This document shows positions 1 to 64,000 of a stretch of 64,000 nt of DNA, in pieces. Origin of the DNA: Cohnella kolymensis (GTDB lineage: Bacteria; Bacillota; Bacilli; Paenibacillales; Paenibacillaceae); the NCBI RefSeq assembly GCF_000829465.1, contig NZ_JXAL01000033.1, forward strand, positions 124,001-188,000, written 5' to 3'. A model generated the notes under the pieces. The model saw only the letters and a list, made by a program, of their open reading frames with translations. It was not told the origin of the DNA and did not search any database. The stretch's first letter is position 1. The number at the start of each line of letters is the position of its first letter. The position numbers and the translations under genes were made by a program.

Positions 1-451
1 TTCCTGTTGCCTTAATTCCGTATCCATCGGGTATCTCTAATATTTTACTGCTTATAGGATCAACAACATTGTATTTGATGTCAGTGTGCCAATCGATGGG
101 GATGCCTCTCGTTGCGGGAGCAGTCGTCAGCTTGTGACTCCCTTCAGTGACAGTGAAATCGCCGCTCGCAGGAGTGAGGAACAAGATATCGGCTGTCTTA
201 ATATGACCGTTTCTATTATGTAACTCGTATTCCACCAATACTTCGGTATCGTCGGCGCCATCGGGACCTCTAATCGAATATATTACTTTCTCTGCAACCA
301 GCCTGATATTGGAATTAGGGTCAAATTGCAGATTTCCGTTGCCGTCAGCAGGCTCCATAAGAGGCCCCCCGTTGGCCAGTACCGTTGACGGCTGCATGAG
401 TGACAAAATGCCGATCGCAGCAGCCACCCACATCTTGCGCCATACTGCCAT
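1..451 (-). CDS. secreted protein, N-terminal part (cut by window start)
   Basis: Partial gene: 150 codons are open from ATG at 451 to the window edge. The ATG follows a GGGGGG ribosome site (456-461) at 4-5 nt. Residues 1-27 form a Sec signal peptide (basic start, hydrophobic core, likely cleavage after VLA-N), so the mature part is exported. The mature segment is rich in beta-type sequence (VEYELHNRNG, DILFLTPASGDFTV) and I recognise no catalytic motif or family. It starts 20 nt after the DUF4129 gene and is the last visible gene of the MoxR/DUF58 operon, so it may be an accessory envelope protein of that system; this is inference from position only. Confidence 0.7.
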   Translation of the reverse strand, partial: MAVWRKMWVAAAIGILSLMQPSTVLANGGPLMEPADGNGNLQFDPNSNIRLVAEKVIYSIRGPDGADDTEVLVEYELHNRNGHIKTADILFLTPASGDFTVTEGSHKLTTAPATRGIPIDWHTDIKYNVVDPISSKILEIPDGYGIKATG

Positions 452-471
452 TTTAACCCCCCTATCGAATA

Positions 472-1707
472 TCAATCACCGCTTCCGGCATCCGGCTTTG
501 ACTTTAGACGTTCTAATGCTTGCCGGGCTTTCCGAATCATCAGCTCGTTGTCCTCCGATGAAGCGGCCGCACCATAGCGCACGCGCTCGTAGTTCATTGA
601 CAGTTCCTCCACATCGCGTTCCTGCACGCTATCCAAACATTGCTCCTGCCGGAGTCTTGCCGCAAATTCCCTTGGCGTTTCATGAATTCGGATGGGCTTT
701 CCTTGTCGCTCAAACCATTGCAGCATTTGTTGATAGATTCGCCGAACGGGTGAATCGGATTGCACATATTGCAGTCCACGGCTTTCCGACCATTTGTTTC
801 GAATGATTTGCACAGCGGGGACGGTTGGTGATATTGTTCGCCGGATCCCTTTCTTTTTTTGGAAAATAACCAAAATGGCCCCCGCAATAAGCATGATGGT
901 CAGAATCAATGCCCAATCCGGTATATGTACAGGGTGAGATGCTGCCTGCCTCATTTCCTCTAACATCTGAGCCATTTGTTCCTCGTCGGCAGGTGGATTG
1001 TCCTCTTGAGATTCCAGCGGTGTTCTTTTGAACCGTCCGAGGAAAGAAGCTAGAAGATCCATAATCGGCACAAAAATCCACGCAGTCACATAAAGGATAT
1101 ATGGAAAAGCTGCCAGTATAAGAAGCGCCGCCACAAAGAAACCGACCGGAAGCATCGTGTTCCATATTTGAAGTTGCCACTTCCCGCGAAGAGTTCTCTG
1201 TATCAGCACCAATTGGAAGCAGCGCAAGAACAGGTAAGCAGCTACGCCGGCGACCAGTAATACGGGTGAAACGAGTGAACTTTTAAGTCCATATTGGAAA
1301 CAGAAAAGACATAAGAACGGAATAACGAACGACTCCTGTAAAAAGTATCGGCGTGACATATACTCCATCGTTTGATCTTGCGATAATATACGGCTGAAGC
1401 GACTCACGAAAATGAATCCGATCACCGGCACCACTATCAGAAAACGCGTAGTTCCGAATGGAATGAAAAAAGACAGACTGCCTAAGATGATGGCGATTGC
1501 TCCGGCAGCGGCCACAACAGTTGAACCTGCCGATCTATTCAAAACATTCATTAACCATCCGCTTACAAAGAGAAGGATCGGAAAGCCAATCAGCACCGAC
1601 ATCTCATCCGAATCGACCATGAGGCCGGACAGCAGCAGAAGCCAGCTCATTACGATACAGCCTTCGAGAAAGCCAAACCATGGCGGTGAAATTTCCCGTT
1701 GAGTCAA
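472..1707 (-). CDS. multipass membrane protein with C-terminal DUF4129
   Basis: 411 residues with about nine hydrophobic segments in the first 250 residues, an acidic cytoplasmic or external stretch (DNPPADEEQ), one more membrane helix, then a C-terminal alpha-helical DUF4129 domain (RIYQQMLQWFERQGKPIR ... EFAARLRQE). DUF4129 proteins typically follow MoxR and DUF58 genes and are often the tail of transglutaminase-like TgpA proteins; no transglutaminase Cys-His-Asp triad is visible here. The start is TTG at 1707, overlapping the TGA of the DUF58 gene as TTGA, so translation is probably coupled. The biochemical role is unknown in the family. Confidence 0.85.
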   Translation of the reverse strand: MTQREISPPWFGFLEGCIVMSWLLLLSGLMVDSDEMSVLIGFPILLFVSGWLMNVLNRSAGSTVVAAAGAIAIILGSLSFFIPFGTTRFLIVVPVIGFIFVSRFSRILSQDQTMEYMSRRYFLQESFVIPFLCLFCFQYGLKSSLVSPVLLVAGVAAYLFLRCFQLVLIQRTLRGKWQLQIWNTMLPVGFFVAALLILAAFPYILYVTAWIFVPIMDLLASFLGRFKRTPLESQEDNPPADEEQMAQMLEEMRQAASHPVHIPDWALILTIMLIAGAILVIFQKKKGIRRTISPTVPAVQIIRNKWSESRGLQYVQSDSPVRRIYQQMLQWFERQGKPIRIHETPREFAARLRQEQCLDSVQERDVEELSMNYERVRYGAAASSEDNELMIRKARQALERLKSKPDAGSGD

Positions 1708-2840
1708 GAGACTTCCCCCTTTTCCCCGGGTTCATCTTCTGATAACTGTTCGGTGAATGTCGGTACGCCCGGCAAAGTACCTGTCTGCTCGCCCCAATTC
1801 AGGTTATAAACTAAGACACTCTTGAATCTGCGGCTCATTCCGGCTAAAGCCCGAATGCCTTCTGCATCCCAATAAGATGTAAGCAGAAGAATGGTATCGT
1901 CTTGTGCAGCGTAATCGGATGCAGAATGGATCAAGTCAGCCATAGAAGATGTCGCATAGGGAGTGATTGAGCCCATCCGGTTAGCCAGACGCGCCGATTG
2001 ATAAGCACCCGATGCGGCAGGTTCATAGCAGCTCCGCATAATGTTGTCATTGAGATTCGTCAGCAAGCCGACGGATGTTCCATTATCGATGAGCTTGTCG
2101 GCAATTTGGATAAGTCTCTCGCACATCACATCAATACGATGCTTGTAAAACGTCTTCCAAAATGGATACACCGTTTGCCCGTTAAAGAGAATAAGCACTT
2201 TGGAAGCCGTCGTATGACCGAATTGCTTCACCATTAACTCACCGCTCCTTGCGGTAGCGAGCCAGCTTATACCGCGAAGCGGGTCCCCTGCCTGATAAGG
2301 ACGCAACCCCATGAACAGACTCGGGTCTTCACTATAGTAACGTCTTGTGCGCATCTCTCCGATTAACTCGGTTAACGCTTTCGTGACTTCGATCGGTTTC
2401 TTGCGGTTTGGCCGAATGACCATTCTTGCATGCACATAGACGGTTCGGTACTCTTTGCGCAGCCCTAGCAGATCCGTAAATTGTAAGTATGCTTCATTCC
2501 ATTCGGCGACACCCCGGCGTGCCGCATAGACCGTGAAAGTCACTTCGGCGCTTTGACGGGGCATCAAATAGAAATCAATGTCGACTTGTCCCGTATCTGT
2601 ATCGGATCCGCTTCTAAGATGTTCCGGCAGCACCCAAGAAAGCCTTATGCGAGGACAAGGCAATCGAGTCGGGTTAATAAAACGGCAGCGAAACGTTACA
2701 GGGTCACCGATGTCGACGATCGTATCCACGGGCTCCGTCTCGACGCGGATGCGGGGATATACCTTAGCTCCCCAATATTCAGGAGCCGCCCACAGCGAAA
2801 AGACTACCAGAATCAAAATAAACCATAACAACAGCCACAT
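1704..2840 (-). CDS. DUF58 domain-containing protein
   Basis: 378 residues: a membrane hairpin in the first 20 residues, a beta-rich domain (roughly 25-140) and the DUF58 core around residues 165-215 with the family pattern RYYSEDPSLFMGLRPY followed by GDPLRGISW. The C-terminal third resembles a von Willebrand A-like fold (VLILFNG, ILLLTSYWD) without a clear MIDAS DxSxS. DUF58 proteins are regular partners of MoxR ATPases, which are thought to act as chaperones on them. It overlaps the MoxR gene by 28 nt upstream and the DUF4129 gene by 3 nt downstream, indicating a tight operon. Confidence 0.88.
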   Translation of the reverse strand: MWLLLWFILILVVFSLWAAPEYWGAKVYPRIRVETEPVDTIVDIGDPVTFRCRFINPTRLPCPRIRLSWVLPEHLRSGSDTDTGQVDIDFYLMPRQSAEVTFTVYAARRGVAEWNEAYLQFTDLLGLRKEYRTVYVHARMVIRPNRKKPIEVTKALTELIGEMRTRRYYSEDPSLFMGLRPYQAGDPLRGISWLATARSGELMVKQFGHTTASKVLILFNGQTVYPFWKTFYKHRIDVMCERLIQIADKLIDNGTSVGLLTNLNDNIMRSCYEPAASGAYQSARLANRMGSITPYATSSMADLIHSASDYAAQDDTILLLTSYWDAEGIRALAGMSRRFKSVLVYNLNWGEQTGTLPGVPTFTEQLSEDEPGEKGEVS

Positions 2841-3817
2841 CGCTTTTTCCCGCTTCCTTTATGGAGTGACCGTAGCTCCGCCGGCACCGGAGTCCGTTCA
2901 AGGATGCCGAGCAGCGCCGACTCTTCGCTATCGCCTCTTGCTCTATATTCAGGCGTCAATTGCACACGATGAGAAAAAACAGGAACCACACCGCGTTTGA
3001 TATCATCCGGTGTGACATAATCCCTGCCGTCCATCCATGCCAGTGCTTGCGACAACGCCATAAGAGCAAGGCTTGCGCGAGGGCTGGCGCCTGTGATGAA
3101 CGCCTTGTCCTCTCTTGTTCGGCGAGCAATCTGTAAAAGATAGGTTTCCACATCTTTCGATAAGCGCACCGTCTTGCACTGCTGCTGGATCTCGCAAAGC
3201 TGCTCGGGGGTAATGACGGGATTCGGTTGTTCCGGCTGAATGCCGGAGCGAAACCTTTGAAGGATTCGCCCCTCTTCCTCCAGGTTCGGATAGCCCAGCT
3301 TTACTTTGACGAGAAACCGGTCCAGCTGAGCTTCGGGAAGGGGGAATACACCTTGAGATTCCAACGGATTTTGCGTCGCGATGACGAAAAACGGAGTAGA
3401 TAGCTTTTCCGTCCGACCGTCTATGCTGACTTGACCTTCCGCCATGCTTTCAAGCAGCGCCGAAGCGGTGCGCGGTGTGGATCTGTTGATTTCATCGAAC
3501 AACAGGAACTGGGTGAATATCGGTCCCTTGCGCAATTGGAATTCGCCCGTCTGCGGACGGTAGATCATGCCGCCCAGCAAATCCTGAGGCAGCAGATCGG
3601 GAGTTGCTTGAACCCGATTGAATTCCGCTTTGAAAGTTTGAGCAAGCGCTTTAGCCAACGTCGTTTTTCCCGTGCCCGGAACATCCTCAAGCAGAACATG
3701 CCCTTCGGCAAGAAGAGCGGCGACAATCAATTGCAATGCATCGTCCTGACCGATCACCTGCTTATGTACCTCTGAGAATACGCGGGACTTAAAGTCGTTA
3801 TAATCATGCACTTTCAT
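2813..3817 (-). CDS. MoxR-family AAA+ ATPase
   Basis: Walker A GTGKT is at residues 48-52, Walker B LLFDEI at about 105-110 and the sensor-1 ATQNP further on, in the compact MoxR arrangement (about 330 residues). MoxR proteins hydrolyse ATP to remodel or insert cofactors into partner proteins, commonly von Willebrand or DUF58 proteins encoded next door, as here. I chose ATG at 3817 over the in-frame GTG at 3820 because GGGGAG (about 3823-3828) then lies 5 nt upstream and the start overlaps the previous stop as TGATG. It shares an operon with the MBL-fold gene upstream and DUF58 downstream. Confidence 0.92.
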   Translation of the reverse strand: MKVHDYNDFKSRVFSEVHKQVIGQDDALQLIVAALLAEGHVLLEDVPGTGKTTLAKALAQTFKAEFNRVQATPDLLPQDLLGGMIYRPQTGEFQLRKGPIFTQFLLFDEINRSTPRTASALLESMAEGQVSIDGRTEKLSTPFFVIATQNPLESQGVFPLPEAQLDRFLVKVKLGYPNLEEEGRILQRFRSGIQPEQPNPVITPEQLCEIQQQCKTVRLSKDVETYLLQIARRTREDKAFITGASPRASLALMALSQALAWMDGRDYVTPDDIKRGVVPVFSHRVQLTPEYRARGDSEESALLGILERTPVPAELRSLHKGSGKKRCGCCYGLF

Positions 3818-4647
3818 CACTTCTCCCCTTTTTCTACATACTCACTTTGAATAATGTTTACATTTTCTCTATGACAGCCGTCCGTGAAGGATGAGAGAAA
3901 GCCATGTTCTTGTCTAAGTGTATTCATCGCTTCCTCATCGCCGGCAATTACTGCTTGCTTTAACCGCTCTATGTAGTTGATGGACACGGCTATCCGCCGC
4001 TCCATCTCAGAAGTCTGCTCAGTGTGCTTACCGTGTCCCGGGATCAACAGCTTGGTTGGGTGACTCTCCAGCATCTTCTTCGCTTTAATCATCGTGCGTT
4101 CATATTCACGGGCGCTATGATAAATGAAAGGCAGCTCAAAATCCGATAGGTAATCTCCACACAAAAATATCCCGAGCGATTCGACAATGGTGAACAAGCC
4201 GTCATTGGTATGCCCCGGCGCTTTGTAGAAAGTTAATTGACTCGAGCCGATCTGAATCTGCTGGGTGTCTCTTTCAATGACGATATCGATTTGGGGGTAT
4301 TCCACCGGATAATCCCGTGTAATATAGCGGCTTGTATCAAAATCATGGATAGACTTGACTCTTGCCTCTTTCTCCGGATGATCTCGCAGTTCGATACTGG
4401 CAATGGTCCTCGCTTCAGGGAACGCTTTGCAGCCTATAATGTGATCAAAATCGCCATGCGTGAACAAGAGAAAACGCTGTTTGTGCTGTGGAAGCGAGGT
4501 CACATGATTCCGGATTTGTTGGATTTCGCCCGGCAGCCACGCAGGATCCACTATTAAAATAAAATCGTCGGTTTCAATCACAGTTGAAGTTGTTTGGTAC
4601 AAATCACTTTGGAAAATCGTCACACGCTCATTAGAAAATTGAATCAC
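3817..4647 (-). CDS. MBL-fold metallo-hydrolase
   Basis: Metallo-beta-lactamase superfamily: the metal-binding motif is THGDFDH (His64, Asp66, Asp68, His69), followed by a later His in APGHTNDG, an Asp in CGDYLSD and His in IPGHGKHT. The best start is GTG at 4647, because the ribosome site GAGG then lies 8 nt upstream; an upstream in-frame GTG at 4656 would overlap that site. The substrate cannot be read from sequence; glyoxalase II-like thioesterases and other hydrolases share this layout. It is the first gene of the minus-strand MoxR operon. The 189 bases up to 4837 separate it from divergent genes and must hold both promoters; I could not assign clear -35/-10 boxes. Confidence 0.88.
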   Translation of the reverse strand: MIQFSNERVTIFQSDLYQTTSTVIETDDFILIVDPAWLPGEIQQIRNHVTSLPQHKQRFLLFTHGDFDHIIGCKAFPEARTIASIELRDHPEKEARVKSIHDFDTSRYITRDYPVEYPQIDIVIERDTQQIQIGSSQLTFYKAPGHTNDGLFTIVESLGIFLCGDYLSDFELPFIYHSAREYERTMIKAKKMLESHPTKLLIPGHGKHTEQTSEMERRIAVSINYIERLKQAVIAGDEEAMNTLRQEHGFLSSFTDGCHRENVNIIQSEYVEKGEK

Positions 4648-4836
4648 AGTTGGCACCTCATTTATGGCTTTATCTCTTGATAATAATTCGTCATATTCTC
4701 CGCCGATTCCTTGTGTTTCGAGTTCAATTAGCCAATCGCCTCGAGCAGATGTGAAGATTTTAGTTTGGCAACGCGACCAATATGACTGATGAAACGTCTA
4801 AGATGTATGGAAAATGTTCTGGAGTGGAGGGGCTCT

Positions 4837-5652
4837 GTGAAGAAATACTGGAAATGGTGGCTGCTCACCTTGGCGATGGCTCTGTCATGGGGCGGAAACT
4901 TGTGGGTTTACGAATCGCAAAAGCTTGAGAAACCGTTGTTTCTCAATCACTACTACGAATTGCCTGCTTCCCTGCTAGGTCACATGCGGCTTTATTATAT
5001 TGCGAACAGTGACTCGAAACGGGAGCCCTATCAATTCGAGCTGCCGAACGGGATTCTTCTTAATGTCGCGGCTACGAGTACGTTCAGTGAACGCGGACGC
5101 TTACAGCTCCGGGAAGCGATTGTTACCGCCTATCCTGAAATGCTTCAGCAAATAAAAGAGCAATTGGCCTTTGAGCAAGTGAGTGTACGCTATAATGACG
5201 GTCTGGTAGAAACTGTGCCAATCGGAAAAGTCATCGTTCATCCTGACGAACAGAAAGAGATTACGTTGGCATCGCACTTGACAAGCGGTTCTAACGACGG
5301 AACCGGCCTCTCGCGTTATACCGTTCGGCATGATGTGCAGATCATCAAGGTTTCTCATAGTTTTCCGGAAGTGCTGGACGGAACGATAGATATTGAGTTT
5401 AACGGAAGGAAGGCAAACGACATAAGTGCATTTCCTATGGAACTGCGCGCAGGTGCGTCAGTTGCTATGTACTATCGCTTTCAATTACCGGAAGACGATA
5501 TTCGCCGCTTCAATGCTTATCAGCTCTTAATTACTTATGAAAACTCGAAAGGCGAAACGGCCGGCACAGCGTTCGTCAACTCGCAGCCTGAGCTTTATGA
5601 GGATGATCTAGCCAATTACGTTCGATTCCGCAAAGGGGAGGCACAGCCATGA
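4837..5652 (+). CDS. membrane-anchored or secreted protein of unknown function
   Basis: I prefer the GTG start at 4837, 6 nt after GGAGG (4826-4830), over the upstream ATGs at 4789 and 4807 that lack a ribosome site. The 271-residue product begins KKYWKWWLLTLAMALSW, an N-terminal signal anchor, followed by an extracellular, beta-rich domain with many acidic and aromatic residues. No family motif is recognised. The stop overlaps the start of the next gene as ATGA, so the two membrane proteins are likely made together. The function is not predictable from what is visible. Confidence 0.75.
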   Translation: MKKYWKWWLLTLAMALSWGGNLWVYESQKLEKPLFLNHYYELPASLLGHMRLYYIANSDSKREPYQFELPNGILLNVAATSTFSERGRLQLREAIVTAYPEMLQQIKEQLAFEQVSVRYNDGLVETVPIGKVIVHPDEQKEITLASHLTSGSNDGTGLSRYTVRHDVQIIKVSHSFPEVLDGTIDIEFNGRKANDISAFPMELRAGASVAMYYRFQLPEDDIRRFNAYQLLITYENSKGETAGTAFVNSQPELYEDDLANYVRFRKGEAQP

Positions 5653-6194
5653 ATGCAGCCTTTGTCCGATTCGGTTGGGGTGTGCTGTTCACGCTGATTG
5701 ACTTCCGATTCGGGTTTTTCGACGTTCTACCCGATATTGTGGGATACGGTCTCATGTGGAGCGCAGTAAGAAATCTTGGACATTGGCGTAATGTCTACCT
5801 GAAGATGGAACCGATTGCCGCAATTCTAATGCTGCTGTCATTAGCGGAAATCTTCCCGGTCTGGGGTGTCCCGGGAGGGCCGGCGACCGCCTCCATCCCT
5901 CTGCTCGTATACAGCGGCATAATGCTATTCCTTACGATGATCTTCATCAATCATTTCATGTACACAGTTTCACGTCACGCAGCCGAAGCTTCCGCAAAGG
6001 AATTCGCGGCAACGGTCAATGCGCGCCGTAAATTTTTCGTCCTTATATCCGCAGTCTGGCTTCTTGCACTACCATTCTCGTTAAACTGGACAGAATCCAT
6101 AGTGGAATGGACCTTCGTGATGGGCATCCTTTATATCATTGCACAGCTCTTGCTCTTCTTCTCATGTCGGGGTGCAGCAAAATTAATAGCATGA
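5649..6194 (+). CDS. small multipass membrane protein
   Basis: 181 residues with about five hydrophobic segments and no soluble domain. The N-terminal pattern LIDFRFGFFDVLPDIVGYGLM recalls a class of uncharacterised Firmicute membrane proteins with an ID-x-x-x-DILPDxIGY signature. It starts 4 nt inside the upstream gene (ATGA overlap), with ribosome site GGGGAGG just before it, so the pair is co-translated. No transport or enzymatic residues are recognisable. Confidence 0.75.
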   Translation: MNAAFVRFGWGVLFTLIDFRFGFFDVLPDIVGYGLMWSAVRNLGHWRNVYLKMEPIAAILMLLSLAEIFPVWGVPGGPATASIPLLVYSGIMLFLTMIFINHFMYTVSRHAAEASAKEFAATVNARRKFFVLISAVWLLALPFSLNWTESIVEWTFVMGILYIIAQLLLFFSCRGAAKLIA

Positions 6195-6279
6195 AAACCG
6201 TGAAAGAGGTGGGACCGTTGGTATAAAGTATCGTATCCCGATTTCTTATAGCTTCATATTCTATTAATCGGAGGATACA

Positions 6280-7575
6280 ATGAGCGATATTCAGCGCATC
6301 AGAGAACGCCTGGATCAGGCACTCTCACAATTTGTTCAGGACCACCCCATTCCAGGCCTAGCCGTCGGTATCGTGAAAGACTATCGGACGATATACGCCA
6401 AAGGTTTCGGTGTGAGTAATGTAACAAAGGGCGAACCGGTCGACGAAAAGACGTTATTCCATATGGCTTCCGTGTCAAAAACGCTGGTCGCGACCGGGAT
6501 CATGCAGTTGGCTGAGCGCGGAAAGATGAATTTGGACGGTTATGTTACGGAGTATCTGCCCTATTTTACGCTCTCGGACGACAGATTTCGGCTCATTACC
6601 GTCAGACAGCTGTTGAACCATACGTCGGGGATGCCGGATGAAGACGATTATGAATGGGATCGCCCGCAGTACGATAAAGAGAGTCTGGAGCGATACGTCA
6701 AAAGTATTGACGACAGACAGCTCATGTGGCATCCGGGCGAGCAATTCTTTTACAGCAATATCGGTTATGAAATACTCGGCGACATCATCGCCAAAGTGTC
6801 GGGTGTTTCCTTCGAGCAGTACATAAAGGAGAACGTCTTGCGACCGACAGGTATGGATTCCAGCTCCTTCTTAAAAACGGAGGCTGATGACGGTCAATTG
6901 GCGACGCCTCATATTTTGGGGCTGACAAAGGGTTACGGTGCGGAAGTTAGTGAGATTTTCCCTTATAACCGTGCTCATGCTCCAAGCTCCACGTTATACG
7001 CAAGCGCGGAAGAGATGTGCCGTTATGCGATTGCCCAATTGCATCAAGGCGATGTGCCCGGCGGTCAGAGGATTCTGCAGCAGGTAAGCTATAACGAATT
7101 GTGGAAGAAGTATGCCTCAACAGATTATGGTGCGGAGATGGAAGGGATCGGGCTATCTTGGTTCTTGGGAGAATATAAAGGCATCCGAATGGTGTCGCAT
7201 GCCGGCAGGGACACAGGCTTCCGCAGCAACCTCATACTGCTGCCTGATGAAGGAATTGCTGTGAGCGTCATGACGAATTCCGATTATGTAGGACTGAAAA
7301 TTGTGTACACCACTATTCTAGATGTCCTGCTGGGCGAAGATATCTCTCGTATCAAGAGGTCCATCGCCCATCACCTGGCGCAAATAACGGATTCCAGCGG
7401 CGTTGATGCTGCCATGAAGGAGTACGCAGACATTCAGCAGAATAATCCGGATCGCTATCTTGTTCTGCAAGGTGAATTCAACTTCATTGCAGATACGCTT
7501 AAGGAGAGAGGATTCTCAGGCGAAGCGGGCAAGTTATTGCAATTATCATCTATGTTGTTTCCGGAAGCGTCTTAA
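6280..7575 (+). CDS. serine hydrolase of the class C beta-lactamase family
   Basis: 431 residues with the three catalytic elements of the beta-lactamase/penicillin-binding family: SxxK as SVSK (Ser64, Lys67), YxN as YSN (158-160) and the third box as HAG (307-309) in place of KTG. The HAG variant is usual in esterase/D-amino peptidase-like members (EstB, Pbp4*, DAP types) rather than in true cephalosporinases. There is no signal peptide, so it is probably cytoplasmic or exported non-classically. The C-terminal 80 residues form a short extra domain. RBS GGAGG sits 6 nt before the ATG. The gene ends just before a bidirectional terminator at 7584. Confidence 0.9.
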   Translation: MSDIQRIRERLDQALSQFVQDHPIPGLAVGIVKDYRTIYAKGFGVSNVTKGEPVDEKTLFHMASVSKTLVATGIMQLAERGKMNLDGYVTEYLPYFTLSDDRFRLITVRQLLNHTSGMPDEDDYEWDRPQYDKESLERYVKSIDDRQLMWHPGEQFFYSNIGYEILGDIIAKVSGVSFEQYIKENVLRPTGMDSSSFLKTEADDGQLATPHILGLTKGYGAEVSEIFPYNRAHAPSSTLYASAEEMCRYAIAQLHQGDVPGGQRILQQVSYNELWKKYASTDYGAEMEGIGLSWFLGEYKGIRMVSHAGRDTGFRSNLILLPDEGIAVSVMTNSDYVGLKIVYTTILDVLLGEDISRIKRSIAHHLAQITDSSGVDAAMKEYADIQQNNPDRYLVLQGEFNFIADTLKERGFSGEAGKLLQLSSMLFPEAS

Positions 7576-7583
7576 TGATTAAT

Positions 7584-7613
7584 AAAAAGTCAGCGGAAAT
7601 CCGCTGACTTTTT
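7584..7613. terminator. bidirectional Rho-independent terminator
   Basis: A 13-bp inverted repeat (AAAAAGTCAGCGG, loop AAAT, mirrored arm) is flanked by A and T tracts, so it works in both directions. It serves the plus-strand serine hydrolase and the minus-strand nucleotidyltransferase; the stop codon of the latter lies inside the stem. Confidence 0.9.
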
Positions 7614-8192
7614 GCTATGTATCACCGTAATCTTACTCCAGATCCCCTTCCAGTTCTTCTTTACGATGCGCTCTTCATAGATTACTGCCCCTTCTTTCGT
7701 TTCATCAAAATAGGGCGTCGGTTTCACCGCCAATTGAACAACATCTTCTATCCCGCAAGGAGCAGTTAAAATAACCTTATGATCATTGTTTAATGTCAGC
7801 CCCAAAGCCGTCGCTGTTTCCGGAAACTTGGAAATGGCATCTACCGAGGATGTATACGGCGGTATGCCGCTCACCCTATGCATTCTTGCCTCATTTTTGA
7901 CCGACCAAGGAATTTCAGGATCGATCCTGCGCAGCTTTTCTTCGAGTCTCTTTTCTTCCGCTTCATCGATGTGAAGCTCATCGAAATAGATGACATCCAC
8001 ATCGGGCAAATGCGCTCTTTCACTAAAGCCGTGCAGCACATCCCAGATTTTAGAGCGTACAAATCCTGCACATACCCACCAATCCGGCAAATTTAAACGA
8101 TGAACGGTTTTCAATATATGCATCATCCACTCGTCTTCCTCGACCAACCGGATGATGTCCCGTTCATTTTCTATTTTCAACAAGCCTGTCAT
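7590..8192 (-). CDS. DUF925-type nucleotidyltransferase family protein
   Basis: About 200 residues matching the DUF925/pfam06042 family: the conserved core is LPDWWVCAGFVRSKIWDVLHG followed by DVDVIYFD, with carboxylates that resemble the Asp pair of the nucleotidyltransferase fold. No in vivo substrate is known for the family. I place the start at ATG 8192, which overlaps the stop of the upstream phosphotransferase as ATGA; GAGAGG lies directly upstream. A TTG further in is an alternative. The last codons and the stop run into the terminator hairpin at 7584-7613. Confidence 0.85.
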   Translation of the reverse strand: MTGLLKIENERDIIRLVEEDEWMMHILKTVHRLNLPDWWVCAGFVRSKIWDVLHGFSERAHLPDVDVIYFDELHIDEAEEKRLEEKLRRIDPEIPWSVKNEARMHRVSGIPPYTSSVDAISKFPETATALGLTLNNDHKVILTAPCGIEDVVQLAVKPTPYFDETKEGAVIYEERIVKKNWKGIWSKITVIHSKKSADFR

Positions 8193-9151
8193 CCTCTCAA
8201 TAAAAACGGTTCTCCACACAAGTACTTTTTGCAGAAGCGGTTTGCTATGGCGGGCACACTTTCAGACAAATATTCGTATTCATCCGGATTTACCGAATGG
8301 AAAGCATACCCTCTAAATACTGCCCACAGAAAAAAAGCCTCTATTTGCCGCTCATAGTTATCCGGCAGCGCATGATACTTTCCATATGCTTCAACAAACA
8401 ATTGGCGACGATCCGGCGTTAAATGCAGAAGAGTTTCCGCGACATCAAACAGGAAATATCCAAAGCCGCATGCCGAAAAATCAATCGGCCGCGCTTGCCC
8501 GTTATGGAAAACATAGTTGCTTTCATGGAGATCCGAATGAATGAGCCCCCATGACTCTTTCGTCGCGGGCAGTCGTGTAAATTCGCGGTCGATCACTGCC
8601 TCGGTCTGGAGAATAACCTCATATGTGGCGGAGTCGATTATTCCGTTGTCAACCAAGAGCTTGATCTGCTTACACGAAGTGTGCATGTGATCCGTTCCGT
8701 ACAACGGGCGATTGAAGCCGGCAGGAACTGTCCAGCTTTGAGCATGCGTATGAAGAGTGGACATTAGAGAGCCTAGCGAAAGGATTTCAGCGGGTTCAGG
8801 CTGTCTGTCCAGAACTTCTCCTTCCACCCAATACTGCATCGTAACATAGACAGATTTATGTTCATCTGCCGTTACTAGCTTGGTCACTAAATGGCCGGTT
8901 TTATTTCTCATAGGCAAAGGAGTAACCAGCTCTGTGTCCTTACTGATCGCTTCAAGCCATAAAAGCTCGGATTCTATCATTGTCAGCGAATAGGATGGAT
9001 TGAGAATTTTCAATAGGAATGAACCAGAGCTCGACTTCGGCACCACACGAAAAGTGACGTTGTCACTCTGTCCGAGAAATTCGATCCTGCAGTCGGACAT
9101 CTGATAATGATCCAGAGCATGATGTGCGATGCTGTAATCATTTTGCGACAA
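8189..9151 (-). CDS. phosphotransferase (APH / choline kinase-like fold)
   Basis: Protein-kinase-like phosphotransferase with Brenner motif IHSDLHESNYVF and metal-binding IDFSACG, the hallmark pair of aminoglycoside phosphotransferases, homoserine kinase type II and fructosamine kinases. The phosphate acceptor cannot be told from sequence; resistance should not be assumed. The most likely start is TTG at 9151, 8 nt downstream of GGGGG; ATG 9166 is possible but its own ribosome site is missing. The gene overlaps the DUF925 nucleotidyltransferase by 4 nt, so the two probably act together. Confidence 0.82.
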   Translation of the reverse strand: MSQNDYSIAHHALDHYQMSDCRIEFLGQSDNVTFRVVPKSSSGSFLLKILNPSYSLTMIESELLWLEAISKDTELVTPLPMRNKTGHLVTKLVTADEHKSVYVTMQYWVEGEVLDRQPEPAEILSLGSLMSTLHTHAQSWTVPAGFNRPLYGTDHMHTSCKQIKLLVDNGIIDSATYEVILQTEAVIDREFTRLPATKESWGLIHSDLHESNYVFHNGQARPIDFSACGFGYFLFDVAETLLHLTPDRRQLFVEAYGKYHALPDNYERQIEAFFLWAVFRGYAFHSVNPDEYEYLSESVPAIANRFCKKYLCGEPFLLRG

Positions 9152-9243
9152 GAGATCTACCCCCATATATTTACGAGCATGCAGCAATTCGGTACAATGT
9201 CTGAATAATGCACTCTATAACATACACAAAGGAATGAATAAAA

Positions 9244-9882
9244 ATGGAGTTTCCTCATATTTGGTTGTTTTTGGCCGCAGTCGTTGTTCTCGTCGTTACT
9301 CCAGGCCCGGCTGTTCTTTACATCATTGCGAGAAGCATCGATCAGGGAAGAACGGCCGGTCTATTGTCGGTGATGGGGATAGCCGTCGGCGGATTCGTTC
9401 ACGTGATCGCAGCAGCTGTCGGAATCTCCGCATTCCTTATGGCGTCCTCATTGGCCTTCAATATCGTCAAATATTTGGGAGCCGTGTATCTTTTATATCT
9501 AGGCTGCAAGAAGTTGTTCTTCTCACCTGCTGCGACGCCAGCGGAAATGCCAAAATTCGAGGCCAAAAAGCTTAAGAAAGTGTTTTTCGAAGCGGTTATC
9601 GTTGCCATTTTCAATCCGAAAACAGCACTATTCTTTCTCGCCTTTTTGCCGCAATTCATCTCACCCTCTGCCGGATCAACTCCACTTCAGTTTTTAACCT
9701 TAGGGTGTATTTTTCTTGTCATTGCTTTTATCAGTGACGGAACTTACGCGATTCTTGCATCCAGTCTTCGAAAATGGGTGACAGGGAGCCCCCTGAAATC
9801 CAAAATCCAAGACTGGTTTACCGGCGGAGCCTATATCGCAATGAGTATGGTTGCTGCCTTTACGCATGGCGGGCAAAAATAA
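9244..9882 (+). CDS. LysE/RhtB-family amino-acid exporter
   Basis: 212 residues, six hydrophobic segments, with the family signature TPGPAVLYIIARS near residues 20-32 and a second conserved stretch FNPKTALFFLAFLPQF. RhtB/LysE translocators export amino acids or their analogues by proton antiport. RBS AAAGGA is about 10 nt before the ATG. The gene runs divergently from the phosphotransferase pair and convergently into the helicase gene, with only 2 nt between the two stops and no terminator between them. Confidence 0.9.
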   Translation: MEFPHIWLFLAAVVVLVVTPGPAVLYIIARSIDQGRTAGLLSVMGIAVGGFVHVIAAAVGISAFLMASSLAFNIVKYLGAVYLLYLGCKKLFFSPAATPAEMPKFEAKKLKKVFFEAVIVAIFNPKTALFFLAFLPQFISPSAGSTPLQFLTLGCIFLVIAFISDGTYAILASSLRKWVTGSPLKSKIQDWFTGGAYIAMSMVAAFTHGGQK

Positions 9883-9884
9883 TC

Positions 9885-12800
9885 TCAATTCGACCAGAAT
9901 ACGAGGGATTTGAGGTCACGTTCCGCCCCAAGCTGCAGAAGCCGCTTGCCGGCGTCCGTGTCTGTTACTGTCTCTCCATCCCATAGATCCACTGAAATTT
10001 TTACTAAACCTTGCCTGCGGATGATAGATTGGAAGGCCGCTTTAAGCAGCGCCGCTTGTTCTTCCACAGGAGTGACCTCCGCATGGGAACCAGGCAGACT
10101 AAATATCCGCTTGCCATTGTTCTCAATCCAGTACAACCACCGATCACCTTTCAGCACCAAATAATTCCCCGGCTTACGGGCGAAGGACGCACCTTCAACC
10201 GATTGAGGCCAGTCGATGATTAACCCGAACGGGTTGGCCGGATCTGCGGAAGAGAGTACAGTGGACGATGTGTCCGAAGACACAGGCAGCGGCTTACGCA
10301 CCGTGTCGCTGAGCTCCCGTGTCGTGAACTGCAGCGTCGACATTCCTTTAATGAACGTGCCCCTTGTCAGTGCGCCCCACTCTTCCAAACGTTTTAACAT
10401 CGGATAGAAAGTATCCCAAGAGAATGGAGCAGCTTTCGCAGTCAGCTCCTTGTTGATCATTCCGTATCCCTTCAGCAAATGGTTCACCCAGGTCAAAACC
10501 GGCGACTCTGTTGCTGCGGCTTCCTCTCCTTGCGCAGAATATGCGTCCTCCTCGGACAGCATGCTTGTTGCGTACCAACGGCCCAGACCGGATCCCGTTT
10601 TCGCCCATCTGGAGCTTTTGACGTTGGCATGAAGCCGAAGAGGAGCGAACTGATCATTGGAGACGCGGCCTTCCCATACGAGCTCCAGTAAGTCCGGAAT
10701 CAGCTCCGAAGGCGGCTTGTCCGTTTCCCGGCTAAGCCGGGTGAGGAAGCTGGCGCCCCCCTCCTCCAAAAGTTTCAGAAGCTTCGGATGTTTGGTCGGC
10801 TCCTGTGTCGTACCGTTCAAGAAAGGCTCGTATAAAGACTTGGAGCTCGCAAGGAAAAAGGCGATTTTGCCTTCTTTGTCCCCTTCGTCTTTGCAGCCGA
10901 TCCATATGACTTCGCCCGATGCGCAAAGCAGATCAAGCTCTTCCTTCCGGTAATTCACCAGCCGGGTCGGAAAAAAATCGACTCCCAGTGAGACAGCGGA
11001 AAGAACAGTCCTTGCAGCCGTTCGATCACAGTGCGAAGCCCATTGCTGCCTTGCTGTTGTGTTCCTTGAAGCGCGTGCTGCATCATGGCGATTTGGCCGC
11101 ACCAGCGTGCCGGTTCTACCGGCTCTGCCTGATTGCGCGCATGGCGGATCGACAGCCGCACCAGCCGAGAGGCGACTTTGGAGCTTGTCCATAGCCGCTC
11201 CTCTTCATCGGCAGCGTGCGGCGCTTGCTCAATTAACCCGTTCGCAAGCAGTTGCTCCACCGCTTTTGTCGCTCGTTCTAAAGTAAGTGCGGGGTATCTG
11301 TCGCATAGATCGGCTTCAGTGAAGGAAAGCAGATGGTCGACGTAGCGCCCGAGCACGAAATTAACGGATTTCTCCGTCTCCGGAAATTCCGCGTACATTT
11401 CCTGTTCATCGGAACTGATCCAACGATATTCTCCGTCACCCTCTAGATCCAACGGCAGCGCACGTTCCTGATCCTGCAGCAGCTGCAGCCATTCCAGCGC
11501 CAGTTCCCCTGCCAGCTTCGTTAATTCTTGGGCGGTCAAGTCACCGCGGGTTTTAAGCAGAGCAGCGAGCTCGTCCGCATTGGTCGGACGGCGCTCAGGC
11601 TCGCTCATCCGACGGCTCTCCTGTTGTATGACTTCCTCGCTTATCGCATTGCCGAGCGTCTCCGATCCGAAAAGCTGACCGGCCATTTCCTTGCTTACGT
11701 TCATCAACTGGAGACGGATGGTTTCGTCCATTCCGTCGCCTTCGTATATTTTCATGTTCACATAATCCATTAGAAACTGTGAGGCGAAAGGAGAGGGAAA
11801 CGGCGTCTCCCGCACGACAAACTCCATCTCATTTGCCGCTAATTGTCCCAGCACACGTTTGAGGTCGTCATAGCCCAAATAATCGTGGAGGCATTCGGAC
11901 ATGGCTTCCCTTAGGTAAGGAAAATGTTCCGCATAGGGCATCGCATCGCGGAGGAGCGCTTCGCTGCGAAGCCGTTTCTGCCACATTGGAGTGCGGCTGA
12001 AGCTGCGAGAAAGCAGCAGCGAAGTCTCCGCGATTCTGCGGAAAGCGATTCCCAGCAGCGGTGAACCGCTAATGCCTTCCGTTAGCAGTTCCTCCAGATT
12101 CGCAGGTGTCACATGATAGATCGCCTGAAGCCATGACGAATCCCACTCGGGCAGCACGAATTCAATGCCGTTGTCCTTGGCGTTACCATATAAGCGGTAC
12201 GGAAGCAGCCTCTCGAACTGCCGCTCAATGGCGAGCAGCCAGGCGCGATTCACCTTGCGGCCGAAGTGGTTATGCAGAATCACATGTGTCTGGTTCATCA
12301 CATCGCGATAATACTCAATGACGATCTGCCGATCCGTAGGCAATGCGCAGGCATGATGTTGCGAACGCACAAGGGTAAGCAGCTCTTCCGAGGTCAACCT
12401 GTCCATTCCGTAAACCTCTTGCAACCAATCGACCGCTTGCTTATTCAGCTCCGCTTCGTTGGTCGACGCCGTTTCGTCCGAGAGTTGCAGCCGTGCTTCA
12501 ACTGCACGCAGAAAAGCGCCGATTTCCACACCGACTTCATAACTGCGGGCGCCCGCTTCGTTGCGCCAAAAAGGAATCTGGCTGAACCGGTTACCCGCCT
12601 CCGACACATAAACCCGATCATTACGGATCTCGCGAACCATCCACGAGCTTGTCCCAAGTTGAAATACGTCGCCGACGCGGGTCTCGAGAATGAATTCTTC
12701 ATCGAGCTCGCCGAGATGGGCCCGGCTGTCCAGATGATGCACCGGATAGTTGCCGCTCTGCGGGATGGTTCCCGCACCGGTTAAAGCGGCCATCGATGTG

Positions 12801-14278
12801 TTTTTTCTTTTGCGTATCATGTTTGTGTCGCGATCCCAGTCGAGAAGCGGGCGGGCGAACGGGTAGAATCCGGCCAACACCTGCAGCATTTGTTCCAACC
12901 GTTGCAGAGGATAATGGTGATAACTGTCACTATGCATGATAAGGCGGTGCAGACTGGCCACCTTCCAATCGCCCATGGCCGCCATTGCGGTCACGTGCTG
13001 GGAAAGCACGTCCATCGGACCTTGCGGGATACGAATATCTTCTATTTCACGATGGGCAATCTGTCGACTTAGCACTGCAAGCTCCGGTAAGACAGCTTTC
13101 TGCCGTGCCAACAGGAGTCCGCAGCTGGCTTCCCCGACGGCATGGCCGGCCCGGCCGATCCGCTGAATGCCTCTTGCGGCTTCCTGCGGAGAATCGACTT
13201 GTATAACCAGATCGATATGACCGACATCGATACCCAGCTCAAGCGATGAGGTCGCCACAATACAGCGAAGCGTCCCCTCCTTGAGCATCCGTTCCACTTC
13301 AAGACGCCGCTCCCGGGATATGCTGCCGTGGTGGGAACGTGCCATTTCGTAGCCTACATGATCATTAAGGCGTAAACATAATCTTTCGCACAATCGACGA
13401 CTGTTCACAAACAGCAATACCGAGCAGCAGCCTTCCATCGCATGCATAATACGTTCCAACAGCGGCTGCCACACTTCTTCCCTCGTCGTGATCGGCTTGC
13501 TATTATCCGGCATGGTGACCAAGACGCGGATGTCTTTGCTCATCGTGCTCTCTACGATTGTCACCGGGCGGGGGCTCATTCCGATCACGTCCGAATCCGT
13601 AGATTCCTCCGTTTCCTGCCATCCCGCTAGAAAACGCGCAACACGATCCAGCGGCTTCTGCGTTGCCGACACCCCGATGCGCTGAGGCGCTTGCATGCAT
13701 CCATGTGCCAGCCGTTCAAGGGACAGCGACAAATGTGCGCCTCGCTTATCGGCCGCCAGATCGTGAATCTCATCCACAATCACTTGTTCAACCGTCTGCA
13801 AGATCTTGCGTCCTTTGTCCGAGGTCAGCATGATAAAGAGTGATTCCGGCGTGGTGATCAGCACATCCGGAGGATTACGCATGATGGCTGCCCGTTTGCT
13901 TTGGCTCGTATCACCTGTCCGGACTTCGCATCGGATCCCCGGCCATTCGACATCGCTCTCAGCCGCGCGGCCTTCCAACTGTTCGACGAACTGGAGCACA
14001 TGATGATGAATGTCATTGTTCAGAGCTTTCAGCGGAGTGATATATAAGATTTTGACGCCTTTATTCGGGCTTGAGTTTTTTGATCGGACTACATTGTCCA
14101 GACACGGCAGCAATGCCGCCAACGTTTTGCCTGATCCTGTGGGAGCCGCAATTAAAGTATGGCTGCCTTCATTAATGGCTTGCCAGGCCTGCTTTTGGAC
14201 ATCGGTAGGCAGTCCGAATGATTCCGAGAACCAGGCGGAAAGCACAGGATGAAAAGGGATTGCTCTCTCCTCGGACAC
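9885..14278 (-). CDS. lhr: Lhr-type large DEAD/DEAH helicase, disrupted by a -1 frameshift
   Basis: Superfamily 2 helicase of the Lhr class: Walker A PTGSGKT (46-52), motif II DEIH, SATQ and motif VI QRIGRAGHAVGE, followed by a long Lhr C-terminal region. Frame 1 (14278-10955) encodes 1107 residues and ends at a TGA just after HWESIFFRPGW. The homologous continuation FFPTRLVNYRKEELDLLCASGEVIWIG lies in the -1 frame and runs to 9885. Joined, the protein has about 1464 residues, the usual Lhr length. The switch point is a run of seven T (complement of A at 10971-10977) reading T TTT TTC, a good slippery heptamer. The start is GTG with GGAGG 9 nt upstream. It could be a sequencing error, a true mutation or programmed/transcriptional slippage. 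Lhr proteins act in nucleic-acid repair. Confidence 0.85.
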
Positions 14279-14291
14279 TCCGGTCGCCTCC

Positions 14292-15107
14292 TCAGCTTGT
14301 CGTTGTAAACCTTATATCCAGTACTTGCCCACTCTCCACGAAACCAATCTTCTTATAGATTTTATTGGCGTCCGGATTCTGTGAATCTGCGTATAACATC
14401 GGTACTAAAGACTCGCTTTCTAGTATTGCACACAATCCGGTAACGATAGCAGTTGCATATCCGTTCTTGCGATAAGAAGCCGGGGTATAAACAGCATTGA
14501 TCCTTGCTTGTCTCGGAGCACGATGCGCGATATTAGCCATCGATACCGGACGCTCATCCACAATCCAGAGGTGCAAGTTACCGCTTTTGATCATCCCCTC
14601 TGCCACAGCAAGTTGGCTTACGGGATCAACTGTCTCCTCATAGGCTGCCTGCAAAAAGCCTGCCAGAAACTCCGCTATCGTCTCCACATGTTGTTCAGCA
14701 GCAGCTTGAATTCTACCGGGAATATTGGCTTTCACTATTTGTGGACAGCAGTAGGCTTGCAGCAGCTTATAGGAATGGTATTCAACATTGTGTACCTCAG
14801 AAAAAGCCCATGCAAACATCTCCGCTGCTCGGGGTTCTCCCGTAATTCCGGGCGACGGTGTTCCTCCCAAATAATCAATTAATTGTTTGATCATTACTTT
14901 TCTTTGCTCGTCCGCCACTTGATCTGCAATCCATAACCAACCATTGTTACCGGGTGTTTGAGCAAAAACCATTGTTCCGTCATTGTATTTTAGACATGTT
15001 GCGTCTTCTGACTCCGTAATTCTGTGAATTAAATTGTACTGAACTTCATCTTTCATAAAGAGTTCTTCACTCAACAGGGGGTCGTTTGCCGATAGTTTTT
15101 GTAACAT
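14292..15107 (-). CDS. GNAT-family N-acetyltransferase
   Basis: 271 residues. The C-terminal half carries the GNAT acetyl-CoA site: beta-4 NAVYTPASYRKNGYATAIVTGL (R-x-x-G-x-A variant) and the later ANKIYKKIGFVESG. The N-terminal half is a second, divergent lobe as in the two-domain acetyltransferases of Bacilli. The acceptor is unknown. GAGG lies 6 nt before the ATG. It sits 13 nt from both its neighbours in a minus-strand run (MerR, stalk protein, GNAT, Lhr helicase). Confidence 0.88.
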   Translation of the reverse strand: MLQKLSANDPLLSEELFMKDEVQYNLIHRITESEDATCLKYNDGTMVFAQTPGNNGWLWIADQVADEQRKVMIKQLIDYLGGTPSPGITGEPRAAEMFAWAFSEVHNVEYHSYKLLQAYCCPQIVKANIPGRIQAAAEQHVETIAEFLAGFLQAAYEETVDPVSQLAVAEGMIKSGNLHLWIVDERPVSMANIAHRAPRQARINAVYTPASYRKNGYATAIVTGLCAILESESLVPMLYADSQNPDANKIYKKIGFVESGQVLDIRFTTTS

Positions 15108-15120
15108 ACGTTTCCTCGTT

Positions 15121-16272
15121 TCATTTCAGCTTAAAGCTAAACATGTGGTCCTTATTATCAAAAATACTGTGATAGGAAAAATGGAGCTGTCCGTCTTTTT
15201 CACTTTCGAATTTAATATGGTCACCATGATAGGGTACATCGTTCGTCTCAGCATATTCTTGTTCTTGGGCGTTCAATTGTTTGTAGATCTGCGTCGTATC
15301 GCCGGTTTCCAAGTCAATAAGCGTCAAAAGACCCGTTGTGTTCGGCCTGACTAGCGCATATGTTTGCCCGATTCCCTCGACTGAGAACGTTTCGTCGTTC
15401 CCGGTCATTGCGACCAGATCATACTCTTTCGTTAATTTACCGGTCGCATCAAGCAGAAATATCGCTTTTCCATCAGTCATGACCTGATGGCGGCCGTCGA
15501 AAGTCACATTCGGCGTATACCGCTGCCAGTAATGAACCTTGGTTTGTTTCACAATGGCCCCCTTAACGATTAATGCGGTATACACATCCGTATTGAGCAG
15601 CGGCTCTCCGTAGTAATCCTCTACAATCAGCTGGTCTACGCCCCCGGATGAAGCAAGCTTCATTGTGCTGAACCTTTGCAAATCAATATTCATAGCTCCA
15701 AGCAGATTCGGTTGGCTGTCGTAAGGCTTCGCTAGAAACACCTGACCGTTTTTTCGATTCAGCCAATAGAATGAATTCACGCCTATCACTGTATCGAAAT
15801 CAAGCTTATGGGTTATATCGACTGTCTGACTTTTACTATTCCAATTTACCGAAGCCCCCAGTATTTCCGCTGCTGCGCGGAAAGGAACATACACATGGCT
15901 TTCTTTCACGATCGGCGTGGCAGAGAGCTTGACTTCAGCTCCATTCCTAGTCACGGTCGCTTTTCCTAGAGTAAGAACAATGGTCTGATCCGGCCGTGTA
16001 ATGATCACCTTCTTCGTATGACTTTGCCACACTACAACCGCTTTCAATGCGCTGGAAATCTCCCGCAGCGGTAGATATACAGTGCCCTTTGACACGTAAG
16101 GGTTCGATTCCGGTGTATATAATGCGCCATTCATCATAATCGTTATCGCTTGACTGGCAGTAGCAGCAGCGGACACCGAATGATAGGACGAAATTACACT
16201 TCCGGCAAGCAGCCCTGCTGCCAGACAAGCGGAAATGGCGGAAAGCTTTAACCTCGGTAGCGTTGATTTCAT
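15121..16272 (-). CDS. secreted protein with copper-amine-oxidase-type stalk domain
   Basis: 383 residues. A signal peptide (MKSTLPRLKLSAISACLAAG, cleavage near VSA-AA) is followed by a copper amine oxidase N-terminal-like (stalk, pfam07833) domain at about 42-150, with the typical VYLPLREISSAL and VYVPFRAAAEILGA repeats. The rest is a beta-propeller-like region with repeated hydrophobic strands (FLLDATGKLTKEYDL, LTLIDLETGDTTQIY). Such stalk domains are abundant on Paenibacillus surface proteins; the C-terminal part has no recognised enzyme motif. It follows the MerR gene by 28 nt. Confidence 0.82.
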   Translation of the reverse strand: MKSTLPRLKLSAISACLAAGLLAGSVISSYHSVSAAATASQAITIMMNGALYTPESNPYVSKGTVYLPLREISSALKAVVVWQSHTKKVIITRPDQTIVLTLGKATVTRNGAEVKLSATPIVKESHVYVPFRAAAEILGASVNWNSKSQTVDITHKLDFDTVIGVNSFYWLNRKNGQVFLAKPYDSQPNLLGAMNIDLQRFSTMKLASSGGVDQLIVEDYYGEPLLNTDVYTALIVKGAIVKQTKVHYWQRYTPNVTFDGRHQVMTDGKAIFLLDATGKLTKEYDLVAMTGNDETFSVEGIGQTYALVRPNTTGLLTLIDLETGDTTQIYKQLNAQEQEYAETNDVPYHGDHIKFESEKDGQLHFSYHSIFDNKDHMFSFKLK

Positions 16273-16300
16273 AGAAAATCATCATCCCTTCTGTTCTTTT

Positions 16301-16660
16301 TTACACCAATAACAGTTTTACTTCTTCGAGCTGCTTCTCCAGCTTCATTCTTCTTTCACGCAACAAATCTTCCTCATTGCGAAGCATCTCCAGGTGGTTG
16401 GTCAAATGTAGAATCACCTCTCGCACCAATCCTTGTTCCCCGCATCCGATCGCCCTTTTCAAGTCAAACAGCAATTGAATATCTTTTAAGGACAAACCCA
16501 TCCCTTTCAATTCCAGAATGACCTGAAAATCCAGAACTTCCTTTTGCCCATATTCCCTCCGGCTCTTAACACGTTTGGGTGTTACAAGATTCAAATCTTC
16601 ATAGTGCCGGACCGTTTCTTTGGTGGTGTTCAGCAGTGCGATAAACTCGCTGATTTTCAT
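16301..16660 (-). CDS. MerR-family transcriptional regulator
   Basis: 119 residues: a winged helix-turn-helix (KISEFIALLNTTKETVRHYEDLNLVTPKR), a second recognition segment GMGLSLKDIQLLFDL and a long coiled-coil dimerisation helix (RNEEDLLRERRMKLEKQLEEVKLLL). There is no C-terminal ligand domain and only one cysteine, so it is not a classic metal sensor. GGAG lies about 8-11 nt before the ATG. The divergent intergenic region contains a MerR-type promoter (16689-16719), pointing to control of the membrane gene at 16761 and probably of itself. Confidence 0.9.
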   Translation of the reverse strand: MKISEFIALLNTTKETVRHYEDLNLVTPKRVKSRREYGQKEVLDFQVILELKGMGLSLKDIQLLFDLKRAIGCGEQGLVREVILHLTNHLEMLRNEEDLLRERRMKLEKQLEEVKLLLV

Positions 16661-16688
16661 AGCGGCCAGCTCCTTTGTGGATTGAGGG

Positions 16689-16719
16689 TTGACATGTGGT
16701 TAACCACACTCCTTTTAAT
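16689..16719 (+). promoter_or_regulatory. MerR-type promoter with 14-bp palindromic operator in a 19-bp spacer
   Basis: -35 TTGACA (16689-16694) and -10 TTTAAT (16714-16719) are separated by 19 bp, the over-long spacing that MerR activators correct by DNA distortion. The perfect palindrome TGTGGTTAACCACA (16695-16708) lies within the spacer. It faces the gene at 16761 and lies between it and the divergent merR-like gene. Confidence 0.8.
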
Positions 16720-16760
16720 GATGTCATCGGCTTTGGTCGAATGATAAAGGGAGTGGTGAG

Positions 16761-17084
16761 ATGACGATTAACGAATGGATTGCGGTCTGCACAGCATGCT
16801 TGTATGGAGTGATCACAGCATCGGGCAGTGTAATGCAGATCAGTCGAAAAATGATACCTCTGTGGTCGGCTTCCGGAATGTTGATCGGCGGTATGTATTT
16901 GCTTGCCGTTGGAGTACTTATTATTGCGAACCCGCTGGCGGAGATTTTGATGCTTCCGGGTCTCGTACTACTTCATGTGTTGGCCGTTGTCAACGGGTTT
17001 CATATGCACGGCCGAATAAACTTAAGCCATCACATAATTCGACTGGTTCTGTCTTCCATTATAGCAATATTATTATTGGTATAG
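16761..17084 (+). CDS. small membrane protein, probable MerR target
   Basis: 107 residues with about four hydrophobic segments and a short loop FHMHGRINLSHH holding three histidines. It starts with ATG after GGAGTGGTGAG. No transporter family is recognised. Its promoter has the MerR signature described at 16689-16719, so its expression should respond to the signal sensed by the adjacent regulator; the histidine cluster would fit a metal or redox signal but this is speculative. Confidence 0.75.
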   Translation: MTINEWIAVCTACLYGVITASGSVMQISRKMIPLWSASGMLIGGMYLLAVGVLIIANPLAEILMLPGLVLLHVLAVVNGFHMHGRINLSHHIIRLVLSSIIAILLLV

Positions 17085-17097
17085 AGTTTTTTGCACA

Positions 17098-17130
17098 GCA
17101 AAAAGCCGTGGATGAACAAGTTCACCCACG
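17098..17130 (-). terminator. Rho-independent terminator for the XapX gene
   Basis: On the minus strand a 12-13 bp stem (GCCGTGG-x-TGAAC / GTTCA-x-CCACGGC) with a 2-3 nt loop is followed by TTTTTG. It lies just after the stop of the XapX-domain gene and before the convergent membrane gene. Confidence 0.8.
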
Positions 17131-17142
17131 GCTCTGTGCCCT

Positions 17143-17310
17143 TTATCTCAACCAGTCAAGCACCCGTTCGGTGAGCACGCCGCCCAAGAAAATTCCCACG
17201 ATGCCGATAATCCCTGATAGAACCGGCGGGGCAGGCAACGGCAGCTTAAGTAATTTAAAAATGCATCCCACGATGAGTCCCGTTACCAGTGCCAGGATCA
17301 ATTCTTTCAT
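17143..17310 (-). CDS. XapX-domain small membrane protein
   Basis: 55-residue ORF. The product has two membrane helices: KELILALVTGLIVGCIFKLL and SGIIGIVGIFLGGVLTERV. The central LPLPAPPVLSGIIGIVGIF motif is characteristic of XapX/DUF1427 proteins, small membrane proteins of unknown function found mostly in bacteria. GGAGGG sits about 9 nt before the ATG. It has its own terminator. It is translated away from the YcxB/esterase/lipoprotein cluster and may belong to the same transcript. Confidence 0.85.
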   Translation of the reverse strand: MKELILALVTGLIVGCIFKLLKLPLPAPPVLSGIIGIVGIFLGGVLTERVLDWLR

Positions 17311-17405
17311 TCGTTACTGCCCTCCAACTTCAACGATAAGTAAATGTTGAACATCATTATTTTATCCTTCGTTGACTACCGTCAACCGTATTCGTTTTAC
17401 GTCTG

Positions 17406-17900
17406 TTATTTTATCACTTTCTCTCGGACCAGCTGTTTAAATTGTTTTAATTGTTCATCTGTAAAAACTCGCTTGGGTATGATCGTCTGACCCCTTTTAC
17501 CGTAGGTTAGCATAACGAAATCTTTTGTTTCTTTCATCCCGTTGTAGTAATCCCAATCAAGGTTCGCGTTGATACTCCCTGCATTAAATACAATTCCATC
17601 ATCTGAAAAGGATAAAAAGTACTCTTTCCTATACTTGGGCTCTTTTCTGAACAACATCACTGGAACGATATAGTTTCTAGCAATAATAACGAATACGTAT
17701 AGCAAGGAAACGAGGATCATGAATGAACTGAAGAAACCGTATTGATCATTCGCTAATAAATATATGCCGTATGCAAATAGCAGCGTTACTATGAGCAAAT
17801 CGAACGCAATTCGTTTCGTATCCCCATGGGATTGGATCATCGCCGATTTAAACTCTTGTTCACTGTATTTAAACTTAAGGTCTATGATGCTATTCTTCAT
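17406..17900 (-). CDS. YcxB-like membrane protein
   Basis: 164 residues with two membrane helices (about 33-50 and 57-80) and a cytoplasmic C-terminal YcxB-like domain: YRKEYFLSFSDDGI, YYNGMKETKDFVMLTYGKRG, PKRVFTDEQLKQFKQLVREKV. The family is uncharacterised. It lies 6 nt from the esterase gene and is the last gene of the lipoprotein/esterase/YcxB set. A 6-bp stem (GTTGAC/GTCAAC at 17371-17386) lies after the stop but has no T tract, so no confident terminator is assigned. Confidence 0.82.
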   Translation of the reverse strand: MKNSIIDLKFKYSEQEFKSAMIQSHGDTKRIAFDLLIVTLLFAYGIYLLANDQYGFFSSFMILVSLLYVFVIIARNYIVPVMLFRKEPKYRKEYFLSFSDDGIVFNAGSINANLDWDYYNGMKETKDFVMLTYGKRGQTIIPKRVFTDEQLKQFKQLVREKVIK

Positions 17901-17906
17901 TGGGCG

Positions 17907-18821
17907 TTATTTCTCCTTTTCCATCGGATCAGAATAAAACATTAAGTATTGGGCAATTTGGCGAGACCAATATTTATAATCATGACCACCAGGTTGGATT
18001 ACATACTGGACATTCATTTTGTTCGCTGTCAGCATGGTAAACAACGTTTTGTTGCCCTCAATTAACCAAGAATGATCCATATCACCATGATCTAAATACA
18101 CCGATAGCCCATTATTAACGACATGATCTGCTAAGTAGACCGGGTCAATATTCTCTCTGTCACGTCCGTTCTGGAATAACCATCCAATGCCTGAACCTGC
18201 GTTTACGTCAAGCCTTAGCGCTGCGCTGTGACCCCCAACCTTGCTAAATAGATCAGGATGAGCAAATGCCAAATACAGTGCGCTGAAGCCGCCCATCGAA
18301 AGGCCGCCGACATAGCGTCCGTCCCTGCTTTGAATGGTGCTGTAGTTTGAATCCACATAGGGAATCAACTCTTTAACAATAAAGTCTTCATATAATCCTT
18401 CATTGTGGTCTCCAACCTTTTTATTAGTCGAAGATGTGTTTACCCCATAACTATTGTCAATCATTGGGCTCACAATGATCATAGGCTTTATCTTCTGTTC
18501 TTTGATTAGACGGTCGGCGGTTCGGTCGATATGAGCTGCACTTATTCCAAAAAATCCGTTAAACCAACTGTTTTCATTACCGTCTTTTCCATGCAGCAAA
18601 TAAAGCACCGGGTATTTCTGCGCTTCATTGTACCCATGCGGCAAATAGATATTTACGTTTTGATTTTTCATTAAGGAATTACTATATATCTCAGTTTCAA
18701 TAATACGCGGATGATAGAATTCACAGATGATTGCGCCGAAGTTAAAGCCGTTCATCACCAATACGACTAGAAGCAGTAAGGAAATTACTGAAATAATGCT
18801 TTTACTAACTTTCTTATACAT
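17907..18821 (-). CDS. esterase-D-like alpha/beta hydrolase, membrane-anchored
   Basis: 304 residues. An N-terminal signal anchor (SIISVISLLLLVVLVM) leads into an esterase D-type fold with LYLLHGKDGNENSW, nucleophile elbow GLSMGG (Ser), and catalytic His in PGGHDYKYW. Relatives are carboxylesterases, S-formylglutathione hydrolase and mycolyltransferase-like enzymes. It is probably attached to the outer face of the membrane. It sits 12 nt downstream of a lipoprotein gene and upstream of a YcxB-like gene. Confidence 0.88.
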   Translation of the reverse strand: MYKKVSKSIISVISLLLLVVLVMNGFNFGAIICEFYHPRIIETEIYSNSLMKNQNVNIYLPHGYNEAQKYPVLYLLHGKDGNENSWFNGFFGISAAHIDRTADRLIKEQKIKPMIIVSPMIDNSYGVNTSSTNKKVGDHNEGLYEDFIVKELIPYVDSNYSTIQSRDGRYVGGLSMGGFSALYLAFAHPDLFSKVGGHSAALRLDVNAGSGIGWLFQNGRDRENIDPVYLADHVVNNGLSVYLDHGDMDHSWLIEGNKTLFTMLTANKMNVQYVIQPGGHDYKYWSRQIAQYLMFYSDPMEKEK

Positions 18822-18833
18822 GCTTTCCCTCGC

Positions 18834-19502
18834 TCATTGAGTGCTTACCGTTATGGCGACTCGAATCGGCGGATTTGACTCCATCTGTGTTCTCCCGGAT
18901 GTGATCGCCAATTTTTGTCCCTGGTCTGTTTTGTCAAAGACATCTTTATCAACGATATACCATGCCGAATCGCTGTCGTTTGTTTCAGAAACCACTAAAA
19001 GTTCGGAATATTTTCCATTTGTTCTTTTATCCACAACAATTCCATCCATTGGTTTCTGTGGTTCAGTCCATGACAAAATCTCTTTTATCTTGTACGCTGC
19101 GGACTCGGACAGAGTATACATTTTCATCGTATTTTCCAAATTCATCATAGAACCGCCATGCTTCTTTTCGTCGATCCAAAGATAGTATTCCGCGGTACCG
19201 AGTACTACTTTATAGGGTGGAAATATCATTTTCACTGCTCCAGGCATTGGCTCTGCCGTTTCAAACGCATCAAGAAATACATTAATTCTATCTTTATCAG
19301 TTATCGTGTGCAGGAGGGAAACGACTGCATCGGATCCTGGACTAGCGGCGGCTTTCATCTGGTAAACAGCAAGTTTTTCATTGGATCCGGGCATGGGTTT
19401 CGCTGACTGCTCGGATGGCTGTGTTGCTGGAGTTATCGTGTTTGGCGATTGACAGCCTGCAATAATTATAAATATTACCATTAAAGAAATAACTTTTCTC
19501 AT
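18834..19502 (-). CDS. lipoprotein of unknown function
   Basis: 222 residues with a lipobox (IIIAGC, lipidated Cys at about 16) after a short hydrophobic signal, so it is anchored to the outer face of the cytoplasmic membrane. The mature part is hydrophilic with a central segment DRINVFLDAFETAEPMPG and PPYKVVLGTAEYYLWIDEK; no known domain is recognised. TAGGAGGC is 8 nt before the ATG. It heads the lipoprotein/esterase/YcxB cluster. Confidence 0.85.
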   Translation of the reverse strand: MRKVISLMVIFIIIAGCQSPNTITPATQPSEQSAKPMPGSNEKLAVYQMKAAASPGSDAVVSLLHTITDKDRINVFLDAFETAEPMPGAVKMIFPPYKVVLGTAEYYLWIDEKKHGGSMMNLENTMKMYTLSESAAYKIKEILSWTEPQKPMDGIVVDKRTNGKYSELLVVSETNDSDSAWYIVDKDVFDKTDQGQKLAITSGRTQMESNPPIRVAITVSTQ

Positions 19503-19615
19503 TTTTTTTGCCTCCTATGGTGCCGCTGCTCTCTATGTTCTTTCCTCTATTGACGCCTAAACTCTCTTGAAGGTTGCCGCGTCGAGGCGAGCCCCATAAA
19601 ATGGAGGAAATCAAT

Positions 19616-19750
19616 ATGGGACAGGAACATCGGGCTCAACTGAGGAATGCCCGGACATTTTTACAACAGGAAAAATGGCTGATGAGGACTGGATTGCTCG
19701 GCTTTCTGTTAGCAGCCGTGTGCGGGATTTGGACGCTTATTAGGTCTTGA
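19616..19750 (+). CDS. short single-pass membrane peptide
   Basis: 44-codon ORF between genes on the opposite strand. GGAGG (19603-19607) lies 8 nt before ATG 19616, which is ideal. The product has a charged amphipathic N-terminal half (MGQEHRAQLRNARTFLQQEK) and one membrane helix (LLGFLLAAVCGIWTLI). It could be a small regulatory or toxin-like membrane peptide, but I recognise no family. The stretch around it (19503-19807) holds nothing else that I can see. Confidence 0.5.
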   Translation: MGQEHRAQLRNARTFLQQEKWLMRTGLLGFLLAAVCGIWTLIRS

Positions 19751-19807
19751 TTGGGATCGGAGTGTCGATTCGGATTGTCAAATTAATTTTTCAGCCTAAT
19801 GCGCCCA

Positions 19808-20230
19808 CTATAAAGATTTCACGATCTGGTCAATGATTCGCGCCATACTTCTCGTCATTCGCTCCTCGGCTTCATGGAAGAAGAGATATCGATATCCATC
19901 GACCTCCGGCAATAATTTCTTACTCTTCGGATGTTCAAAATAGGAAGAGCAAACTAAATCATTCACATCGGGTAGTGCAGCTGTCTTCCACATAAAAAGA
20001 TGTAAATCCTTATTCTGCATATACTGAAAGACGCCCAAATCCTGCAGTTCATTCGGATTAAGCACGATGCCCGTTTCTTCTTTTGTTTCCCGACAGCAAA
20101 CATCGATCGGTAATTCTCCTTCTTCTTTAAGCCCCTTGGGCAGATCATAAAAAGAATTCCCTGTGGAATGACAAGCTAAATATTTGCTGCTGCCATCTGT
20201 GATGAAGATGCCCACTGAAGTGTTTTTCAT
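19808..20230 (-). CDS. Nudix hydrolase
   Basis: 140 residues with a complete Nudix box: GLKEEGELPIDVCCRETKEE (from residue 33), ending TGI, with the catalytic R-E-x-x-E-E. These enzymes cleave nucleoside diphosphate-x compounds; the substrate is not predictable. The ATG overlaps the stop of the upstream methyltransferase gene by 4 nt. No ribosome site of its own is obvious, consistent with translational coupling. Confidence 0.9.
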   Translation of the reverse strand: MKNTSVGIFITDGSSKYLACHSTGNSFYDLPKGLKEEGELPIDVCCRETKEETGIVLNPNELQDLGVFQYMQNKDLHLFMWKTAALPDVNDLVCSSYFEHPKSKKLLPEVDGYRYLFFHEAEERMTRSMARIIDQIVKSL

Positions 20231-20943
20231 TGATTTTTCTGTACAGCAAAAATAATCGATTGAGCGCGAAACTGCGACGGTTTATCGTATTTCTCTTCGT
20301 CAATCGACTGCAATTTCGTTCTATACTCAAGTACATTCCAACCTCTATAGGTCTCTTCTAAAATGGAAAAAGCTCTTTCCGTCGGCAGATTAAGCTCGAT
20401 CAGTGGTTGCAGCTCACGGCCGGTATCTGTTTCAATCTCCTGCACATTCGTATTCATCTCTATGCAGTGGATGCCGCCAAGCTTTGTGCCGCGCTTCATT
20501 CGCTCAAGCACCTGTACCAGCGCCTCCTCCGATGAGACATGCTCAAGACAGCCGCATGCGATAATATAGTCGTAAGCATCTTCTCTTATTTCCGCACGTT
20601 CAGCATCGCTTTTATCAGCTTCAATCAGATCGGAAACTCCATATTCTTGAGCATTTTCACGCAGCTTAGCTACCGCTTCATCAAGCAAGTCCAGCCCGAC
20701 CACTTTACTGCTTGTATTCTTAAGGGCAATCGCAATCGGAATGGTATTGCGCCCGGCGCCACAGCCGAGATCGAGCACATTCACATCGGTTTTGTGCAGC
20801 AACAACCGGTCCAGCAGCTCCATTACAAGTGGAATGGGCTTGGACATCCACGTGCCGGGCTCTAAAATTTCGTTATCTTCGTAGAGCTCTTTATGATAAT
20901 TCGCTTCAGCCCTGCGCGCCTCGTCGAAATTTGCTTGACTCAT
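20227..20943 (-). CDS. class I SAM-dependent methyltransferase
   Basis: 238 residues. Motif I is NVLDLGCGAGRNT, motif II about KVVGLDLLDEAV and motif IV IIACGCLEHV, typical of class I methyltransferases that act on small molecules. The start is ATG 20943, preceded by GGAGGGGG; an upstream in-frame ATG at 20991 lacks a site. The last 4 bases overlap the Nudix gene, so both probably act in one pathway, such as modification and clean-up of a nucleotide derivative (inference). Confidence 0.88.
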   Translation of the reverse strand: MSQANFDEARRAEANYHKELYEDNEILEPGTWMSKPIPLVMELLDRLLLHKTDVNVLDLGCGAGRNTIPIAIALKNTSSKVVGLDLLDEAVAKLRENAQEYGVSDLIEADKSDAERAEIREDAYDYIIACGCLEHVSSEEALVQVLERMKRGTKLGGIHCIEMNTNVQEIETDTGRELQPLIELNLPTERAFSILEETYRGWNVLEYRTKLQSIDEEKYDKPSQFRAQSIIFAVQKNQ

Positions 20944-20995
20944 TACAACGCCCCCTCCATACAAACGCTTCTTCTGTCTAAATATACCCAATAAC

Positions 20996-21021
20996 GAAAA
21001 AATCCGCCCAGAGGACGGATT
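20996..21021 (-). terminator. Rho-independent terminator for rlmN
   Basis: On the minus strand, just after the rlmN stop, the arms AATCCGTCC and GGGCGGATT close on a 3-nt loop and are followed by six T. It separates rlmN from the methyltransferase pair. Confidence 0.85.
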
Positions 21022-21028
21022 CTTTGTT

Positions 21029-22090
21029 TTATGTGGCTGCCCGGATTTGTTTGCTTCTTAATTGCCCGCAAGCGGCATCAATATCTGCCCCGTGTTCCAT
21101 GCGAACACTGCAGCTAATGCCTTGCTTCTTCAACGTATCATAGAAAGCGCGAACCGATTCCTGCTCGCTTCTTTGATATTGACTGTGTTCATCCACAGGA
21201 TTATATGGGATTAGGTTAACATTAGCGAGATCGCGTCGATCTCCAATCAGCTCAGCCAGCTCAACAGCATGTTCTCTGCGGTCATTAACATCCTTCAGCA
21301 GGATATATTCCAGCGTAATTCTCCGGTTTGTTTTTTCTAAATAGTAATCAATAGCCTTCATCAGTTTCTCTATTGGAATGGCGCGGTTTATTTTCATGAT
21401 TCGTGTTCGCAGTTCGTTATTCGGCGCATGCAACGAGATAGCAAGGTTCACCTGCAAATCGCTGTCGGCGAATTCATAAATTTTCTCGGCCAGGCCGCTT
21501 GTTGAGACCGTGATATGTCTTGGACCGATTGCAAGTCCTTTGTGATCTTTCACAGTCCTGATGAAGTTCGCCATGTTGTCATAGTTATCGAACGGCTCGC
21601 CGATCCCCATCACTACAATGTGACTTACACGTTCACCCTGCTTTGTTTGATCCAGATGACGCTGGACCTTCATAATTTGTCCCACAATCTCGCCGCTGGA
21701 CAAATCACGGCTTTTGGCTAATAATCCGCTGGCACAAAAGCTGCATCCGATGTTACAGCCGACTTGCGTCGTGACACAAACCGATAAACCGAACTTGTGG
21801 CTCATCAGCACCGTCTCAATCAAGTTGCCGTCCTGCAATCGAAACAAAAACTTAATCGTTCCGTCGGACGATTCTTGCTTTAAATGCTCTTCCAAAGTCT
21901 CAATGACAAAATGATCCGCCAATAACTGAGTACATTCTTTATTTACATCAGCCATCTCGGCAAAGCTCGTCACCCGCTTCCGATAAAGCCATTCCCAAAC
22001 CTGGTTCGCACGAAACTTCGTATGCCCATGTTCCTGCAGCCACGCCGTCAGCTGATCTAATGTCAATCCATAAATGGATGGTTTATTCAT
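21029..22090 (-). CDS. rlmN: RlmN-type 23S rRNA/tRNA adenine C2 methyltransferase
   Basis: 353 residues, closely like Bacillus RlmN throughout: the radical SAM CxxxCxxC is at Cys112, Cys116 and Cys119, and the C-terminal catalytic Cys is Cys341 in [10 protein letters not shown]. RlmN methylates C2 of A2503 in 23S rRNA and A37 of some tRNAs. The motifs GEPFDNYDN and SLHAPN are present. The sequence fits RlmN better than the Cfr resistance clade, which differs around the radical SAM loop. The ATG has GAGG about 7-9 nt upstream, and a terminator follows. The genome may encode a second copy, as some Bacilli do. Confidence 0.93.
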
Positions 22091-22262
22091 TCGTTGACCT
22101 CATTTCAAATGCAAATCCTCATTTATCTATGATACGATTCCCCGTACCACTATTCAACTATGTCGCTTAATTGGCTTGTTGCATTGCAAACGGCGTATCT
22201 GTAATATTATTTTGAACAATTAATCGATCGGATCTTTCAATAACGGAGGTCGTTAACAAGCT

Positions 22263-23009
22263 ATGGCGTACAATTTTCTCATTGAGCCCTCAGGATACAA
22301 CGCATTCGATAATGAGGGGGAACAGATTGAAAAATGCAAGGAATGGGTTCTGCTCTCAGAGAAAGCTTCAAAAATCAAAACATTTTACTATAAGCGAAAC
22401 AATATGAGCCTGCCTTGCAGCATCATCGGATATGTGGACAGAATGACCGCTGTAATCGAATTCGACAACAGACAAAAGCACTGTATCCACCCTTCGTACC
22501 TGAAAGAGATGCAGGCCTCTAATTTCAATCAGAAACTTACAACCTCAGCGGAAGAATCGGTCAGTCCCGAGGAGATCCCCCTTGAACAAGCCGCATCCAT
22601 AGATGAAATCCATGCAGCTCCTGAACCCCCTGTTGACGCAGAAGCCAAAGCTGACGTGCCTCAGGCAGAGCAACCGAAAGGTAAAGCCAAAAAAGAAAAA
22701 GCAGCAAAGCTGCAGCTTCCTGATGAAAAAGTGAAAATGACCGCAACGGTTAAGGAATTCACGACTGTGCCCAACAACTTCTCCGATAACGACGATGAAG
22801 TGGTCATTTACGAAAACGTGTCCATTGACGAGCCGCAAACAGATCTTGGGGTCGCCTGGTCCAGCCACAGCGCCACACTTAAAAAGATGGAATTGGAAAT
22901 CGGGGATAAGATCACATTTGAAGCAAAAATTATAACCAAAAAACTCACTAGACACCCCGTACCTTATAAAATTAACAATCCATCGAAAATAGCAAAAGAA
23001 CAATCATGA
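22263..23009 (+). CDS. uncharacterised protein with acidic/alanine-rich linker
   Basis: 248 residues in three parts: an N-terminal globular part (about 1-85) with SLPCSIIGYVDRMTAVIEFDN and a CIHP segment, a low-complexity Ala/Glu/Pro/Lys linker (about 90-155), and a C-terminal part (about 160-248) of beta strands that could form an OB-like fold (DKITFEAKIITKKL). No known family is recognised. GGAGG lies 13 nt before the ATG, longer than usual, and the intergenic region (22091-22262) shows nothing else decisive. It ends at a perfect hairpin terminator and abuts the broken VanX-like gene on the other strand. Confidence 0.7.
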   Translation: MAYNFLIEPSGYNAFDNEGEQIEKCKEWVLLSEKASKIKTFYYKRNNMSLPCSIIGYVDRMTAVIEFDNRQKHCIHPSYLKEMQASNFNQKLTTSAEESVSPEEIPLEQAASIDEIHAAPEPPVDAEAKADVPQAEQPKGKAKKEKAAKLQLPDEKVKMTATVKEFTTVPNNFSDNDDEVVIYENVSIDEPQTDLGVAWSSHSATLKKMELEIGDKITFEAKIITKKLTRHPVPYKINNPSKIAKEQS

Positions 23010-23010
23010 A

Positions 23011-23035
23011 AAGAAGGCTGCTCCACAGCCTTCTT
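23011..23035. terminator. terminator hairpin, 10-bp perfect stem
   Basis: AAGAAGGCTG, loop CTCCA, CAGCCTTCTT. On the plus strand it is followed by CAATTTC, on the minus strand by TTTTCATG. It closes the gene at 22263 and, read the other way, the truncated VanX-like gene that stops at 23057. Confidence 0.75.
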
Positions 23036-23056
23036 CAATTTCATTCAACATCGAAA

Positions 23057-23641
23057 TCAAGTTCCGTGAGCCGAGATCTGGCCTAAATAGTCGAAATTAC
23101 TACCCATATCCACTTCTTTGCCCGTTATTTTGTCCACGATCGTTAAATCAACGGTGCTGCCTCTCGAATGTCCTGACCTGCTTGCGAGGTATCCGAGTTT
23201 GAACAATTTCCTTTTATCTACATTCGGATAAAAGGTTTTTTTCATTTTTGTATCGTTAATGTCTTTAGACCATGTTTTAAAATCATTAACGGACTTTTGT
23301 GGACGGTAAGCGTCAAAGATCTTCAGCCTATAACCCTTAACTTCCAGATCATTGTTGACAGCCTTTAAAGCCTTAGCTGCCTGACTGGACATGATCGCCA
23401 GTGGAGCTTTGTAGCCCACTACACGTCTGCCGATAAAATTGTATTCGCTGTAATAACGAATGTCATATTGAGCGGTTGGAATGACTTCGTCTAAGTACAC
23501 AAAACCCTTGGGCAAATGGCGTTGCTTCACCGCTTTCTCACTGCCTGTATTTGCAGCTGCCACTGTAGAAACGTAAACAAACATATAGAGAAAGGATACG
23601 GCAATTAAAGTAAGCTGCCTGCAAGTTTTCACTAGATTCAT
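23057..23641 (-). pseudogene. VanX-like D-Ala-D-Ala dipeptidase, 3'-truncated
   Basis: Starts at ATG 23641 with a signal peptide (residues 1-30) and continues as an M15D dipeptidase: DAYRPQKSVNDF, then the metal-binding segment SGHSRGSTVDLTI with His158 and Asp165. The frame stops after FDYLGQISAHGT (194 residues). Family members carry about 35 further residues including the catalytic Glu and third zinc ligand (EWWH motif); no frame contains them, because a hairpin and the opposite-strand gene follow at once. The enzyme should therefore be inactive. The missing end is not explained by a single-base error, so a deletion is more likely. Confidence 0.8.
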
Positions 23642-23759
23642 TAGGCTTGATCCCTTCTTATACTCGTTTACTCTCTGCCAGTTGAACAAGTGATGAAACG
23701 CAATCGATCGTCATAAGGATGACAACTAAGATAGCGTATCGCTTTGGAGGGATATTCAA

Positions 23760-24617
23760 ATGCCGAAAGCATTAATACGACTCGAGGATATCGGTCCCGG
23801 AGGTTATTACGAGACGGCGGAAAATCAAATAAAGTTACTCGTTATTGCAGATTATCTATATTCTTGCAAAGTGCCTTTTCACGTTGCGGTCATTTCTCGT
23901 TTCATTGATCCAGGGCGCGGAATCGATCACTCCATCGGCAATCCATACGATTCCTTTGCCTCAAGATTCTCTCAAACTCTACATGCATTAACCGCACGCG
24001 GAGCGTCCCTCGGCATGCATGGCTATACTCACCAGTACGGCCGGTCTGTCAGCGCTGAGGGTTATGAATTTGCTTATTCGGGCTGCAGCAAAGACTGTCC
24101 GCCGGACGATTCACCGGATTCTTTATCGGCGGCCGAACGGTTTCAGCGTTCATACGCCTACAGCCGATATTCCATGGCATTGTCTGCATTTCAAGCGGCA
24201 GGATTGCGGCCGGATTGGTGGGAAACCCCTCATTACGCGGCATCCGAAGTTCAGCGAAAAATTCTGGAGGCTTGCAGTTTGCTGATTTACGAAGACAATC
24301 CGGACGTCCCTCACAGCCGGCAAGTGACTTATCGTAAGTCCAAATCGATTCTCGGAAAGAGTTTTTACGTACCGACGCCTCTCGGTTATGTAGGCGGCGC
24401 AACCGTGGAGCAAGATGTGAAAAGAATAATAAACCTAGTGAACGAATTCGGTGACGATGATCTGGCTTCTTTCTTTTATCATCCGTTTCTCGAATTTCCC
24501 TATATTCACATCCGCAGCAATGCTTCACCCTATTATGACGAAGGTTCTCCCCTGAAAACTCTTATTCAACACATGCTGTCTCATGGCCGGCGCTTTGTCC
24601 ACATTTTGGACTTATGA
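23760..24617 (+). CDS. DUF2334 polysaccharide-deacetylase-like protein
   Basis: 285 residues. The N-terminal [12 protein letters not shown] and the central [11 protein letters not shown] match DUF2334, a divergent branch of the NodB carbohydrate esterase fold; [14 protein letters not shown] is a second conserved region. Family members lack a signal peptide and have unknown substrates. The RBS (GGAGGGATATT) lies 7-11 nt before ATG 23760. The last 6 bases overlap the opposite-strand hydrolase gene tail to tail. Confidence 0.85.
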
Positions 24618-25505
24618 GTTTCGGCATTCGTTGCCCTCGACTTCGCTCAAAAATCCTCGTATCGTCTTCACATACTCCTCGGTTTCTTCCAAGTAGCTGA
24701 TGTGGGCGCTGTGTTCAAAAATATGGATCTCGGAATCCGGCACGAGAGACTGATAGTATGCTGTCGATTCAGGAGCCGCTTCGTCATACCGGCCGCATAC
24801 AAACAGTGATGGGATATCCATTTTATGAAGCTCGGGTGTTACGTCGAAAGTTTTTAGGTTTCCTGTCGGGAAGAACTCTGAAGGTCCCCACATCGTCATA
24901 TAGATTTCCTTATTCCCTTTAGCACGACTTTCAGTCAGAATAGCCGGCCACGGATCAGCTCTGCAAACATGCCTTTTGTAGTAATCTGTCATGGCAACTT
25001 GATACTCTTCGGAGCTTGTTGTTCCTTGCTCCTCATGACGGGCAATGGTTTGCTGGACGTCTTCGGGCAATTGTGTCAGGAAACGGTCCGCGTCTTGCTT
25101 CCAGCGTTCGGCACTTAGACATGGACTTGAAAAAATAACACTTCGAACGCCCGAATGTTCCCTATTGATCAGATAGGATGCGGCGAACATCGTGCCCCAG
25201 GAATGCCCCAAGAGGTGTACTTCTTTTAAATCCAGCGCTTCCCGTACGCGAACCAGTTCGTCTACAAAACGCTCCGTTCTCCACAGTGACGGATCATCCG
25301 GTCTGTCCGAATTTCCCGAGCCAAGCTGATCATAGAAAATAACCGGCCGTTCATCCGCCAACACGTCGAGCACCGATCTTAGCGGATCGTGAGTATTACC
25401 TGGGCCGCCGTGGAGTACAAGCAAAGGCGTCTTACCGCCTTCACCTACGCGTATGTACCACACCCTGCCTCCAGGGACGTCAATATAGCCCTCATCGCTT
25501 TTCAA
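24612..25505 (-). CDS. proline iminopeptidase-family alpha/beta hydrolase
   Basis: 297 residues with oxyanion motif [10 protein letters not shown], nucleophile elbow GHSWGT (Ser), acid in CGRYDEAAP and His in [11 protein letters not shown], the arrangement of S33 proline iminopeptidases and tricorn-interacting factor F1. The family releases N-terminal proline from peptides or acts on related amides. The ATG is at 25505, before a divergent AT-rich gap. No other operon partner is evident. Confidence 0.88.
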
Positions 25506-25564
25506 GTTCGCTGCCTCCGTTCACATTTTAAAAAATTCAATTCGCATATTTGCTTTATTGTACC

Positions 25565-25602
25565 AAAAAGCTCCCGCAGGTGTGGATACCTGGCGGGAGC
25601 TT
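25565..25602 (-). terminator. Rho-independent terminator for the DinB/M3 operon
   Basis: Minus strand: AAGCTCCCGC-x-AGGT / ACCT-x-GCGGGAGCTT, loop of about 6 nt, followed by TTTTTG. Lies just past the DinB stop codon at 25614. Confidence 0.9.
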
Positions 25603-25613
25603 GCATGAACACA

Positions 25614-26096
25614 TTAGACAGCGGGAGGTTCTATATTCATTTGCGTCCATTCATCGCGTGAAGGTCCGTAAACTCCAGTCACAGGAAGACCCGCTTGCCG
25701 CATCAACACCGTCATTTGCCCGCGGTGGTGGGTTTGGTGGCTGATCAGAATGGACAGTGTCAGCCCGACCGGCCATTGTTCACCGTACATCTCCCGTACT
25801 TCCAGCAAAGATTCATCCGTCCATTGCTTATGAATCGCTTCCAGCAAAGCCTCGCTCGCATTTCGGTAACTGTCCGCTATGACTTGAGCGGATGAAGGTA
25901 AAGACGTATCGTGATGCGGGGCTTCGAAATCGAGCCCAGTACGGGACATCATCTCGTGCAGGGAAGTCGTGATGTGCCAAGCGATACGGCCCAGCGTCCG
26001 ATCCTGCGGGGTAACTTCTTGCGCTAAGGATTCATCGGTCAAAACATCGAGCAGCTTTTGGGTGGACGCACTTTCATGCTTCACACGAACATACAT
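25614..26096 (-). CDS. DinB-family protein
   Basis: 160 residues, four-helix bundle with the DinB metal triad: His in GRIAWHITTS and the pair in SHQTHHRGQM. DinB/YfiT-like proteins include metal-dependent enzymes and thiol transferases (for example bacillithiol S-transferases); this one is not assignable further. It is 8 nt after the M3 peptidase gene and shares its terminator. Confidence 0.88.
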   Translation of the reverse strand: MYVRVKHESASTQKLLDVLTDESLAQEVTPQDRTLGRIAWHITTSLHEMMSRTGLDFEAPHHDTSLPSSAQVIADSYRNASEALLEAIHKQWTDESLLEVREMYGEQWPVGLTLSILISHQTHHRGQMTVLMRQAGLPVTGVYGPSRDEWTQMNIEPPAV

Positions 26097-26104
26097 TCTC
26101 CTTC

Positions 26105-27811
26105 TTACAATTGAGTATCATCTACTGAATTCAGCCAATTGTTAATTTCACTGATTACCGACTCTACACAACCGTCTTCGAACGGCGAGATGAGTCCTGC
26201 ATACTCCACCAATTCCGTAAAAGAGCGGCTCCCGCCCACTTGGCATAATTTCAAATAATTTGCCCAAGCGCTTCCCCAATCTTCATTCATCCGCTTCCAG
26301 AACTGGAACGCACAAATTTGCGCCAATGAGTAGTCGATATAATAGAACGGCAATTGGTAAATGTGGAGCTGTCTCTGCCAAAATCCGCCGCGCTCCAAGT
26401 ATTCGTTCTGATCGTAATTGCGGTGCGGCATGTATTTGCGTTCGATGCTGCGCCATGCATTTTTGCGCTCCGCCGGGGTCGCTTCCGGATTCGCATAAAC
26501 ATAGTGTTGGAATTCATCCACAGCGACGATATAGGGAACGATCTGCAAAGAGCTCGCCAGATGGTCGAAGCGGTATTTGTCCGCGTCCTCCTGGAAAAAG
26601 AGGTTCATCCATTTCCAAGTGAAAAACTCCATACTCATCGAGTGAATTTCGCTGGATTCGGAAGTAGCAAATTCATATTCCGGTACATTAAAGCCTCTGC
26701 TGTGATAAACCTGAAACGCATGACCAACTTCATGGGTCAACACATCTATATCGCCCGATGTCCCGTTGAAGTTTGCAAAGATAAACGGCATGCCATATTT
26801 ACTAAAATAGGTGCAATAGCCGGTGATTTGCTTGCCCTTCTTGCTTTCGAGATCCATCAGACCTTTGTCGATCATAAGTGTGAAAAATTCATCCGTTTCC
26901 GGAGAGAGCTCGCGGTACATGTCGGCGCCATTCTGAACGATCCACGCCGGATCACCTTTTGGCGTTGCGTTCCCTGTCTTGAAGCTGAACGCTTCATCAT
27001 AATATTGCAATTTGTCTACGGAAATCCGGCGGCGCTGCCGCTCTCTCAACTCTGTGGCCGCAGGTACGATGTGTTCCAGCACTTGTCTGCGGAAGTTCTC
27101 CACCATCGCCTCGTTATAGTCGGTGCGGCTCATCCGGTCATAGCCAAGCTGTACGAAATTCGCATAGCCGAGTTTTTTGGCGATTTGGGTTCGCACTTTG
27201 ACAAGATCATCATAGATTCTGTCCAAAGTTGCTTCGTGCTCGGCGAAAAATCCGAATCTGGCTTCGGAAGCCTTCTTTCTCATCAGCCGGTCGGTTGATT
27301 GTTCGAAGGGAAGCAATTGCGCAATCGTTCTTTCTTCTCCCTCAAAGGGAATCTTAGCGGAAGCAATGAGTGCGGCATATTCTGTCGAGAGCTTATTTTC
27401 ATGCTGCAGATCTTCAATAATTTCAGGCTTGAAAACTTTCAGCGACAGATCGGCTAAACGGAAAAGCTGGGCGCCCCATTTGGCCTCAAGATCCGCCCTA
27501 AATTTGCTATTTACCAGCGCGCGGTAGTAGTCCGTTATGTATTCTTGTATGATCGGGCCCATCTCATCCATGTAATCCTGTTCAGCTTTGTAGAATTCGT
27601 CGGTCGTATCGATAGAATGACGTACAAATACCAATTGGCCCTGCGTATCGAAATCACTGCGAAGACGATTGATTCTCACTATAACTTCACTTTGTTCTTC
27701 CGCATTCTCTGCCGTGTTAAAGACAGCAATCATTTCCTTGAACTGTTTCTCCACTTCCTTAACATCCGGACGTTGGTAAGGCATATCGTTAAATTTCATA
27801 CTCGGTTTCAT
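26105..27811 (-). CDS. M3-family oligoendopeptidase (PepF type)
   Basis: 568 residues, the usual length for the PepF-like branch of family M3. Zinc motif HEVGH lies in VLTHEVGHAFQVY, with the third ligand Glu in the downstream SSEIHSMSMEFF. The peptidase degrades short cytosolic peptides. The start is ATG 27811, overlapping the stop of the upstream phosphotransferase as ATGA; a second ATG 12 nt in (MKFNDMPYQ, 27799) fits homologues equally well. The last codons end 8 nt before the DinB gene. The antisense open frames over this gene are shadows. Confidence 0.92.
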   Translation of the reverse strand: MKPSMKFNDMPYQRPDVKEVEKQFKEMIAVFNTAENAEEQSEVIVRINRLRSDFDTQGQLVFVRHSIDTTDEFYKAEQDYMDEMGPIIQEYITDYYRALVNSKFRADLEAKWGAQLFRLADLSLKVFKPEIIEDLQHENKLSTEYAALIASAKIPFEGEERTIAQLLPFEQSTDRLMRKKASEARFGFFAEHEATLDRIYDDLVKVRTQIAKKLGYANFVQLGYDRMSRTDYNEAMVENFRRQVLEHIVPAATELRERQRRRISVDKLQYYDEAFSFKTGNATPKGDPAWIVQNGADMYRELSPETDEFFTLMIDKGLMDLESKKGKQITGYCTYFSKYGMPFIFANFNGTSGDIDVLTHEVGHAFQVYHSRGFNVPEYEFATSESSEIHSMSMEFFTWKWMNLFFQEDADKYRFDHLASSLQIVPYIVAVDEFQHYVYANPEATPAERKNAWRSIERKYMPHRNYDQNEYLERGGFWQRQLHIYQLPFYYIDYSLAQICAFQFWKRMNEDWGSAWANYLKLCQVGGSRSFTELVEYAGLISPFEDGCVESVISEINNWLNSVDDTQL

Positions 27812-28827
27812 CCTCTCTCAGATAATGAATGATAGTCCAGTTGTACGATGGGCACATTTCTCTTGATCCGGTCTCTCATTTCTTCCATCCATTGCTGAAG
27901 ACGAGCCGATCGATCTATGAGCTCGGTTTTTTTGTTCAATACAAGGTATAAGCAAATATCACGCAGCTTCAGAAAATAAGGCAGATGTTCAAGCCATTCC
28001 AACGGCAGTTCATAAGCGCATCGGTAACCCGACCAAAAGGCCTGGAAGAAATCCTGCGCAAACTGAGTCTTGCTGCTGCTATTTTCGAAAGGTACCCAGG
28101 TCAAGGAATAATAGAGCGGGATGGCAACATCGTGGATGAACCAATTATATGCGCAGTCGTCGAAGTCAAAAACGCTGATCTCACCGTCGCTCACAAAAAA
28201 ATTACGCGGATGGATATCAGTATGAATAAGCCCATACACATCATTGCTGGAGCGTAATCCGTGCAAGTGTGCAAGCACTTCGTTCAGCCGCTCTAGAACA
28301 TACTCGTCTCCAGGCAGGATGTAATCATTCGCATTCTTGATGAGATCGTCATCATCCCAAGATGAACGGCGGAGCTCGTCATCCCTCACCACGTAACGGG
28401 TAGTCGCTGCATGCATCCGGCCGGTTAGCTCGCCCCATTGCCGGAACAGATCCACATTCCATTGGGCGGGATTTGTGTAATCAGGCAGATGACCGCGAGC
28501 TTTCTCGAAAAGACTGGCTGTGAAGTAAGATCCGCCTGCTTCGATCAACTCCGTTGTTCGTCCATTCTGCGAACGGTAACATTGCGGGATCTTCAGCCCT
28601 TGGGAAACCAGATAAGAGATCCATGACAATTCCGCCGCAATTTGCGCTTCCGAACGATGGCTGCTGTGCGTCAACCTGAGAATAGACAACTCACCGTTAC
28701 GTTCCATTTCAAAAACATAATTCTCGAAATCTCCCAGCTTCCGTTGACTGCCGAATCTCAGCCCGAAGCGTTTAGCGGCCTCTTCAATAATATGCTCGCC
28801 AAAGATCTCGGCCACTGCCGCTTCCAT
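27808..28827 (-). CDS. phosphotransferase (APH/SrkA-like fold)
   Basis: 339 residues with a kinase-like fold: catalytic loop LIHTDIHPRNFF and DFDD metal site, resembling YihE/SrkA and spectinomycin phosphotransferases. The substrate is unknown. GGAG lies 8 nt before ATG 28827; a GTG at 28836 would overlap that site. Together with the M3 peptidase and DinB genes it forms a minus-strand operon. Confidence 0.87.
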   Translation of the reverse strand: MEAAVAEIFGEHIIEEAAKRFGLRFGSQRKLGDFENYVFEMERNGELSILRLTHSSHRSEAQIAAELSWISYLVSQGLKIPQCYRSQNGRTTELIEAGGSYFTASLFEKARGHLPDYTNPAQWNVDLFRQWGELTGRMHAATTRYVVRDDELRRSSWDDDDLIKNANDYILPGDEYVLERLNEVLAHLHGLRSSNDVYGLIHTDIHPRNFFVSDGEISVFDFDDCAYNWFIHDVAIPLYYSLTWVPFENSSSKTQFAQDFFQAFWSGYRCAYELPLEWLEHLPYFLKLRDICLYLVLNKKTELIDRSARLQQWMEEMRDRIKRNVPIVQLDYHSLSERG

Positions 28828-28944
28828 GAGTTCCACTCCTTTGCCGCAACATTTTTACCAAAAACCGACTAGTCAGTCTATATCACATAGCCTACCTTTT
28901 TACAAATCCTGTGTCAATTACTTATTGAACTGAGGTGCCTTCCT

Positions 28945-29454
28945 ATGTTCGATTACGATAAGTTGATGATCGTTGCGCATCCGGATGACGAAGTTATATT
29001 TGGGGGTGCAAGCCTCATATTGGAAAAGGGCTGGAAAGTGATTTGCGTCACTAACGGCGGTAACCCGGTCAGGGTGAAAGAATTTAGACAAGCGATGCAG
29101 GCCGTGCAAGCCAAGTATGAGATCTGGAACTTCCCGGATAAACGCTACGGCAATTTTAATATGAGATTATTGGCGCGAACACTGAAGCCGAAACTGCAGG
29201 AACGACCATACAGATTGATCGTGACTCATAACAGATCAGGTGAGTATGGCCATCCGCAGCATAAGGCTTTATCAAGATTGATGATGCATTTGGCGCCAAA
29301 AAACTTATTTACCTTTTACAAGTCTAAAGAAATGCTCCACCCTTATATATTGAGAGAAAAATTAAACGTGCTGCGGATCTATAGAAGCCAGACATACATT
29401 ATGAAAAGGCTGAAAGATTATATTTATCGCGAAGGGCTGCAAAGAGTAAAATAA
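28945..29454 (+). CDS. PIG-L family deacetylase
   Basis: 169 residues with the LmbE/PIG-L signature: HPDDE near the start (AHPDDEVIFGG) and HNRSGEYGHPQHK, the zinc ligands of N-acetylglucosaminide deacetylases such as BshB. It is shorter than BshB (about 220-230 residues), so its substrate is uncertain. GAGG is 9 nt before the ATG. Convergent with the SCP2-like gene; no terminator is evident between them. Confidence 0.85.
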   Translation: MFDYDKLMIVAHPDDEVIFGGASLILEKGWKVICVTNGGNPVRVKEFRQAMQAVQAKYEIWNFPDKRYGNFNMRLLARTLKPKLQERPYRLIVTHNRSGEYGHPQHKALSRLMMHLAPKNLFTFYKSKEMLHPYILREKLNVLRIYRSQTYIMKRLKDYIYREGLQRVK

Positions 29455-29475
29455 TGAATCCGGAAATGAGCAGTC

Positions 29476-29802
29476 TCATATGTATCTTTTCACAATCTCC
29501 TGAAGCTTTAGCGCCAATCCTATGCTTCCCTCCACCTTCAAACTGCCGGTCATGAATGCCATCGTTGTATTTAAATCATCTCTAAGTAATTTTAGGAAGT
29601 TTGCATCGGAAAGCATTAATGTGACGTCGGGAACAAGCGCATTGCCTTCGATCACAGCAATCATTCCATTTTTAACGTGGATTTGCAGTATTCCGGTATC
29701 TGACAGGTTCAGTTGAAATACTCTTTCTTTTTCATTCTGAATGTGTTCCGGGTTGGCATTGATTTTGGTCACCAGACTTTCAAGCTGCTCTTTCACGGAC
29801 AT
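29476..29802 (-). CDS. SCP2 sterol-binding domain protein
   Basis: 108 residues forming one SCP2 domain: FQLNLSDTGILQIHVKNG, ADVTLMLSDANFLKLLRD-like core, TGSLKVEGSIGLALKLQEIV. These lipid-binding domains carry hydrophobic ligands; no catalytic residues. The start is ATG 29802, preceded by GGGGGAAAG, rather than the ATG at 29817 upstream of that site. Confidence 0.85.
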   Translation of the reverse strand: MSVKEQLESLVTKINANPEHIQNEKERVFQLNLSDTGILQIHVKNGMIAVIEGNALVPDVTLMLSDANFLKLLRDDLNTTMAFMTGSLKVEGSIGLALKLQEIVKRYI

Positions 29803-29864
29803 TGCACTTTCCCCCATGGACTCGTATTAAGCCAACTATTCGCGACAAACGTCAAATTTCCTCT

Positions 29865-30107
29865 TTATTTCCAATCTTCATTTGTCACACTATAAATCTT
29901 ATGGTCTTCCCATTGTCCATTGATCTTTAAATAATATTACGCGCAGGCTTCATAGTTGAATCCCGCTTTTTCAACCACTCGAATGGATGGCAAATTGCAC
30001 GGCATGACAGAGGCCTGAACACGGTGTAACTCCGCTTTCTCGAATGCATAATCAAACGCGAGCTTCACCGCTTGCGTCATATATCCCCGGCCATTGCAGG
30101 CTTCGTT
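29865..30107 (-). pseudogene. GNAT acetyltransferase remnant with internal stop
   Basis: 81 codons in one frame: NEACNGRGYMTQAVKLAFDYAF, then HRVQASVMPCNLPSIRVVEKAGFNYE, the RimJ/RimL-type acetyl-CoA site and C-terminal arm. An in-frame TAA at 29937-29939 interrupts it after YEACA, but the homologous tail YLKINGQWEDHKIYSVTNEDWK continues in the same frame to the natural stop at 29865. The N-terminal half is missing. The start codon at 30182 lies within the terminator of the upstream M23 gene and is not a real start. Confidence 0.8.
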
Positions 30108-30141
30108 ACAATGTACTTCCTTTGTTGATTTTACCATGAAT

Positions 30142-30170
30142 AAAAACAGACTGCCGATGGCAGCCTGCTT
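30142..30170 (-). terminator. Rho-independent terminator for the M23 peptidase gene
   Basis: Minus strand: AGCAGGCTGCC, loop ATC, GGCAGTCTGTT, two G-U pairs in an 11-bp stem, followed by TTTTT. It follows the M23 stop codon by about 20 nt. Confidence 0.85.
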
Positions 30171-30189
30171 TGGTTTGGTCATTTCCTAT

Positions 30190-31119
30190 TCAGCCTGAAA
30201 CCTTTAACCATTTAAAAGGCGTCGTGCCGAAGAACATATTCGGATTCACTTGCACATTATGGGCCCAGAAAGCAAAATGCAGATGCGGTCCGGTCGAAAA
30301 TCCGGTTGAGCCGACCGCACCGATGACGTCGCCGCGCTTCACCCGCTTCCCTGGTTTGACGTACATTTTCGATAGATGAACGTATTGCGAAAACAGTTCC
30401 ATACCGTGATCGATGTAAATCGAATTGCCCGTCAGATAGAGCGAATCCGCCAACACGACGATCCCATCATTGGTCGCCTTCACCGGGGTTCCCGCCTTGG
30501 CTGCCAGGTCGATGGCCATATGGGATTTGTCAAACTTGCCGTTTACGTACCGGGTATGTCCGTAGGGAGTGGACAACCTCCCTTGAACGGGCTGGATGAA
30601 TGAGGATGTGAACAGAAATTCCGCCTTGGATTTGCTCCTCGCCGCATCGATTTTCTTCTGATCCTCGGCTATTCGCTTCGTATTTTGGCGCATGCTCTCC
30701 ATCTGTTTCGAAACCGTGAGATATTGCGTTTTGAATTTCTTATCCAGTACGGTGAGCGGCTTGCCACCGATCTGGTAATTCCCCGGCTTAACCTGTCTGG
30801 GAACCGGCAGATACGTGTAATAGCCGACTCCAAAAGATTGAAGCTTATAGGTTTTTCCCTGCCAGCTGACTTCACCCGGATTGGCGCTCCTGACCATCAC
30901 CACATCGCCGATCGACACCGTTTGCGGAATCAGGGTCCACTCCGCATACATGGCTTTCTCAGCGCTGGCCCGGTTCAGATACAATGACGCTTCGCCGCCG
31001 GCCCTCTTCTGTATTTCGCTCAATTCCCCGGATGCTCCTGAAGCGACTCCTCCCATGCCGACAGTCAACAATGCGGCACCGAGGACTGATGTCCATCCGA
31101 TTCGTGCCCATTTCAGCAT
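30190..31119 (-). CDS. secreted M23-family metallopeptidase
   Basis: Signal peptide (residues 1-30, SVLGAALLTVG core), a coiled-coil/beta hairpin linker and a C-terminal LytM domain: SHMAIDLAA (zinc His and Asp) and GPHLHF (His pair). M23 enzymes cleave peptidoglycan cross-bridges and act in cell division or spore formation. The ATG at 31119 has AGGAGG 9 nt upstream; the longer ORF from 31158 does not. A strong terminator follows. It could equally be a degenerate LytM regulator, but all metal ligands are present. Confidence 0.88.
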   Translation of the reverse strand: MLKWARIGWTSVLGAALLTVGMGGVASGASGELSEIQKRAGGEASLYLNRASAEKAMYAEWTLIPQTVSIGDVVMVRSANPGEVSWQGKTYKLQSFGVGYYTYLPVPRQVKPGNYQIGGKPLTVLDKKFKTQYLTVSKQMESMRQNTKRIAEDQKKIDAARSKSKAEFLFTSSFIQPVQGRLSTPYGHTRYVNGKFDKSHMAIDLAAKAGTPVKATNDGIVVLADSLYLTGNSIYIDHGMELFSQYVHLSKMYVKPGKRVKRGDVIGAVGSTGFSTGPHLHFAFWAHNVQVNPNMFFGTTPFKWLKVSG

Positions 31120-31230
31120 CAGTTGCAACCTCCTCATTCGGTTAGCATGATTTACCAAATTTCCTTAACTCTATTTAGTAAACCAGACTTGCCGATATGA
31201 AAACATATCAGCCTCGAGGAAGCGTGCTTG

Positions 31231-31806
31231 TTATTGATGCAGAAATTGTTCAAGACGTAATTTAACGTCCGGCCACTCTCTGTCAAGAATGCTGTAATAA
31301 ACCGAATCACGGATATACCCGTCCGGAAGAATCATATGATTGCGGAGAATGCCCTCTTTTACCGCACCTAACCGCTCGATTGCCTGTTGAGATCGAAAAT
31401 TGCGGGAATCGGTCTTCAATTGAACCCGAATAGTTCCCAAGGTTTCGAAGCAATGCTTCAAAAGCAGGTATTTGCATTCGGTATTCACTGCCGTCCTCCA
31501 CATTGCAGGCGTGAGCCAAGTGGATCCAATCTCCAAATGCCTGTCGGAAGCGGATATGTCGAAGAATCTCGTGCTTCCGATGATCGTACCGGATGCCTGC
31601 TCAGTGATCACAAACGGTACAGCGCCCTTTTGATCAAGCGCCTTTCGCACATACAGCTCAGCTTCATCAAGCGAAAAGATTCGGCCTTGTGTAACTGTCC
31701 ATATGTCCGGATAGTTGCCTGCCTCATATAAACCTTGGATATGCTCGTTCCGCATAGGTACAAGCTCGACCCTGCTGCCGGTCAGCACAACGGGTTTGAC
31801 TTCCAT
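31231..31806 (-). CDS. GNAT acetyltransferase (RimJ/RimL-like)
   Basis: About 191 residues in the RimJ/RimL/SpeG-like branch: LVPMRNEHIQGLYEA, IGSTWLTPAMWRTAVNTECKYLLL and the acetyl-CoA-facing SQQAIERLGAVKEGILR. The acceptor is unknown. The ATG is 2 nt after the htpG stop (31809), so it may be translated from the same mRNA. Confidence 0.86.
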   Translation of the reverse strand: MEVKPVVLTGSRVELVPMRNEHIQGLYEAGNYPDIWTVTQGRIFSLDEAELYVRKALDQKGAVPFVITEQASGTIIGSTRFFDISASDRHLEIGSTWLTPAMWRTAVNTECKYLLLKHCFETLGTIRVQLKTDSRNFRSQQAIERLGAVKEGILRNHMILPDGYIRDSVYYSILDREWPDVKLRLEQFLHQ

Positions 31807-31808
31807 CA

Positions 31809-33689
31809 CTAAACCATAACCTTGCAAATATCGTTGGTGAACGCTACCGGATCCTGAATCGGCAGGCCTTCAATCAGAAGCGCCTGGTTGTACAGCAGGT
31901 GAGTGTACAGGCTCAACTTCTCTTTATCCTGCTGATAAGCATCCTGCAAGTAGCGGAATACTTCGTGGTTCACGTTAATCTCCAGCACCTTGTCCGCCTT
32001 CACGTCCTGGCCGTTCGGCATCGATCGAAGCACTTTTTCCATCTCGATCGTCAATTCGCCCTCGTTGGATAGGCAGACCGGGTGAGATTTCAGCCGCTTG
32101 GAGGCTTTGACGGTTTTTACTTTGTCCGACAATATTCCCTTCATCGCTTCGAACAGGTCTTTGTGCTCGCTCGCAGCGTCGGCTTCTTCCTCGCTCGAAT
32201 TCGATTCAATGCCCAAGTCGCCGCTGGATACCGATTTGAACTCTTTATCTTTATATTGCATCATCATCTTGACGGCGAACTCGTCCACGTCATCGGTGAA
32301 GTAGAGAATCTCATAGCCTGCGTCGGCCACCACTTCCGTCTGCGGAAGCTTCTCTATGCGGTCGATTGATTCCCCCGACGCATAGTAGATGTACTTCTGG
32401 TCTTCCGGCATTCTCGAGACGTATTCATCCAAAGTAACCGGCTTCTTCTCTTTAGACGAATAGAACATCAACAGGTCCTGCAGCACGTCTTTGTCGATTC
32501 CATAATCGTTGTAAACGCCGAACTTCAGCTGTCTGCCGAACGATTTGAAAAATTGCTCGTATTTTTCTCTTTCGTCCTTCATCATATTTTGCAATTGGCT
32601 CTTGATCTTGCTCTTGATATTCTTGGCGATCAGCTGCAATTGCCGGTCGTGCTGCAGCATCTCCCGCGAAATGTTCAGCGACAGATCCTCCGAATCTACC
32701 ATGCCTTTCACGAAGCTGAAATAGTCGGGAAGCAGGTCCGCGCATTTATTCATGATGAGTACGCCGTTGGAGTACAGCTCCAGCCCCTTCTCATACTCCT
32801 TCGTATAATAATCGAACGGCGTTTTTTCCGGTATGAACAGAATGGCCCGGTACACGACGGCTCCATCGGCGCTGATGTGGATATGTTTGAGAGGCTTGTC
32901 GAACCCGTAATGTTTGTCAAAATAAAACCGCTCGTAATCTTCCGCCGTCAGCTCGCTTTTATTTTTACGCCAAATAGGCACCATGCTGTTAACGGTCTGT
33001 TCTTCGGTATAGTCCTCGAGCTCATTGTCGTCGCTGCCTTCCTTAGGCCTTTGGCTCATCACATCCATCTTGATCGGGTAACGGATGAAGTCGGAGTATT
33101 TCTTAATGATGGACCGCAGACGGTACTCTTCCAAGAACTCGTCGTAATTCTCGTCTTCGGTGTTGTTTTTGATCTTGAGAATCACCGTCGTACCTACTTC
33201 GTCGTTGTCGCTTGGCACAATGGTGTAGCCGTCCGCCCCTTGTGACTCCCACTTGTAAGCTTCATCACTGCCGAGCGCCTTACTGATGACCGTGACCACA
33301 TCGGCTACCATGAACGCCGAATAGAAGCCGACGCCGAACTGGCCGATAATGTTATGACCGTCCTTCGCTTCGTTGTCCTTCTTAAAAGCGAACGAGCCGC
33401 TCTTGGCGATTATACCCAGGTTATTCTCCAGCTCTTCCTTGCTCATCCCGATTCCCGTGTCCGTGATGGTCAAGGTTCTGCTATCTTTGTCGGCCGCTAT
33501 TTTGATGTAATAGCTGTCCTTGTTAAACACCAGCTTATCGTCGGTCAAGGCTTTGTAATAGATCTTATCGATGGCATCGCTGGCATTGGAAATAAGCTCT
33601 CTGAGGAAAATTTCCCTTTGCGTATAGATCGAGTTGATCATCATTTCCAGCAGTCGTTTCGATTCGGCTTTGAATTGTTTTTTGGCCAT
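31809..33689 (-). CDS. htpG: molecular chaperone HtpG (Hsp90)
   Basis: 626 residues, full-length HtpG. The GHKL ATPase is N-terminal ([41 protein letters not shown]), followed by the middle client domain and C-terminal dimerisation domain. HtpG is an ATP-driven folding chaperone and stress protein. The start is ATG ([11 protein letters not shown]) with GGAG about 10 nt upstream. The promoter region carries a perfect CIRCE operator (33715-33741), so HrcA control is indicated; in B. subtilis htpG is not a CIRCE gene. Confidence 0.95.
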
Positions 33690-33714
33690 GTGTTGAAACT
33701 CCTTTCAAGTCGGG

Positions 33715-33781
33715 TTAGCACTCTGATATCAGGAGTGCTAATGCTAGTGTTATTTTACACTCTGTCGAGAAAATGTGGCAA
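33715..33781 (-). promoter_or_regulatory. sigma-A promoter with CIRCE (HrcA) operator for htpG
   Basis: CIRCE: TTAGCACTC, 9-nt spacer, GAGTGCTAA (33715-33741), matching the consensus in all 18 positions. Upstream on the minus strand -10 TAAAAT (33752-33757) and -35 TTGCCA (33776-33781) are separated by 18 bp, placing the operator across the start of transcription. Confidence 0.88.
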
Positions 33782-33814
33782 GCCCCTGCGCTTAAAATTC
33801 AAAAGGCCGCCGAG

Positions 33815-34822
33815 TTATCTCTGCAGCCTTCCTTCTCCTTCGCGCCGAAGCGTTATGATCGTCTCTTTGTCGGTGATCACATAGAGCTTCGCGTCAGGAG
33901 GAACAGGATCGTTCAAGCGGCGGTTGATTCCCATGTCGCTCCGGTCCGCAATTAAGGTAGCTCCCTTTCGAATCAGATCCTGGAAGGCTTCGCCATACGT
34001 TGCCCAAGCCGGATTCACGGGGATTTCGTATAGATCGGCTCCGTCCTTCCGACTCAGAAGCTGCGTATAAATGTCGATATTCCCCTCATGCAATGCAGCC
34101 CTCACGGCCAAGCGTGAAACGGCATCATGGGAGAGCACGAACTCGTTCACCTTCACATGTCGGAAATTCTGAATGTGCTTTTCCATTACGATTTCGACGG
34201 TCGTATGAACCTCCGGCGCATACCTTTCAATACTGGAGGCAATCAGCAGGGATTTGCCGTCAACCAGAGAGGAATCGTCGATGCGGGAATCCGAGAAAAC
34301 GATGGCAGCGCGAGCATGCCGGACGGCGGCGTTCTCCAGGGTTTCAACCGATGTTGGGTCGCCGCTGACGAAATGTACTTTATTGTGATCGTAAGGATGT
34401 TTATCTGAGTCGTCTATGATGACGATCTCGATGTCTTCGTCGGTAGATAAAATCTCTTCCACAGCTAATTTGGCCTTCCTGCTCCAGTTGATCAATATAA
34501 TGTGGTTATCGCCTTGGTATTTCAATTGGCCGGCTCCCCTTTTACGGTGGATTTGCACAAAATAATCGATTATTTTCCCGATAACCAAGCTCAGAAGCCC
34601 GATTCCGAATACGAACAGAAACATAGCGAATGTTTTGCCCGGAACGGTCGTCGGATAAAAATCCCCATAACCGACGGTCGCTATTGTTGTCATGACCCAA
34701 TATAGTGCGTTGAACCATCGTTCCTTGAATGTCGCAGGCTCGAGCAGATAAATGAGAGTTGCACTGGATAATACGAACATAACCGTTCCGATTAAAAGAA
34801 AGACGCTCTTAAGCCGAAACAA
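33815..34822 (-). CDS. potassium channel with cytoplasmic RCK domain (YugO-like)
   Basis: 335 residues: two membrane helices, selectivity filter TIATVGYGDF between them, then a TrkA-N/RCK ligand-binding domain (HIILINWSRKAKLAVEEIL, VHFVSGDPTS, RAAIVFSD) and a TrkA-C-like end. This is the arrangement of B. subtilis YugO, a K+ channel used in electrical signalling and biofilm control. The start is uncertain: TTG at 34822 lacks a ribosome site; CTG at 34852 has GAGG about 9 nt upstream. Confidence 0.88.
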   Translation of the reverse strand: MFRLKSVFLLIGTVMFVLSSATLIYLLEPATFKERWFNALYWVMTTIATVGYGDFYPTTVPGKTFAMFLFVFGIGLLSLVIGKIIDYFVQIHRKRGAGQLKYQGDNHIILINWSRKAKLAVEEILSTDEDIEIVIIDDSDKHPYDHNKVHFVSGDPTSVETLENAAVRHARAAIVFSDSRIDDSSLVDGKSLLIASSIERYAPEVHTTVEIVMEKHIQNFRHVKVNEFVLSHDAVSRLAVRAALHEGNIDIYTQLLSRKDGADLYEIPVNPAWATYGEAFQDLIRKGATLIADRSDMGINRRLNDPVPPDAKLYVITDKETIITLRREGEGRLQR

Positions 34823-34988
34823 CTTCAGCGAAAGCTTGCGTATGATAAACAGCGTGCGTCACCTCTCATTCGTCCCATTCTAAATACATGAGAATCATAT
34901 CATACTCCTTGTATGAGCTGAATTTGATTTTCCAAACAATGGAACGTTACAATAGATTACATTCTCCTGAGGGTGGTGTTCGTTCACG

Positions 34989-35717
34989 ATGACCGAACTC
35001 AAAATCATGATCTATAACATGCACCACGGAAAAGGAATGGACGGGCAGCCTAACCTCGAGCGGATTGCGAAGCTGGTGAAAGAAATTGATCCGGATATCA
35101 TCGGTTTTAATGAAGTCGACCGGTTCTTTCATAAAAGAAGCGGCTTCAAAGATCAATTCTCCTGGTTCTGCGGGGAGCTCGGTTTGAATTGTGCCTTCGG
35201 TGCCGCGATTACAAGAAAAAAGGGCGACACCATACGTGAATACGGCAATGCCCTGTTTTCCCGTTTTCCTATTGTGTCTCACACCAATCATGGACTCAGG
35301 GCGCGGCGTTTAACGATCAGCGAACCGCGGTCAGTGCTGGAAGCCGGAATCGATTTGGGCGGCAAGCAACTCCTGAAGGTTTTTCTGTCCCACCTGAGCT
35401 TTATTCCGATCCTCCGCAGAATACAGACCGAGCTGGTCGTTCAGCGACTTGAGGCCGAGTCCGGTCCCTCCGTTCTCATGGGCGACTTCAACATGATTCC
35501 CGGCTCAGGTTCATGGAACAAAATCACCCGTGTGTTGAACGATGTGACTCATCAGTTACACGGTCGTCCTTTAAGCACATTCCCCTCTGTTCATCCGGTC
35601 ACGCAGAAAGACTATATTTTTACCAGCCCGCAGATCGTAATCCGGAACGCTGAGACAATTGACCGAGATCGACGTGCCTCCGATCATTTGCCTTTACTGA
35701 CGAAGGTCAGTGTTTGA
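34989..35717 (+). CDS. endonuclease/exonuclease/phosphatase family protein
   Basis: 242 residues of the DNase I-like fold: LKIMIYNMHHG, IIGFNEVDRF, VLMGDFNMIPG (Asp-Asn catalytic pair) and ASDHLPLLTKVS (terminal Asp-His). The family hydrolyses phosphodiesters or phosphate esters of many kinds; the substrate is not predictable. The region 34823-34988 upstream contains a start-proximal GAGGG and no other feature. Confidence 0.88.
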   Translation: MTELKIMIYNMHHGKGMDGQPNLERIAKLVKEIDPDIIGFNEVDRFFHKRSGFKDQFSWFCGELGLNCAFGAAITRKKGDTIREYGNALFSRFPIVSHTNHGLRARRLTISEPRSVLEAGIDLGGKQLLKVFLSHLSFIPILRRIQTELVVQRLEAESGPSVLMGDFNMIPGSGSWNKITRVLNDVTHQLHGRPLSTFPSVHPVTQKDYIFTSPQIVIRNAETIDRDRRASDHLPLLTKVSV

Positions 35718-35780
35718 AAATCATATTGTCTGGAGGTAACGAATAAGTTAAATGGATCTTACATATGGGAGGTATTTATA

Positions 35781-36207
35781 TTGAAGAAGTTTTAGCATTT
35801 TGCTCTCCATTATCATCTCCGTGTTTTTGCTAGCTTCGTTAGTTGCCGCTAAGAACCCTCACACCGATCGTTTCAACTACCCTGACCGCGTCGACTGGGC
35901 ACTGAAAAAATTAGAAAAAGCAACAGAAAAGTATCGTGACGTGAATAAAGCCATTGCCGATGGCTATACACCTACCGATGAGTTCGTGCCCAATATGGGG
36001 TACCATTATATTAATTTCCGGTTAATCGATGACCAGGTTGATGCACTGATGCCGGAAGTGGTCATTTATGTGCCGGATGATAAAGGCGGCTTAAAGCTAG
36101 TCGCTGTCGAATATATTTCTACGGTACCAAATCATCTATACGGTCTCGAGTTCCACCAAATCAGACGGCTGCAGGCAGTTCACATCATCATTGACCCAAT
36201 CATGTGA
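35781..36207 (+). CDS. secreted protein, signal peptide broken by a one-base insertion
   Basis: The mature region is intact from 35800 on (VAAKNPHTDRFNYPDRVDWALKK; FVPNMGYHYINF; IYVPDDKGGLKLVAVEY), but the signal peptide needs two frames. GGGAGG (35767-35772) followed 8 nt later by TTG at 35781 gives KKF, then the next T of a TTTT run (35790-35793) creates TAG; dropping one T gives MKKFSILLSIIISVFLLASLV, a classical signal peptide. So it is probably a frameshifted or mis-sequenced gene of about 140 residues. The family is unknown, but it looks like a secreted, calcium- or haem-independent protein. Confidence 0.75.
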
Positions 36208-36214
36208 GCGACAC

Positions 36215-36247
36215 AAAAGGCCGAACGTCTAAGGCGTTCGGCCTTTT
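36215..36247. terminator. bidirectional Rho-independent terminator
   Basis: AAAAGGCCGAACG, 7-nt loop, CGTTCGGCCTTTT: a 13-bp perfect stem with A and T tracts, lying between two convergent genes. Confidence 0.92.
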
Positions 36248-36251
36248 AGTG

Positions 36252-37267
36252 CTATTTCACGTACTCATTTAAAAGCCTTAGGATGACGTCCCGCTTTACA
36301 GGCTTGCTGACATACGCATTCATCCCTGCGGCTAGGCACTTTTCCCGATCGCCCTTTAAGGCGTTGGCCGTGACCGCGACAATGCAGGGGCTTTTCTCCT
36401 TGAGATCTTGTTTTATCGCCTTCGCCGCATCGAGGCCGTTCACAATCGGCATGTGCAGATCCATGAAGATGAGATCATACTGCTCTTTGAGCGCCGCTTC
36501 GACCGCCTCTTTGCCGTTTGTGACGGAGGCAACCCTGTGCCCCATTTTTTCAAGCATTTTGGTCAGCACTAGCTGGTTGATGGAATTGTCTTCAGCGAGC
36601 AATATGCTCGCCTTGCGTTCCGTATGCGGCATCTGCACGCGAGCCTCTTCGCTGTGGGGGGGGCGATATTTTCTGCAGCCTGATGGTGAAGGTAAAAGAC
36701 GAGCCGCTCTTGCCGTCACTCTCCGCGTAAATCTCGCCGCCCATCATGCCGACAATTTTACTGCTGATGGCAAGGCCAAGGCCAGTGCCTTCGTACTTGC
36801 GCGTCGTAAAGCTGTCAATCTGTACAAACGGTTCAAAAATGTTGGTGAGCTGGTCGGGGTCAATCCCAATGCCCGTATCCGTTACGGTAATGGCCAACAG
36901 GGACGCGTCTTCCTTCGCTAGTCTCACCCTTACCGATATGCTGCCCTTTGGCGTAAATTTGACGGCATTGCCGAGCAGGTTCAGGAGCACCTGTTTCAAC
37001 CGCTCGTAGTCGCCGTAAATATAGTCAGGAACATCGTGATTGATGGTGCTGCAGAGCTCCAGATTCTTTTCTTCGGCTCTCGCTGAAATGACGCTGAAGC
37101 TGTCCTTGATGCATTTACGCAGATCGATGGTAATAGCCAAACATCTGTTCAATGGCGGGGTTCACCGTTAAAATCAAACCATCTGGACTAATAAGGGCGA
37201 TCCCAAAGGGAGCATGCTCAAACACCTGTTGGTTGAAGGATTGTTGGTTCAAGTTTACGCGATGCAT
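36252..37267 (-). pseudogene. hybrid sensor histidine kinase, internally deleted and frameshifted
   Basis: Three pieces of one gene are seen in order. (1) 37267-37115: ATG after GGAGG, 50 residues of PAS domain (FEHAPFGIALISPDGLILTVNP) ending at TAA. (2) 37140-36664 approx: LRKCIKDSFSVISARAEE, N box LLNLLGNAVKFTPKG, G1 DTGIGI and G2 GTGLGLA of the HATPase. (3) 36680-36252: receiver domain LLAEDNSINQLVL, MDLHMP, SKPV. The HisKA dimerisation domain with its phospho-acceptor histidine is deleted between (1) and (2). The junction of (2) and (3) needs a shift at a run of eight C (complement of G at 36656-36663). It cannot work as a kinase. Confidence 0.85.
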
Positions 37268-37304
37268 GGCTTGCCTCCATATGTGTAAGATAATGTTTAC
37301 AAGA

Positions 37305-37334
37305 AGAAAAAAGACCCCCTACTTTGAAGGTCTT
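37305..37334 (-). terminator. weak terminator
   Basis: Minus strand: AAGACC, loop of about 12 nt, GGTCTT followed by TTTTTC. A 6-bp stem only. It follows the sigma-like gene at 37434 and precedes the kinase remnant; the region 37335-37433 holds nothing else. Confidence 0.45.
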
Positions 37335-37433
37335 ATCGTTCAGAAATGCAAAGTAATCATAACTTTCAAAGTTATTTACCCGTTTTCTAATTTATTGAAC
37401 CAGGTACTAAAAAGATTTTTTAATATATTTCAT

Positions 37434-37658
37434 TTATGACAACACTTTCTGCTTCACCCGAATGGTTGCTGATATAATCGTTTTTTTCATCATCACATTC
37501 TGATCCACATCCGGCATTGTATGAAATTCATTGTTCTTACCCAGTGCCAACAACGCTGTCTTGGCGGCTTCATGTGCAAGATCTTCATTTTGAAGGACAT
37601 AAAACGCCATCTGATAAGCATCAATTTCCAGTCTCCGTAACGATGCTGCGTTTCTCAT
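37434..37658 (-). CDS. sigma-70 region 2-like miniprotein
   Basis: 74 residues. DAYQMAFYVLQNEDLAHEAAKTALLAL resembles conserved region 2 of ECF sigma factors (core-binding helix), but the promoter-recognition region 4 is absent. It begins 4 nt inside the 3' end of the upstream gene (ATGA overlap) and is the last gene of the GntR/ABC operon. It may bind RNA polymerase without DNA specificity, or be a remnant; conservation of the overlap argues that the pair is translated together. Confidence 0.6.
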   Translation of the reverse strand: MRNAASLRRLEIDAYQMAFYVLQNEDLAHEAAKTALLALGKNNEFHTMPDVDQNVMMKKTIISATIRVKQKVLS

Positions 37659-38905
37659 ATTCGAGGAGTCAGATTGTAAAGCCTAAGGTGCTTCATGTGC
37701 TCTTCCGCCTCAGAGGCCGGGCCGTCGACAACGACTTCCCCTTGATACAACAGCGCCCCCTTGGTTGCATCAATGACAGCGATCATCGGCTTATCATTGA
37801 CGGCCATCATCGGCTTATCATTTTGATGGAGAAGAATGATCACCCGATTACCTGACATGTAGGCACTGCCTATAGAGACGGCTCCGAGCTGCGCGGCTGT
37901 ATATGATGTTCTTTTATATGCTTCCTGCAGGGTGTCCAAATCGTAGCCGGAAACGGAAATATTCGCGCTGCCATAGGTCAATACAGACAGCCGGTTACCG
38001 TTTAAATTATACTGCTGATGGCTATTCAGACTTGCTGCCGTCCAACTTTCAGGTATTTCTATAAGTTTCCCTGTCTTGTAAGAGTAAGCGAAAAAATGAT
38101 CGGCAATCGGTTGGCTGCTGTAAGACTGATTCCGGTCCACGGTGACTTTCTCTTCACGGACGGCAAGCAGCACATAATTACCCGGCGCAGAGCTGACTTC
38201 ATGCGAGATGACGTTGTGACTATATCTAACACCCTCACGATCGATAAACTTGTAAGGCAGCTCTTCGTTTCGAATGAGATGTCCGTTCGACAAGTCCAAT
38301 ACATACTTGCGAAATTTAGTCGAAAACTCTGTACCCGACATAGCACTCGTGAGAATTTGAAGTTCATTATCGTACCGCTGCACATCCACCACTTGCGCGT
38401 TGTGATAGGGTGTTTGTTCACTAATAATCGTTGCAAACTGATCTTCTCGCCCTGTCTTCACGTTAAGAACTTGTACGCGAATCTCTGTCTCCGGCTTTTC
38501 TATATTTGCCGGGCTTTGGGAAACGGCTGCGTAGATAATCCATTCTTTATCCATATAAAAACTGTCCGGATCGGTTTTCCCTCTCATGAAATCTCGGTGT
38601 TCTTTAACCAATTTTCTCATGTCGCTGTGCTGGTAAAACCACGAGCGGGCATTCTTAATTTCTTGTTCGTACATCGATTGACGACTGCTATATTCGCTCC
38701 CTTCGGTCGTTACATTCACGATCTCGGAACGCATTCGCGCTCCGTAATTGCCGGACAATTCAATTCCGTCGGCCTCTTTCTGATCCCCTTTTACCGCAAC
38801 AAGCTTAAACTCCGGAAGACGATCCGTGCTGCGGTAAAAATAGTAAGTGCCAATAGAGACGATAATGAGGAGGACTAGAATAACAGACGAATAATAGCGT
38901 TTCAT
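37655..38905 (-). CDS. membrane-anchored extracellular protein of an ABC operon
   Basis: 416 residues: an N-terminal signal anchor (SSVILVLLIIVSIGTYYF), then an extracellular beta-rich domain with repeated strand patterns, propeller-like, without recognised catalytic residues. A short tandem repeat in the coding region gives NDKPMMAVNDKPMIAV (about 37779-37825). It follows the permease gene with 12 nt and GGGAGGG before the ATG. It probably assists the ABC exporter encoded upstream, but its function is unknown. Confidence 0.78.
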   Translation of the reverse strand: MKRYYSSVILVLLIIVSIGTYYFYRSTDRLPEFKLVAVKGDQKEADGIELSGNYGARMRSEIVNVTTEGSEYSSRQSMYEQEIKNARSWFYQHSDMRKLVKEHRDFMRGKTDPDSFYMDKEWIIYAAVSQSPANIEKPETEIRVQVLNVKTGREDQFATIISEQTPYHNAQVVDVQRYDNELQILTSAMSGTEFSTKFRKYVLDLSNGHLIRNEELPYKFIDREGVRYSHNVISHEVSSAPGNYVLLAVREEKVTVDRNQSYSSQPIADHFFAYSYKTGKLIEIPESWTAASLNSHQQYNLNGNRLSVLTYGSANISVSGYDLDTLQEAYKRTSYTAAQLGAVSIGSAYMSGNRVIILLHQNDKPMMAVNDKPMIAVIDATKGALLYQGEVVVDGPASEAEEHMKHLRLYNLTPRI

Positions 38906-38917
38906 GATAACCCTCCC

Positions 38918-39766
38918 TTACACCGTAATCTTCTTGGCCAGAAGCCGAAATCCAAGCCACACTGATGATGCCACAACAAGTGCGAAAATTACCATCTCAA
39001 TCATGAAAAACTCTTCCGGATATAAATAAGCGCTAGGATTAAAATAGGTCTGATTCGACACCGGCAATATGATAACTGCAGCGGCACAAGCAATTAGATA
39101 GAGGATAGCGTACAGAATGCCCAGCCGCCGGTAACTTCTTTCGAGCAATATGGCCGTGAAGACAGCCAGTACGGCGCTGAATCCCAGTCCGTATGAGAAA
39201 ACAAATTGATCGAAATTTTGCGGCAGCAGAAAGGGAAGTGCCTGATTCGCTGCAATCACATCCGCAAAATAAGAAGCCTCCCTCATTTCAGCAGGAACGA
39301 TGAGGTTAAAGATCACATTTTCAACGGGCAGCAACAGCAATTGAAAGGCAAGCATTCCGAGTATGAACGCCAGAATTGCTGTGGCTTTCGCAAGATAAAT
39401 ATTTCGCCTTGCGGTCGGCAGCAGCAACAACCTGTAAACAAACGTGTGACGCCCAAACCAATCGCGATACCAAATCAAGAAAATATACAGTCCAAGCACC
39501 GCAATGCTTAGCAGGATCGGAAGAGCGAACCAAAACTGAATCCCGAACATGGTGGATGCGAATGAAAGCTTACCGCTTGGAAATAAAGCGCTCCCGACGT
39601 CTATTGATTGATGGTTCAATATGTCTTCTTTTCTTTTAGCTACTTCTCTGACAAGGGTTCTGATAATGACCCCGATCTGCACTGCCGCAGTAATCGCCAT
39701 CAAACCGGCTAAAATATATCGAAACCGGTGAATTTCCATATGTAATAGTTTCAAATATCGATTCAT
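38918..39766 (-). CDS. ABC transporter permease
   Basis: 283 residues with six or seven membrane helices and a long loop in the first external segment, the layout of ABC-2-like permeases in GntR/YtrA-type operons. The ATG at 39766 overlaps the stop of the ATPase gene by 4 nt. It pairs with the ATPase at 39763 to make an exporter, possibly of a cell-wall-active compound or antibiotic; the substrate is not determinable. Confidence 0.82.
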   Translation of the reverse strand: MNRYLKLLHMEIHRFRYILAGLMAITAAVQIGVIIRTLVREVAKRKEDILNHQSIDVGSALFPSGKLSFASTMFGIQFWFALPILLSIAVLGLYIFLIWYRDWFGRHTFVYRLLLLPTARRNIYLAKATAILAFILGMLAFQLLLLPVENVIFNLIVPAEMREASYFADVIAANQALPFLLPQNFDQFVFSYGLGFSAVLAVFTAILLERSYRRLGILYAILYLIACAAAVIILPVSNQTYFNPSAYLYPEEFFMIEMVIFALVVASSVWLGFRLLAKKITV

Positions 39767-40452
39767 ACCCACAACACCTCCCTCATCACGTCCACCACCG
39801 ATTTCCCTTCCTCACTGCGAACTTGCTCACATTGGAATTCTTTTGCGACTGTGCCGTGACTCAGAAGAACGGCTTTATCGAGCAAATGCTCTATTTCCCC
39901 TACTTCGTGTGTGGTCAGAAGGACACCGCGCCCGTCTATCAAATCAGTGGAAAATACCTCCGCAATCGACTCGCGGCTGAACAGATCAATGCCCGAGAAT
40001 GGTTCATCCATCAGCACATAATCTGTGTCCTGGGCGAGACCGATGACCAGATTATATTTGGCGGCAGTGCCTTTGGAAAGATTACCTACTCTTTCACTTG
40101 TATCCAATCGAAAGAATTTCATGAGCTCTCCGGCACGTGCCTGATTCCAGCTCTGATAGAAGTCCGCCATGAACCGCAGTCCTTCCGACAGCTTCATATA
40201 AGACGGCATCGTGAGATGATCCGGAATGAAAGCCACCTTCTCGTACGTCTCCCGTTCCCTGGCTCGGCCATCGATGCGAACGGTTCCCTTACTCATTGGC
40301 GTCAACCCCATAATCGCCTTGAGAACAGTGGATTTTCCCGCCCCATTCACCCCGATCAGGCAGGTGACTTGTCCCTTTTCGGCAGTGAAGGAAACTCCAT
40401 TCAATACATTGCGCAATCGGTAACGCTTATGCATGTTTACGACCTCAATCAT
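39763..40452 (-). CDS. ABC transporter ATP-binding protein
   Basis: 229 residues: Walker A GVNGAGKST, Q-loop region, signature LSKGTAAKYNLVIGL, Walker B VLMDEPFSG and switch His in LLTTHEVGEIEHL. The start is ATG 40452, inside the end of the GntR gene (stop 40445-40447), so the two are coupled. It energises the permease encoded at 38918. Similar GntR-ABC operons in Bacilli (ytrABCDEF type) respond to cell-wall antibiotics; this is a comparison, not evidence. Confidence 0.9.
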   Translation of the reverse strand: MIEVVNMHKRYRLRNVLNGVSFTAEKGQVTCLIGVNGAGKSTVLKAIMGLTPMSKGTVRIDGRARERETYEKVAFIPDHLTMPSYMKLSEGLRFMADFYQSWNQARAGELMKFFRLDTSERVGNLSKGTAAKYNLVIGLAQDTDYVLMDEPFSGIDLFSRESIAEVFSTDLIDGRGVLLTTHEVGEIEHLLDKAVLLSHGTVAKEFQCEQVRSEEGKSVVDVMREVLWV

Positions 40453-40882
40453 TTCTATCACCGCCTGAATCGGAAATCTTCGTGCTCTCATGTAGTCTTG
40501 CCTCATTAAATTCTCTCTCCACCAAATCTAGCAACTCTTCGATCGGCACCTCAATCTTTCGAATGGATGCGATAAACGCTGCGACAGTGTCATGAAGCAG
40601 CTCCGTGCGTATACTTTGGAGGATCTCCATCTGATTCGTAATGCGGCTAGGGGAGTTGCCCTCGGTCACGATCAATTGTTGTTCCTCCATTTCCTTATAG
40701 GCCCGCTGAGCAGTGTTGGGATTAATTTTGAACAAGGCCGCCAATTCCCTTCTTGACGGAATAACCTGACCGGCTTCCATCCTTCCGGTTGCAATCTGTT
40801 CTTTGAAATGCCGAACAACCTGAAGATAGACCGGATCACGATTGTTGAAAAAAACTTCCGTCCCGCCATCATTCGTGTGCAT
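40445..40882 (-). CDS. GntR-family regulator (YtrA-like)
   Basis: 145 residues: N-terminal winged helix (VYLQVVRHFKEQIATGRMEAGQVIPSRRELAALFKINPNTAQRAYKEME) followed by a short all-helical C-terminus typical of the YtrA subfamily, which lacks a large effector domain. The start is ATG 40882, 6 nt after GAGAGG; a TTG at 40900 would precede the site. It is the first gene of the ABC operon and very likely represses its own promoter at 40900-40964. Confidence 0.88.
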   Translation of the reverse strand: MHTNDGGTEVFFNNRDPVYLQVVRHFKEQIATGRMEAGQVIPSRRELAALFKINPNTAQRAYKEMEEQQLIVTEGNSPSRITNQMEILQSIRTELLHDTVAAFIASIRKIEVPIEELLDLVEREFNEARLHESTKISDSGGDRND

Positions 40883-40899
40883 ACGATTCCTCTCATTCA

Positions 40900-40964
40900 A
40901 GTGTATGTATTAAGTAGTTCATACACTATGAGCGTATTATGCCATTCATACACTCACATGTCTA
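40900..40964 (-). promoter_or_regulatory. promoter with GntR-type operator of the ABC operon
   Basis: -35 TAGACA (40959-40964) and -10 CATAAT (40936-40941) with 17-bp spacing read toward the GntR gene. The inverted repeat AGTGTATG / CATACACT with a 12-bp spacer (40900-40927) covers the start of transcription, and a third copy, CATACACT, lies in the spacer at 40947-40954. The direct repeat TTCATACACT occurs at 40918 and 40945, 27 bp apart. Fits autoregulation by the GntR protein. Confidence 0.75.
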
Positions 40965-43900
40965 TTAAATCATCAGAAGCTCGCGAATTTCATCCTCAGA
41001 CAAGGCAGACAGACCTTCTTGGCCCGGCTGGATCACTTCATCGATCAAGTTCTTTTTCTTCAGCTGGAGTTCATACATCTTGTCTTCCACAGTGCCCTGG
41101 GTGACCAGACGGATCACTTGGACAACTTTCTTCTGCCCAATCCGATGCGCTCGGTCCGCCGCCTGTTGTTCCACCGCCGGATTCCACCAAAGATCGTACA
41201 AGATCACGGTATCCGCCCCGGTCAGGTTCAGTCCGGTGCCTCCGGCTTTTAACGATAGAAGAAATAAATCTCGTTCACCTTCATTAAATTTGTTACACAA
41301 CTCAACACGTTCGGCAGCAGGGGTTTGCCCATCCAAATAGAAAAACGGCACACCCCGATAACCAAGCTCACGACCGATAAGGCCAAGCATTTCAGTGAAT
41401 TGCGAGAAAACGAGTATTCGCTTCCCTGTGCTGCGGTACTCCTCCACCATCTCCATCAACTGATCGAATTTGGCCGAGCTTCCTGCATAATCTTTCACGA
41501 ACAAAGCAGGGTGGCAGCACAGCTGGCGAAGCCGGGTTAAACCGGCTAATATTTTGATCCGGTTTTTGTTAAAATCGTCCGAGTCCAAATGTTTCAGTGT
41601 TTCTTGCTGCAGCTTAGCCAAGTAGGCCGCATACAGCTTCTTCTGATCCGGCAGCAGCCGGGAAGCTTGCAGCGTCTCGATCTTCTCCGGCAGTTCCTTC
41701 AATACATCGGACTTGAGTCGGCGCAGCAAGAACGGACGGATCCTTTTGGCCACAGCTTCCCTGGTCATTTCAGCAAAATCGCTCCTGCCGGGAAAGAGCC
41801 CGGGCAGTATGATATCGAAAATAGACCAAATTTCGTCTAGTGAATTCTCCACAGGAGTTCCCGTTAAGGCGAAGCGGTGCCGGGCAGTCATTGCTTTTAC
41901 CGCTTGGGCCGTTTGCGTGTAATAGTTCTTGAACGCTTGAGCCTCATCCAAAATGAGTGTATGGAAGGATAAACGGCCATATCGGGCATAGTCTCTGCGC
42001 AATAGCGGATAAGAGGTGATGATCACGTCCACTTGTGATAAATCACCCAGAGCGCCGCTTCGCTCCTCTTTACTGCCATCGGCTATGACGACTCGAATTT
42101 GAGGTGCGAATCGCTTAAGCTCATTGAGCCAGTTATACATGAGCGAGGCAGGCGAGACGATCATGGCCGGCATTCCCGCATTCCGAATTTCAGGCAGCAC
42201 AGAAACGAGAAAAGCGATGCTTTGTACGGTTTTGCCCAAACCCATCTCATCTGCCAAAATACCGCCGAAGCGATAGCAGGAAGCGTCTTCAGCCACTGGT
42301 AACCGTATTTCTGGTAATCCCGGAGAGTACCGGAGAGATCGTCAGGAATGGGAAACTCGAGATGGTCCGGATTCCGCATGCTTTCCAAGAGCCGGCGAAA
42401 CGATTTACCCAAATTTACGGCGTTCCCCATCTGCACGGTATCTATCAAATGAAGCCCATGAACGACAGGCAGGCGAGTTGCCGATCCGTTCATATCACTC
42501 TTGTGCATACCAACATCGTTAAGAAAACGGATTATTTCCTGGAACTCGGAGCTTTCCAGCGGTAACAGTGCACCGTTTGGCAGCCGGTGGTACTTACGTT
42601 TCTCTTCAAGTGATTTAATGACATTCCGTATCTCGGATTCGGGAATTCCTTCAATCTCAAACTTCAGTTCCAACCAATCGGTTCGTTCATCAACATCGAC
42701 CATTACCTTAGGATGGACATGACCCCTGTGGAGTCTCAATTTCACTGCAGATGTGGCATATACCTGTACCAGCCTCTCCAGCTGTGGAACGACACGGTAC
42801 AGAAAATGGTATTCCTCGGCTTCATCAGACAAAAAATATCCGCCTTCCGTCTTAATGAAGGCGCTTTGCTCTATAAGCTCGAGAATTTGCCGCTCTTGAT
42901 CCACGTCCCGTAACAGTATTTGATCCTCTCCGCGCTGTTGTCCGTTTGCTTCTAAAGGGTTGATGACAATATCACCATATTGAAATTCCAATCCGGCGAG
43001 CAGGCGATCCTTCACCCGGTCCAAGAAAAGCGTGGCCTTTAGCGGTGTTTGCACCATTCGATCCGACACTTCTTGGGCGATGCTCACGCTGCCCAGCTTC
43101 ATCAGACCTGGGATTACCTTGTCCATAAAAGGTCCTGCTTGCTCCGGCATGATGTACATTTGGCGTTTACGTGAGCCCTCGAATATTTTCTTTAGTTCGT
43201 TCAGACGTTTGAGGTGAAACGGCGCTGGTTTCAGCAGTTTACCCTCGGCTATGATAACTCCATATGCCTCCATAATGGTAATCTTATCTAACCCTTGTAC
43301 CTTCAATTGATAGCCTTCTGCCAGACCGTTTGATTGGTCGAACGCAAAGACGAGCGGCATGGGTTCGTCCGATAATAAGATTCCATCATATGTACTTTCA
43401 TTGTGCACAAGCTTTACCGATGAGGCATCTGTAAGCAATGATAGAAGTCCTTCCCATGAGGCAGGGGGGATCCTAAGCAGCCGGTGGGAATGAGGGCTTA
43501 CTGCGTCATTGTAAAAAGGTTGATTGTGAGCAATTTGAATTAACGATTGAATAATCGCATCGTTTTCTATTTGAAAGCTGTGGAGCTCCGGATCGTAAGT
43601 GAAAGGTTTGGAGATGACACAGCATTCTCTTTTATTGATGTGACTGAGGAGCTCCCTTACATTCTGCACGATATATAATCGTTTACTCCCAATCTTCATC
43701 TCAATGCCGAACATGTTATTCCCATTATTGTCATCAACGGGTTTGCAGATGAATTCCACATTGACGACCTCCCTTGCGTCGAAGAGAGGTCGTGCGCGAG
43801 TTGGACGCAGCGGTTTGTCGTCAAATAACTGCAGCATCCTGCTCGTCAGTTCCCTGTCTGCCGACGACCTGGCAGGTCGAATATCATTGATATTCAAAAG

Positions 43901-44161
43901 GACGGCGGCGATATGTTTGCAGTATTGGTCGTCAGGATGAAACACGGGGCAGGAACACTCGGCATCGAGTTCCCCCCGCGAGCCATCGACGGACACTCGA
44001 ATGAGTGTGCCTTCTCCTTCGATCGTTGCTTCAAAGATTGATGTTTCTAGATCTTCCCTCGTAAATGTTACTTTACCGGCGTGATATATCGCTTCGCCGT
44101 CTTCATAAGAGAATCGTCCGCACAACAATCTAATGACCTCTTCATTCAGCTCAAAGCTCAT
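40965..44161 (-). CDS. SWIM/SNF2-type helicase, disrupted by a frameshift
   Basis: SF2 (SNF2/RapA-like) ATPase with an N-terminal SWIM zinc finger (CSCPVFHPDDQYCKH). Frame 1 (44161-42161) runs through the family motif LRDYQKYGYQWLKTL and then goes out of register. The continuation RFGGILADEMGLGKT (Walker A) followed by LDEAQ and HRIGQ lies in another frame up to 40965. Joined, about 1065 residues, normal for the family. The shift lies near 42272-42285, where one base is missing and there is no homopolymer. Function: ATP-dependent DNA or chromatin-like remodelling; no further inference. Confidence 0.82.
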
Positions 44162-44335
44162 GACATGAGTTCCTTTCTGTTCATTAACATGAGTTGTCCC
44201 GGAAAGGTTTTATTTTCACATGGTAACATAAAACCGCAGAATCGCCATGCCCTACTGCATGTTAGCCATAGATTTGGAATAAGGTTTATTGTGACCCTCG
44301 CACAGCAAATACCGATTAGAGAGGACGGAACGCGA

Positions 44336-44506
44336 ATGACGATTTCCGATTGCTGTGGCGCCGCGACGAAGGTTGTATATCGGTCGGATCATCCTTTCGT
44401 TTATGACGACTCCTATGAACTAATCGTTCCGGTGTTGGTATGCACCGAATGCGGAAAGGCCCTTGGGCTGGATGCTGACAAGGCCCCTGAGGAACCGTCA
44501 CAATAA
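44336..44506 (+). CDS. small zinc-ribbon-like protein
   Basis: 56-codon ORF: MTISDCCGAATKVVYRSD near the start and VPVLVCTECGKALGLDADK, with Cys-Cys and CxxC pairs arranged like a minimal zinc ribbon. GAGAGG lies about 11 nt before the ATG. It ends 27 nt before the frdC start and could belong to the fumarate reductase operon. It has no known function. The region 44162-44335 upstream contains no other gene. Confidence 0.6.
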   Translation: MTISDCCGAATKVVYRSDHPFVYDDSYELIVPVLVCTECGKALGLDADKAPEEPSQ

Positions 44507-44533
44507 TGATTCCAGTTGCAAAGGAGAATGGTT

Positions 44534-45169
44534 ATGCAATTGCAGAAGGCCTTGACCCGAACCAGCAAAGCCGACTTCATTACGGAAATGGTCCAGACGG
44601 TCAGCGGCTTGTTGTTGGTCGGATTTTTGTGGACTCACATGCTTTTCGTCGGTTCCATTCTTCTGGGGGTGGAAGCTTTTAACCGGCTTGCCGGCTTCAT
44701 GGAACAGTTTCGACTGTTGGATGTGGCTGTGGTGTTCGTCATCCTGACGGTGGGAGCTCATGTCGGGGCTGTTTTTCGTCGCATCCCCAGCCGATGGCAG
44801 GAGCAGAAGATTGTATGGAAGCATGCGAGAACAATCAAACACTCGGACACCTGGTCCTGGCTCTTCCAAGCAGTAACAGGCAGCGCGATGCTGATTCTGG
44901 TCATCATCCATGTATTCATTGTCGTGTATGCAGGAATCAATGCGAAATTAAGCGCCGATCGCGTTCAATCGTGGATGCTCGGATTTTATATCGTGCTTCT
45001 ATTGTTGGCTGAGTATCATGCCAGCGTCGGGCTTTATAGGGCTTTAGTGAAATGGGGATATGTGAAAAGAAGAAGCCTTAAAAAAGTGTTGTCCGTCATC
45101 ACGGTTTGTACGATAGCTCTGGGGCTCGTGAGTCTGTGGTTATTTTTATCGCTGGGGGATTCTCTATGA
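44534..45169 (+). CDS. frdC: fumarate reductase cytochrome b subunit, dihaem type
   Basis: 211 residues, five membrane helices. It is an anchor subunit of the W. succinogenes quinol:fumarate reductase type. Four likely axial histidines are visible: His35 (LWTHMLF), His76 (VGAHVGAVF), His126 (VIIHVFIVV) and His162 (AEYHASVGLYR), so two b haems. Glu160, two residues before His162, matches the E-pathway glutamate (Glu180 in Wolinella), used for transmembrane proton transfer. The start is ATG 44534, 7 nt after AAAGGAG. The frdA start overlaps its stop by 4 nt. Confidence 0.88.
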   Translation: MQLQKALTRTSKADFITEMVQTVSGLLLVGFLWTHMLFVGSILLGVEAFNRLAGFMEQFRLLDVAVVFVILTVGAHVGAVFRRIPSRWQEQKIVWKHARTIKHSDTWSWLFQAVTGSAMLILVIIHVFIVVYAGINAKLSADRVQSWMLGFYIVLLLLAEYHASVGLYRALVKWGYVKRRSLKKVLSVITVCTIALGLVSLWLFLSLGDSL

Positions 45170-46989
45170 GCCGATATGATAGCTTCGCTTCAGATGTAAT
45201 CATTGTCGGAGCCGGGTTAGCAGGTGAGCGCGCGGCGATTGAGGCGGCTTCTCAAGGACTGAATGTCATCCTATTAAGTTTAGTTCCACCGAGGCGTTCA
45301 CATAGTTCGGCGGCACAAGGCGGGATGCAGGCGTCGCTCGGGAACAGCGCCATGGGTAAAGGAGACAGCACCGATGTTCATTTTGCCGATACGGTCAAAG
45401 GCTCCGATTGGGGCTGCGACCAGGATGTGGCCCGGCTCTTTGTAAATTCCGCACCGGTTGCCGTGCGACAGATGGCTTTTTGGGGAGTGCCCTGGAATCG
45501 AGTTGTTGAGGGCAAACGCATGTATGACGGCAAGGAAATCCAGGAAGATGCCGAAAAGGAAGGGTTGATTGCGGCCCGGAACTTCGGCGGAACGGCAAAA
45601 TGGCGTACATGCTATACGGCGGATGGAACCGGTCATACCTTGCTCTATACCATGGACAGCGTTGTCATTAAGCTCGGGATTACCGTCCATGATCGAACCG
45701 AAGTTCTATCGTTGATCCATGACGGCACCAGGTGCAGCGGTGTGGTTGCCAGATGTTTAAGAACCGGTAAACTGCGGGTGTATACGGCGAAAACTACCGT
45801 AATCGCAACCGGCGGATATGGTCGTCTTTACGGAGCTTCCACCAACGCAATCATCAATGAAGGCAGCGGAATGTTCGTAGCATTGGAAACAGGAATTGTT
45901 CCTCTAGGTAATATGGAGGCCGTCCAATTCCATCCGACGAGTATCGTCCCCACCTGGATTCTGATTACCGAGGGTGCGCGCGGTGACGGCGGATACTTGC
46001 TGGACAAAGATCACCACCGGTTTATGCCCGATTACGAACCGAATAAGAAAGAGCTGGCGTCCAGGGACGTGGTTTCACGCCGTATCATTCAGCATATCCG
46101 CAAAGGGTATGGTGTTGAAAGTCCTTACGGGGCACATGTCTGGCTGGATATCCGGCATCTCGGCGCCAAGCACATTAATACGAATTTGCGTGAAATCGCC
46201 AATATAAGCCGAAATTTTGCCGGAATCGATCCGATCCATGATTTGATTCCCGTTCGTCCGACTCAGCACTACAGCATGGGCGGCATCCGCACCAATATTG
46301 ACGGTATGGCGTACGGGCTGGACGGATTATTCGCGCTGGGTGAATCAGCTTGTTGGGATCTGCACGGTTTCAATCGCTTGGGCGGCAATTCCCTGGCTGA
46401 AACGGTCGTCGCCGGAATGATCATTGGAGAGAAAATTGCCAAATACACAAAAGAAGCCTCCGTCCATGTATCCTCTGCTCTCATTGAAGATCATGTAAGA
46501 TTTCAGGAAGACCGTATCGACGCTTTGATTCATCACCGCAATGGCAGCGAAAACGTCTATCAGCTTCGCCGTGAGATGGAACAAATCTTAAGCGAGCACG
46601 TCGGCATTTTCCGTTCAGAGGAGGCCTTAACGAAAGCGGTGGGCCGGCTGCACGAGCTGCATCAACGTTCGTATCAAGTGGGCCTGCGCAGCGGCGGACT
46701 CGGCGGAGACCCCGAGCTGGCTTCGGCGCTCAGAATTACAGGAATGATCCGGCTCGCTTACTGCATCGCAGCTGGAGCGCTTGCCCGGCAAGAAAGCCGC
46801 GGCAGCCACTTCCGCGAGGACTACCCCAAACGGAACGATGAGCAATGGTTGAAACGAACCTTGGCCTATTGGCCGGTTGGAGCGGCTGAGCCCGTCCTGG
46901 AATATGAACCCGTGAAGATTACCGAATCTCCGCCCGGCGATCGAGGATATGGCGAAGCGAGCACGCAATCGGCAACGGTTAAATCTTAA
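45166..46989 (+). CDS. frdA: fumarate reductase flavoprotein subunit
   Basis: 607 residues, high similarity in motif and order to W. succinogenes FrdA: GAGLAG (15-20) of the FAD fold, His46 in RSHSSAAQGGMQASLGN as the likely covalent FAD ligand, active-site HPTSIVPTWILITEGARGDGG, and QHYSMGGIRT, GFNRLGGNSLAE. It reduces fumarate to succinate, or oxidises succinate, at the cytoplasmic side. ATG 45166 follows GGGGGA and overlaps frdC by 4 nt. It is shorter than Wolinella FrdA (656 residues) at the C-terminus. Confidence 0.92.
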   Translation: MSRYDSFASDVIIVGAGLAGERAAIEAASQGLNVILLSLVPPRRSHSSAAQGGMQASLGNSAMGKGDSTDVHFADTVKGSDWGCDQDVARLFVNSAPVAVRQMAFWGVPWNRVVEGKRMYDGKEIQEDAEKEGLIAARNFGGTAKWRTCYTADGTGHTLLYTMDSVVIKLGITVHDRTEVLSLIHDGTRCSGVVARCLRTGKLRVYTAKTTVIATGGYGRLYGASTNAIINEGSGMFVALETGIVPLGNMEAVQFHPTSIVPTWILITEGARGDGGYLLDKDHHRFMPDYEPNKKELASRDVVSRRIIQHIRKGYGVESPYGAHVWLDIRHLGAKHINTNLREIANISRNFAGIDPIHDLIPVRPTQHYSMGGIRTNIDGMAYGLDGLFALGESACWDLHGFNRLGGNSLAETVVAGMIIGEKIAKYTKEASVHVSSALIEDHVRFQEDRIDALIHHRNGSENVYQLRREMEQILSEHVGIFRSEEALTKAVGRLHELHQRSYQVGLRSGGLGGDPELASALRITGMIRLAYCIAAGALARQESRGSHFREDYPKRNDEQWLKRTLAYWPVGAAEPVLEYEPVKITESPPGDRGYGEASTQSATVKS

Positions 46990-47011
46990 GCTTGGAAAGC
47001 GAGGAACATAG

Positions 47012-47740
47012 ATGAGTCCACGTCATTTGACTTTTCGTATCTTCCGTTATAATCCGGACACTCCTAAACATCCGCCTTCGATTCAATCCTACGAGCTGCA
47101 AGAAGAAACGGGAATGACACTGTTCATCGTACTGAATAAAATCCGGGAAGAACAGGATCCCTCATTGAAATTCGATTTTGTTTGCCGGGCAGGCATATGC
47201 GGCTCTTGCGGCATGCTGATCAATGGACGGCCTACACTTGCATGCAAGACATTGACCAGAGATTTGCCGGCGGAAATTTCTCTTATGCCGCTCCCTGTAT
47301 TTAAGCTTCTTGGAGATTTGTCGGTAGATACCGGCATGTGGTTCCGGGATGTGTCTCTGCGAACGGAAGCTTGGGTACATACGGGGAAAACCTTTAACCC
47401 GAATGAGCAAGAAGAAAGAATGGACAATGAAACCGCATTAAACATATACGAAGTGGAAAGGTGCATCGAATGCGGTTGTTGTATCGGAGGGTGCGCGACC
47501 GCCAACATCAAACCCGATTTTATCGGCGCGGCGGGTGTCAACCGCGTATCCAGATTCATGATCGATCCCCGTGATGAAAGAGATGAACAGGAATACTTCG
47601 AAGTCGTAGGTTCTGAGGATGGAATTTTCGGCTGCGTCGGCCTGATGGCCTGTGACGATAATTGCCCGATCGGCATCCCCTTGCAAGGCCAACTGGCTTA
47701 TGTCCGCAGGAAAATGGCGGTCGCCGGTTGGAAACGGTAA
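47012..47740 (+). CDS. frdB: fumarate reductase iron-sulfur subunit
   Basis: 242 residues. [2Fe-2S] ligands are in FVCRAGICGSCGM and the Cys of TLACKT; [4Fe-4S] and [3Fe-4S] ligands are in RCIECGCCIGGC, IFGCVGLMACDDNCP, the same pattern as W. succinogenes FrdB. It carries electrons from the membrane haems to the flavin. It follows frdA by 22 nt and precedes a terminator at 47809. The gene order frdC-frdA-frdB matches the Wolinella frdCAB operon. Confidence 0.92.
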   Translation: MSPRHLTFRIFRYNPDTPKHPPSIQSYELQEETGMTLFIVLNKIREEQDPSLKFDFVCRAGICGSCGMLINGRPTLACKTLTRDLPAEISLMPLPVFKLLGDLSVDTGMWFRDVSLRTEAWVHTGKTFNPNEQEERMDNETALNIYEVERCIECGCCIGGCATANIKPDFIGAAGVNRVSRFMIDPRDERDEQEYFEVVGSEDGIFGCVGLMACDDNCPIGIPLQGQLAYVRRKMAVAGWKR

Positions 47741-47808
47741 CACCTCCACTCTCTCTTTTTTTTCGATTGGCTCTGTTTAACTTAATTGTTGTTTTTCATC
47801 AAATTAAG

Positions 47809-47843
47809 AAGCGTATTCGGAATTTCTCGAGTACGCTTTTTTT
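47809..47843 (+). terminator. terminator of the frdCAB operon
   Basis: AAGCGTA, 16-nt loop (with a weaker inner pairing), TACGCTT, followed by TTTTTT. It lies 68 nt after the frdB stop. Confidence 0.8.
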
Positions 47844-47881
47844 CGAGCGACTAATAATCAATAATCGCCCCCATAAATGAA

Positions 47882-48409
47882 TTACTTTTTCATCTTAGAA
47901 TATATATTAACATCATAAACTTTGTCATTTTGATACATATAGTTTCTCAAAATACCTTCTTTTTCAAATCCTTGTTTCAATAATAATTGATTAGAAGCTT
48001 CGTTCTCTATAAATACTACAGCCCCTATTCGAGTAAGTCCTAACTTATCAAATCCATATTCTAAAATTCTTTGTAATGCTTCAGATGTATAACCCATTCT
48101 CCAAACGTTTGGATGAATATCATAACCAATTTCTGCACGCTTATGAGCTGGCGACCAAAGATTAAAACCAATTGTTCCTACTAAGCCTTTACTGTCTTTT
48201 TTTTCGATACCCCAACGTATACCTCTTTTTTCCGTAAAATTCTTTGAAAAAGCATCTATCAAATTCTCAGCTTGTTCTAACTTTTCAAAAGTTTTCATAC
48301 CGTAATGTCGTGTTACATTGTCATTTGAAAAGTAAGAAAAGATACTATCTGCATCTTCTCTGTGGATTTCTCTTAAAATAAGTCGTTCAGTTTCTAATGT
48401 TGGAATCAA
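47882..48409 (-). CDS. GNAT acetyltransferase, unusually AT-rich gene
   Basis: 175 residues of the RimJ/RimL branch (LILREIHREDADSIFSYF; EIGYDIHPNVWRMGYTSEAL; NEASNQLLLKQGFEKEGILRNYM). I use TTG 48409 as the start, 7 nt after GGGAG. The gene is visibly richer in A+T than its neighbours and uses AAA, AAT and ATT heavily, suggesting acquisition by transfer. Acceptor unknown. Neighbouring genes are also acetyltransferases (48426). Confidence 0.85.
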   Translation of the reverse strand: MIPTLETERLILREIHREDADSIFSYFSNDNVTRHYGMKTFEKLEQAENLIDAFSKNFTEKRGIRWGIEKKDSKGLVGTIGFNLWSPAHKRAEIGYDIHPNVWRMGYTSEALQRILEYGFDKLGLTRIGAVVFIENEASNQLLLKQGFEKEGILRNYMYQNDKVYDVNIYSKMKK

Positions 48410-48425
48410 TGATTTTCTCCCGCCT

Positions 48426-49247
48426 TTACAGATGATACGTATAGTAATCTTGTGCATGTACAACTTTGAATCCAACTGATTCATATAACCCTAAAGCATG
48501 GTCATTTTTCGTTTCGACTTCCAAATGCACCGAATGACCGGCTGCGCTTTGCTCTTTTATGACTCGGCGCAGCACTTTTCTGCCGATTCCTTTGCCTCTG
48601 TGCTCCGGCAAAATGGAAAATCCATATATCCACGCTTGCCCGTCTTCTTGATCCACACGAATCTTCCCTACCGTTTCTTCGCTCACATCAATCATAAACA
48701 TATCGGTGTCTTCATCTCCGTCGATCATGCTTTCTATCGCTTGGGCATCATCTTCGTCCAGACCGAACGCTGTAACATTTAAAAGTACACGCAAGTCAAA
48801 ATCATCCGCGTTTGCTTGACGCAGAACAATGCCTTCTACTTCTTCAAGAGACCTTTCCTGCCACTTCATTTGATGCTCTGAAAAACCATATTCAGCACCT
48901 TGTTTCTTCAAAAAAGCCTTTGCTGGATCCGATCCCGCAGGTGCGTTCAATAAGATTTTCTTGTATCCGTTTTGTTTGACTGCTTCCATTCCTTGCTGGA
49001 ACAATCGCTGGAAACGTCCCTTCCGTCGTGCACTTGGTTTCACCATGCCGCATACTTCAACTGTCGAACCGAAAGCATACAAACCTAAAAACGCTACAAG
49101 TTCTTCATTTTCATAATGAAGAAAATCCAGCTGATTCGTTTCGCGTTTTCTTAGCATTTCCCAGTTCAGTTTCAGTTGTAAATGATCATGAGTTTCGCAC
49201 TCTTTTTGCAGTTGTTCAATATCTTGCAATTGCTTTGTCGTTAACAT
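48426..49247 (-). CDS. two-domain GNAT acetyltransferase
   Basis: 273 residues with two GNAT lobes: the first (about 30-125) with MVKPSARRKGRFQRLF, the second (about 150-273) with YGFSILPEHRGKGIGRKVLR, the canonical acetyl-CoA loop Q/R-x-x-G-x-G/A. The acceptor is unknown. The ATG at 49247 has GGGGGAT at about 6-11 nt; upstream in-frame ATGs have none. Confidence 0.85.
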   Translation of the reverse strand: MLTTKQLQDIEQLQKECETHDHLQLKLNWEMLRKRETNQLDFLHYENEELVAFLGLYAFGSTVEVCGMVKPSARRKGRFQRLFQQGMEAVKQNGYKKILLNAPAGSDPAKAFLKKQGAEYGFSEHQMKWQERSLEEVEGIVLRQANADDFDLRVLLNVTAFGLDEDDAQAIESMIDGDEDTDMFMIDVSEETVGKIRVDQEDGQAWIYGFSILPEHRGKGIGRKVLRRVIKEQSAAGHSVHLEVETKNDHALGLYESVGFKVVHAQDYYTYHL

Positions 49248-49260
49248 AGTAATCCCCCTT

Positions 49261-49323
49261 ATCATTTTTAAACTGCATATTATACAATCGCGCATAGGTA
49301 CCATTGAATGCCATCAATTCATC
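49261..49323 (-). pseudogene. remnant of an ABC transporter C-terminus
   Basis: A 21-codon stretch in the reading frame before the acetyltransferase start gives DELMAFNGTYARLYNMQFKN, the extreme C-terminal helix of MsbA-type ABC exporter ATPases (usually THDELLxxNGxYARLYxxQF). No Walker motifs precede it; the upstream sequence is non-coding. Probably what is left of a lost transporter gene, or a chance match. Confidence 0.45.
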
Positions 49324-49403
49324 AATTTTCACGTCCTTAAGCAATATTCTCTGGAAAAGCTGAGAGTTGTCTGACCGTACAAGGAAAAATGGGCATAAAA
49401 ATA

Positions 49404-49439
49404 CCGTAGACCAACAACCCTCTAGGTTGCTATCTACGG
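49404..49439. other. hairpin of unknown role
   Basis: CCGTAGA (49404-49410) pairs with TCTACGG (49433-49439), with an inner CAAC/GTTG arm. On the minus strand it is followed by TATTTTTATG, so it may be a second terminator behind the terpene cyclase gene. The surrounding 49324-49688 contains no gene. Confidence 0.4.
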
Positions 49440-49447
49440 ACAACATC

Positions 49448-49472
49448 AAAAACACGAGCTTAGTGTCGTGTT
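49448..49472 (-). terminator. Rho-independent terminator for sqhC
   Basis: Minus strand: AACACGA, 8-nt loop, TCGTGTT followed by TTTG with T tract. Lies about 215 nt past the sqhC stop; the intervening region shows no ORF of note. Confidence 0.65.
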
Positions 49473-49688
49473 ACGTCCCTTAATAAGCATTCCACTATGA
49501 AAGGTTATCGATAAATACCCATATTCAGTTCTAGTCCTCAGTCACCTGTACATTTGTTTTCATTGCCAAAACTCCTCTCAACCGGAAAATATTGACCTTT
49601 AATGCCTCTTACACATCTATGGTATTCCTTGAGAATATATGTGTCAATCAAGAAAGATCCCAGGCGGAAAAATAGCAATCCATAAGAG

Positions 49689-51545
49689 TCACACACAATA
49701 CTTGTTTTTATAATGACTCAGCGCAAGAAGCGGCCAAATGTAACGATAGCTATGATAATGCGAATAAAAAATACCCGGAAGCCCTGCGCCCGTAGGATAT
49801 GCGGTGCGCCAATTCTCTTCGTGCAAAAGGCTTATTAATCTCTGCACGCCTTTGTTCATTTCGGGGACCGGTGAAGCATGTACGGCTATAAGCGCGTCAA
49901 GCGCCCAAGCCGTCTGTGAAGGTGTGCTCTCTCCAAGTGGTGTATAGTGCATCATGCGATCGCTTTTGCAGGATTCTCCCCATCCTCCGTCGGCATTTTG
50001 GACGGTTAAAAGCCATCTTGTACCCTTGCGTACGGCTGAATTGTCCCCGTTAACTCCTACTGATGTCAAACCCGTCAATGCGGCCCAAGTGCCGTAGATG
50101 TAGCATACTCCCCAGCGCCCATACCATGATCCATCCTTTTCTTGCCGGTTGGTCAGCCAGTCGGTACCCTTACGAATGAAAGAGTGGCGACTTCCAAGTC
50201 CAGCGGAGTTTCCCAAGAATTCCAACGTTCTGCCTGTCAAATCCGCCGTTGAAGGGTCGATTGCCGCTGACTTGGCTTCCTTCATGGGCAGCAAGGTGAG
50301 CAGCTCTTGATCCGTATTTTTCTCGAAAGCCGGCCAGCCGCCATCATCGTTCTGCATCGACAACACCCAATTTAATCCCCGGTTCCAAGCTTGCCGATAC
50401 GATGTATCCGCCGCCGTTCTATTCTTGATTGCTCTCAAGGCCGCGGTCGTATCGTCAACATCCGGATTGAGCGTGTTGGAATCCGAAAATCCCCAGCCGC
50501 CGGGAATCGTCTTCGGATTACGGATCTTCCAATCGCCGAACTTGCGGTGCTGCTTGGATAAAATATAGGATGTGGAAGCGCGAATCACTTGACCATCGAC
50601 CGGCACTCCCGCTTCCTGCAAAGCGTGGCTCAGCAGCGCCGTGTCCCATACGGTGGATGGCGAATTCTGCAGGAAAATCTGTTGTCCGCTTCTGCACAGC
50701 ATCGATCTCAGACCTTGAACAGCATTACTGATAGTGGGATGGCGCTTGTCATAGCCGATCGAGAGCAAGGCAAATATCATCAAGATCGTACAAGTGGCAT
50801 AGCTGTAAAAGGTTCCGTCAGGCTCAATCCTTTCCAGCATGAATCTCTCCGCTCTCTTTATCGCGTCCGCATGCAGTTGTCGGGGGATGCCGGCAAAATT
50901 GCCAATACGATCATCGAAGAATCCGACAGCATTCCCTGAGCGGTTCACCTTCAGTTCGGACAAATCGGGTGTGAGGTTTGTTCGGATGGAGAATTGGCGA
51001 TCCGCGAGCACAAGAATAGGAACGATATGCACGCGTGCAAATCCGGAGAAATCGAAAATACTGATGGGAAAAGATGAGGGGAGCAGTATAAATTCGAGAG
51101 GGATCATGTGAGATGGATGCCAGGGATACTGACCTGTCGCAGCTAGTATCACTCTGGTAAGTACGCCGCTTATGTTTTGAAGGCCGCCTTTGGAAAGAAT
51201 GAACTTTTTGGCTTTGGCCAGAGGAGGATCCGATTCACGGTTATAGCCGGAATATAGAAGAGAATAGTAACATTCCACGGTAGCGGACAAGTTCCCCTCA
51301 TCCTCATCCGGATAAACTCTCCAAGAACCATCGGCGTGCTGGGCTGCGAGCAGCCGGTCGCGCAACCGCCGAATCAGAGGTTCGTCCGCGATTTCCAACG
51401 TTCTAAGCACAATAATCATGTACGCATCGGTCGATACTGCGTTTTCGAAACAGAATCTCCAAGTCCCGTCCTCCGCCTGCAAGCCTGACAATTGATCCGC
51501 CAATCGTCCGATCTCCTCACCCAGTCGGTCGCCGCAAACGTTCAA
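49689..51545 (-). CDS. sqhC: squalene-hopene cyclase family protein (SqhC type)
   Basis: 618 residues resembling B. subtilis SqhC throughout. Catalytic motif DVDDT (Asp362-Thr366) initiates protonation; QW-type repeats include QNDDGGWPAF, QEKDGSWYGRW and QNADGGWGES. SqhC cyclises C35 tetraprenyl-beta-curcumene to sesquarterpenes (baciterpenol, sporulene), spore-membrane lipids, and can also act on squalene. The start is TTG 51545 with GGGG about 10 nt upstream; no closer ATG fits. Regulation is not visible. A divergent membrane protein gene starts at 51711; the 165 bases between show no clear promoter boxes. Confidence 0.92.
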   Translation of the reverse strand: MNVCGDRLGEEIGRLADQLSGLQAEDGTWRFCFENAVSTDAYMIIVLRTLEIADEPLIRRLRDRLLAAQHADGSWRVYPDEDEGNLSATVECYYSLLYSGYNRESDPPLAKAKKFILSKGGLQNISGVLTRVILAATGQYPWHPSHMIPLEFILLPSSFPISIFDFSGFARVHIVPILVLADRQFSIRTNLTPDLSELKVNRSGNAVGFFDDRIGNFAGIPRQLHADAIKRAERFMLERIEPDGTFYSYATCTILMIFALLSIGYDKRHPTISNAVQGLRSMLCRSGQQIFLQNSPSTVWDTALLSHALQEAGVPVDGQVIRASTSYILSKQHRKFGDWKIRNPKTIPGGWGFSDSNTLNPDVDDTTAALRAIKNRTAADTSYRQAWNRGLNWVLSMQNDDGGWPAFEKNTDQELLTLLPMKEAKSAAIDPSTADLTGRTLEFLGNSAGLGSRHSFIRKGTDWLTNRQEKDGSWYGRWGVCYIYGTWAALTGLTSVGVNGDNSAVRKGTRWLLTVQNADGGWGESCKSDRMMHYTPLGESTPSQTAWALDALIAVHASPVPEMNKGVQRLISLLHEENWRTAYPTGAGLPGIFYSHYHSYRYIWPLLALSHYKNKYCV

Positions 51546-51710
51546 TCGCCGTCATCCCCTTCCTGCTTCGCGATGAGAAAATCCGCTCTATTCTTATCAA
51601 TATATTGCCGGCTGATGAACTTTTGTCATATCGGTTAAATTGTCCATACTCCGGAACCGCTTCGCTAATATGATGTACGTAATCAACATCGTATTGCCGG
51701 AGGTGGAGAA

Positions 51711-52655
51711 TTGGACAGCATCAGTCATCTGACGATAGGAAGCACATTAGCCGGGCTTTTAACCAATATTCCGGAGATTTCCAGCCATCATGAATTCATC
51801 TTACCTATCACGGTATCGTGCATCGTCGGATCAATGGCACCGGATTTGGATGTGATGACAAGGCTTAAGCCTGAGCTCTATTTGCGATACCACAGGGGAG
51901 CAAGCCATTCGATTTTTCTTTTTCCTTTATGGAGCCTGCTCGTGACCGGTTTGCTGAGTGCATGCTGGACGAATATCCCTTTTCTCTTATTATGGCTTTC
52001 GGTATCCGTGGGCTATTGTATTCACATCGCGCTTGATTTGTTGAACAGTTACGGCACGCAGATCGCCTACCCCTTTCGACCGGACAGGAAGGGATATCAT
52101 ATTTTACCGTTGTTCGATCCCGTACTGTGGACGGCTCATGTGGTGTGTGCTTTAATCTGGCTGCAACAAGGGCTGGGAAGCGGTTATCCGTTTCTGTTTC
52201 TTTATGCAGGAAGCGCAGTCTACATTGGGATACGATTCTATCTCCGGACAAAAATCAAAAAACAGCTGGAATCGACGCATTCGTCCGGTCAGGTACTTAT
52301 TTTTCCGACATTTTCCCTATTCAGATGGTCGATTGTCATTGTTCGAGCGAATGCCGTTCATGCGGGAGTTTGGCGTTTCGGGAACCTCATTTGGCAGTCT
52401 CCTATCCACTTGGGCGATGTCGGCGACCGCCATATCAAGTGTTCGGAGCAAACAGATACCGTAAAGATATTGAAGAATTTCAGTCCGTTTTTAGTGGCTC
52501 TAAAAATAACCCATCCTGACGGCGTGAAAGTCACATGGTTTGATCTGCGTTACCTTGAAAGAGCGAACTACTGTCTCATGGCTTGTGTTCTCATGAATCA
52601 AGATTTCACCGTCCGGCGGTCTTACATCGGCTGGTTCAAGCCGGAGGCGCAGTGA
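51711..52655 (+). CDS. DUF457 inner-membrane metal-dependent hydrolase-like protein
   Basis: 314 residues. The N-terminal part MDSISHLTIGSTLAG and APDLDVMTR ... RYHRGASHSIFLFP are the family metal motifs (HDHxR-like), with several membrane helices, as in B. subtilis YfhP and E. coli YdjM. The cytoplasmic C-terminus is beta-rich. The start is TTG 51711, about 5-7 nt after GGAGGTG. Stop and start of the next gene overlap as TGATG. Confidence 0.85.
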   Translation: MDSISHLTIGSTLAGLLTNIPEISSHHEFILPITVSCIVGSMAPDLDVMTRLKPELYLRYHRGASHSIFLFPLWSLLVTGLLSACWTNIPFLLLWLSVSVGYCIHIALDLLNSYGTQIAYPFRPDRKGYHILPLFDPVLWTAHVVCALIWLQQGLGSGYPFLFLYAGSAVYIGIRFYLRTKIKKQLESTHSSGQVLIFPTFSLFRWSIVIVRANAVHAGVWRFGNLIWQSPIHLGDVGDRHIKCSEQTDTVKILKNFSPFLVALKITHPDGVKVTWFDLRYLERANYCLMACVLMNQDFTVRRSYIGWFKPEAQ

Positions 52656-53260
52656 TGCTTAATTATTTAGCTTTAGGCGATTCGATCACTTATGGTCAGA
52701 ATGCAAGTTCCAGCTCAAGAGCGTATCCTTCGAGAGTTACCGCAATGCTAAGATTAAAGGGAATTCAGGCAAAACTACGCGTGCTTGCTCAACCCAGCTG
52801 GACTAGTTCTGACCTCGCGGAAGAGATCTATACCGATCCTTCGCTTCTTAGTTCTGCTAATGTAATTACGGTATGGATCGGCGGAAATGATCTGATTCAA
52901 GGGATGATGAACCGGTTCAAAAGAAGGCTCGATATGATACTTGGAATGGCCCGTATAATGGGAGTTAAACATATCGTCTGCTGCACCCAATACAATCCAT
53001 TCCCAAATAGCGCAATTGCGGTGAATACCATTGGCAGCATGAATCAAGTGATTATTGCGTCCGCGACTACGAATCGATGTCTAGTCGCCCAAGTGGATCG
53101 GTGGGTTTCAGGTAACGAACACCGTTTAATAGACGGATACAAGGGCGGGCATGCCGAGGATGCTTTACGCGGTTTCGCACCGGTACATCCTAATGATCAA
53201 GGACATGAACTTATTGCGACTAGGCTGTTCTCCTCTATTTATCCGTTGATTCGCCGGTAA
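52655..53260 (+). CDS. SGNH/GDSL-family hydrolase
   Basis: 201 residues. Block I GDSITYG (catalytic Ser), block III GGND, block V VHPNDQGH (Asp and His), so a lipase/esterase-type serine hydrolase without a signal peptide. The ATG at 52655 overlaps the stop of the DUF457 gene (TGATG) and follows GGAGG. The family acts on lipids, polysaccharide esters and thioesters. Confidence 0.88.
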   Translation: MLNYLALGDSITYGQNASSSSRAYPSRVTAMLRLKGIQAKLRVLAQPSWTSSDLAEEIYTDPSLLSSANVITVWIGGNDLIQGMMNRFKRRLDMILGMARIMGVKHIVCCTQYNPFPNSAIAVNTIGSMNQVIIASATTNRCLVAQVDRWVSGNEHRLIDGYKGGHAEDALRGFAPVHPNDQGHELIATRLFSSIYPLIRR

Positions 53261-53292
53261 TTTTAAAAAATAAGGTTCGTCCTCATAAGAAA

Positions 53293-53355
53293 ACTCCCCT
53301 CCTGTCGACAAGTTAGGCTTATCTTACGATGCCTTTTTGCCGCCATTAGGGGAGT
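53293..53355. repeat. long inverted repeat of unknown origin
   Basis: ACTCCCCT (53293-53300) and AGGGGAGT (53348-53355) are perfect complements 47 nt apart. On the minus strand the second arm is followed by TTTCTT, so it could act as a terminator of the 5'-nucleotidase gene, but the loop is far too long for a simple one. It may be a structured RNA or a mobile-element scar; the loop has no known motif. Confidence 0.45.
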
Positions 53356-53384
53356 AGCAGTTAATTAATGCTAACCAAGTTCAT

Positions 53385-55025
53385 TTACTGTATTGCGACC
53401 GGAGCAGCAACTTTTTCTATGCGGCCTTCCACTTTATAATCAAATGGTTTCGGCAGCGTTCTTACATAATCAACAGTTGCCGTTAAATCTTCCGGACCTA
53501 CTTCTAGATTTTTACCCAGCGTGCCGATACCATACTTTAAATTACCATACATATAATTATTCACAACAACGTTATAATCTTTCGTTTTATCAATCTTGCT
53601 TCCATCCGGTAAAAAGACGTCTACGACTTGGCCTGTTTTGGCAGTGCCGTCATAGGTGAATGTGTATTTAAAGCCGGAGATGTGAAAATCAAGGCCTCTG
53701 TCTGTAATCTGGTTGTTCAGCACAGTTTCTAAATCAGCACCGGTTAACGTTACTTTATTTAGCACGTTGCCGAACGGCTGAATCGCAAACAAATCGCCGA
53801 ATGTAACCGTCCCCGCCGGAAGATCTGCCCGTACTCCGCCGCCGTTCATAAGGGCAAAGTCAGCATCCATCGCCTTCTTCATGCCGTCTGCAATCAAATT
53901 ACCGAGCGCCACATCACCGAGCTGTGCTGCTGCAGAAGGATATCCTTTAACCAGTTCAGAAGCGGACTCACCGACAACTTCCGCTTTGATCGGCGCTATT
54001 AAGTCTATATACTTTTTCATGATGGATGAAACTGCAGGGTCAGGCGTGTAATCTTTTTGATACACAGTTACGATTTCAGCTTGTTTACTTACAATTTCAC
54101 CTGTTTTAGGATCCAGTTCAAGATCTACATCAGAGAAAGCCGAGCCATAGGAGTAGGCTTGAACGATGAGCTTGTTGTCCACCACTTTATTTACTTTCAC
54201 ATGGTTATGGGCCGAGAAGATGACATCCACTTCGTCATCTACCCTCTCCGCAATATCCGTTGCATCGTATAGATCTGTTTTGCCATACTGAATAGCCGGG
54301 TTGTGAGCAAGCACAACGATCGCTTCGACACCGTCATCCTTTAACTTTTTCGCGTATTTATTAATTGCTTCCACTTCATCCGTAATTTTAAGCGTTTCGT
54401 TTCCTTTTCTGACAATCATATTCGGCGTTTCCTGTGTCACAACACCGATGAATCCAATCTCTGCATCTCCAACTTCTTTAATAACATATGGTTTCGTAAT
54501 TAATTTACCTGTTGCCGTGTCGAACGCATTAGCCGCAACGATCGGGAAATTCATTCCATCATAATCCGGTGTACCTTTTGGATGCTCCCCGCCTTTGATC
54601 ATACGGCGAAGTTCAGCAATGCCTTCATCAAACTCGTGATTTCCTAGACCGCCTACATCGAAGCCCATAGATTCCATAACCTCTACCGTAGGCTCGTCCT
54701 GAAATAGTGCGGAGATCAAGGGACTGCCGCCTATCATATCACCGGCATGTACAAGAAGCGTATTCGGATTCTGTGATTCACGTTGTCTCATAGCAGCTGC
54801 CGTATATTCCATGCTCCCAGCCAGTACGTCTTGACCATTAAGCTTCAACTTTGTGACTGTATCAAGCTGACCGTGTAAATCGTTTAATCCTAGTAATTGC
54901 ACTTTTATATTTTCCTTAGGCTTTGTTGCATGGATAGGACTAGAAAACATGGGGATAGAAAGAAGACTTGCAGCAAGAATAGCGGTTAATGTCTTTTTTG
55001 TAGAGGAGACAATTCCTTTGTTCAT
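53385..55025 (-). CDS. secreted 5'-nucleotidase/metallophosphoesterase
   Basis: 546 residues: a signal peptide (about 1-33), a metallophosphatase domain (GLNDLHG, HAGDMIGGS, GNHEFDEG, SAHNH) and a C-terminal 5'-nucleotidase domain (LGNLIADG, NGGGVRADLP). It releases phosphate from extracellular nucleotides, a UshA/YfkN-like role. The ATG follows GAAGGGTGAT. The promoter holds four PhoP-like boxes at 11-bp spacing (55102-55140), so it is probably a phosphate-starvation gene. Confidence 0.9.
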   Translation of the reverse strand: MNKGIVSSTKKTLTAILAASLLSIPMFSSPIHATKPKENIKVQLLGLNDLHGQLDTVTKLKLNGQDVLAGSMEYTAAAMRQRESQNPNTLLVHAGDMIGGSPLISALFQDEPTVEVMESMGFDVGGLGNHEFDEGIAELRRMIKGGEHPKGTPDYDGMNFPIVAANAFDTATGKLITKPYVIKEVGDAEIGFIGVVTQETPNMIVRKGNETLKITDEVEAINKYAKKLKDDGVEAIVVLAHNPAIQYGKTDLYDATDIAERVDDEVDVIFSAHNHVKVNKVVDNKLIVQAYSYGSAFSDVDLELDPKTGEIVSKQAEIVTVYQKDYTPDPAVSSIMKKYIDLIAPIKAEVVGESASELVKGYPSAAAQLGDVALGNLIADGMKKAMDADFALMNGGGVRADLPAGTVTFGDLFAIQPFGNVLNKVTLTGADLETVLNNQITDRGLDFHISGFKYTFTYDGTAKTGQVVDVFLPDGSKIDKTKDYNVVVNNYMYGNLKYGIGTLGKNLEVGPEDLTATVDYVRTLPKPFDYKVEGRIEKVAAPVAIQ

Positions 55026-55086
55026 AGTATCACCCTTCTAATTAGTTTAGCAGACTCAATAAGCAATCCATTAAGACTCCCACCGT

Positions 55087-55140
55087 ATTATACAGATATA
55101 GATTTGAATAAGTGTTTGAGTAGTGTAAAAAGTTTGTTAA
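55087..55140 (-). promoter_or_regulatory. PhoP-box promoter of the 5'-nucleotidase gene
   Basis: Four hexamers at exactly 11-bp spacing, read on the minus strand: TTAACA (55135-55140), TTTACA (55124-55129), CAAACA (55113-55118) and TCAAAT (55102-55107). The first two match the TT(A/T/C)ACA PhoP core repeat; the last two are weaker. -10 TATAAT lies at 55087-55092, 9 bp further down, the geometry of B. subtilis Pho-regulated promoters. No strong -35 is needed there. Confidence 0.7.
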
Positions 55141-55152
55141 TTCTTGCAAAAC

Positions 55153-55176
55153 AAAAAAGCCACTCCCCAGAGTGGC
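55153..55176 (-). terminator. Rho-independent terminator of the alpha/beta hydrolase gene
   Basis: Minus strand: GCCACTC, 4-nt loop, GAGTGGC, then TTTTTT. Follows the stop at 55236. Confidence 0.88.
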
Positions 55177-55235
55177 ATCAACATATGAGAGAGCGGGCTT
55201 CGATGAATCTAGTCTCCTTTTGACACAACTGCCAG

Positions 55236-55853
55236 CTATTTGGTACTTAAGAAACGGTTAGACGCTTCCACTATTGATTTCAAGATATCTAACGAATGAT
55301 GTAAATCCTCAACCTCTAATCCATGGTCGGCATCTTCTACTTTTAACAATTGTGTATTTGGAAATCCTGCCACTTGTTGAATCTCCTTCTCCGCAAAAAG
55401 TTGATCCTTTGTTCCGCAAACAACCAATCCACCGAACTTTTCGATCAAAGGAATTGATGATTGGAGTGGTGTCAAAAACACATGTCTTATCGATCTGTCC
55501 GAGAATAATTCAGCAGTTTTCCCCGCTATATAAGTTCCAAGACTCTTGCTGACAAAAACAACATTGTCGTATTTGTTTATGATCTGTTGTATCGAGTTGT
55601 AGCATTCTTGTATGACATTATCCACCTGTGACTGGTCCAATGTTGTTCTTGCACTTTGATAACCGTATTCAAGCATCAAGAGATCGTATCCTGTCGCAAA
55701 GGCTGATCTGCTGGTATAGTACAGAAGCGGCAGCTCGCACGAGTAATTCTGTCCAGGGAAAAAGACAGCAACAGAGGTGTTACTATTAGTGACGTGTTTA
55801 TGAGTAATATCTCTGCCCCAAGCCGAAGGCAATATGATCTTGTTAACTTGCAT
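55236..55853 (-). CDS. small alpha/beta hydrolase
   Basis: 205 residues. VAVFFPGQNYSCE and nucleophile elbow SKSLG (Ser), acid in VCGTKDQLFAE and His in DADHGLEV suggest a compact alpha/beta hydrolase (dienelactone hydrolase/YqiA-like). The substrate is unknown. ATG 55853 follows AGAGGTG about 7 nt upstream. Confidence 0.82.
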   Translation of the reverse strand: MQVNKIILPSAWGRDITHKHVTNSNTSVAVFFPGQNYSCELPLLYYTSRSAFATGYDLLMLEYGYQSARTTLDQSQVDNVIQECYNSIQQIINKYDNVVFVSKSLGTYIAGKTAELFSDRSIRHVFLTPLQSSIPLIEKFGGLVVCGTKDQLFAEKEIQQVAGFPNTQLLKVEDADHGLEVEDLHHSLDILKSIVEASNRFLSTK

Positions 55854-55908
55854 CAACCACACCTCTTTACGATACATTTTTTAATCTTCGCATGCATTTC
55901 TATACAGA

Positions 55909-56388
55909 TCATTCGGTGTAGGCGGCGAGATTCTCCAGAGTGGACCTCAAACCAACGTCGTGATCTTCCTTCCGAATTCCTTCGGGTACATTCTCACAAA
56001 CGATGGTGACCATGGTGCCTTCCGGAACCGCTGCTAAGGTCCATGTCATGATCATCTCCCCCAGGAAAACGGGGTCCTCGGACTCGAATTCTACTAACTG
56101 CACAATTCGTTCGTTGGGGGCGAACTCCAAGAATCTCCCTTTGACGACATCAGCATGTTCCGAGGTCTTGCCTTGCGTTGAATGGTCCGTTCCGACATAA
56201 GTTAAGGACATTTGATAGGCTCCACCGGCGCGAGCGTCGAACTCGTTGATATGGCCCTTCATACCCTTCGGTGGAAGCCACGAAATCAGAGACCCCGGGT
56301 CCACGAATGCCTTATAGATCGTTTCCGGTGATGCCTTGATGACTCTCGAAGCAGAGTCGGTTCTCTTTTTGCTCGATGCATTGGTCAT
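55909..56388 (-). CDS. SRPBCC/AHSA1-family protein
   Basis: 159 residues with an Aha1/START-like beta-helix fold: ASRVIKASPETIYKAFVDPGSLISWLPP near the start and MTWTLAAVPEGTMVTIV near the end. The family binds small hydrophobic molecules or acts as Hsp90 co-activator-like proteins; no specific role can be given. ATG 56388 follows AAAGGAGG. Convergent and independent of the hydrolase gene. Confidence 0.85.
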   Translation of the reverse strand: MTNASSKKRTDSASRVIKASPETIYKAFVDPGSLISWLPPKGMKGHINEFDARAGGAYQMSLTYVGTDHSTQGKTSEHADVVKGRFLEFAPNERIVQLVEFESEDPVFLGEMIMTWTLAAVPEGTMVTIVCENVPEGIRKEDHDVGLRSTLENLAAYTE

Positions 56389-56430
56389 GACTTCAAACCT
56401 CCTTTTTAACTTCAACGCTTTCTAGAATGC

Positions 56431-56856
56431 TTAGACTCCGGGTAACAACTGTGGCACGAAGGTTCTTCCGTAATCAACGACGTACTTATTTAACTCTGAC
56501 ACAAGTTCTTGGTCAGTCACTTTGTAATATTTCTTGTTAATTACAAAATAACCTGTACTGGAATATTGCTTATCACTCGAGAACTCGAATGTGAAACTCT
56601 GCCCAACTTCATCAGGACCGCTGACCTTTTTATAGGGCATTGCTTTTAAGTCGTTTATTATCTTTTCTATAATCAGCTTATCATCCAGCTGTATTGTATT
56701 ACCATCACCGAAATGAATAACGATTTGTTGAGGAGCGGTAAGTGACTGTGTGATGTTCTCTTGAATCTGTTCAGTAACTATTTGCTGTTTCTCGCATGCA
56801 ATTGTTTGCGTTGAAATCAACAGCACAGTAAACATTGAGATTATCCAAATCCTCAA
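56431..56856 (-). CDS. probable lipoprotein
   Basis: 141 residues starting at TTG 56856 (GGGGG 7 nt upstream). A signal peptide ends in a lipobox-like sequence QTIAC; the mature part is acidic and beta-rich (QQIVIHFGDGNTIQLDDKLII, TFEFSSDKQYSSTGYF). No family is recognised. The adjacent gene at 56896 is another short exported protein. Confidence 0.72.
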   Translation of the reverse strand: MRIWIISMFTVLLISTQTIACEKQQIVTEQIQENITQSLTAPQQIVIHFGDGNTIQLDDKLIIEKIINDLKAMPYKKVSGPDEVGQSFTFEFSSDKQYSSTGYFVINKKYYKVTDQELVSELNKYVVDYGRTFVPQLLPGV

Positions 56857-56895
56857 TATAGCACCCCCGATACTTATTGTACCTGTTTGCTTATC

Positions 56896-57171
56896 TTATG
56901 GTCCCGTACCTGTGCTTGTAACCTTCCAGCCTAACCAATTACTTTTAACGTAAATGAATGACTTGGATAAGCTCTCAACTGTGTAGAGATGTCCATAAGT
57001 TGATGTGCTTGTGTTGTTATGTACCTCTGCTGTAAAGGCTATGATCGGATGGAAACTAAGGAGCATGTGCTTACGGATCGCAAGTTCCGGTGTAGCTGAT
57101 GGAAAGAAAAATACGTAGATTACGAGAACGAATACAATGACGATTCTCCAGAATTGCTTTTTCCTCGACAT
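56896..57171 (-). CDS. short single-pass membrane protein
   Basis: 91 residues: one membrane helix (FWRIVIVFVLVIYVFF), then a short external part with GWKVTSTGTGP at the end. Start ATG 57171, with GGGAG about 9 nt upstream. The role is unknown. Confidence 0.65.
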   Translation of the reverse strand: MSRKKQFWRIVIVFVLVIYVFFFPSATPELAIRKHMLLSFHPIIAFTAEVHNNTSTSTYGHLYTVESLSKSFIYVKSNWLGWKVTSTGTGP

Positions 57172-57258
57172 TAGATCATCTCCCATTACCTTTTCACGAT
57201 CACAGGGCAATACCTCTTCCACATAGGTTAGACGACTTTCAGTAAATGTTGGTTGCGT

Positions 57259-57291
57259 AAAAAAAGATCACACCGCAGCTGCGAAGTGATC
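57259..57291 (-). terminator. Rho-independent terminator
   Basis: Minus strand: GATCAC, inner palindrome CGCAGCTGCG, GTGATC, followed by seven T. It lies after the GNAT/VOC remnant and before the small membrane gene. Confidence 0.85.
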
Positions 57292-57313
57292 CGTCGTGCA
57301 AATCGTTAGTGTA

Positions 57314-57409
57314 TCAATGTTCGTGAGCAAGAATGTTGATAAGCTTGCCAAATGGATCTCGGACATAGAATCGCCGAACGCCCCAAGGCTCATTTACAGG
57401 GCCATACTC
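57314..57409 (-). pseudogene. C-terminal remnant of a VOC (glyoxalase) protein
   Basis: 32 codons EYGPVNEPWGVRRFYVRDPFGKLINILAHEH plus stop, the typical last segment of a vicinal-oxygen-chelate protein (metal Glu region VRDPFGKLINI). It lies in another frame directly behind the GNAT fragment with no spacer, so the two were joined by a deletion. Confidence 0.75.
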
Positions 57410-57755
57410 TATTTGAAGGGATCCTAAACCGGCAAGTTTGTATCCCCTTTACATGCATCTCTGCTGCAGCCTTTTCCAATAAGTGTCTGAAAACTCCTTG
57501 GCGACGGTAGTCCGGGTGCACCATTCCGTTAAGATTAGCTTCTATGCCATCTGAAGTATACCAACTGATAAAACCAATCAGTTGTTTATCGGAATGACAT
57601 AGGAATGCGTGATCACCATGTTCTTCTTTGAGACTTTCTATTCCCTCTCTCAAACTTGATCTGTCATAATGCTTGCACAGTTGTTCCAACTCTCGGATCG
57701 CTGTAATCTGAGATGCAGAAAAGTCATTCATTTTAACAATTGGATAGTTGTGCAT
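57390..57755 (-). pseudogene. GNAT acetyltransferase, C-terminally truncated
   Basis: 121-residue ORF beginning MHNYPIVKMNDFS. Acetyl-CoA motif VHPDYRRQGVFRHLL is intact, but the protein breaks off after TCRFRIPSN, where family members continue with about 20-40 residues (GKRFIQxLGA type); instead it ends in RVWPCK derived from VOC-gene sequence read out of frame. The start follows GAGGGG by 11 nt. Confidence 0.75.
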
Positions 57756-57926
57756 ATTGATTTGTTCCCCTCAAAATGAAGGAAATACGCAGTTTATGGA
57801 CGAGTAGCCGCTATCCTTCTAAAATCTGTCCGTTGATTCATGGTTACCATTGAATCGCCCCCCAAAACAGTCTTGATTGAAACATAACACATATGTAAAG
57901 ACATCGATACAAGCCGTTAGTTATAT

Positions 57927-58145
57927 TTATTGCTTTTGTTTGGAGGCATAAATTCCCACTATATTCGTTTTTGGAACAAATCCAGAGTTACCGACCGTTG
58001 TTAGAGTTGTAACGCAAAAATACAATGCATCGAGTAAAGCGAGACTTTCCGTTGCATGATAAAAAGTATCAGATATTAACAAAAGCAGCACTAACGTAAA
58101 AACAACCTGAAAATCCTTTTCCTTTAATGGTAGGTCTATCGACAT
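57927..58145 (-). pseudogene. truncated two-TM potassium-channel-like fragment
   Basis: 72 residues: first helix (FQVVFTLVLLLLISDTFYH), pore helix and filter TTLTTVGNSGF, then it ends with NIVGIYASKQKQ. The second membrane helix of a KcsA/MthK-type channel is missing. The start ATG has no ribosome site. Probably a decayed channel gene; the filter TVGNSG differs from the usual TVGYGD. The region 57756-57926 before it holds nothing clear. Confidence 0.6.
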
Positions 58146-58183
58146 TCATGCCGTATTTTCGCTTTTAAAGCAAGTAAAAAACA

Positions 58184-58213
58184 GAAAAGAGCCGGCTTGC
58201 TCTAAGCCGGCTT
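58184..58213 (-). terminator. terminator of the permease/dehydrogenase operon
   Basis: Minus strand: AGCCGGCTT, 5-nt loop, AAGCCGGCT, then CTTTTC and T tract. Lies about 80 nt past the permease stop at 58292. Confidence 0.85.
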
Positions 58214-58291
58214 GTTAAGTCGTTTATTCAATTTATCTGCTCCAGTTACCTTGGAGTACACCACTAAAGGCGGATTCGTAGGTAACTCGAT

Positions 58292-59725
58292 TTAGGGAAC
58301 CAGCTTTTCTGCAGTTTCTATCGGCAGTGGCGCAGCCAGCACCGGAGAGTCGGCCTTCTTCTTGCCAAATTTGAAATAGTAGAACAAATAACACAAGGCG
58401 ATAAAACCGAAGCCGTAATACAAGGAAGTGCGCTGGGTCGGATCAATGGCTGTAAACACGAAGATGGCGATGCAGAGGAGAATGCATAAAATCGGCAGGT
58501 ATGGGAAGAACGGAACCTTAAACTTCAGATCTTTCAGTTCATTGCCTTCACGGAGATATTGCTTGCGGAACTTATACTGTGTCAGAGCGATGACCAACCA
58601 GGTCATCGTACCTCCCAGTCCGCTGACTGACAGCAGCACGACGAAGACAGTCTCCGCCGCCACCACGCTCGTAAGCAGAGAGATCAACGAAAAGGCGAGC
58701 GTAACAAGTAACGCATACATAGGAACGCCGCGGGACGATAATTTTCCGAACACGGCAGGTGCCATTTTGTCTTTGGAAAGCGCCCACAAGAGCCGTGTGC
58801 TCGCGTACAGTCCGGTATTGCCGACAGATAGAATCGCCGTCAAGATGACAAAGTTCATAATGTCGGCGGCATACGGAATGCCCACCATATCGAAGACGGT
58901 TACGAAGGGACTTTCAAGCAGTCCTGCGTCTGAGTAAGGAATGATGGCTGAAACGACGATGATGGCCAGCACATAAAAGATCAAAACACGAAATACGATA
59001 TTCCGGATCGCTCTCGGGATATTGCGGCCCGGATTCTCCGTTTCCCCAGCGGCCACGCCCATAATTTCCGACCCCTGGAACGCATACACCACCGTCATCA
59101 TGACTACAAGCACGCTGGAAAATCCGGTCGGAAACAGGCCGAAATCAGTGAAGTTGCTGAAGAATGGCGTTGCCCGGTCTTGTAAGCTTGTGATCCCGAA
59201 CATCGCGGCGCCGCCGATAATAATAAACAGGATGACGGCGAATACTTTGATGCCGGCAAACCAGTATTCGGATTCTGCGAAACCTCGGGTCGTCAAGGCA
59301 TTTAATAAGAAAAGCAGCACCACAAACACAGCAGACCAAACCCATACCGATACGTCAGGGAACCATCGCTGCATCAAGATGCCTGCCGCCGTGAACTCCA
59401 GCCCTACGGTGGTTACCCAGCTCATCCAATACAGCCATCCCACCATAAAGCCGGTGCCCGGTCCTACGAATTTTCTCGCATGGGACTGAAAGGAGCCGGA
59501 AACCGGCATCACGACCGACAGTTCGCCCAAACAGGCCATTACCATGTACATTAGCAAACCGGAAATCAGGTAAGCGACAACAGCGCCTCCTGGCCCTGCC
59601 TCATTAATCGTATAACCCGCTCCCATGAAAAGCCCGGTTCCAATGACACCGCCTAGCGAAAGCATAAACAAGTGCCGGCTTTTCATTGAACGTTTCAATT
59701 GCTCTCCATTCTCTTGCGTGCTCAA
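58292..59725 (-). CDS. amino-acid permease (RocE/RocC-like APC family)
   Basis: 477 residues, twelve hydrophobic segments. Starts like RocE: RSMKSRHLFMLSLGGVIGTGLF; typical motif PYAADIMNFVILTA in TM8 and PVSGSF in TM3. RocE/RocC take up arginine, ornithine and related amino acids in B. subtilis; this copy likely imports the substrate of the catabolic operon. It is the last gene of that operon, 84 nt after the dehydrogenase gene, and precedes a terminator. Confidence 0.88.
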   Translation of the reverse strand: MSTQENGEQLKRSMKSRHLFMLSLGGVIGTGLFMGAGYTINEAGPGGAVVAYLISGLLMYMVMACLGELSVVMPVSGSFQSHARKFVGPGTGFMVGWLYWMSWVTTVGLEFTAAGILMQRWFPDVSVWVWSAVFVVLLFLLNALTTRGFAESEYWFAGIKVFAVILFIIIGGAAMFGITSLQDRATPFFSNFTDFGLFPTGFSSVLVVMMTVVYAFQGSEIMGVAAGETENPGRNIPRAIRNIVFRVLIFYVLAIIVVSAIIPYSDAGLLESPFVTVFDMVGIPYAADIMNFVILTAILSVGNTGLYASTRLLWALSKDKMAPAVFGKLSSRGVPMYALLVTLAFSLISLLTSVVAAETVFVVLLSVSGLGGTMTWLVIALTQYKFRKQYLREGNELKDLKFKVPFFPYLPILCILLCIAIFVFTAIDPTQRTSLYYGFGFIALCYLFYYFKFGKKKADSPVLAAPLPIETAEKLVP

Positions 59726-59809
59726 ACGACTTCACCTCTTCTTAGGATTGTTTGCTTGTTTGCTACGCAATCATTTATTGTTTCACGCCCGAAAAGGACG
59801 GCAACAACC

Positions 59810-60955
59810 TTACACTTCAAGCAAATCGCTGACCGTTGGCGCGAACATCTCGAATCCCGTTTCTCTTTGGTACCGGTTTTGTTTTCTGGCGTGGTCTAAA
59901 AGGTTGTATGTATTTTTTCTGCACAGCTTCTCGATATCGTCGATAACGGCTTGCGGAGTCGGCTCGATCAACCCGAAAATCACAGCGTCATAAAAGCGGA
60001 TAGCTCCCAAGTTGGCGACAAAATCGTTGACAATGTCGATACCCCGCTGCTTCAGGATGTCATCCCCTTCCGTCGAAATAGGGATATTCGCGGCTTCGAC
60101 GACCAATTCCGCTCGTACTTTGTGCGCATTCGTTCCGTTGATCACGTCTTCCAACGCAGCGGGAATCAAAATATTGCAATCCACATCCAGCCAGTCCGTG
60201 TTTGGCCGCATCGTATAGCTGGATTCGAAGAACGCCGGATTCATCTCCCCGTGCCCGTTTTTGTGCGCGATCAACTTGGCGATGTCCAATCCGTCTTCAC
60301 AAGTGACGAGCAGGTTCGCGTCTGAAATACCGACGATTTTGTAACCCATCTGGTGCATTTTGAACGCACAGCTCGCGCCGACGCAGCCAAACCCCTGAAT
60401 GACCACCGTGGCCCCGTGGCGTCCGCTTTTGAATTTCCACGCTTCATCGGCAGCGAACGCACAGCCGTAACCTGTGACGGCATCATTGAGAAAGAAGTCA
60501 TCGATTTGGGTACCGAGCAGCCTGTCGAATTCTTGAATCCCTTTGAGCACTTTCGGATTTTTTTTCATCGATTTCGTGAGCGGGATGCCCACCCCAAATT
60601 CATTGAGCACCTTCAACACATCGTCATAACGTGTGCCCAAATCGCTGCCCAACGATACGCCTGCATCGATATAAGGCATCATGGCAATTAAAAATCTCCT
60701 TAACACGTCAAAGGCGTCCGCAGCTTTGTAATTGTACGAAATTCCTCCTTTGCAACCGCCAGTGGTACTGGATTCGCCGGCCGTGTACTTGTAGGCCATC
60801 GCCTTCGCCAGCCGTTCCACCTCTTCTCGGGTAACTGATGGATGCATCCGAATGCCCCCGCCGGCGTAACCGCTTACAAGGTTATGTATTACGAGCCATC
60901 CTTTTGCTTCGGTTTCCGTATCATTCCACTCGACGACCAGATAAGGCCTCTTCAT
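59810..60955 (-). CDS. Glu/Leu/Phe/Val dehydrogenase family protein
   Basis: 381 residues. Substrate-binding and catalytic Lys are in AMAYKYTA (Lys56) and GGCKGGI (Lys69); the catalytic Asp is in SLGSDLGT (Asp105); Rossmann motif GFGCVGASC. NAD(P)-dependent oxidative deamination of an amino acid to a keto acid, direction and substrate unknown. The dimerisation segment GGGIRMHPSVTREEVERLA fits the family. The start ATG 60955 follows GGAG by 11 nt. In the operon the dehydrogenase likely removes ammonia from an amine released by the Rieske oxygenase. Confidence 0.85.
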   Translation of the reverse strand: MKRPYLVVEWNDTETEAKGWLVIHNLVSGYAGGGIRMHPSVTREEVERLAKAMAYKYTAGESSTTGGCKGGISYNYKAADAFDVLRRFLIAMMPYIDAGVSLGSDLGTRYDDVLKVLNEFGVGIPLTKSMKKNPKVLKGIQEFDRLLGTQIDDFFLNDAVTGYGCAFAADEAWKFKSGRHGATVVIQGFGCVGASCAFKMHQMGYKIVGISDANLLVTCEDGLDIAKLIAHKNGHGEMNPAFFESSYTMRPNTDWLDVDCNILIPAALEDVINGTNAHKVRAELVVEAANIPISTEGDDILKQRGIDIVNDFVANLGAIRFYDAVIFGLIEPTPQAVIDDIEKLCRKNTYNLLDHARKQNRYQRETGFEMFAPTVSDLLEV

Positions 60956-60978
60956 CTGTTTTGTACTCCTTTGGCACT

Positions 60979-62223
60979 TTAGGATTGGGCAACCGCCACT
61001 TCTTTCTCCTTGCTTACTTTCAAAGATTGCAAGTAATAACTCGAGATCGAGCCCAGCATGCATAGCCCAATCAGAAAAAGGAAGATCCGGTCATATCCCG
61101 CGCTACCGAAGCGATCCAACCAAATCCCGAACAGCGCGTGAACAAACGTATCCGGCAAGTAACCGAACACCGACGCGATTCCGACCGCCGTACCAGCCAC
61201 ATGTCTGGGGATGCCCGCCTCTTCTACGGTCGCCCACATGATGCCGATGGTGGTGTAGGCGGCCGCTGCGGTCAACAGGAAGATCGCGGTGACCAAGAAC
61301 AGATTCATGGAACCTGACAAGAAGAAAGCAAGTAGAAGTACGGCGGTGAACAAGAAGCAAAAATTCAATACTTTGGATGCGGAACCGATTTTATCGGATA
61401 TCATGCCACCTATCGGAGCGCTCACCAAACGCATAAAATTCGTTCTCAGTACGGCGATGAGTCCCGAGGCAGTGGCCGTCAGACCCAGCACGTCAGATAA
61501 ATAAGGAGTCAAATACGTTTGCCCGATATACAGGCCATATCCAGCGAAGATTATGGCGGAGATCAGCCAAATACGCGGCATTCTGAACATGGCGGCTAAC
61601 TGATTTCCAGTAACCTTCGCCAATTGCGCCTGTTCCTCTCCCGCCTGATTTTCACGGAATAATGCGTATACAAGGGCAGCGGCAACAAAACTGGAAATCG
61701 CGTAAAGGATAACAATCGTTTTCAACCCTGTCGTCGTCGAATCAAAATGTGCAAACAGTGCTAGAGCAGCAAATGAAAGCAATGTACCTACGAGCCCGAT
61801 GAATGACTCGAAAAATCCGTACATTTTTCCTTGTTCATCCTTGCTGCCGGTTAACCGGATCGCTTTCACAGTCGCTGCCCAATAGGCGAAGCCTGTGGAT
61901 ACCCCGAGCAGCAGCCAAATGATAATGGAGGTGGAATAAACCATGGTGAATGCAAACCAAATATTCAGCACACCCGTTGCGATAAAAGAGACGATCAAAA
62001 TCCATCTAGTGCTGAAACGGTCGGCCATCCAACCCCCGGGAATAAACAAAACCATATGGACCAGCGCATAAAAAGTCAGCAGCAAGCCGATCTGCTCGTT
62101 AGTCGCATGCAACCCCGTTTTGAGTGCGTCATAAAAGATGAACTTGATGTAGGGCACCGCGTAGGCCGAAGCGGAACCGAATGCGAGCGAAAACAAAATC
62201 AGATACTTTTTATAGGTTCCCAA
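60979..62223 (-). CDS. MFS transporter
   Basis: 414 residues with twelve membrane helices and the MFS loop motif GGWMADRFSTRW between TM2 and TM3 and GGMISDKIGSAS in the second half. The closest general type is a single-substrate or nitrate/oxalate-like MFS; the substrate is probably the same as the oxygenase. Starts with TTG 62223 (AAGG about 8 nt upstream). It lies 23 nt before the dehydrogenase gene and 21 nt after the hydroxyacid dehydrogenase. Confidence 0.85.
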   Translation of the reverse strand: MGTYKKYLILFSLAFGSASAYAVPYIKFIFYDALKTGLHATNEQIGLLLTFYALVHMVLFIPGGWMADRFSTRWILIVSFIATGVLNIWFAFTMVYSTSIIIWLLLGVSTGFAYWAATVKAIRLTGSKDEQGKMYGFFESFIGLVGTLLSFAALALFAHFDSTTTGLKTIVILYAISSFVAAALVYALFRENQAGEEQAQLAKVTGNQLAAMFRMPRIWLISAIIFAGYGLYIGQTYLTPYLSDVLGLTATASGLIAVLRTNFMRLVSAPIGGMISDKIGSASKVLNFCFLFTAVLLLAFFLSGSMNLFLVTAIFLLTAAAAYTTIGIMWATVEEAGIPRHVAGTAVGIASVFGYLPDTFVHALFGIWLDRFGSAGYDRIFLFLIGLCMLGSISSYYLQSLKVSKEKEVAVAQS

Positions 62224-62244
62224 GGCGCTACCTTCTTGTCTCTG

Positions 62245-63198
62245 CTAGTTGACGAGATTCACAGGACTTCCTCTCGCGAATGCAACAAGATTCCGGATCG
62301 ATACGTGCAAGATGCTTTCAATCGACTCGCGGGTGTAGTATCCGACGTGCGGCGATAACACAACGTTATTCATTCGGATTAATGGATCGTCATGTGAAAG
62401 GGGTTCCTCATCAAAGACGTCGATTCCTGCGGCGGCGAGCTTTCCGGAAGATAGTGCGTTCTGCAACGCTGACGAATCTACGATTTCCGCCCGGGCCGTG
62501 TTGATGAACACCGCCCCGTTCTTCATCGCAGCAAACTGCGGTGCTCCGAGAAATTTCCGCGTTTGGTCCGTGTAAGGCAGATGCAGCGAGATGATATCCG
62601 AGCGGGAGAGCAGCTCATCCAGAGAAACGAATGTAATGCCCAGTTCCTCCGCACGTTCGTGACTCGGAGTTCGCGTCCAGCAGACGACTTTCATACCAAG
62701 CGCCCGGCATAATTGAGACATTTTGGTTCCGATGGTGCCGAGCCCGATCAAGCCGACCGTTTTCCCATCCAGCTCCATGTTCAGGTTCAACGGCGCCCAT
62801 CGCCCTTTTTGCATATTCGCATGATTTTGCGGAATGTTTTTGGCGACCGATACAAGCAAGGCAAGCGCGTGTTCGGCGACCGCATTCGCACCGTAACTCG
62901 GCGCGTTGGCGACCTTAATACCTTGCTTGGCGGCATAATCCACGTCAACGTAATTTTTGTATCCGGTTCCTGCGAAAGAGATGAATTTCAGTTTCGAACA
63001 GTTCATCAAAACTTGGTTTGAAATATCTCCCCACAGCAGAAGGGCGTCGGCGTCCAGGATCCTGTCGAGATACTCGCGATCGCTTCCGGGATTTCCTTTA
63101 TACAGCCGGAAGTCCGCCAGCTGCTTGAGTTCGCTTAAATGCCGGTCCAAGAGCAGTTGTTCGCATTGATCATCCGCATTTGGCAATACGATTAGCAT
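62245..63198 (-). CDS. D-2-hydroxyacid dehydrogenase
   Basis: 317 residues of the D-isomer-specific NAD-dependent 2-hydroxyacid dehydrogenase family: Rossmann GLGTIG (152-157), catalytic Arg236 (NTARAEIVD), Glu265 (DVFDEEP) and His284 (SPHVGY). Relatives reduce glyoxylate, hydroxypyruvate or phosphoglycerate. ATG follows GGAGG by 6 nt. It is 30 nt downstream of the Rieske gene. Confidence 0.9.
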   Translation of the reverse strand: MLIVLPNADDQCEQLLLDRHLSELKQLADFRLYKGNPGSDREYLDRILDADALLLWGDISNQVLMNCSKLKFISFAGTGYKNYVDVDYAAKQGIKVANAPSYGANAVAEHALALLVSVAKNIPQNHANMQKGRWAPLNLNMELDGKTVGLIGLGTIGTKMSQLCRALGMKVVCWTRTPSHERAEELGITFVSLDELLSRSDIISLHLPYTDQTRKFLGAPQFAAMKNGAVFINTARAEIVDSSALQNALSSGKLAAAGIDVFDEEPLSHDDPLIRMNNVVLSPHVGYYTRESIESILHVSIRNLVAFARGSPVNLVN

Positions 63199-63228
63199 AA
63201 GAAACCTCCGACAGTCGTCATTTCAGGG

Positions 63229-64000
63229 CTAAGCCTCCAAAGCCCCCTGAATCATGCGGTGGAACCGGCGAAGCGCATGCTCGGTCGGAGAATAGCGGCC
63301 GCGCTCGAATGCTTGCGAACGAAATCCAATCTGCGCTTTTTCCACCAATTTAATGTCTTCTCTCCGAAGCTGCTCCACAAAATTGATATTCTCCTGCTGT
63401 TCGGGAGTCGGCTCCTGGTTCACAAAATAATAGAAGTAGTTCGCTATGGTCGTATTTTCATCGAGCGGAGTGAGTACGGTGAGAGCGATATTCCCGGGAC
63501 CCGGCGACACGCTGAAAATCATGTTCGGCCACAGCCAATAATAACGGCCTTTCTGTACTTCGACCTCATCCAATGGGACGTCGCCCAGTTTAGCCGACGG
63601 TTTGACGGAGGCGGTCTGAATGATGCAGTTTTGCTTGTCAATGAACAGGTAATTTTTCAAATCGAACGTACTAGCGAATACCGGATGCGCGATCGCACAA
63701 TGATCGCATTCCAAATAATTGTCGATATAAGCCTTCCAGTTTGCCTTGATCGTGCGTTTTTCCGAGCTGTATTTTTGCAATCTGCTCAAAAACGCGAACT
63801 GTGACAGGTCGTCAAAAAACTCGCCGTTGGCCTCTTTGAGCGACTGGGCGTTTTCGTCCAGATTGACGAACACGAGGGAAGCTTCCGTCTCGACCCGAAT
63901 ACCGCGCAAACAGGTGTCGCCTTCGCAGAAGCTTTCCGGAGATTGCTTGAAATTCGGGGCTTGATGTAGTTGGCCGTTCAGTTTAAACGTCCATCCGTGA
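63229..64000 (-). CDS. Rieske non-haem iron oxygenase, alpha subunit (cut by window end)
   Basis: 257 codons are open to the window edge. The Rieske second motif HGWTF is at the very end of the visible part, then the C-terminal catalytic domain with iron site YLECDHCAIAHPVF (His-x4-His) and a downstream Asp. The layout fits single-protein demethylases acting on quaternary amines (GbcA-like, stachydrine demethylase) or related alpha subunits. It needs a separate reductase, not visible here. First gene seen of the minus-strand operon. Confidence 0.87.
   Translation of the reverse strand, partial: HGWTFKLNGQLHQAPNFKQSPESFCEGDTCLRGIRVETEASLVFVNLDENAQSLKEANGEFFDDLSQFAFLSRLQKYSSEKRTIKANWKAYIDNYLECDHCAIAHPVFASTFDLKNYLFIDKQNCIIQTASVKPSAKLGDVPLDEVEVQKGRYYWLWPNMIFSVSPGPGNIALTVLTPLDENTTIANYFYYFVNQEPTPEQQENINFVEQLRREDIKLVEKAQIGFRSQAFERGRYSPTEHALRRFHRMIQGALEA

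Follow-up and report, generated by a model that had tools for sequence, protein, structure and literature searches.

A gene run of Cohnella kolymensis with a proposed role in the catabolism of a trimethylammonio amino acid

The genome of Cohnella kolymensis carries a 23-gene run in which a CntA-like Rieske oxygenase is found together with an amino-acid dehydrogenase of the ELFV (Glu/Leu/Phe/Val) family. We give a probability of roughly 0.5 to the reading that this run catabolises an amino acid whose side chain bears a quaternary (trimethyl)ammonium group, N6-trimethyllysine (TML) being the likeliest candidate. We regard the run as a real, rare variant of quaternary-ammonium catabolism. Its gene content, gene order and conservation and the residues of its Rieske and ELFV proteins are observed, while its substrate, activities and order of steps we infer. 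Free trimethyllysine is described as coming for the most part from methylated proteins, histones among them, as these are broken down (PMC7764450). If the reading is true, aerobic TML breakdown genes in Firmicutes would mean that trimethylamine has a further source alongside choline and carnitine, a functionally unassigned clade of amino-acid dehydrogenases would gain a role, and group Va Rieske oxygenases would gain a new substrate class.

Extent and conservation of the run

The analysed DNA (the window) comprises 64,000 nt of C. kolymensis (GCF_000829465.1, contig NZ_JXAL01000033.1, positions 124,001-188,000 of the forward strand). A preliminary description had placed five open reading frames at 58292-64000 and called them a five-gene operon. 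All five genes are present there on the minus strand, with Pfam matches above curated cut-offs (Table 1), but the count does not hold: in an ORF reading of the contig they form the 3' end of a 23-gene one-strand run, which reaches the contig end about 17 kb beyond the window and has 18 of its genes outside it. The upstream part combines a CoA-transferase/beta-oxidation set and an aldehyde dehydrogenase with a GntR regulator, an M20 amidohydrolase and a DgcA-like flavoenzyme that has ETF and Fe-S partners. Directly upstream of the five genes lies an OpuC-type importer; the nearest relatives of its binding protein are glycine-betaine/carnitine/choline-binding proteins. A terminator-like hairpin follows the permease gene; the region has 8 such sites against a mean of 8.2 in shuffles, a number not above chance. 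The minus strand of the region showed no promoter-like site, and no Rfam family passed its gathering threshold in the run.

Table 1. Features at the 3' end of the run, in window coordinates
Feature	Position	Strand	Basis
Terminator-like hairpin, 3' end of run, directly after permease gene	58190..58212	-	9-pair stem, 6 G-C
Amino-acid permease	58292..59725	-	PF00324 AA_permease 2.7e-132, over cut-off
ELFV-family amino-acid dehydrogenase	59810..60955; ORF opens at 61063	-	PF00208 ELFV_dehydrog 1.2e-39, over cut-off
MFS transporter	60979..62223	-	PF07690 MFS_1 1.6e-31, over cut-off
D-2-hydroxyacid dehydrogenase	62245..63198	-	PF02826 2-Hacid_dh_C 3.2e-61, over cut-off
Rieske oxygenase alpha subunit, group Va	63229..64000 in window; start at window-equivalent 64311, 360 aa total	-	PF00355 Rieske 1.7e-21 and PF00848 Ring_hydroxyl_A 4.2e-25, both above curated cut-offs; CntA residues

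A closely similar run is present in Brevibacillus fluminis, where 16 run genes stand in identical order, with four genes inserted between the thiolase and GntR genes. The D-2-hydroxyacid dehydrogenase, for example, has a 63% identical counterpart at the equivalent position. Chance adjacency of several separate catabolic units on one strand is an improbable account of such an arrangement. In its favour, the B. fluminis run has no M20, OpuC, MFS or permease gene, the regulator stands between the beta-oxidation and DgcA blocks, set apart from them by 88 and 125 bases, and the ELFV and permease genes are 84 bases apart. Chance adjacency is at odds, however, with a 16-gene order common to two genomes whose run proteins are 45-88% identical, and with the remaining intergenic spacings of the 23-gene run, all of which are overlaps or at most 45 bases.

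The flavoenzyme of the run consists here of two ORFs (PF00724 and PF07992) with adjoining ETF-like genes, and of a single 682-aa ORF in B. fluminis; a DgcB-like protein is spread over two genes. DgcA, a dimethylglycine demethylase subunit, joins an FMN domain of OYE type to a pyridine-nucleotide-type domain and has ETF and DgcB as partners; the run protein is putatively DgcA-like. Among NCBIfam models the run protein matches mycofactocin OYE 2 best, under cut-off, and the structure nearest to the B. fluminis protein is 2,4-dienoyl-CoA reductase. Two sites of trimethylamine dehydrogenase (TMADH) were also considered, which we take to be the covalent-FMN cysteine and the active-site Tyr169: at the former TMADH 1djq itself has Ala and the B. 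fluminis protein Met, and at the latter the B. fluminis protein has no Tyr. In this assembly the DgcA, EtfB and aldehyde dehydrogenase frames are broken, the last at the contig end. Decay of the run is the less likely cause; assembly errors are favoured because a second Rieske gene and an acetolactate-synthase-like gene on another contig are, like the aldehyde dehydrogenase gene, split over two frames.

Residues and relatives of the Rieske oxygenase

The solved structure closest to the Rieske protein is CntA 6y8j (E 5.6e-66, 226 bits), followed by one at 99 bits; 3vca, which we take to be Stc2, scores 93 bits. Residues Y199, E201, C202, C205 and Y292 align with Y203, E205, C206, C209 and Y295 of CntA. 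In CntA, E205 is described as the bridging Glu, and C206 and C209 as the Cys pair beside the mononuclear iron (PMC10952381, PMC7948474). Two CntA tyrosines are thus kept: Y203, by which the trimethylammonium group is held, and Y295, which is in polar contact with the substrate. Demethylating group Vb enzymes have Asn at the Y203 position, as 3vca does. Among 24 Bacilli Rieske rows (22 distinct sequences), the 203 position is Y or F and the bridging Glu and Cys pair are kept in every one; a motif pattern for the Glu/Cys-pair stretch had no match in four non-Bacilli relatives (L018, L019, L020 and L022). Judged by these residues, the protein bears the marks of quaternary-ammonium group Va, CntA-like, rather than of group Vb, Stc2/GbcA-like. 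Altered hydrophobic pocket residues were considered as a sign of a longer substrate and rejected, since the CntA pocket is altered in the same manner in all 24 rows, carnitine-type proteins included, and so does not separate substrates.

These residues bear directly on whether the run demethylates an alpha-amino-acid betaine such as glycine betaine or proline betaine, with the first N-methyl group removed by the Rieske protein, the next by DgcA-ETF-DgcB, and deamination by the ELFV enzyme. The DgcA-like, ETF-like and DgcB-like genes and the OpuC-type importer would suit such a scheme, and the best NCBIfam model for the Rieske protein is glycine betaine monooxygenase GbcA. However, that match reaches 151 bits, far under the cut-off of 670, and CntA is a much closer solved relative than 3vca. 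The Tyr in place of the group Vb Asn makes proline betaine or glycine betaine demethylation less likely, and the beta-oxidation block would have no explanation. We hold this scheme to be rather doubtful.

Carnitine or gamma-butyrobetaine is an unlikely substrate as well, although the surroundings of related Rieske genes point towards it. The CoA set would then activate and hydrate gamma-butyrobetaine to carnitine, the Rieske protein would yield trimethylamine and malic semialdehyde, the aldehyde dehydrogenase would form D-malate, and the ELFV and D-2-hydroxyacid dehydrogenases would have side functions. Leaving B. fluminis aside, the closest relatives of the Rieske protein (50-55% identical) belong to a carnitine-type cluster, whose loci L006-L017 have Rieske and aldehyde dehydrogenase genes in 12 of 12 cases, a beta-decarboxylating dehydrogenase in 11 of 12, and a BCCT-type transporter gene in 12 of 12 when two families, named from L008 and L016 only, are pooled. 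The same enzyme set is described for L-carnitine degradation through D-malate in Acinetobacter baumannii (PMC11353897), and the B. fluminis run includes a tartrate/D-malate-type dehydrogenase. In the tree, however, the window and B. fluminis Rieske proteins form a clade that lies outside the carnitine-type clade and is separate from the Rieske proteins of other ELFV clusters. The Cohnella run lacks both the BCCT transporter and the beta-decarboxylating dehydrogenase, and the ELFV gene would remain unexplained, though it is accompanied by Rieske, permease and aldehyde dehydrogenase genes across genera.

The missing reductase and Rieske 5' end had both been expected outside the window. The 5' end does lie there, and reading the contig upstream also brought in the GntR regulator, but no ferredoxin reductase or CntB-type reductase was found from the Rieske gene to the contig end; the nearest candidate is a reductase gene on another contig.

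The ELFV dehydrogenase and its gene neighbourhoods

The ELFV enzyme probably starts at 60955 rather than at 61063, since the first 36 residues of the longer frame have no counterpart in five relatives, barring a few residues in B. fluminis. In an alignment of the six clade members, window protein included, the lysine that glutamate dehydrogenases (GDHs) have in the GPxKGG stretch is replaced by Gly68 in all six; the position is Lys in four of four solved GDHs shown, as it is in three homologues from B. fluminis that we regard as GDHs. We assume the column carrying Gly68 to be that of Clostridium symbiosum Lys89. The lysines of MAYK and GGCKGG are kept in the clade. In GDH the lost lysine is described as the residue to which the side-chain carboxylate binds (Lys89 in C. 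symbiosum, Lys92 in E. coli; PMC2723916, PMC8784811), and a GDH function was rejected on the glycine at this place in all members. Two other candidate features were dropped: an acidic replacement of the GDH lysine, where the column considered was another one with a varying residue (E in 4, K in 1, V in 1), and a tyrosine at the place of Ser380, where the alignment has a three-residue gap. The AlphaFold model (mean pLDDT 63, N-terminal domain mostly <50) is too poor for reading the side-chain pocket.

The gene neighbourhoods of this clade link it to Rieske oxygenases. A group Va Rieske gene and the ELFV gene share a cluster in five of the six genomes found with the clade, that is, four of five excluding the window organism, and, without the two genomes brought in by this locus, three of four, two of them picked for a Rieske gene elsewhere. 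In the sixth genome the stretch that was read contains no Rieske gene, and an MFS relative (47% identical) lies near its ELFV gene. Three other genomes have permease relatives (64-70% identical) in their ELFV clusters; the permease had been called RocE-type, a name not specifically upheld by its best curated model, S-methylmethionine permease (NF008484, 535 bits, below the cut-off of 716).

Beyond the window organism and B. fluminis, the ELFV clade is clustered with group Va Rieske and aldehyde dehydrogenase genes in three further genomes; two of these clusters have a TPP enzyme and one ends with an L-2-hydroxyglutarate oxidase. In Neobacillus niacini, the TPP enzyme (601 vs 495) and the L-2-hydroxyglutarate oxidase (600 vs 299) exceed their model cut-offs, and two aldehyde dehydrogenases are nearest to the betaine-aldehyde (593 vs cut-off 669) and alpha-ketoglutaric-semialdehyde (671 vs 770) dehydrogenase models. 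In Pseudalkalibacillus decolorationis, the TPP enzyme likewise exceeds its cut-off (718 vs 539). Genes near succinate-glutarate CoA-transferase (464 vs cut-off 750) and near glutaryl-CoA dehydrogenase (387 vs 470) lie there convergent to the Rieske gene, the latter with acryloyl-CoA reductase as its top model (405 vs 640). The clusters of the window organism and B. fluminis have no TPP enzyme, and the N. niacini TPP query against the rest of these two genomes gave best matches only 24-33% identical.

A possible trimethyllysine route and known systems

The association of ELFV, group Va Rieske and aldehyde dehydrogenase genes with a TPP enzyme or L-2-hydroxyglutarate oxidase suggests a lysine-length trimethylammonio amino acid; loss of CO2 from C6 gives C5, the glutarate of the lysine skeleton. 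Under the TML reading, the OpuC-type importer, permease and MFS protein would serve uptake, and the M20 amidohydrolase might free the amino acid from conjugates. The ELFV enzyme would deaminate it oxidatively to the 2-oxo acid, and the D-2-hydroxyacid dehydrogenase would interconvert a 2-oxo acid and a D-hydroxy acid. Shortening of the deaminated product would yield an omega-trimethylammonio carboxylate, a step for which two relatives may use the TPP enzyme and an aldehyde dehydrogenase. Further shortening would fall to the CoA-transferase, acyl-CoA dehydrogenase, hydratase, hydroxyacyl-CoA dehydrogenase and thiolase. The Rieske protein would hydroxylate the carbon adjoining the nitrogen, giving trimethylamine and a semialdehyde for the aldehyde dehydrogenase to oxidise, and the DgcA-ETF-DgcB-like module would pass methylamine oxidation into the quinone pool. 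More tentatively, this may be one aerobic TML route, with a dedicated NAD(P)-dependent dehydrogenase, shortening, trimethylamine release and oxidation of that trimethylamine in common, that ends in glutarate in Neobacillus and Pseudalkalibacillus, whereas the window organism and Brevibacillus would end it by beta-oxidation. The glutarate ending cannot simply be carried over to the window organism, whose acyl-CoA dehydrogenase is of the short-chain acyl-CoA type; its identity as glutaryl-CoA dehydrogenase was rejected (289 bits vs cut-off 470, with better models above), and the solved glutaryl-CoA dehydrogenase ranks 41st among the 46 matches listed. The earlier proposal that an amino-acid-like or betaine substrate is taken up and oxidised by a complete pathway survives in kind, through the Rieske marks, the importer and the ELFV-Rieske clusters, but not in completeness, most of the run being outside the window.

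Known systems share parts of this gene set. CntA/CntB of A. baumannii (YeaW/YeaX in E. coli) likewise combines a group Va Rieske protein having the same Tyr, Glu and Cys-pair equivalents with a clustered aldehyde dehydrogenase and quaternary-ammonium import; the Cohnella run lacks a CntB-type reductase and adds the amino-acid and D-2-hydroxyacid dehydrogenases, the DgcA-ETF-DgcB-like genes and the CoA-transferase/beta-oxidation set. Demethylation of proline betaine or glycine betaine employs Stc2 or GbcAB with DgcAB. With these systems the Cohnella run would share a Rieske protein, a DgcA-like flavoenzyme, an ETF-like pair and a DgcB-like membrane Fe-S protein; it differs by the group Va Tyr in place of Asn, the two-gene DgcB-like protein, and the amino-acid dehydrogenase and beta-oxidation genes. 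In gut bacteria, TML is described as being converted by DavB/DavA, via lysine 2-monooxygenase and amidase, to delta-valerobetaine, itself called an obesogen (PMC11773067). The presumed TML substrate and a C5 betaine intermediate would be common to both routes, but the Cohnella run would deaminate first by a dehydrogenase and cleave the C-N bond afterwards by the Rieske protein. Among the matches listed from open-licence PubMed Central titles and abstract starts, no description of this gene set was found. The clusters of the relatives are carried by culture-collection strains, B. fluminis JCM 15716 and N. niacini NBRC 15566, in which the prediction can be tested.

Extent and gene content of the run

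The five open reading frames of the preliminary description (Rieske oxygenase, D-2-hydroxyacid dehydrogenase, MFS transporter, Glu/Leu/Phe/Val (ELFV) dehydrogenase and amino-acid permease) all lie on the minus strand where it placed them, with profile matches to the families named; a six-member alignment puts the probable start of the ELFV dehydrogenase at 60955 rather than 61063. The assembly (G000; 4.34 Mb, 34 contigs), in which the window is C33:124001-188000, makes the flanks outside the window readable, and the five form the 3' end of a minus-strand run that reaches the contig end 17.3 kb beyond the window and totals 23 genes, with split DgcA and EtfB each taken as one. The widest intergenic gaps are 84 bases (before the permease) and 88 and 125 bases (flanking the regulator); elsewhere genes overlap or lie at most 45 bases apart. 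The labels DgcA, DgcB and OpuC are presumptive, drawn from recall and the nearest models and structures. Three genes of the run (DgcA, EtfB and the aldehyde dehydrogenase, ALDH) occupy two frames, as do two more elsewhere in the genome, which suggests base errors in the assembly.

Genes of the run in transcription order, and other features by locus (L-numbers, loci read in genomes; C, contig)
Feature	Location	Strand
ALDH, truncated by contig end	run gene 1	minus
3-hydroxyacyl-CoA dehydrogenase, CoA-transferase A, CoA-transferase B	run genes 2-4	minus
Enoyl-CoA hydratase, acyl-CoA dehydrogenase, thiolase	run genes 5-7	minus
GntR/FCD regulator	run gene 8	minus
DgcA-like flavoenzyme, EtfA-like, EtfB-like	run genes 9-11	minus
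DgcB-like membrane Fe-S protein, cysteine-rich (CCG) protein	run genes 12-13	minus
M20 amidohydrolase	run gene 14	minus
OpuC-type ABC importer: ATPase, permease, binding protein, permease	run genes 15-18	minus
Rieske, D-2-hydroxyacid dehydrogenase, MFS, ELFV dehydrogenase, amino-acid permease	run genes 19-23	minus
Two-frame genes (DgcA-like, EtfB-like, ALDH, second Rieske, acetolactate-synthase-like)	G000 C33/C16: L003 14637-15576 and 16535-18504; L004 7370-7805; L002/L047; L065/L067	
Carnitine-type cluster, Bacilli	L006-L017, about 6800-15400 per locus	
Rieske, BCCT-like gene and regulator	L050 6822-11332; L052 10265-14604	
Second Rieske gene and permease, Bacillus aerolatus	L013 1104-3717	
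Second Rieske gene of G000	L053 (G000:C16:90000-107000) 8589-16347	

The Rieske protein and its relatives

The solved structure nearest to the window Rieske protein is carnitine monooxygenase CntA (226 bits), followed by 3n0q (99) and 3vca (93), the last of which we take to be Stc2. Residues Y199, E201, C202, C205 and Y292 correspond to CntA Y203, E205, C206, C209 and Y295, matched with a 20-residue numbering offset derived from E205. All 24 Bacilli rows compared (22 distinct) carry Tyr or Phe at CntA position 203, and 23 of them carry Tyr at position 295; this count leaves out L021 and L023, as well as L018, L019, L020 and L022, in which the motif pattern had no match. PMC7948474 treats the aromatic residue as the mark of group Va, in which carnitine, choline and benzalkonium oxygenases fall, and gives Asn at that position for the demethylating group Vb.

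A 26-row tree, built without L020 and L022, groups the window protein with that of B. fluminis (support 100/100) and the twelve carnitine-type loci with two identical copies (95/99). A third clade (100/99) unites the Rieske proteins from the remaining three ELFV clusters and also contains two copies adjoining BCCT-like genes. Several forks are unresolved, and the tree program flagged L046 and the second copy of L013 as long branches. Two different Rieske clades thus accompany the ELFV gene, an argument for a functional connection that nevertheless leaves room for different substrates.

The carnitine-type cluster is conserved in Bacilli, with a sigma-54 regulator (12/12), group Va Rieske (12), ALDH (12), reductase (11/12), beta-decarboxylating dehydrogenase (11) and a BCCT-type transporter, the transporter families being named from L008 and L016; its content looks like a Firmicute L-carnitine pathway via D-malate. 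At L050 and L052, a group Va Rieske gene, of the clade that holds the Rieske genes of three ELFV clusters, stands with a sigma-54-type regulator and a BCCT-like gene 31-33% identical to that of L008, and these loci are candidates for importing and cleaving a ready-made omega-trimethylammonio acid. The second Rieske gene of G000 has, by eye, ring-hydroxylating dioxygenase small subunit-, fumarylacetoacetate-hydrolase- and extradiol-dioxygenase-like neighbours, probably an aromatic-ring degradation cluster.

Conservation of the gene set and company of the ELFV gene

A pattern-seeded, non-exhaustive scan of genome contigs with the Rieske protein gave 19 loci. When the run's proteins were compared by tblastn with loci counted as 18 (L006-L023 and L005, plus own-genome L002), the surroundings were kept only in B. 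fluminis (L005; Rieske identity 73%), in the order GntR-DgcA-EtfA-EtfB-DgcB-CCG-Rieske-D2HADH-ELFV, with an upstream block ALDH-HBDH-CoAT-CoAT-ECH-ACAD-thiolase at 67-88% identity. Four genes are inserted there before GntR (a tartrate/D-malate-type dehydrogenase, a second ETF pair and a second DgcB), and the M20, OpuC, MFS and permease genes are absent from that locus.

Across the genome samples, which overlap, the gene set is rare: Rieske relatives were found only in G000 itself, in 1/295 genomes of the family sample (E<=1e-40) and 1/398 of the phylum sample (E<=1e-60), and ELFV relatives at E<=1e-80 in 2/295 of the family sample (G000, G004) and 2/398 of the class sample (G000, G442). Around G442, the count was 1/11 in its family and 1/15 in its order, both G442 itself. 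At E<=1e-60, the ELFV protein matched in 3 of the 13 genomes holding L005-L017. No description of this set was among the literature matches listed from open-licence PubMed Central.

Six genomes are known to carry the ELFV clade (G000, G004, G442, B. fluminis, P. decolorationis and N. niacini), at 63-76% identity to the window protein, and a group Va Rieske gene lies in the cluster in five; without the window organism and B. fluminis, both found through this locus, the count is 3/4, with P. decolorationis and N. niacini chosen for holding another Rieske gene elsewhere. Only G004 departs from this, with M14 peptidase and MFS genes downstream of its ELFV gene. ELFV and Rieske genes lie about 50 bases apart in G442, 1.8 kb apart in P. 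decolorationis and 4.9 kb apart in N. niacini. In the stretches read, window organism included, a permease at least 64% identical occurs in 4/6 genomes, an ALDH in 5/6, a D-2-hydroxyacid dehydrogenase in 4/6 and a TPP enzyme in 2/6. N. niacini adds a second ALDH that best fits the betaine-aldehyde dehydrogenase model, though short of its cut-off, together with an M20 amidohydrolase and an L-2-hydroxyglutarate oxidase that scores above its model's cut-off. Two genes are convergent with the P. decolorationis Rieske gene. One is a CaiB-type gene that scores best against succinate-glutarate CoA-transferase (464 bits against a cut-off of 750); the other encodes an acyl-CoA dehydrogenase that scores best against acryloyl-CoA reductase (405 against 640) and second best against glutaryl-CoA dehydrogenase (387 against 470), which is also its third best solved structure. 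Bacillus aerolatus, which lacks an ELFV match at E<=1e-60, has a diverged second Rieske gene immediately upstream of a permease gene whose product shares 68% identity with the window permease.

The ELFV protein keeps the lysines of MAYK and GGCKGG and is the only PF00208 match (E<=0.001) in G000; the whole genome thus yielded no match to a standard glutamate or leucine dehydrogenase from that family. By the side-chain lysine test it is not a glutamate dehydrogenase; its predicted structure is too weak for a reading of the substrate pocket.

Proposed substrate, route and reductase

We put the probability at about three in four that the run serves to break down a quaternary-ammonium compound, using a group Va Rieske oxygenase and an amino-acid dehydrogenase. 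That the substrate is N6-trimethyllysine (TML) is a tentative proposal, at somewhat less than even odds, and the best explanation as a whole falls between these two, at about an even chance. To degrade an N-trimethylated lysine, a pathway would have to deaminate and decarboxylate it, oxidize the aldehyde, cleave the C-N bond, oxidize the semialdehyde and end in a C5 dicarboxylate, and the content of the ELFV clusters would fit. Their TPP enzymes, whose models are named only TPP-binding proteins, would serve as 2-oxo acid decarboxylases. With the N. niacini TPP enzyme as query, no close relative was found in the window organism or B. fluminis, and models and solved structures ruled out a glutaryl-type identity for the window acyl-CoA dehydrogenase; the glutarate ending proposed for the other lineage is therefore not transferable. 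In the window lineage, a C5 betaine might instead pass through beta-oxidation with CoA-transferase recycling. The DgcA-like module may oxidize trimethylamine, dimethylamine or a methylated amino acid. Among solved structures, its B. fluminis counterpart is closest to 2,4-dienoyl-CoA reductase, and trimethylamine dehydrogenase ranks lower. A gut TML route through DavB and DavA is described in PMC11773067; these enzymes differ from those of the run, which, if TML-degrading, would thus be an additional route.

The preliminary description had placed a missing reductase beyond the window and suggested looking upstream for a ferredoxin reductase and a regulator: a regulator is there (GntR/FCD), and no ferredoxin reductase occurs among the run's genes from the window to the contig end. 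Contig C14 of G000 carries a 63% identical relative, presumably YumC, of the reductase next to Rieske in the carnitine-type clusters of Bacillus; all five genomes searched have such a copy at 59-66% identity, so that a housekeeping role is probable.
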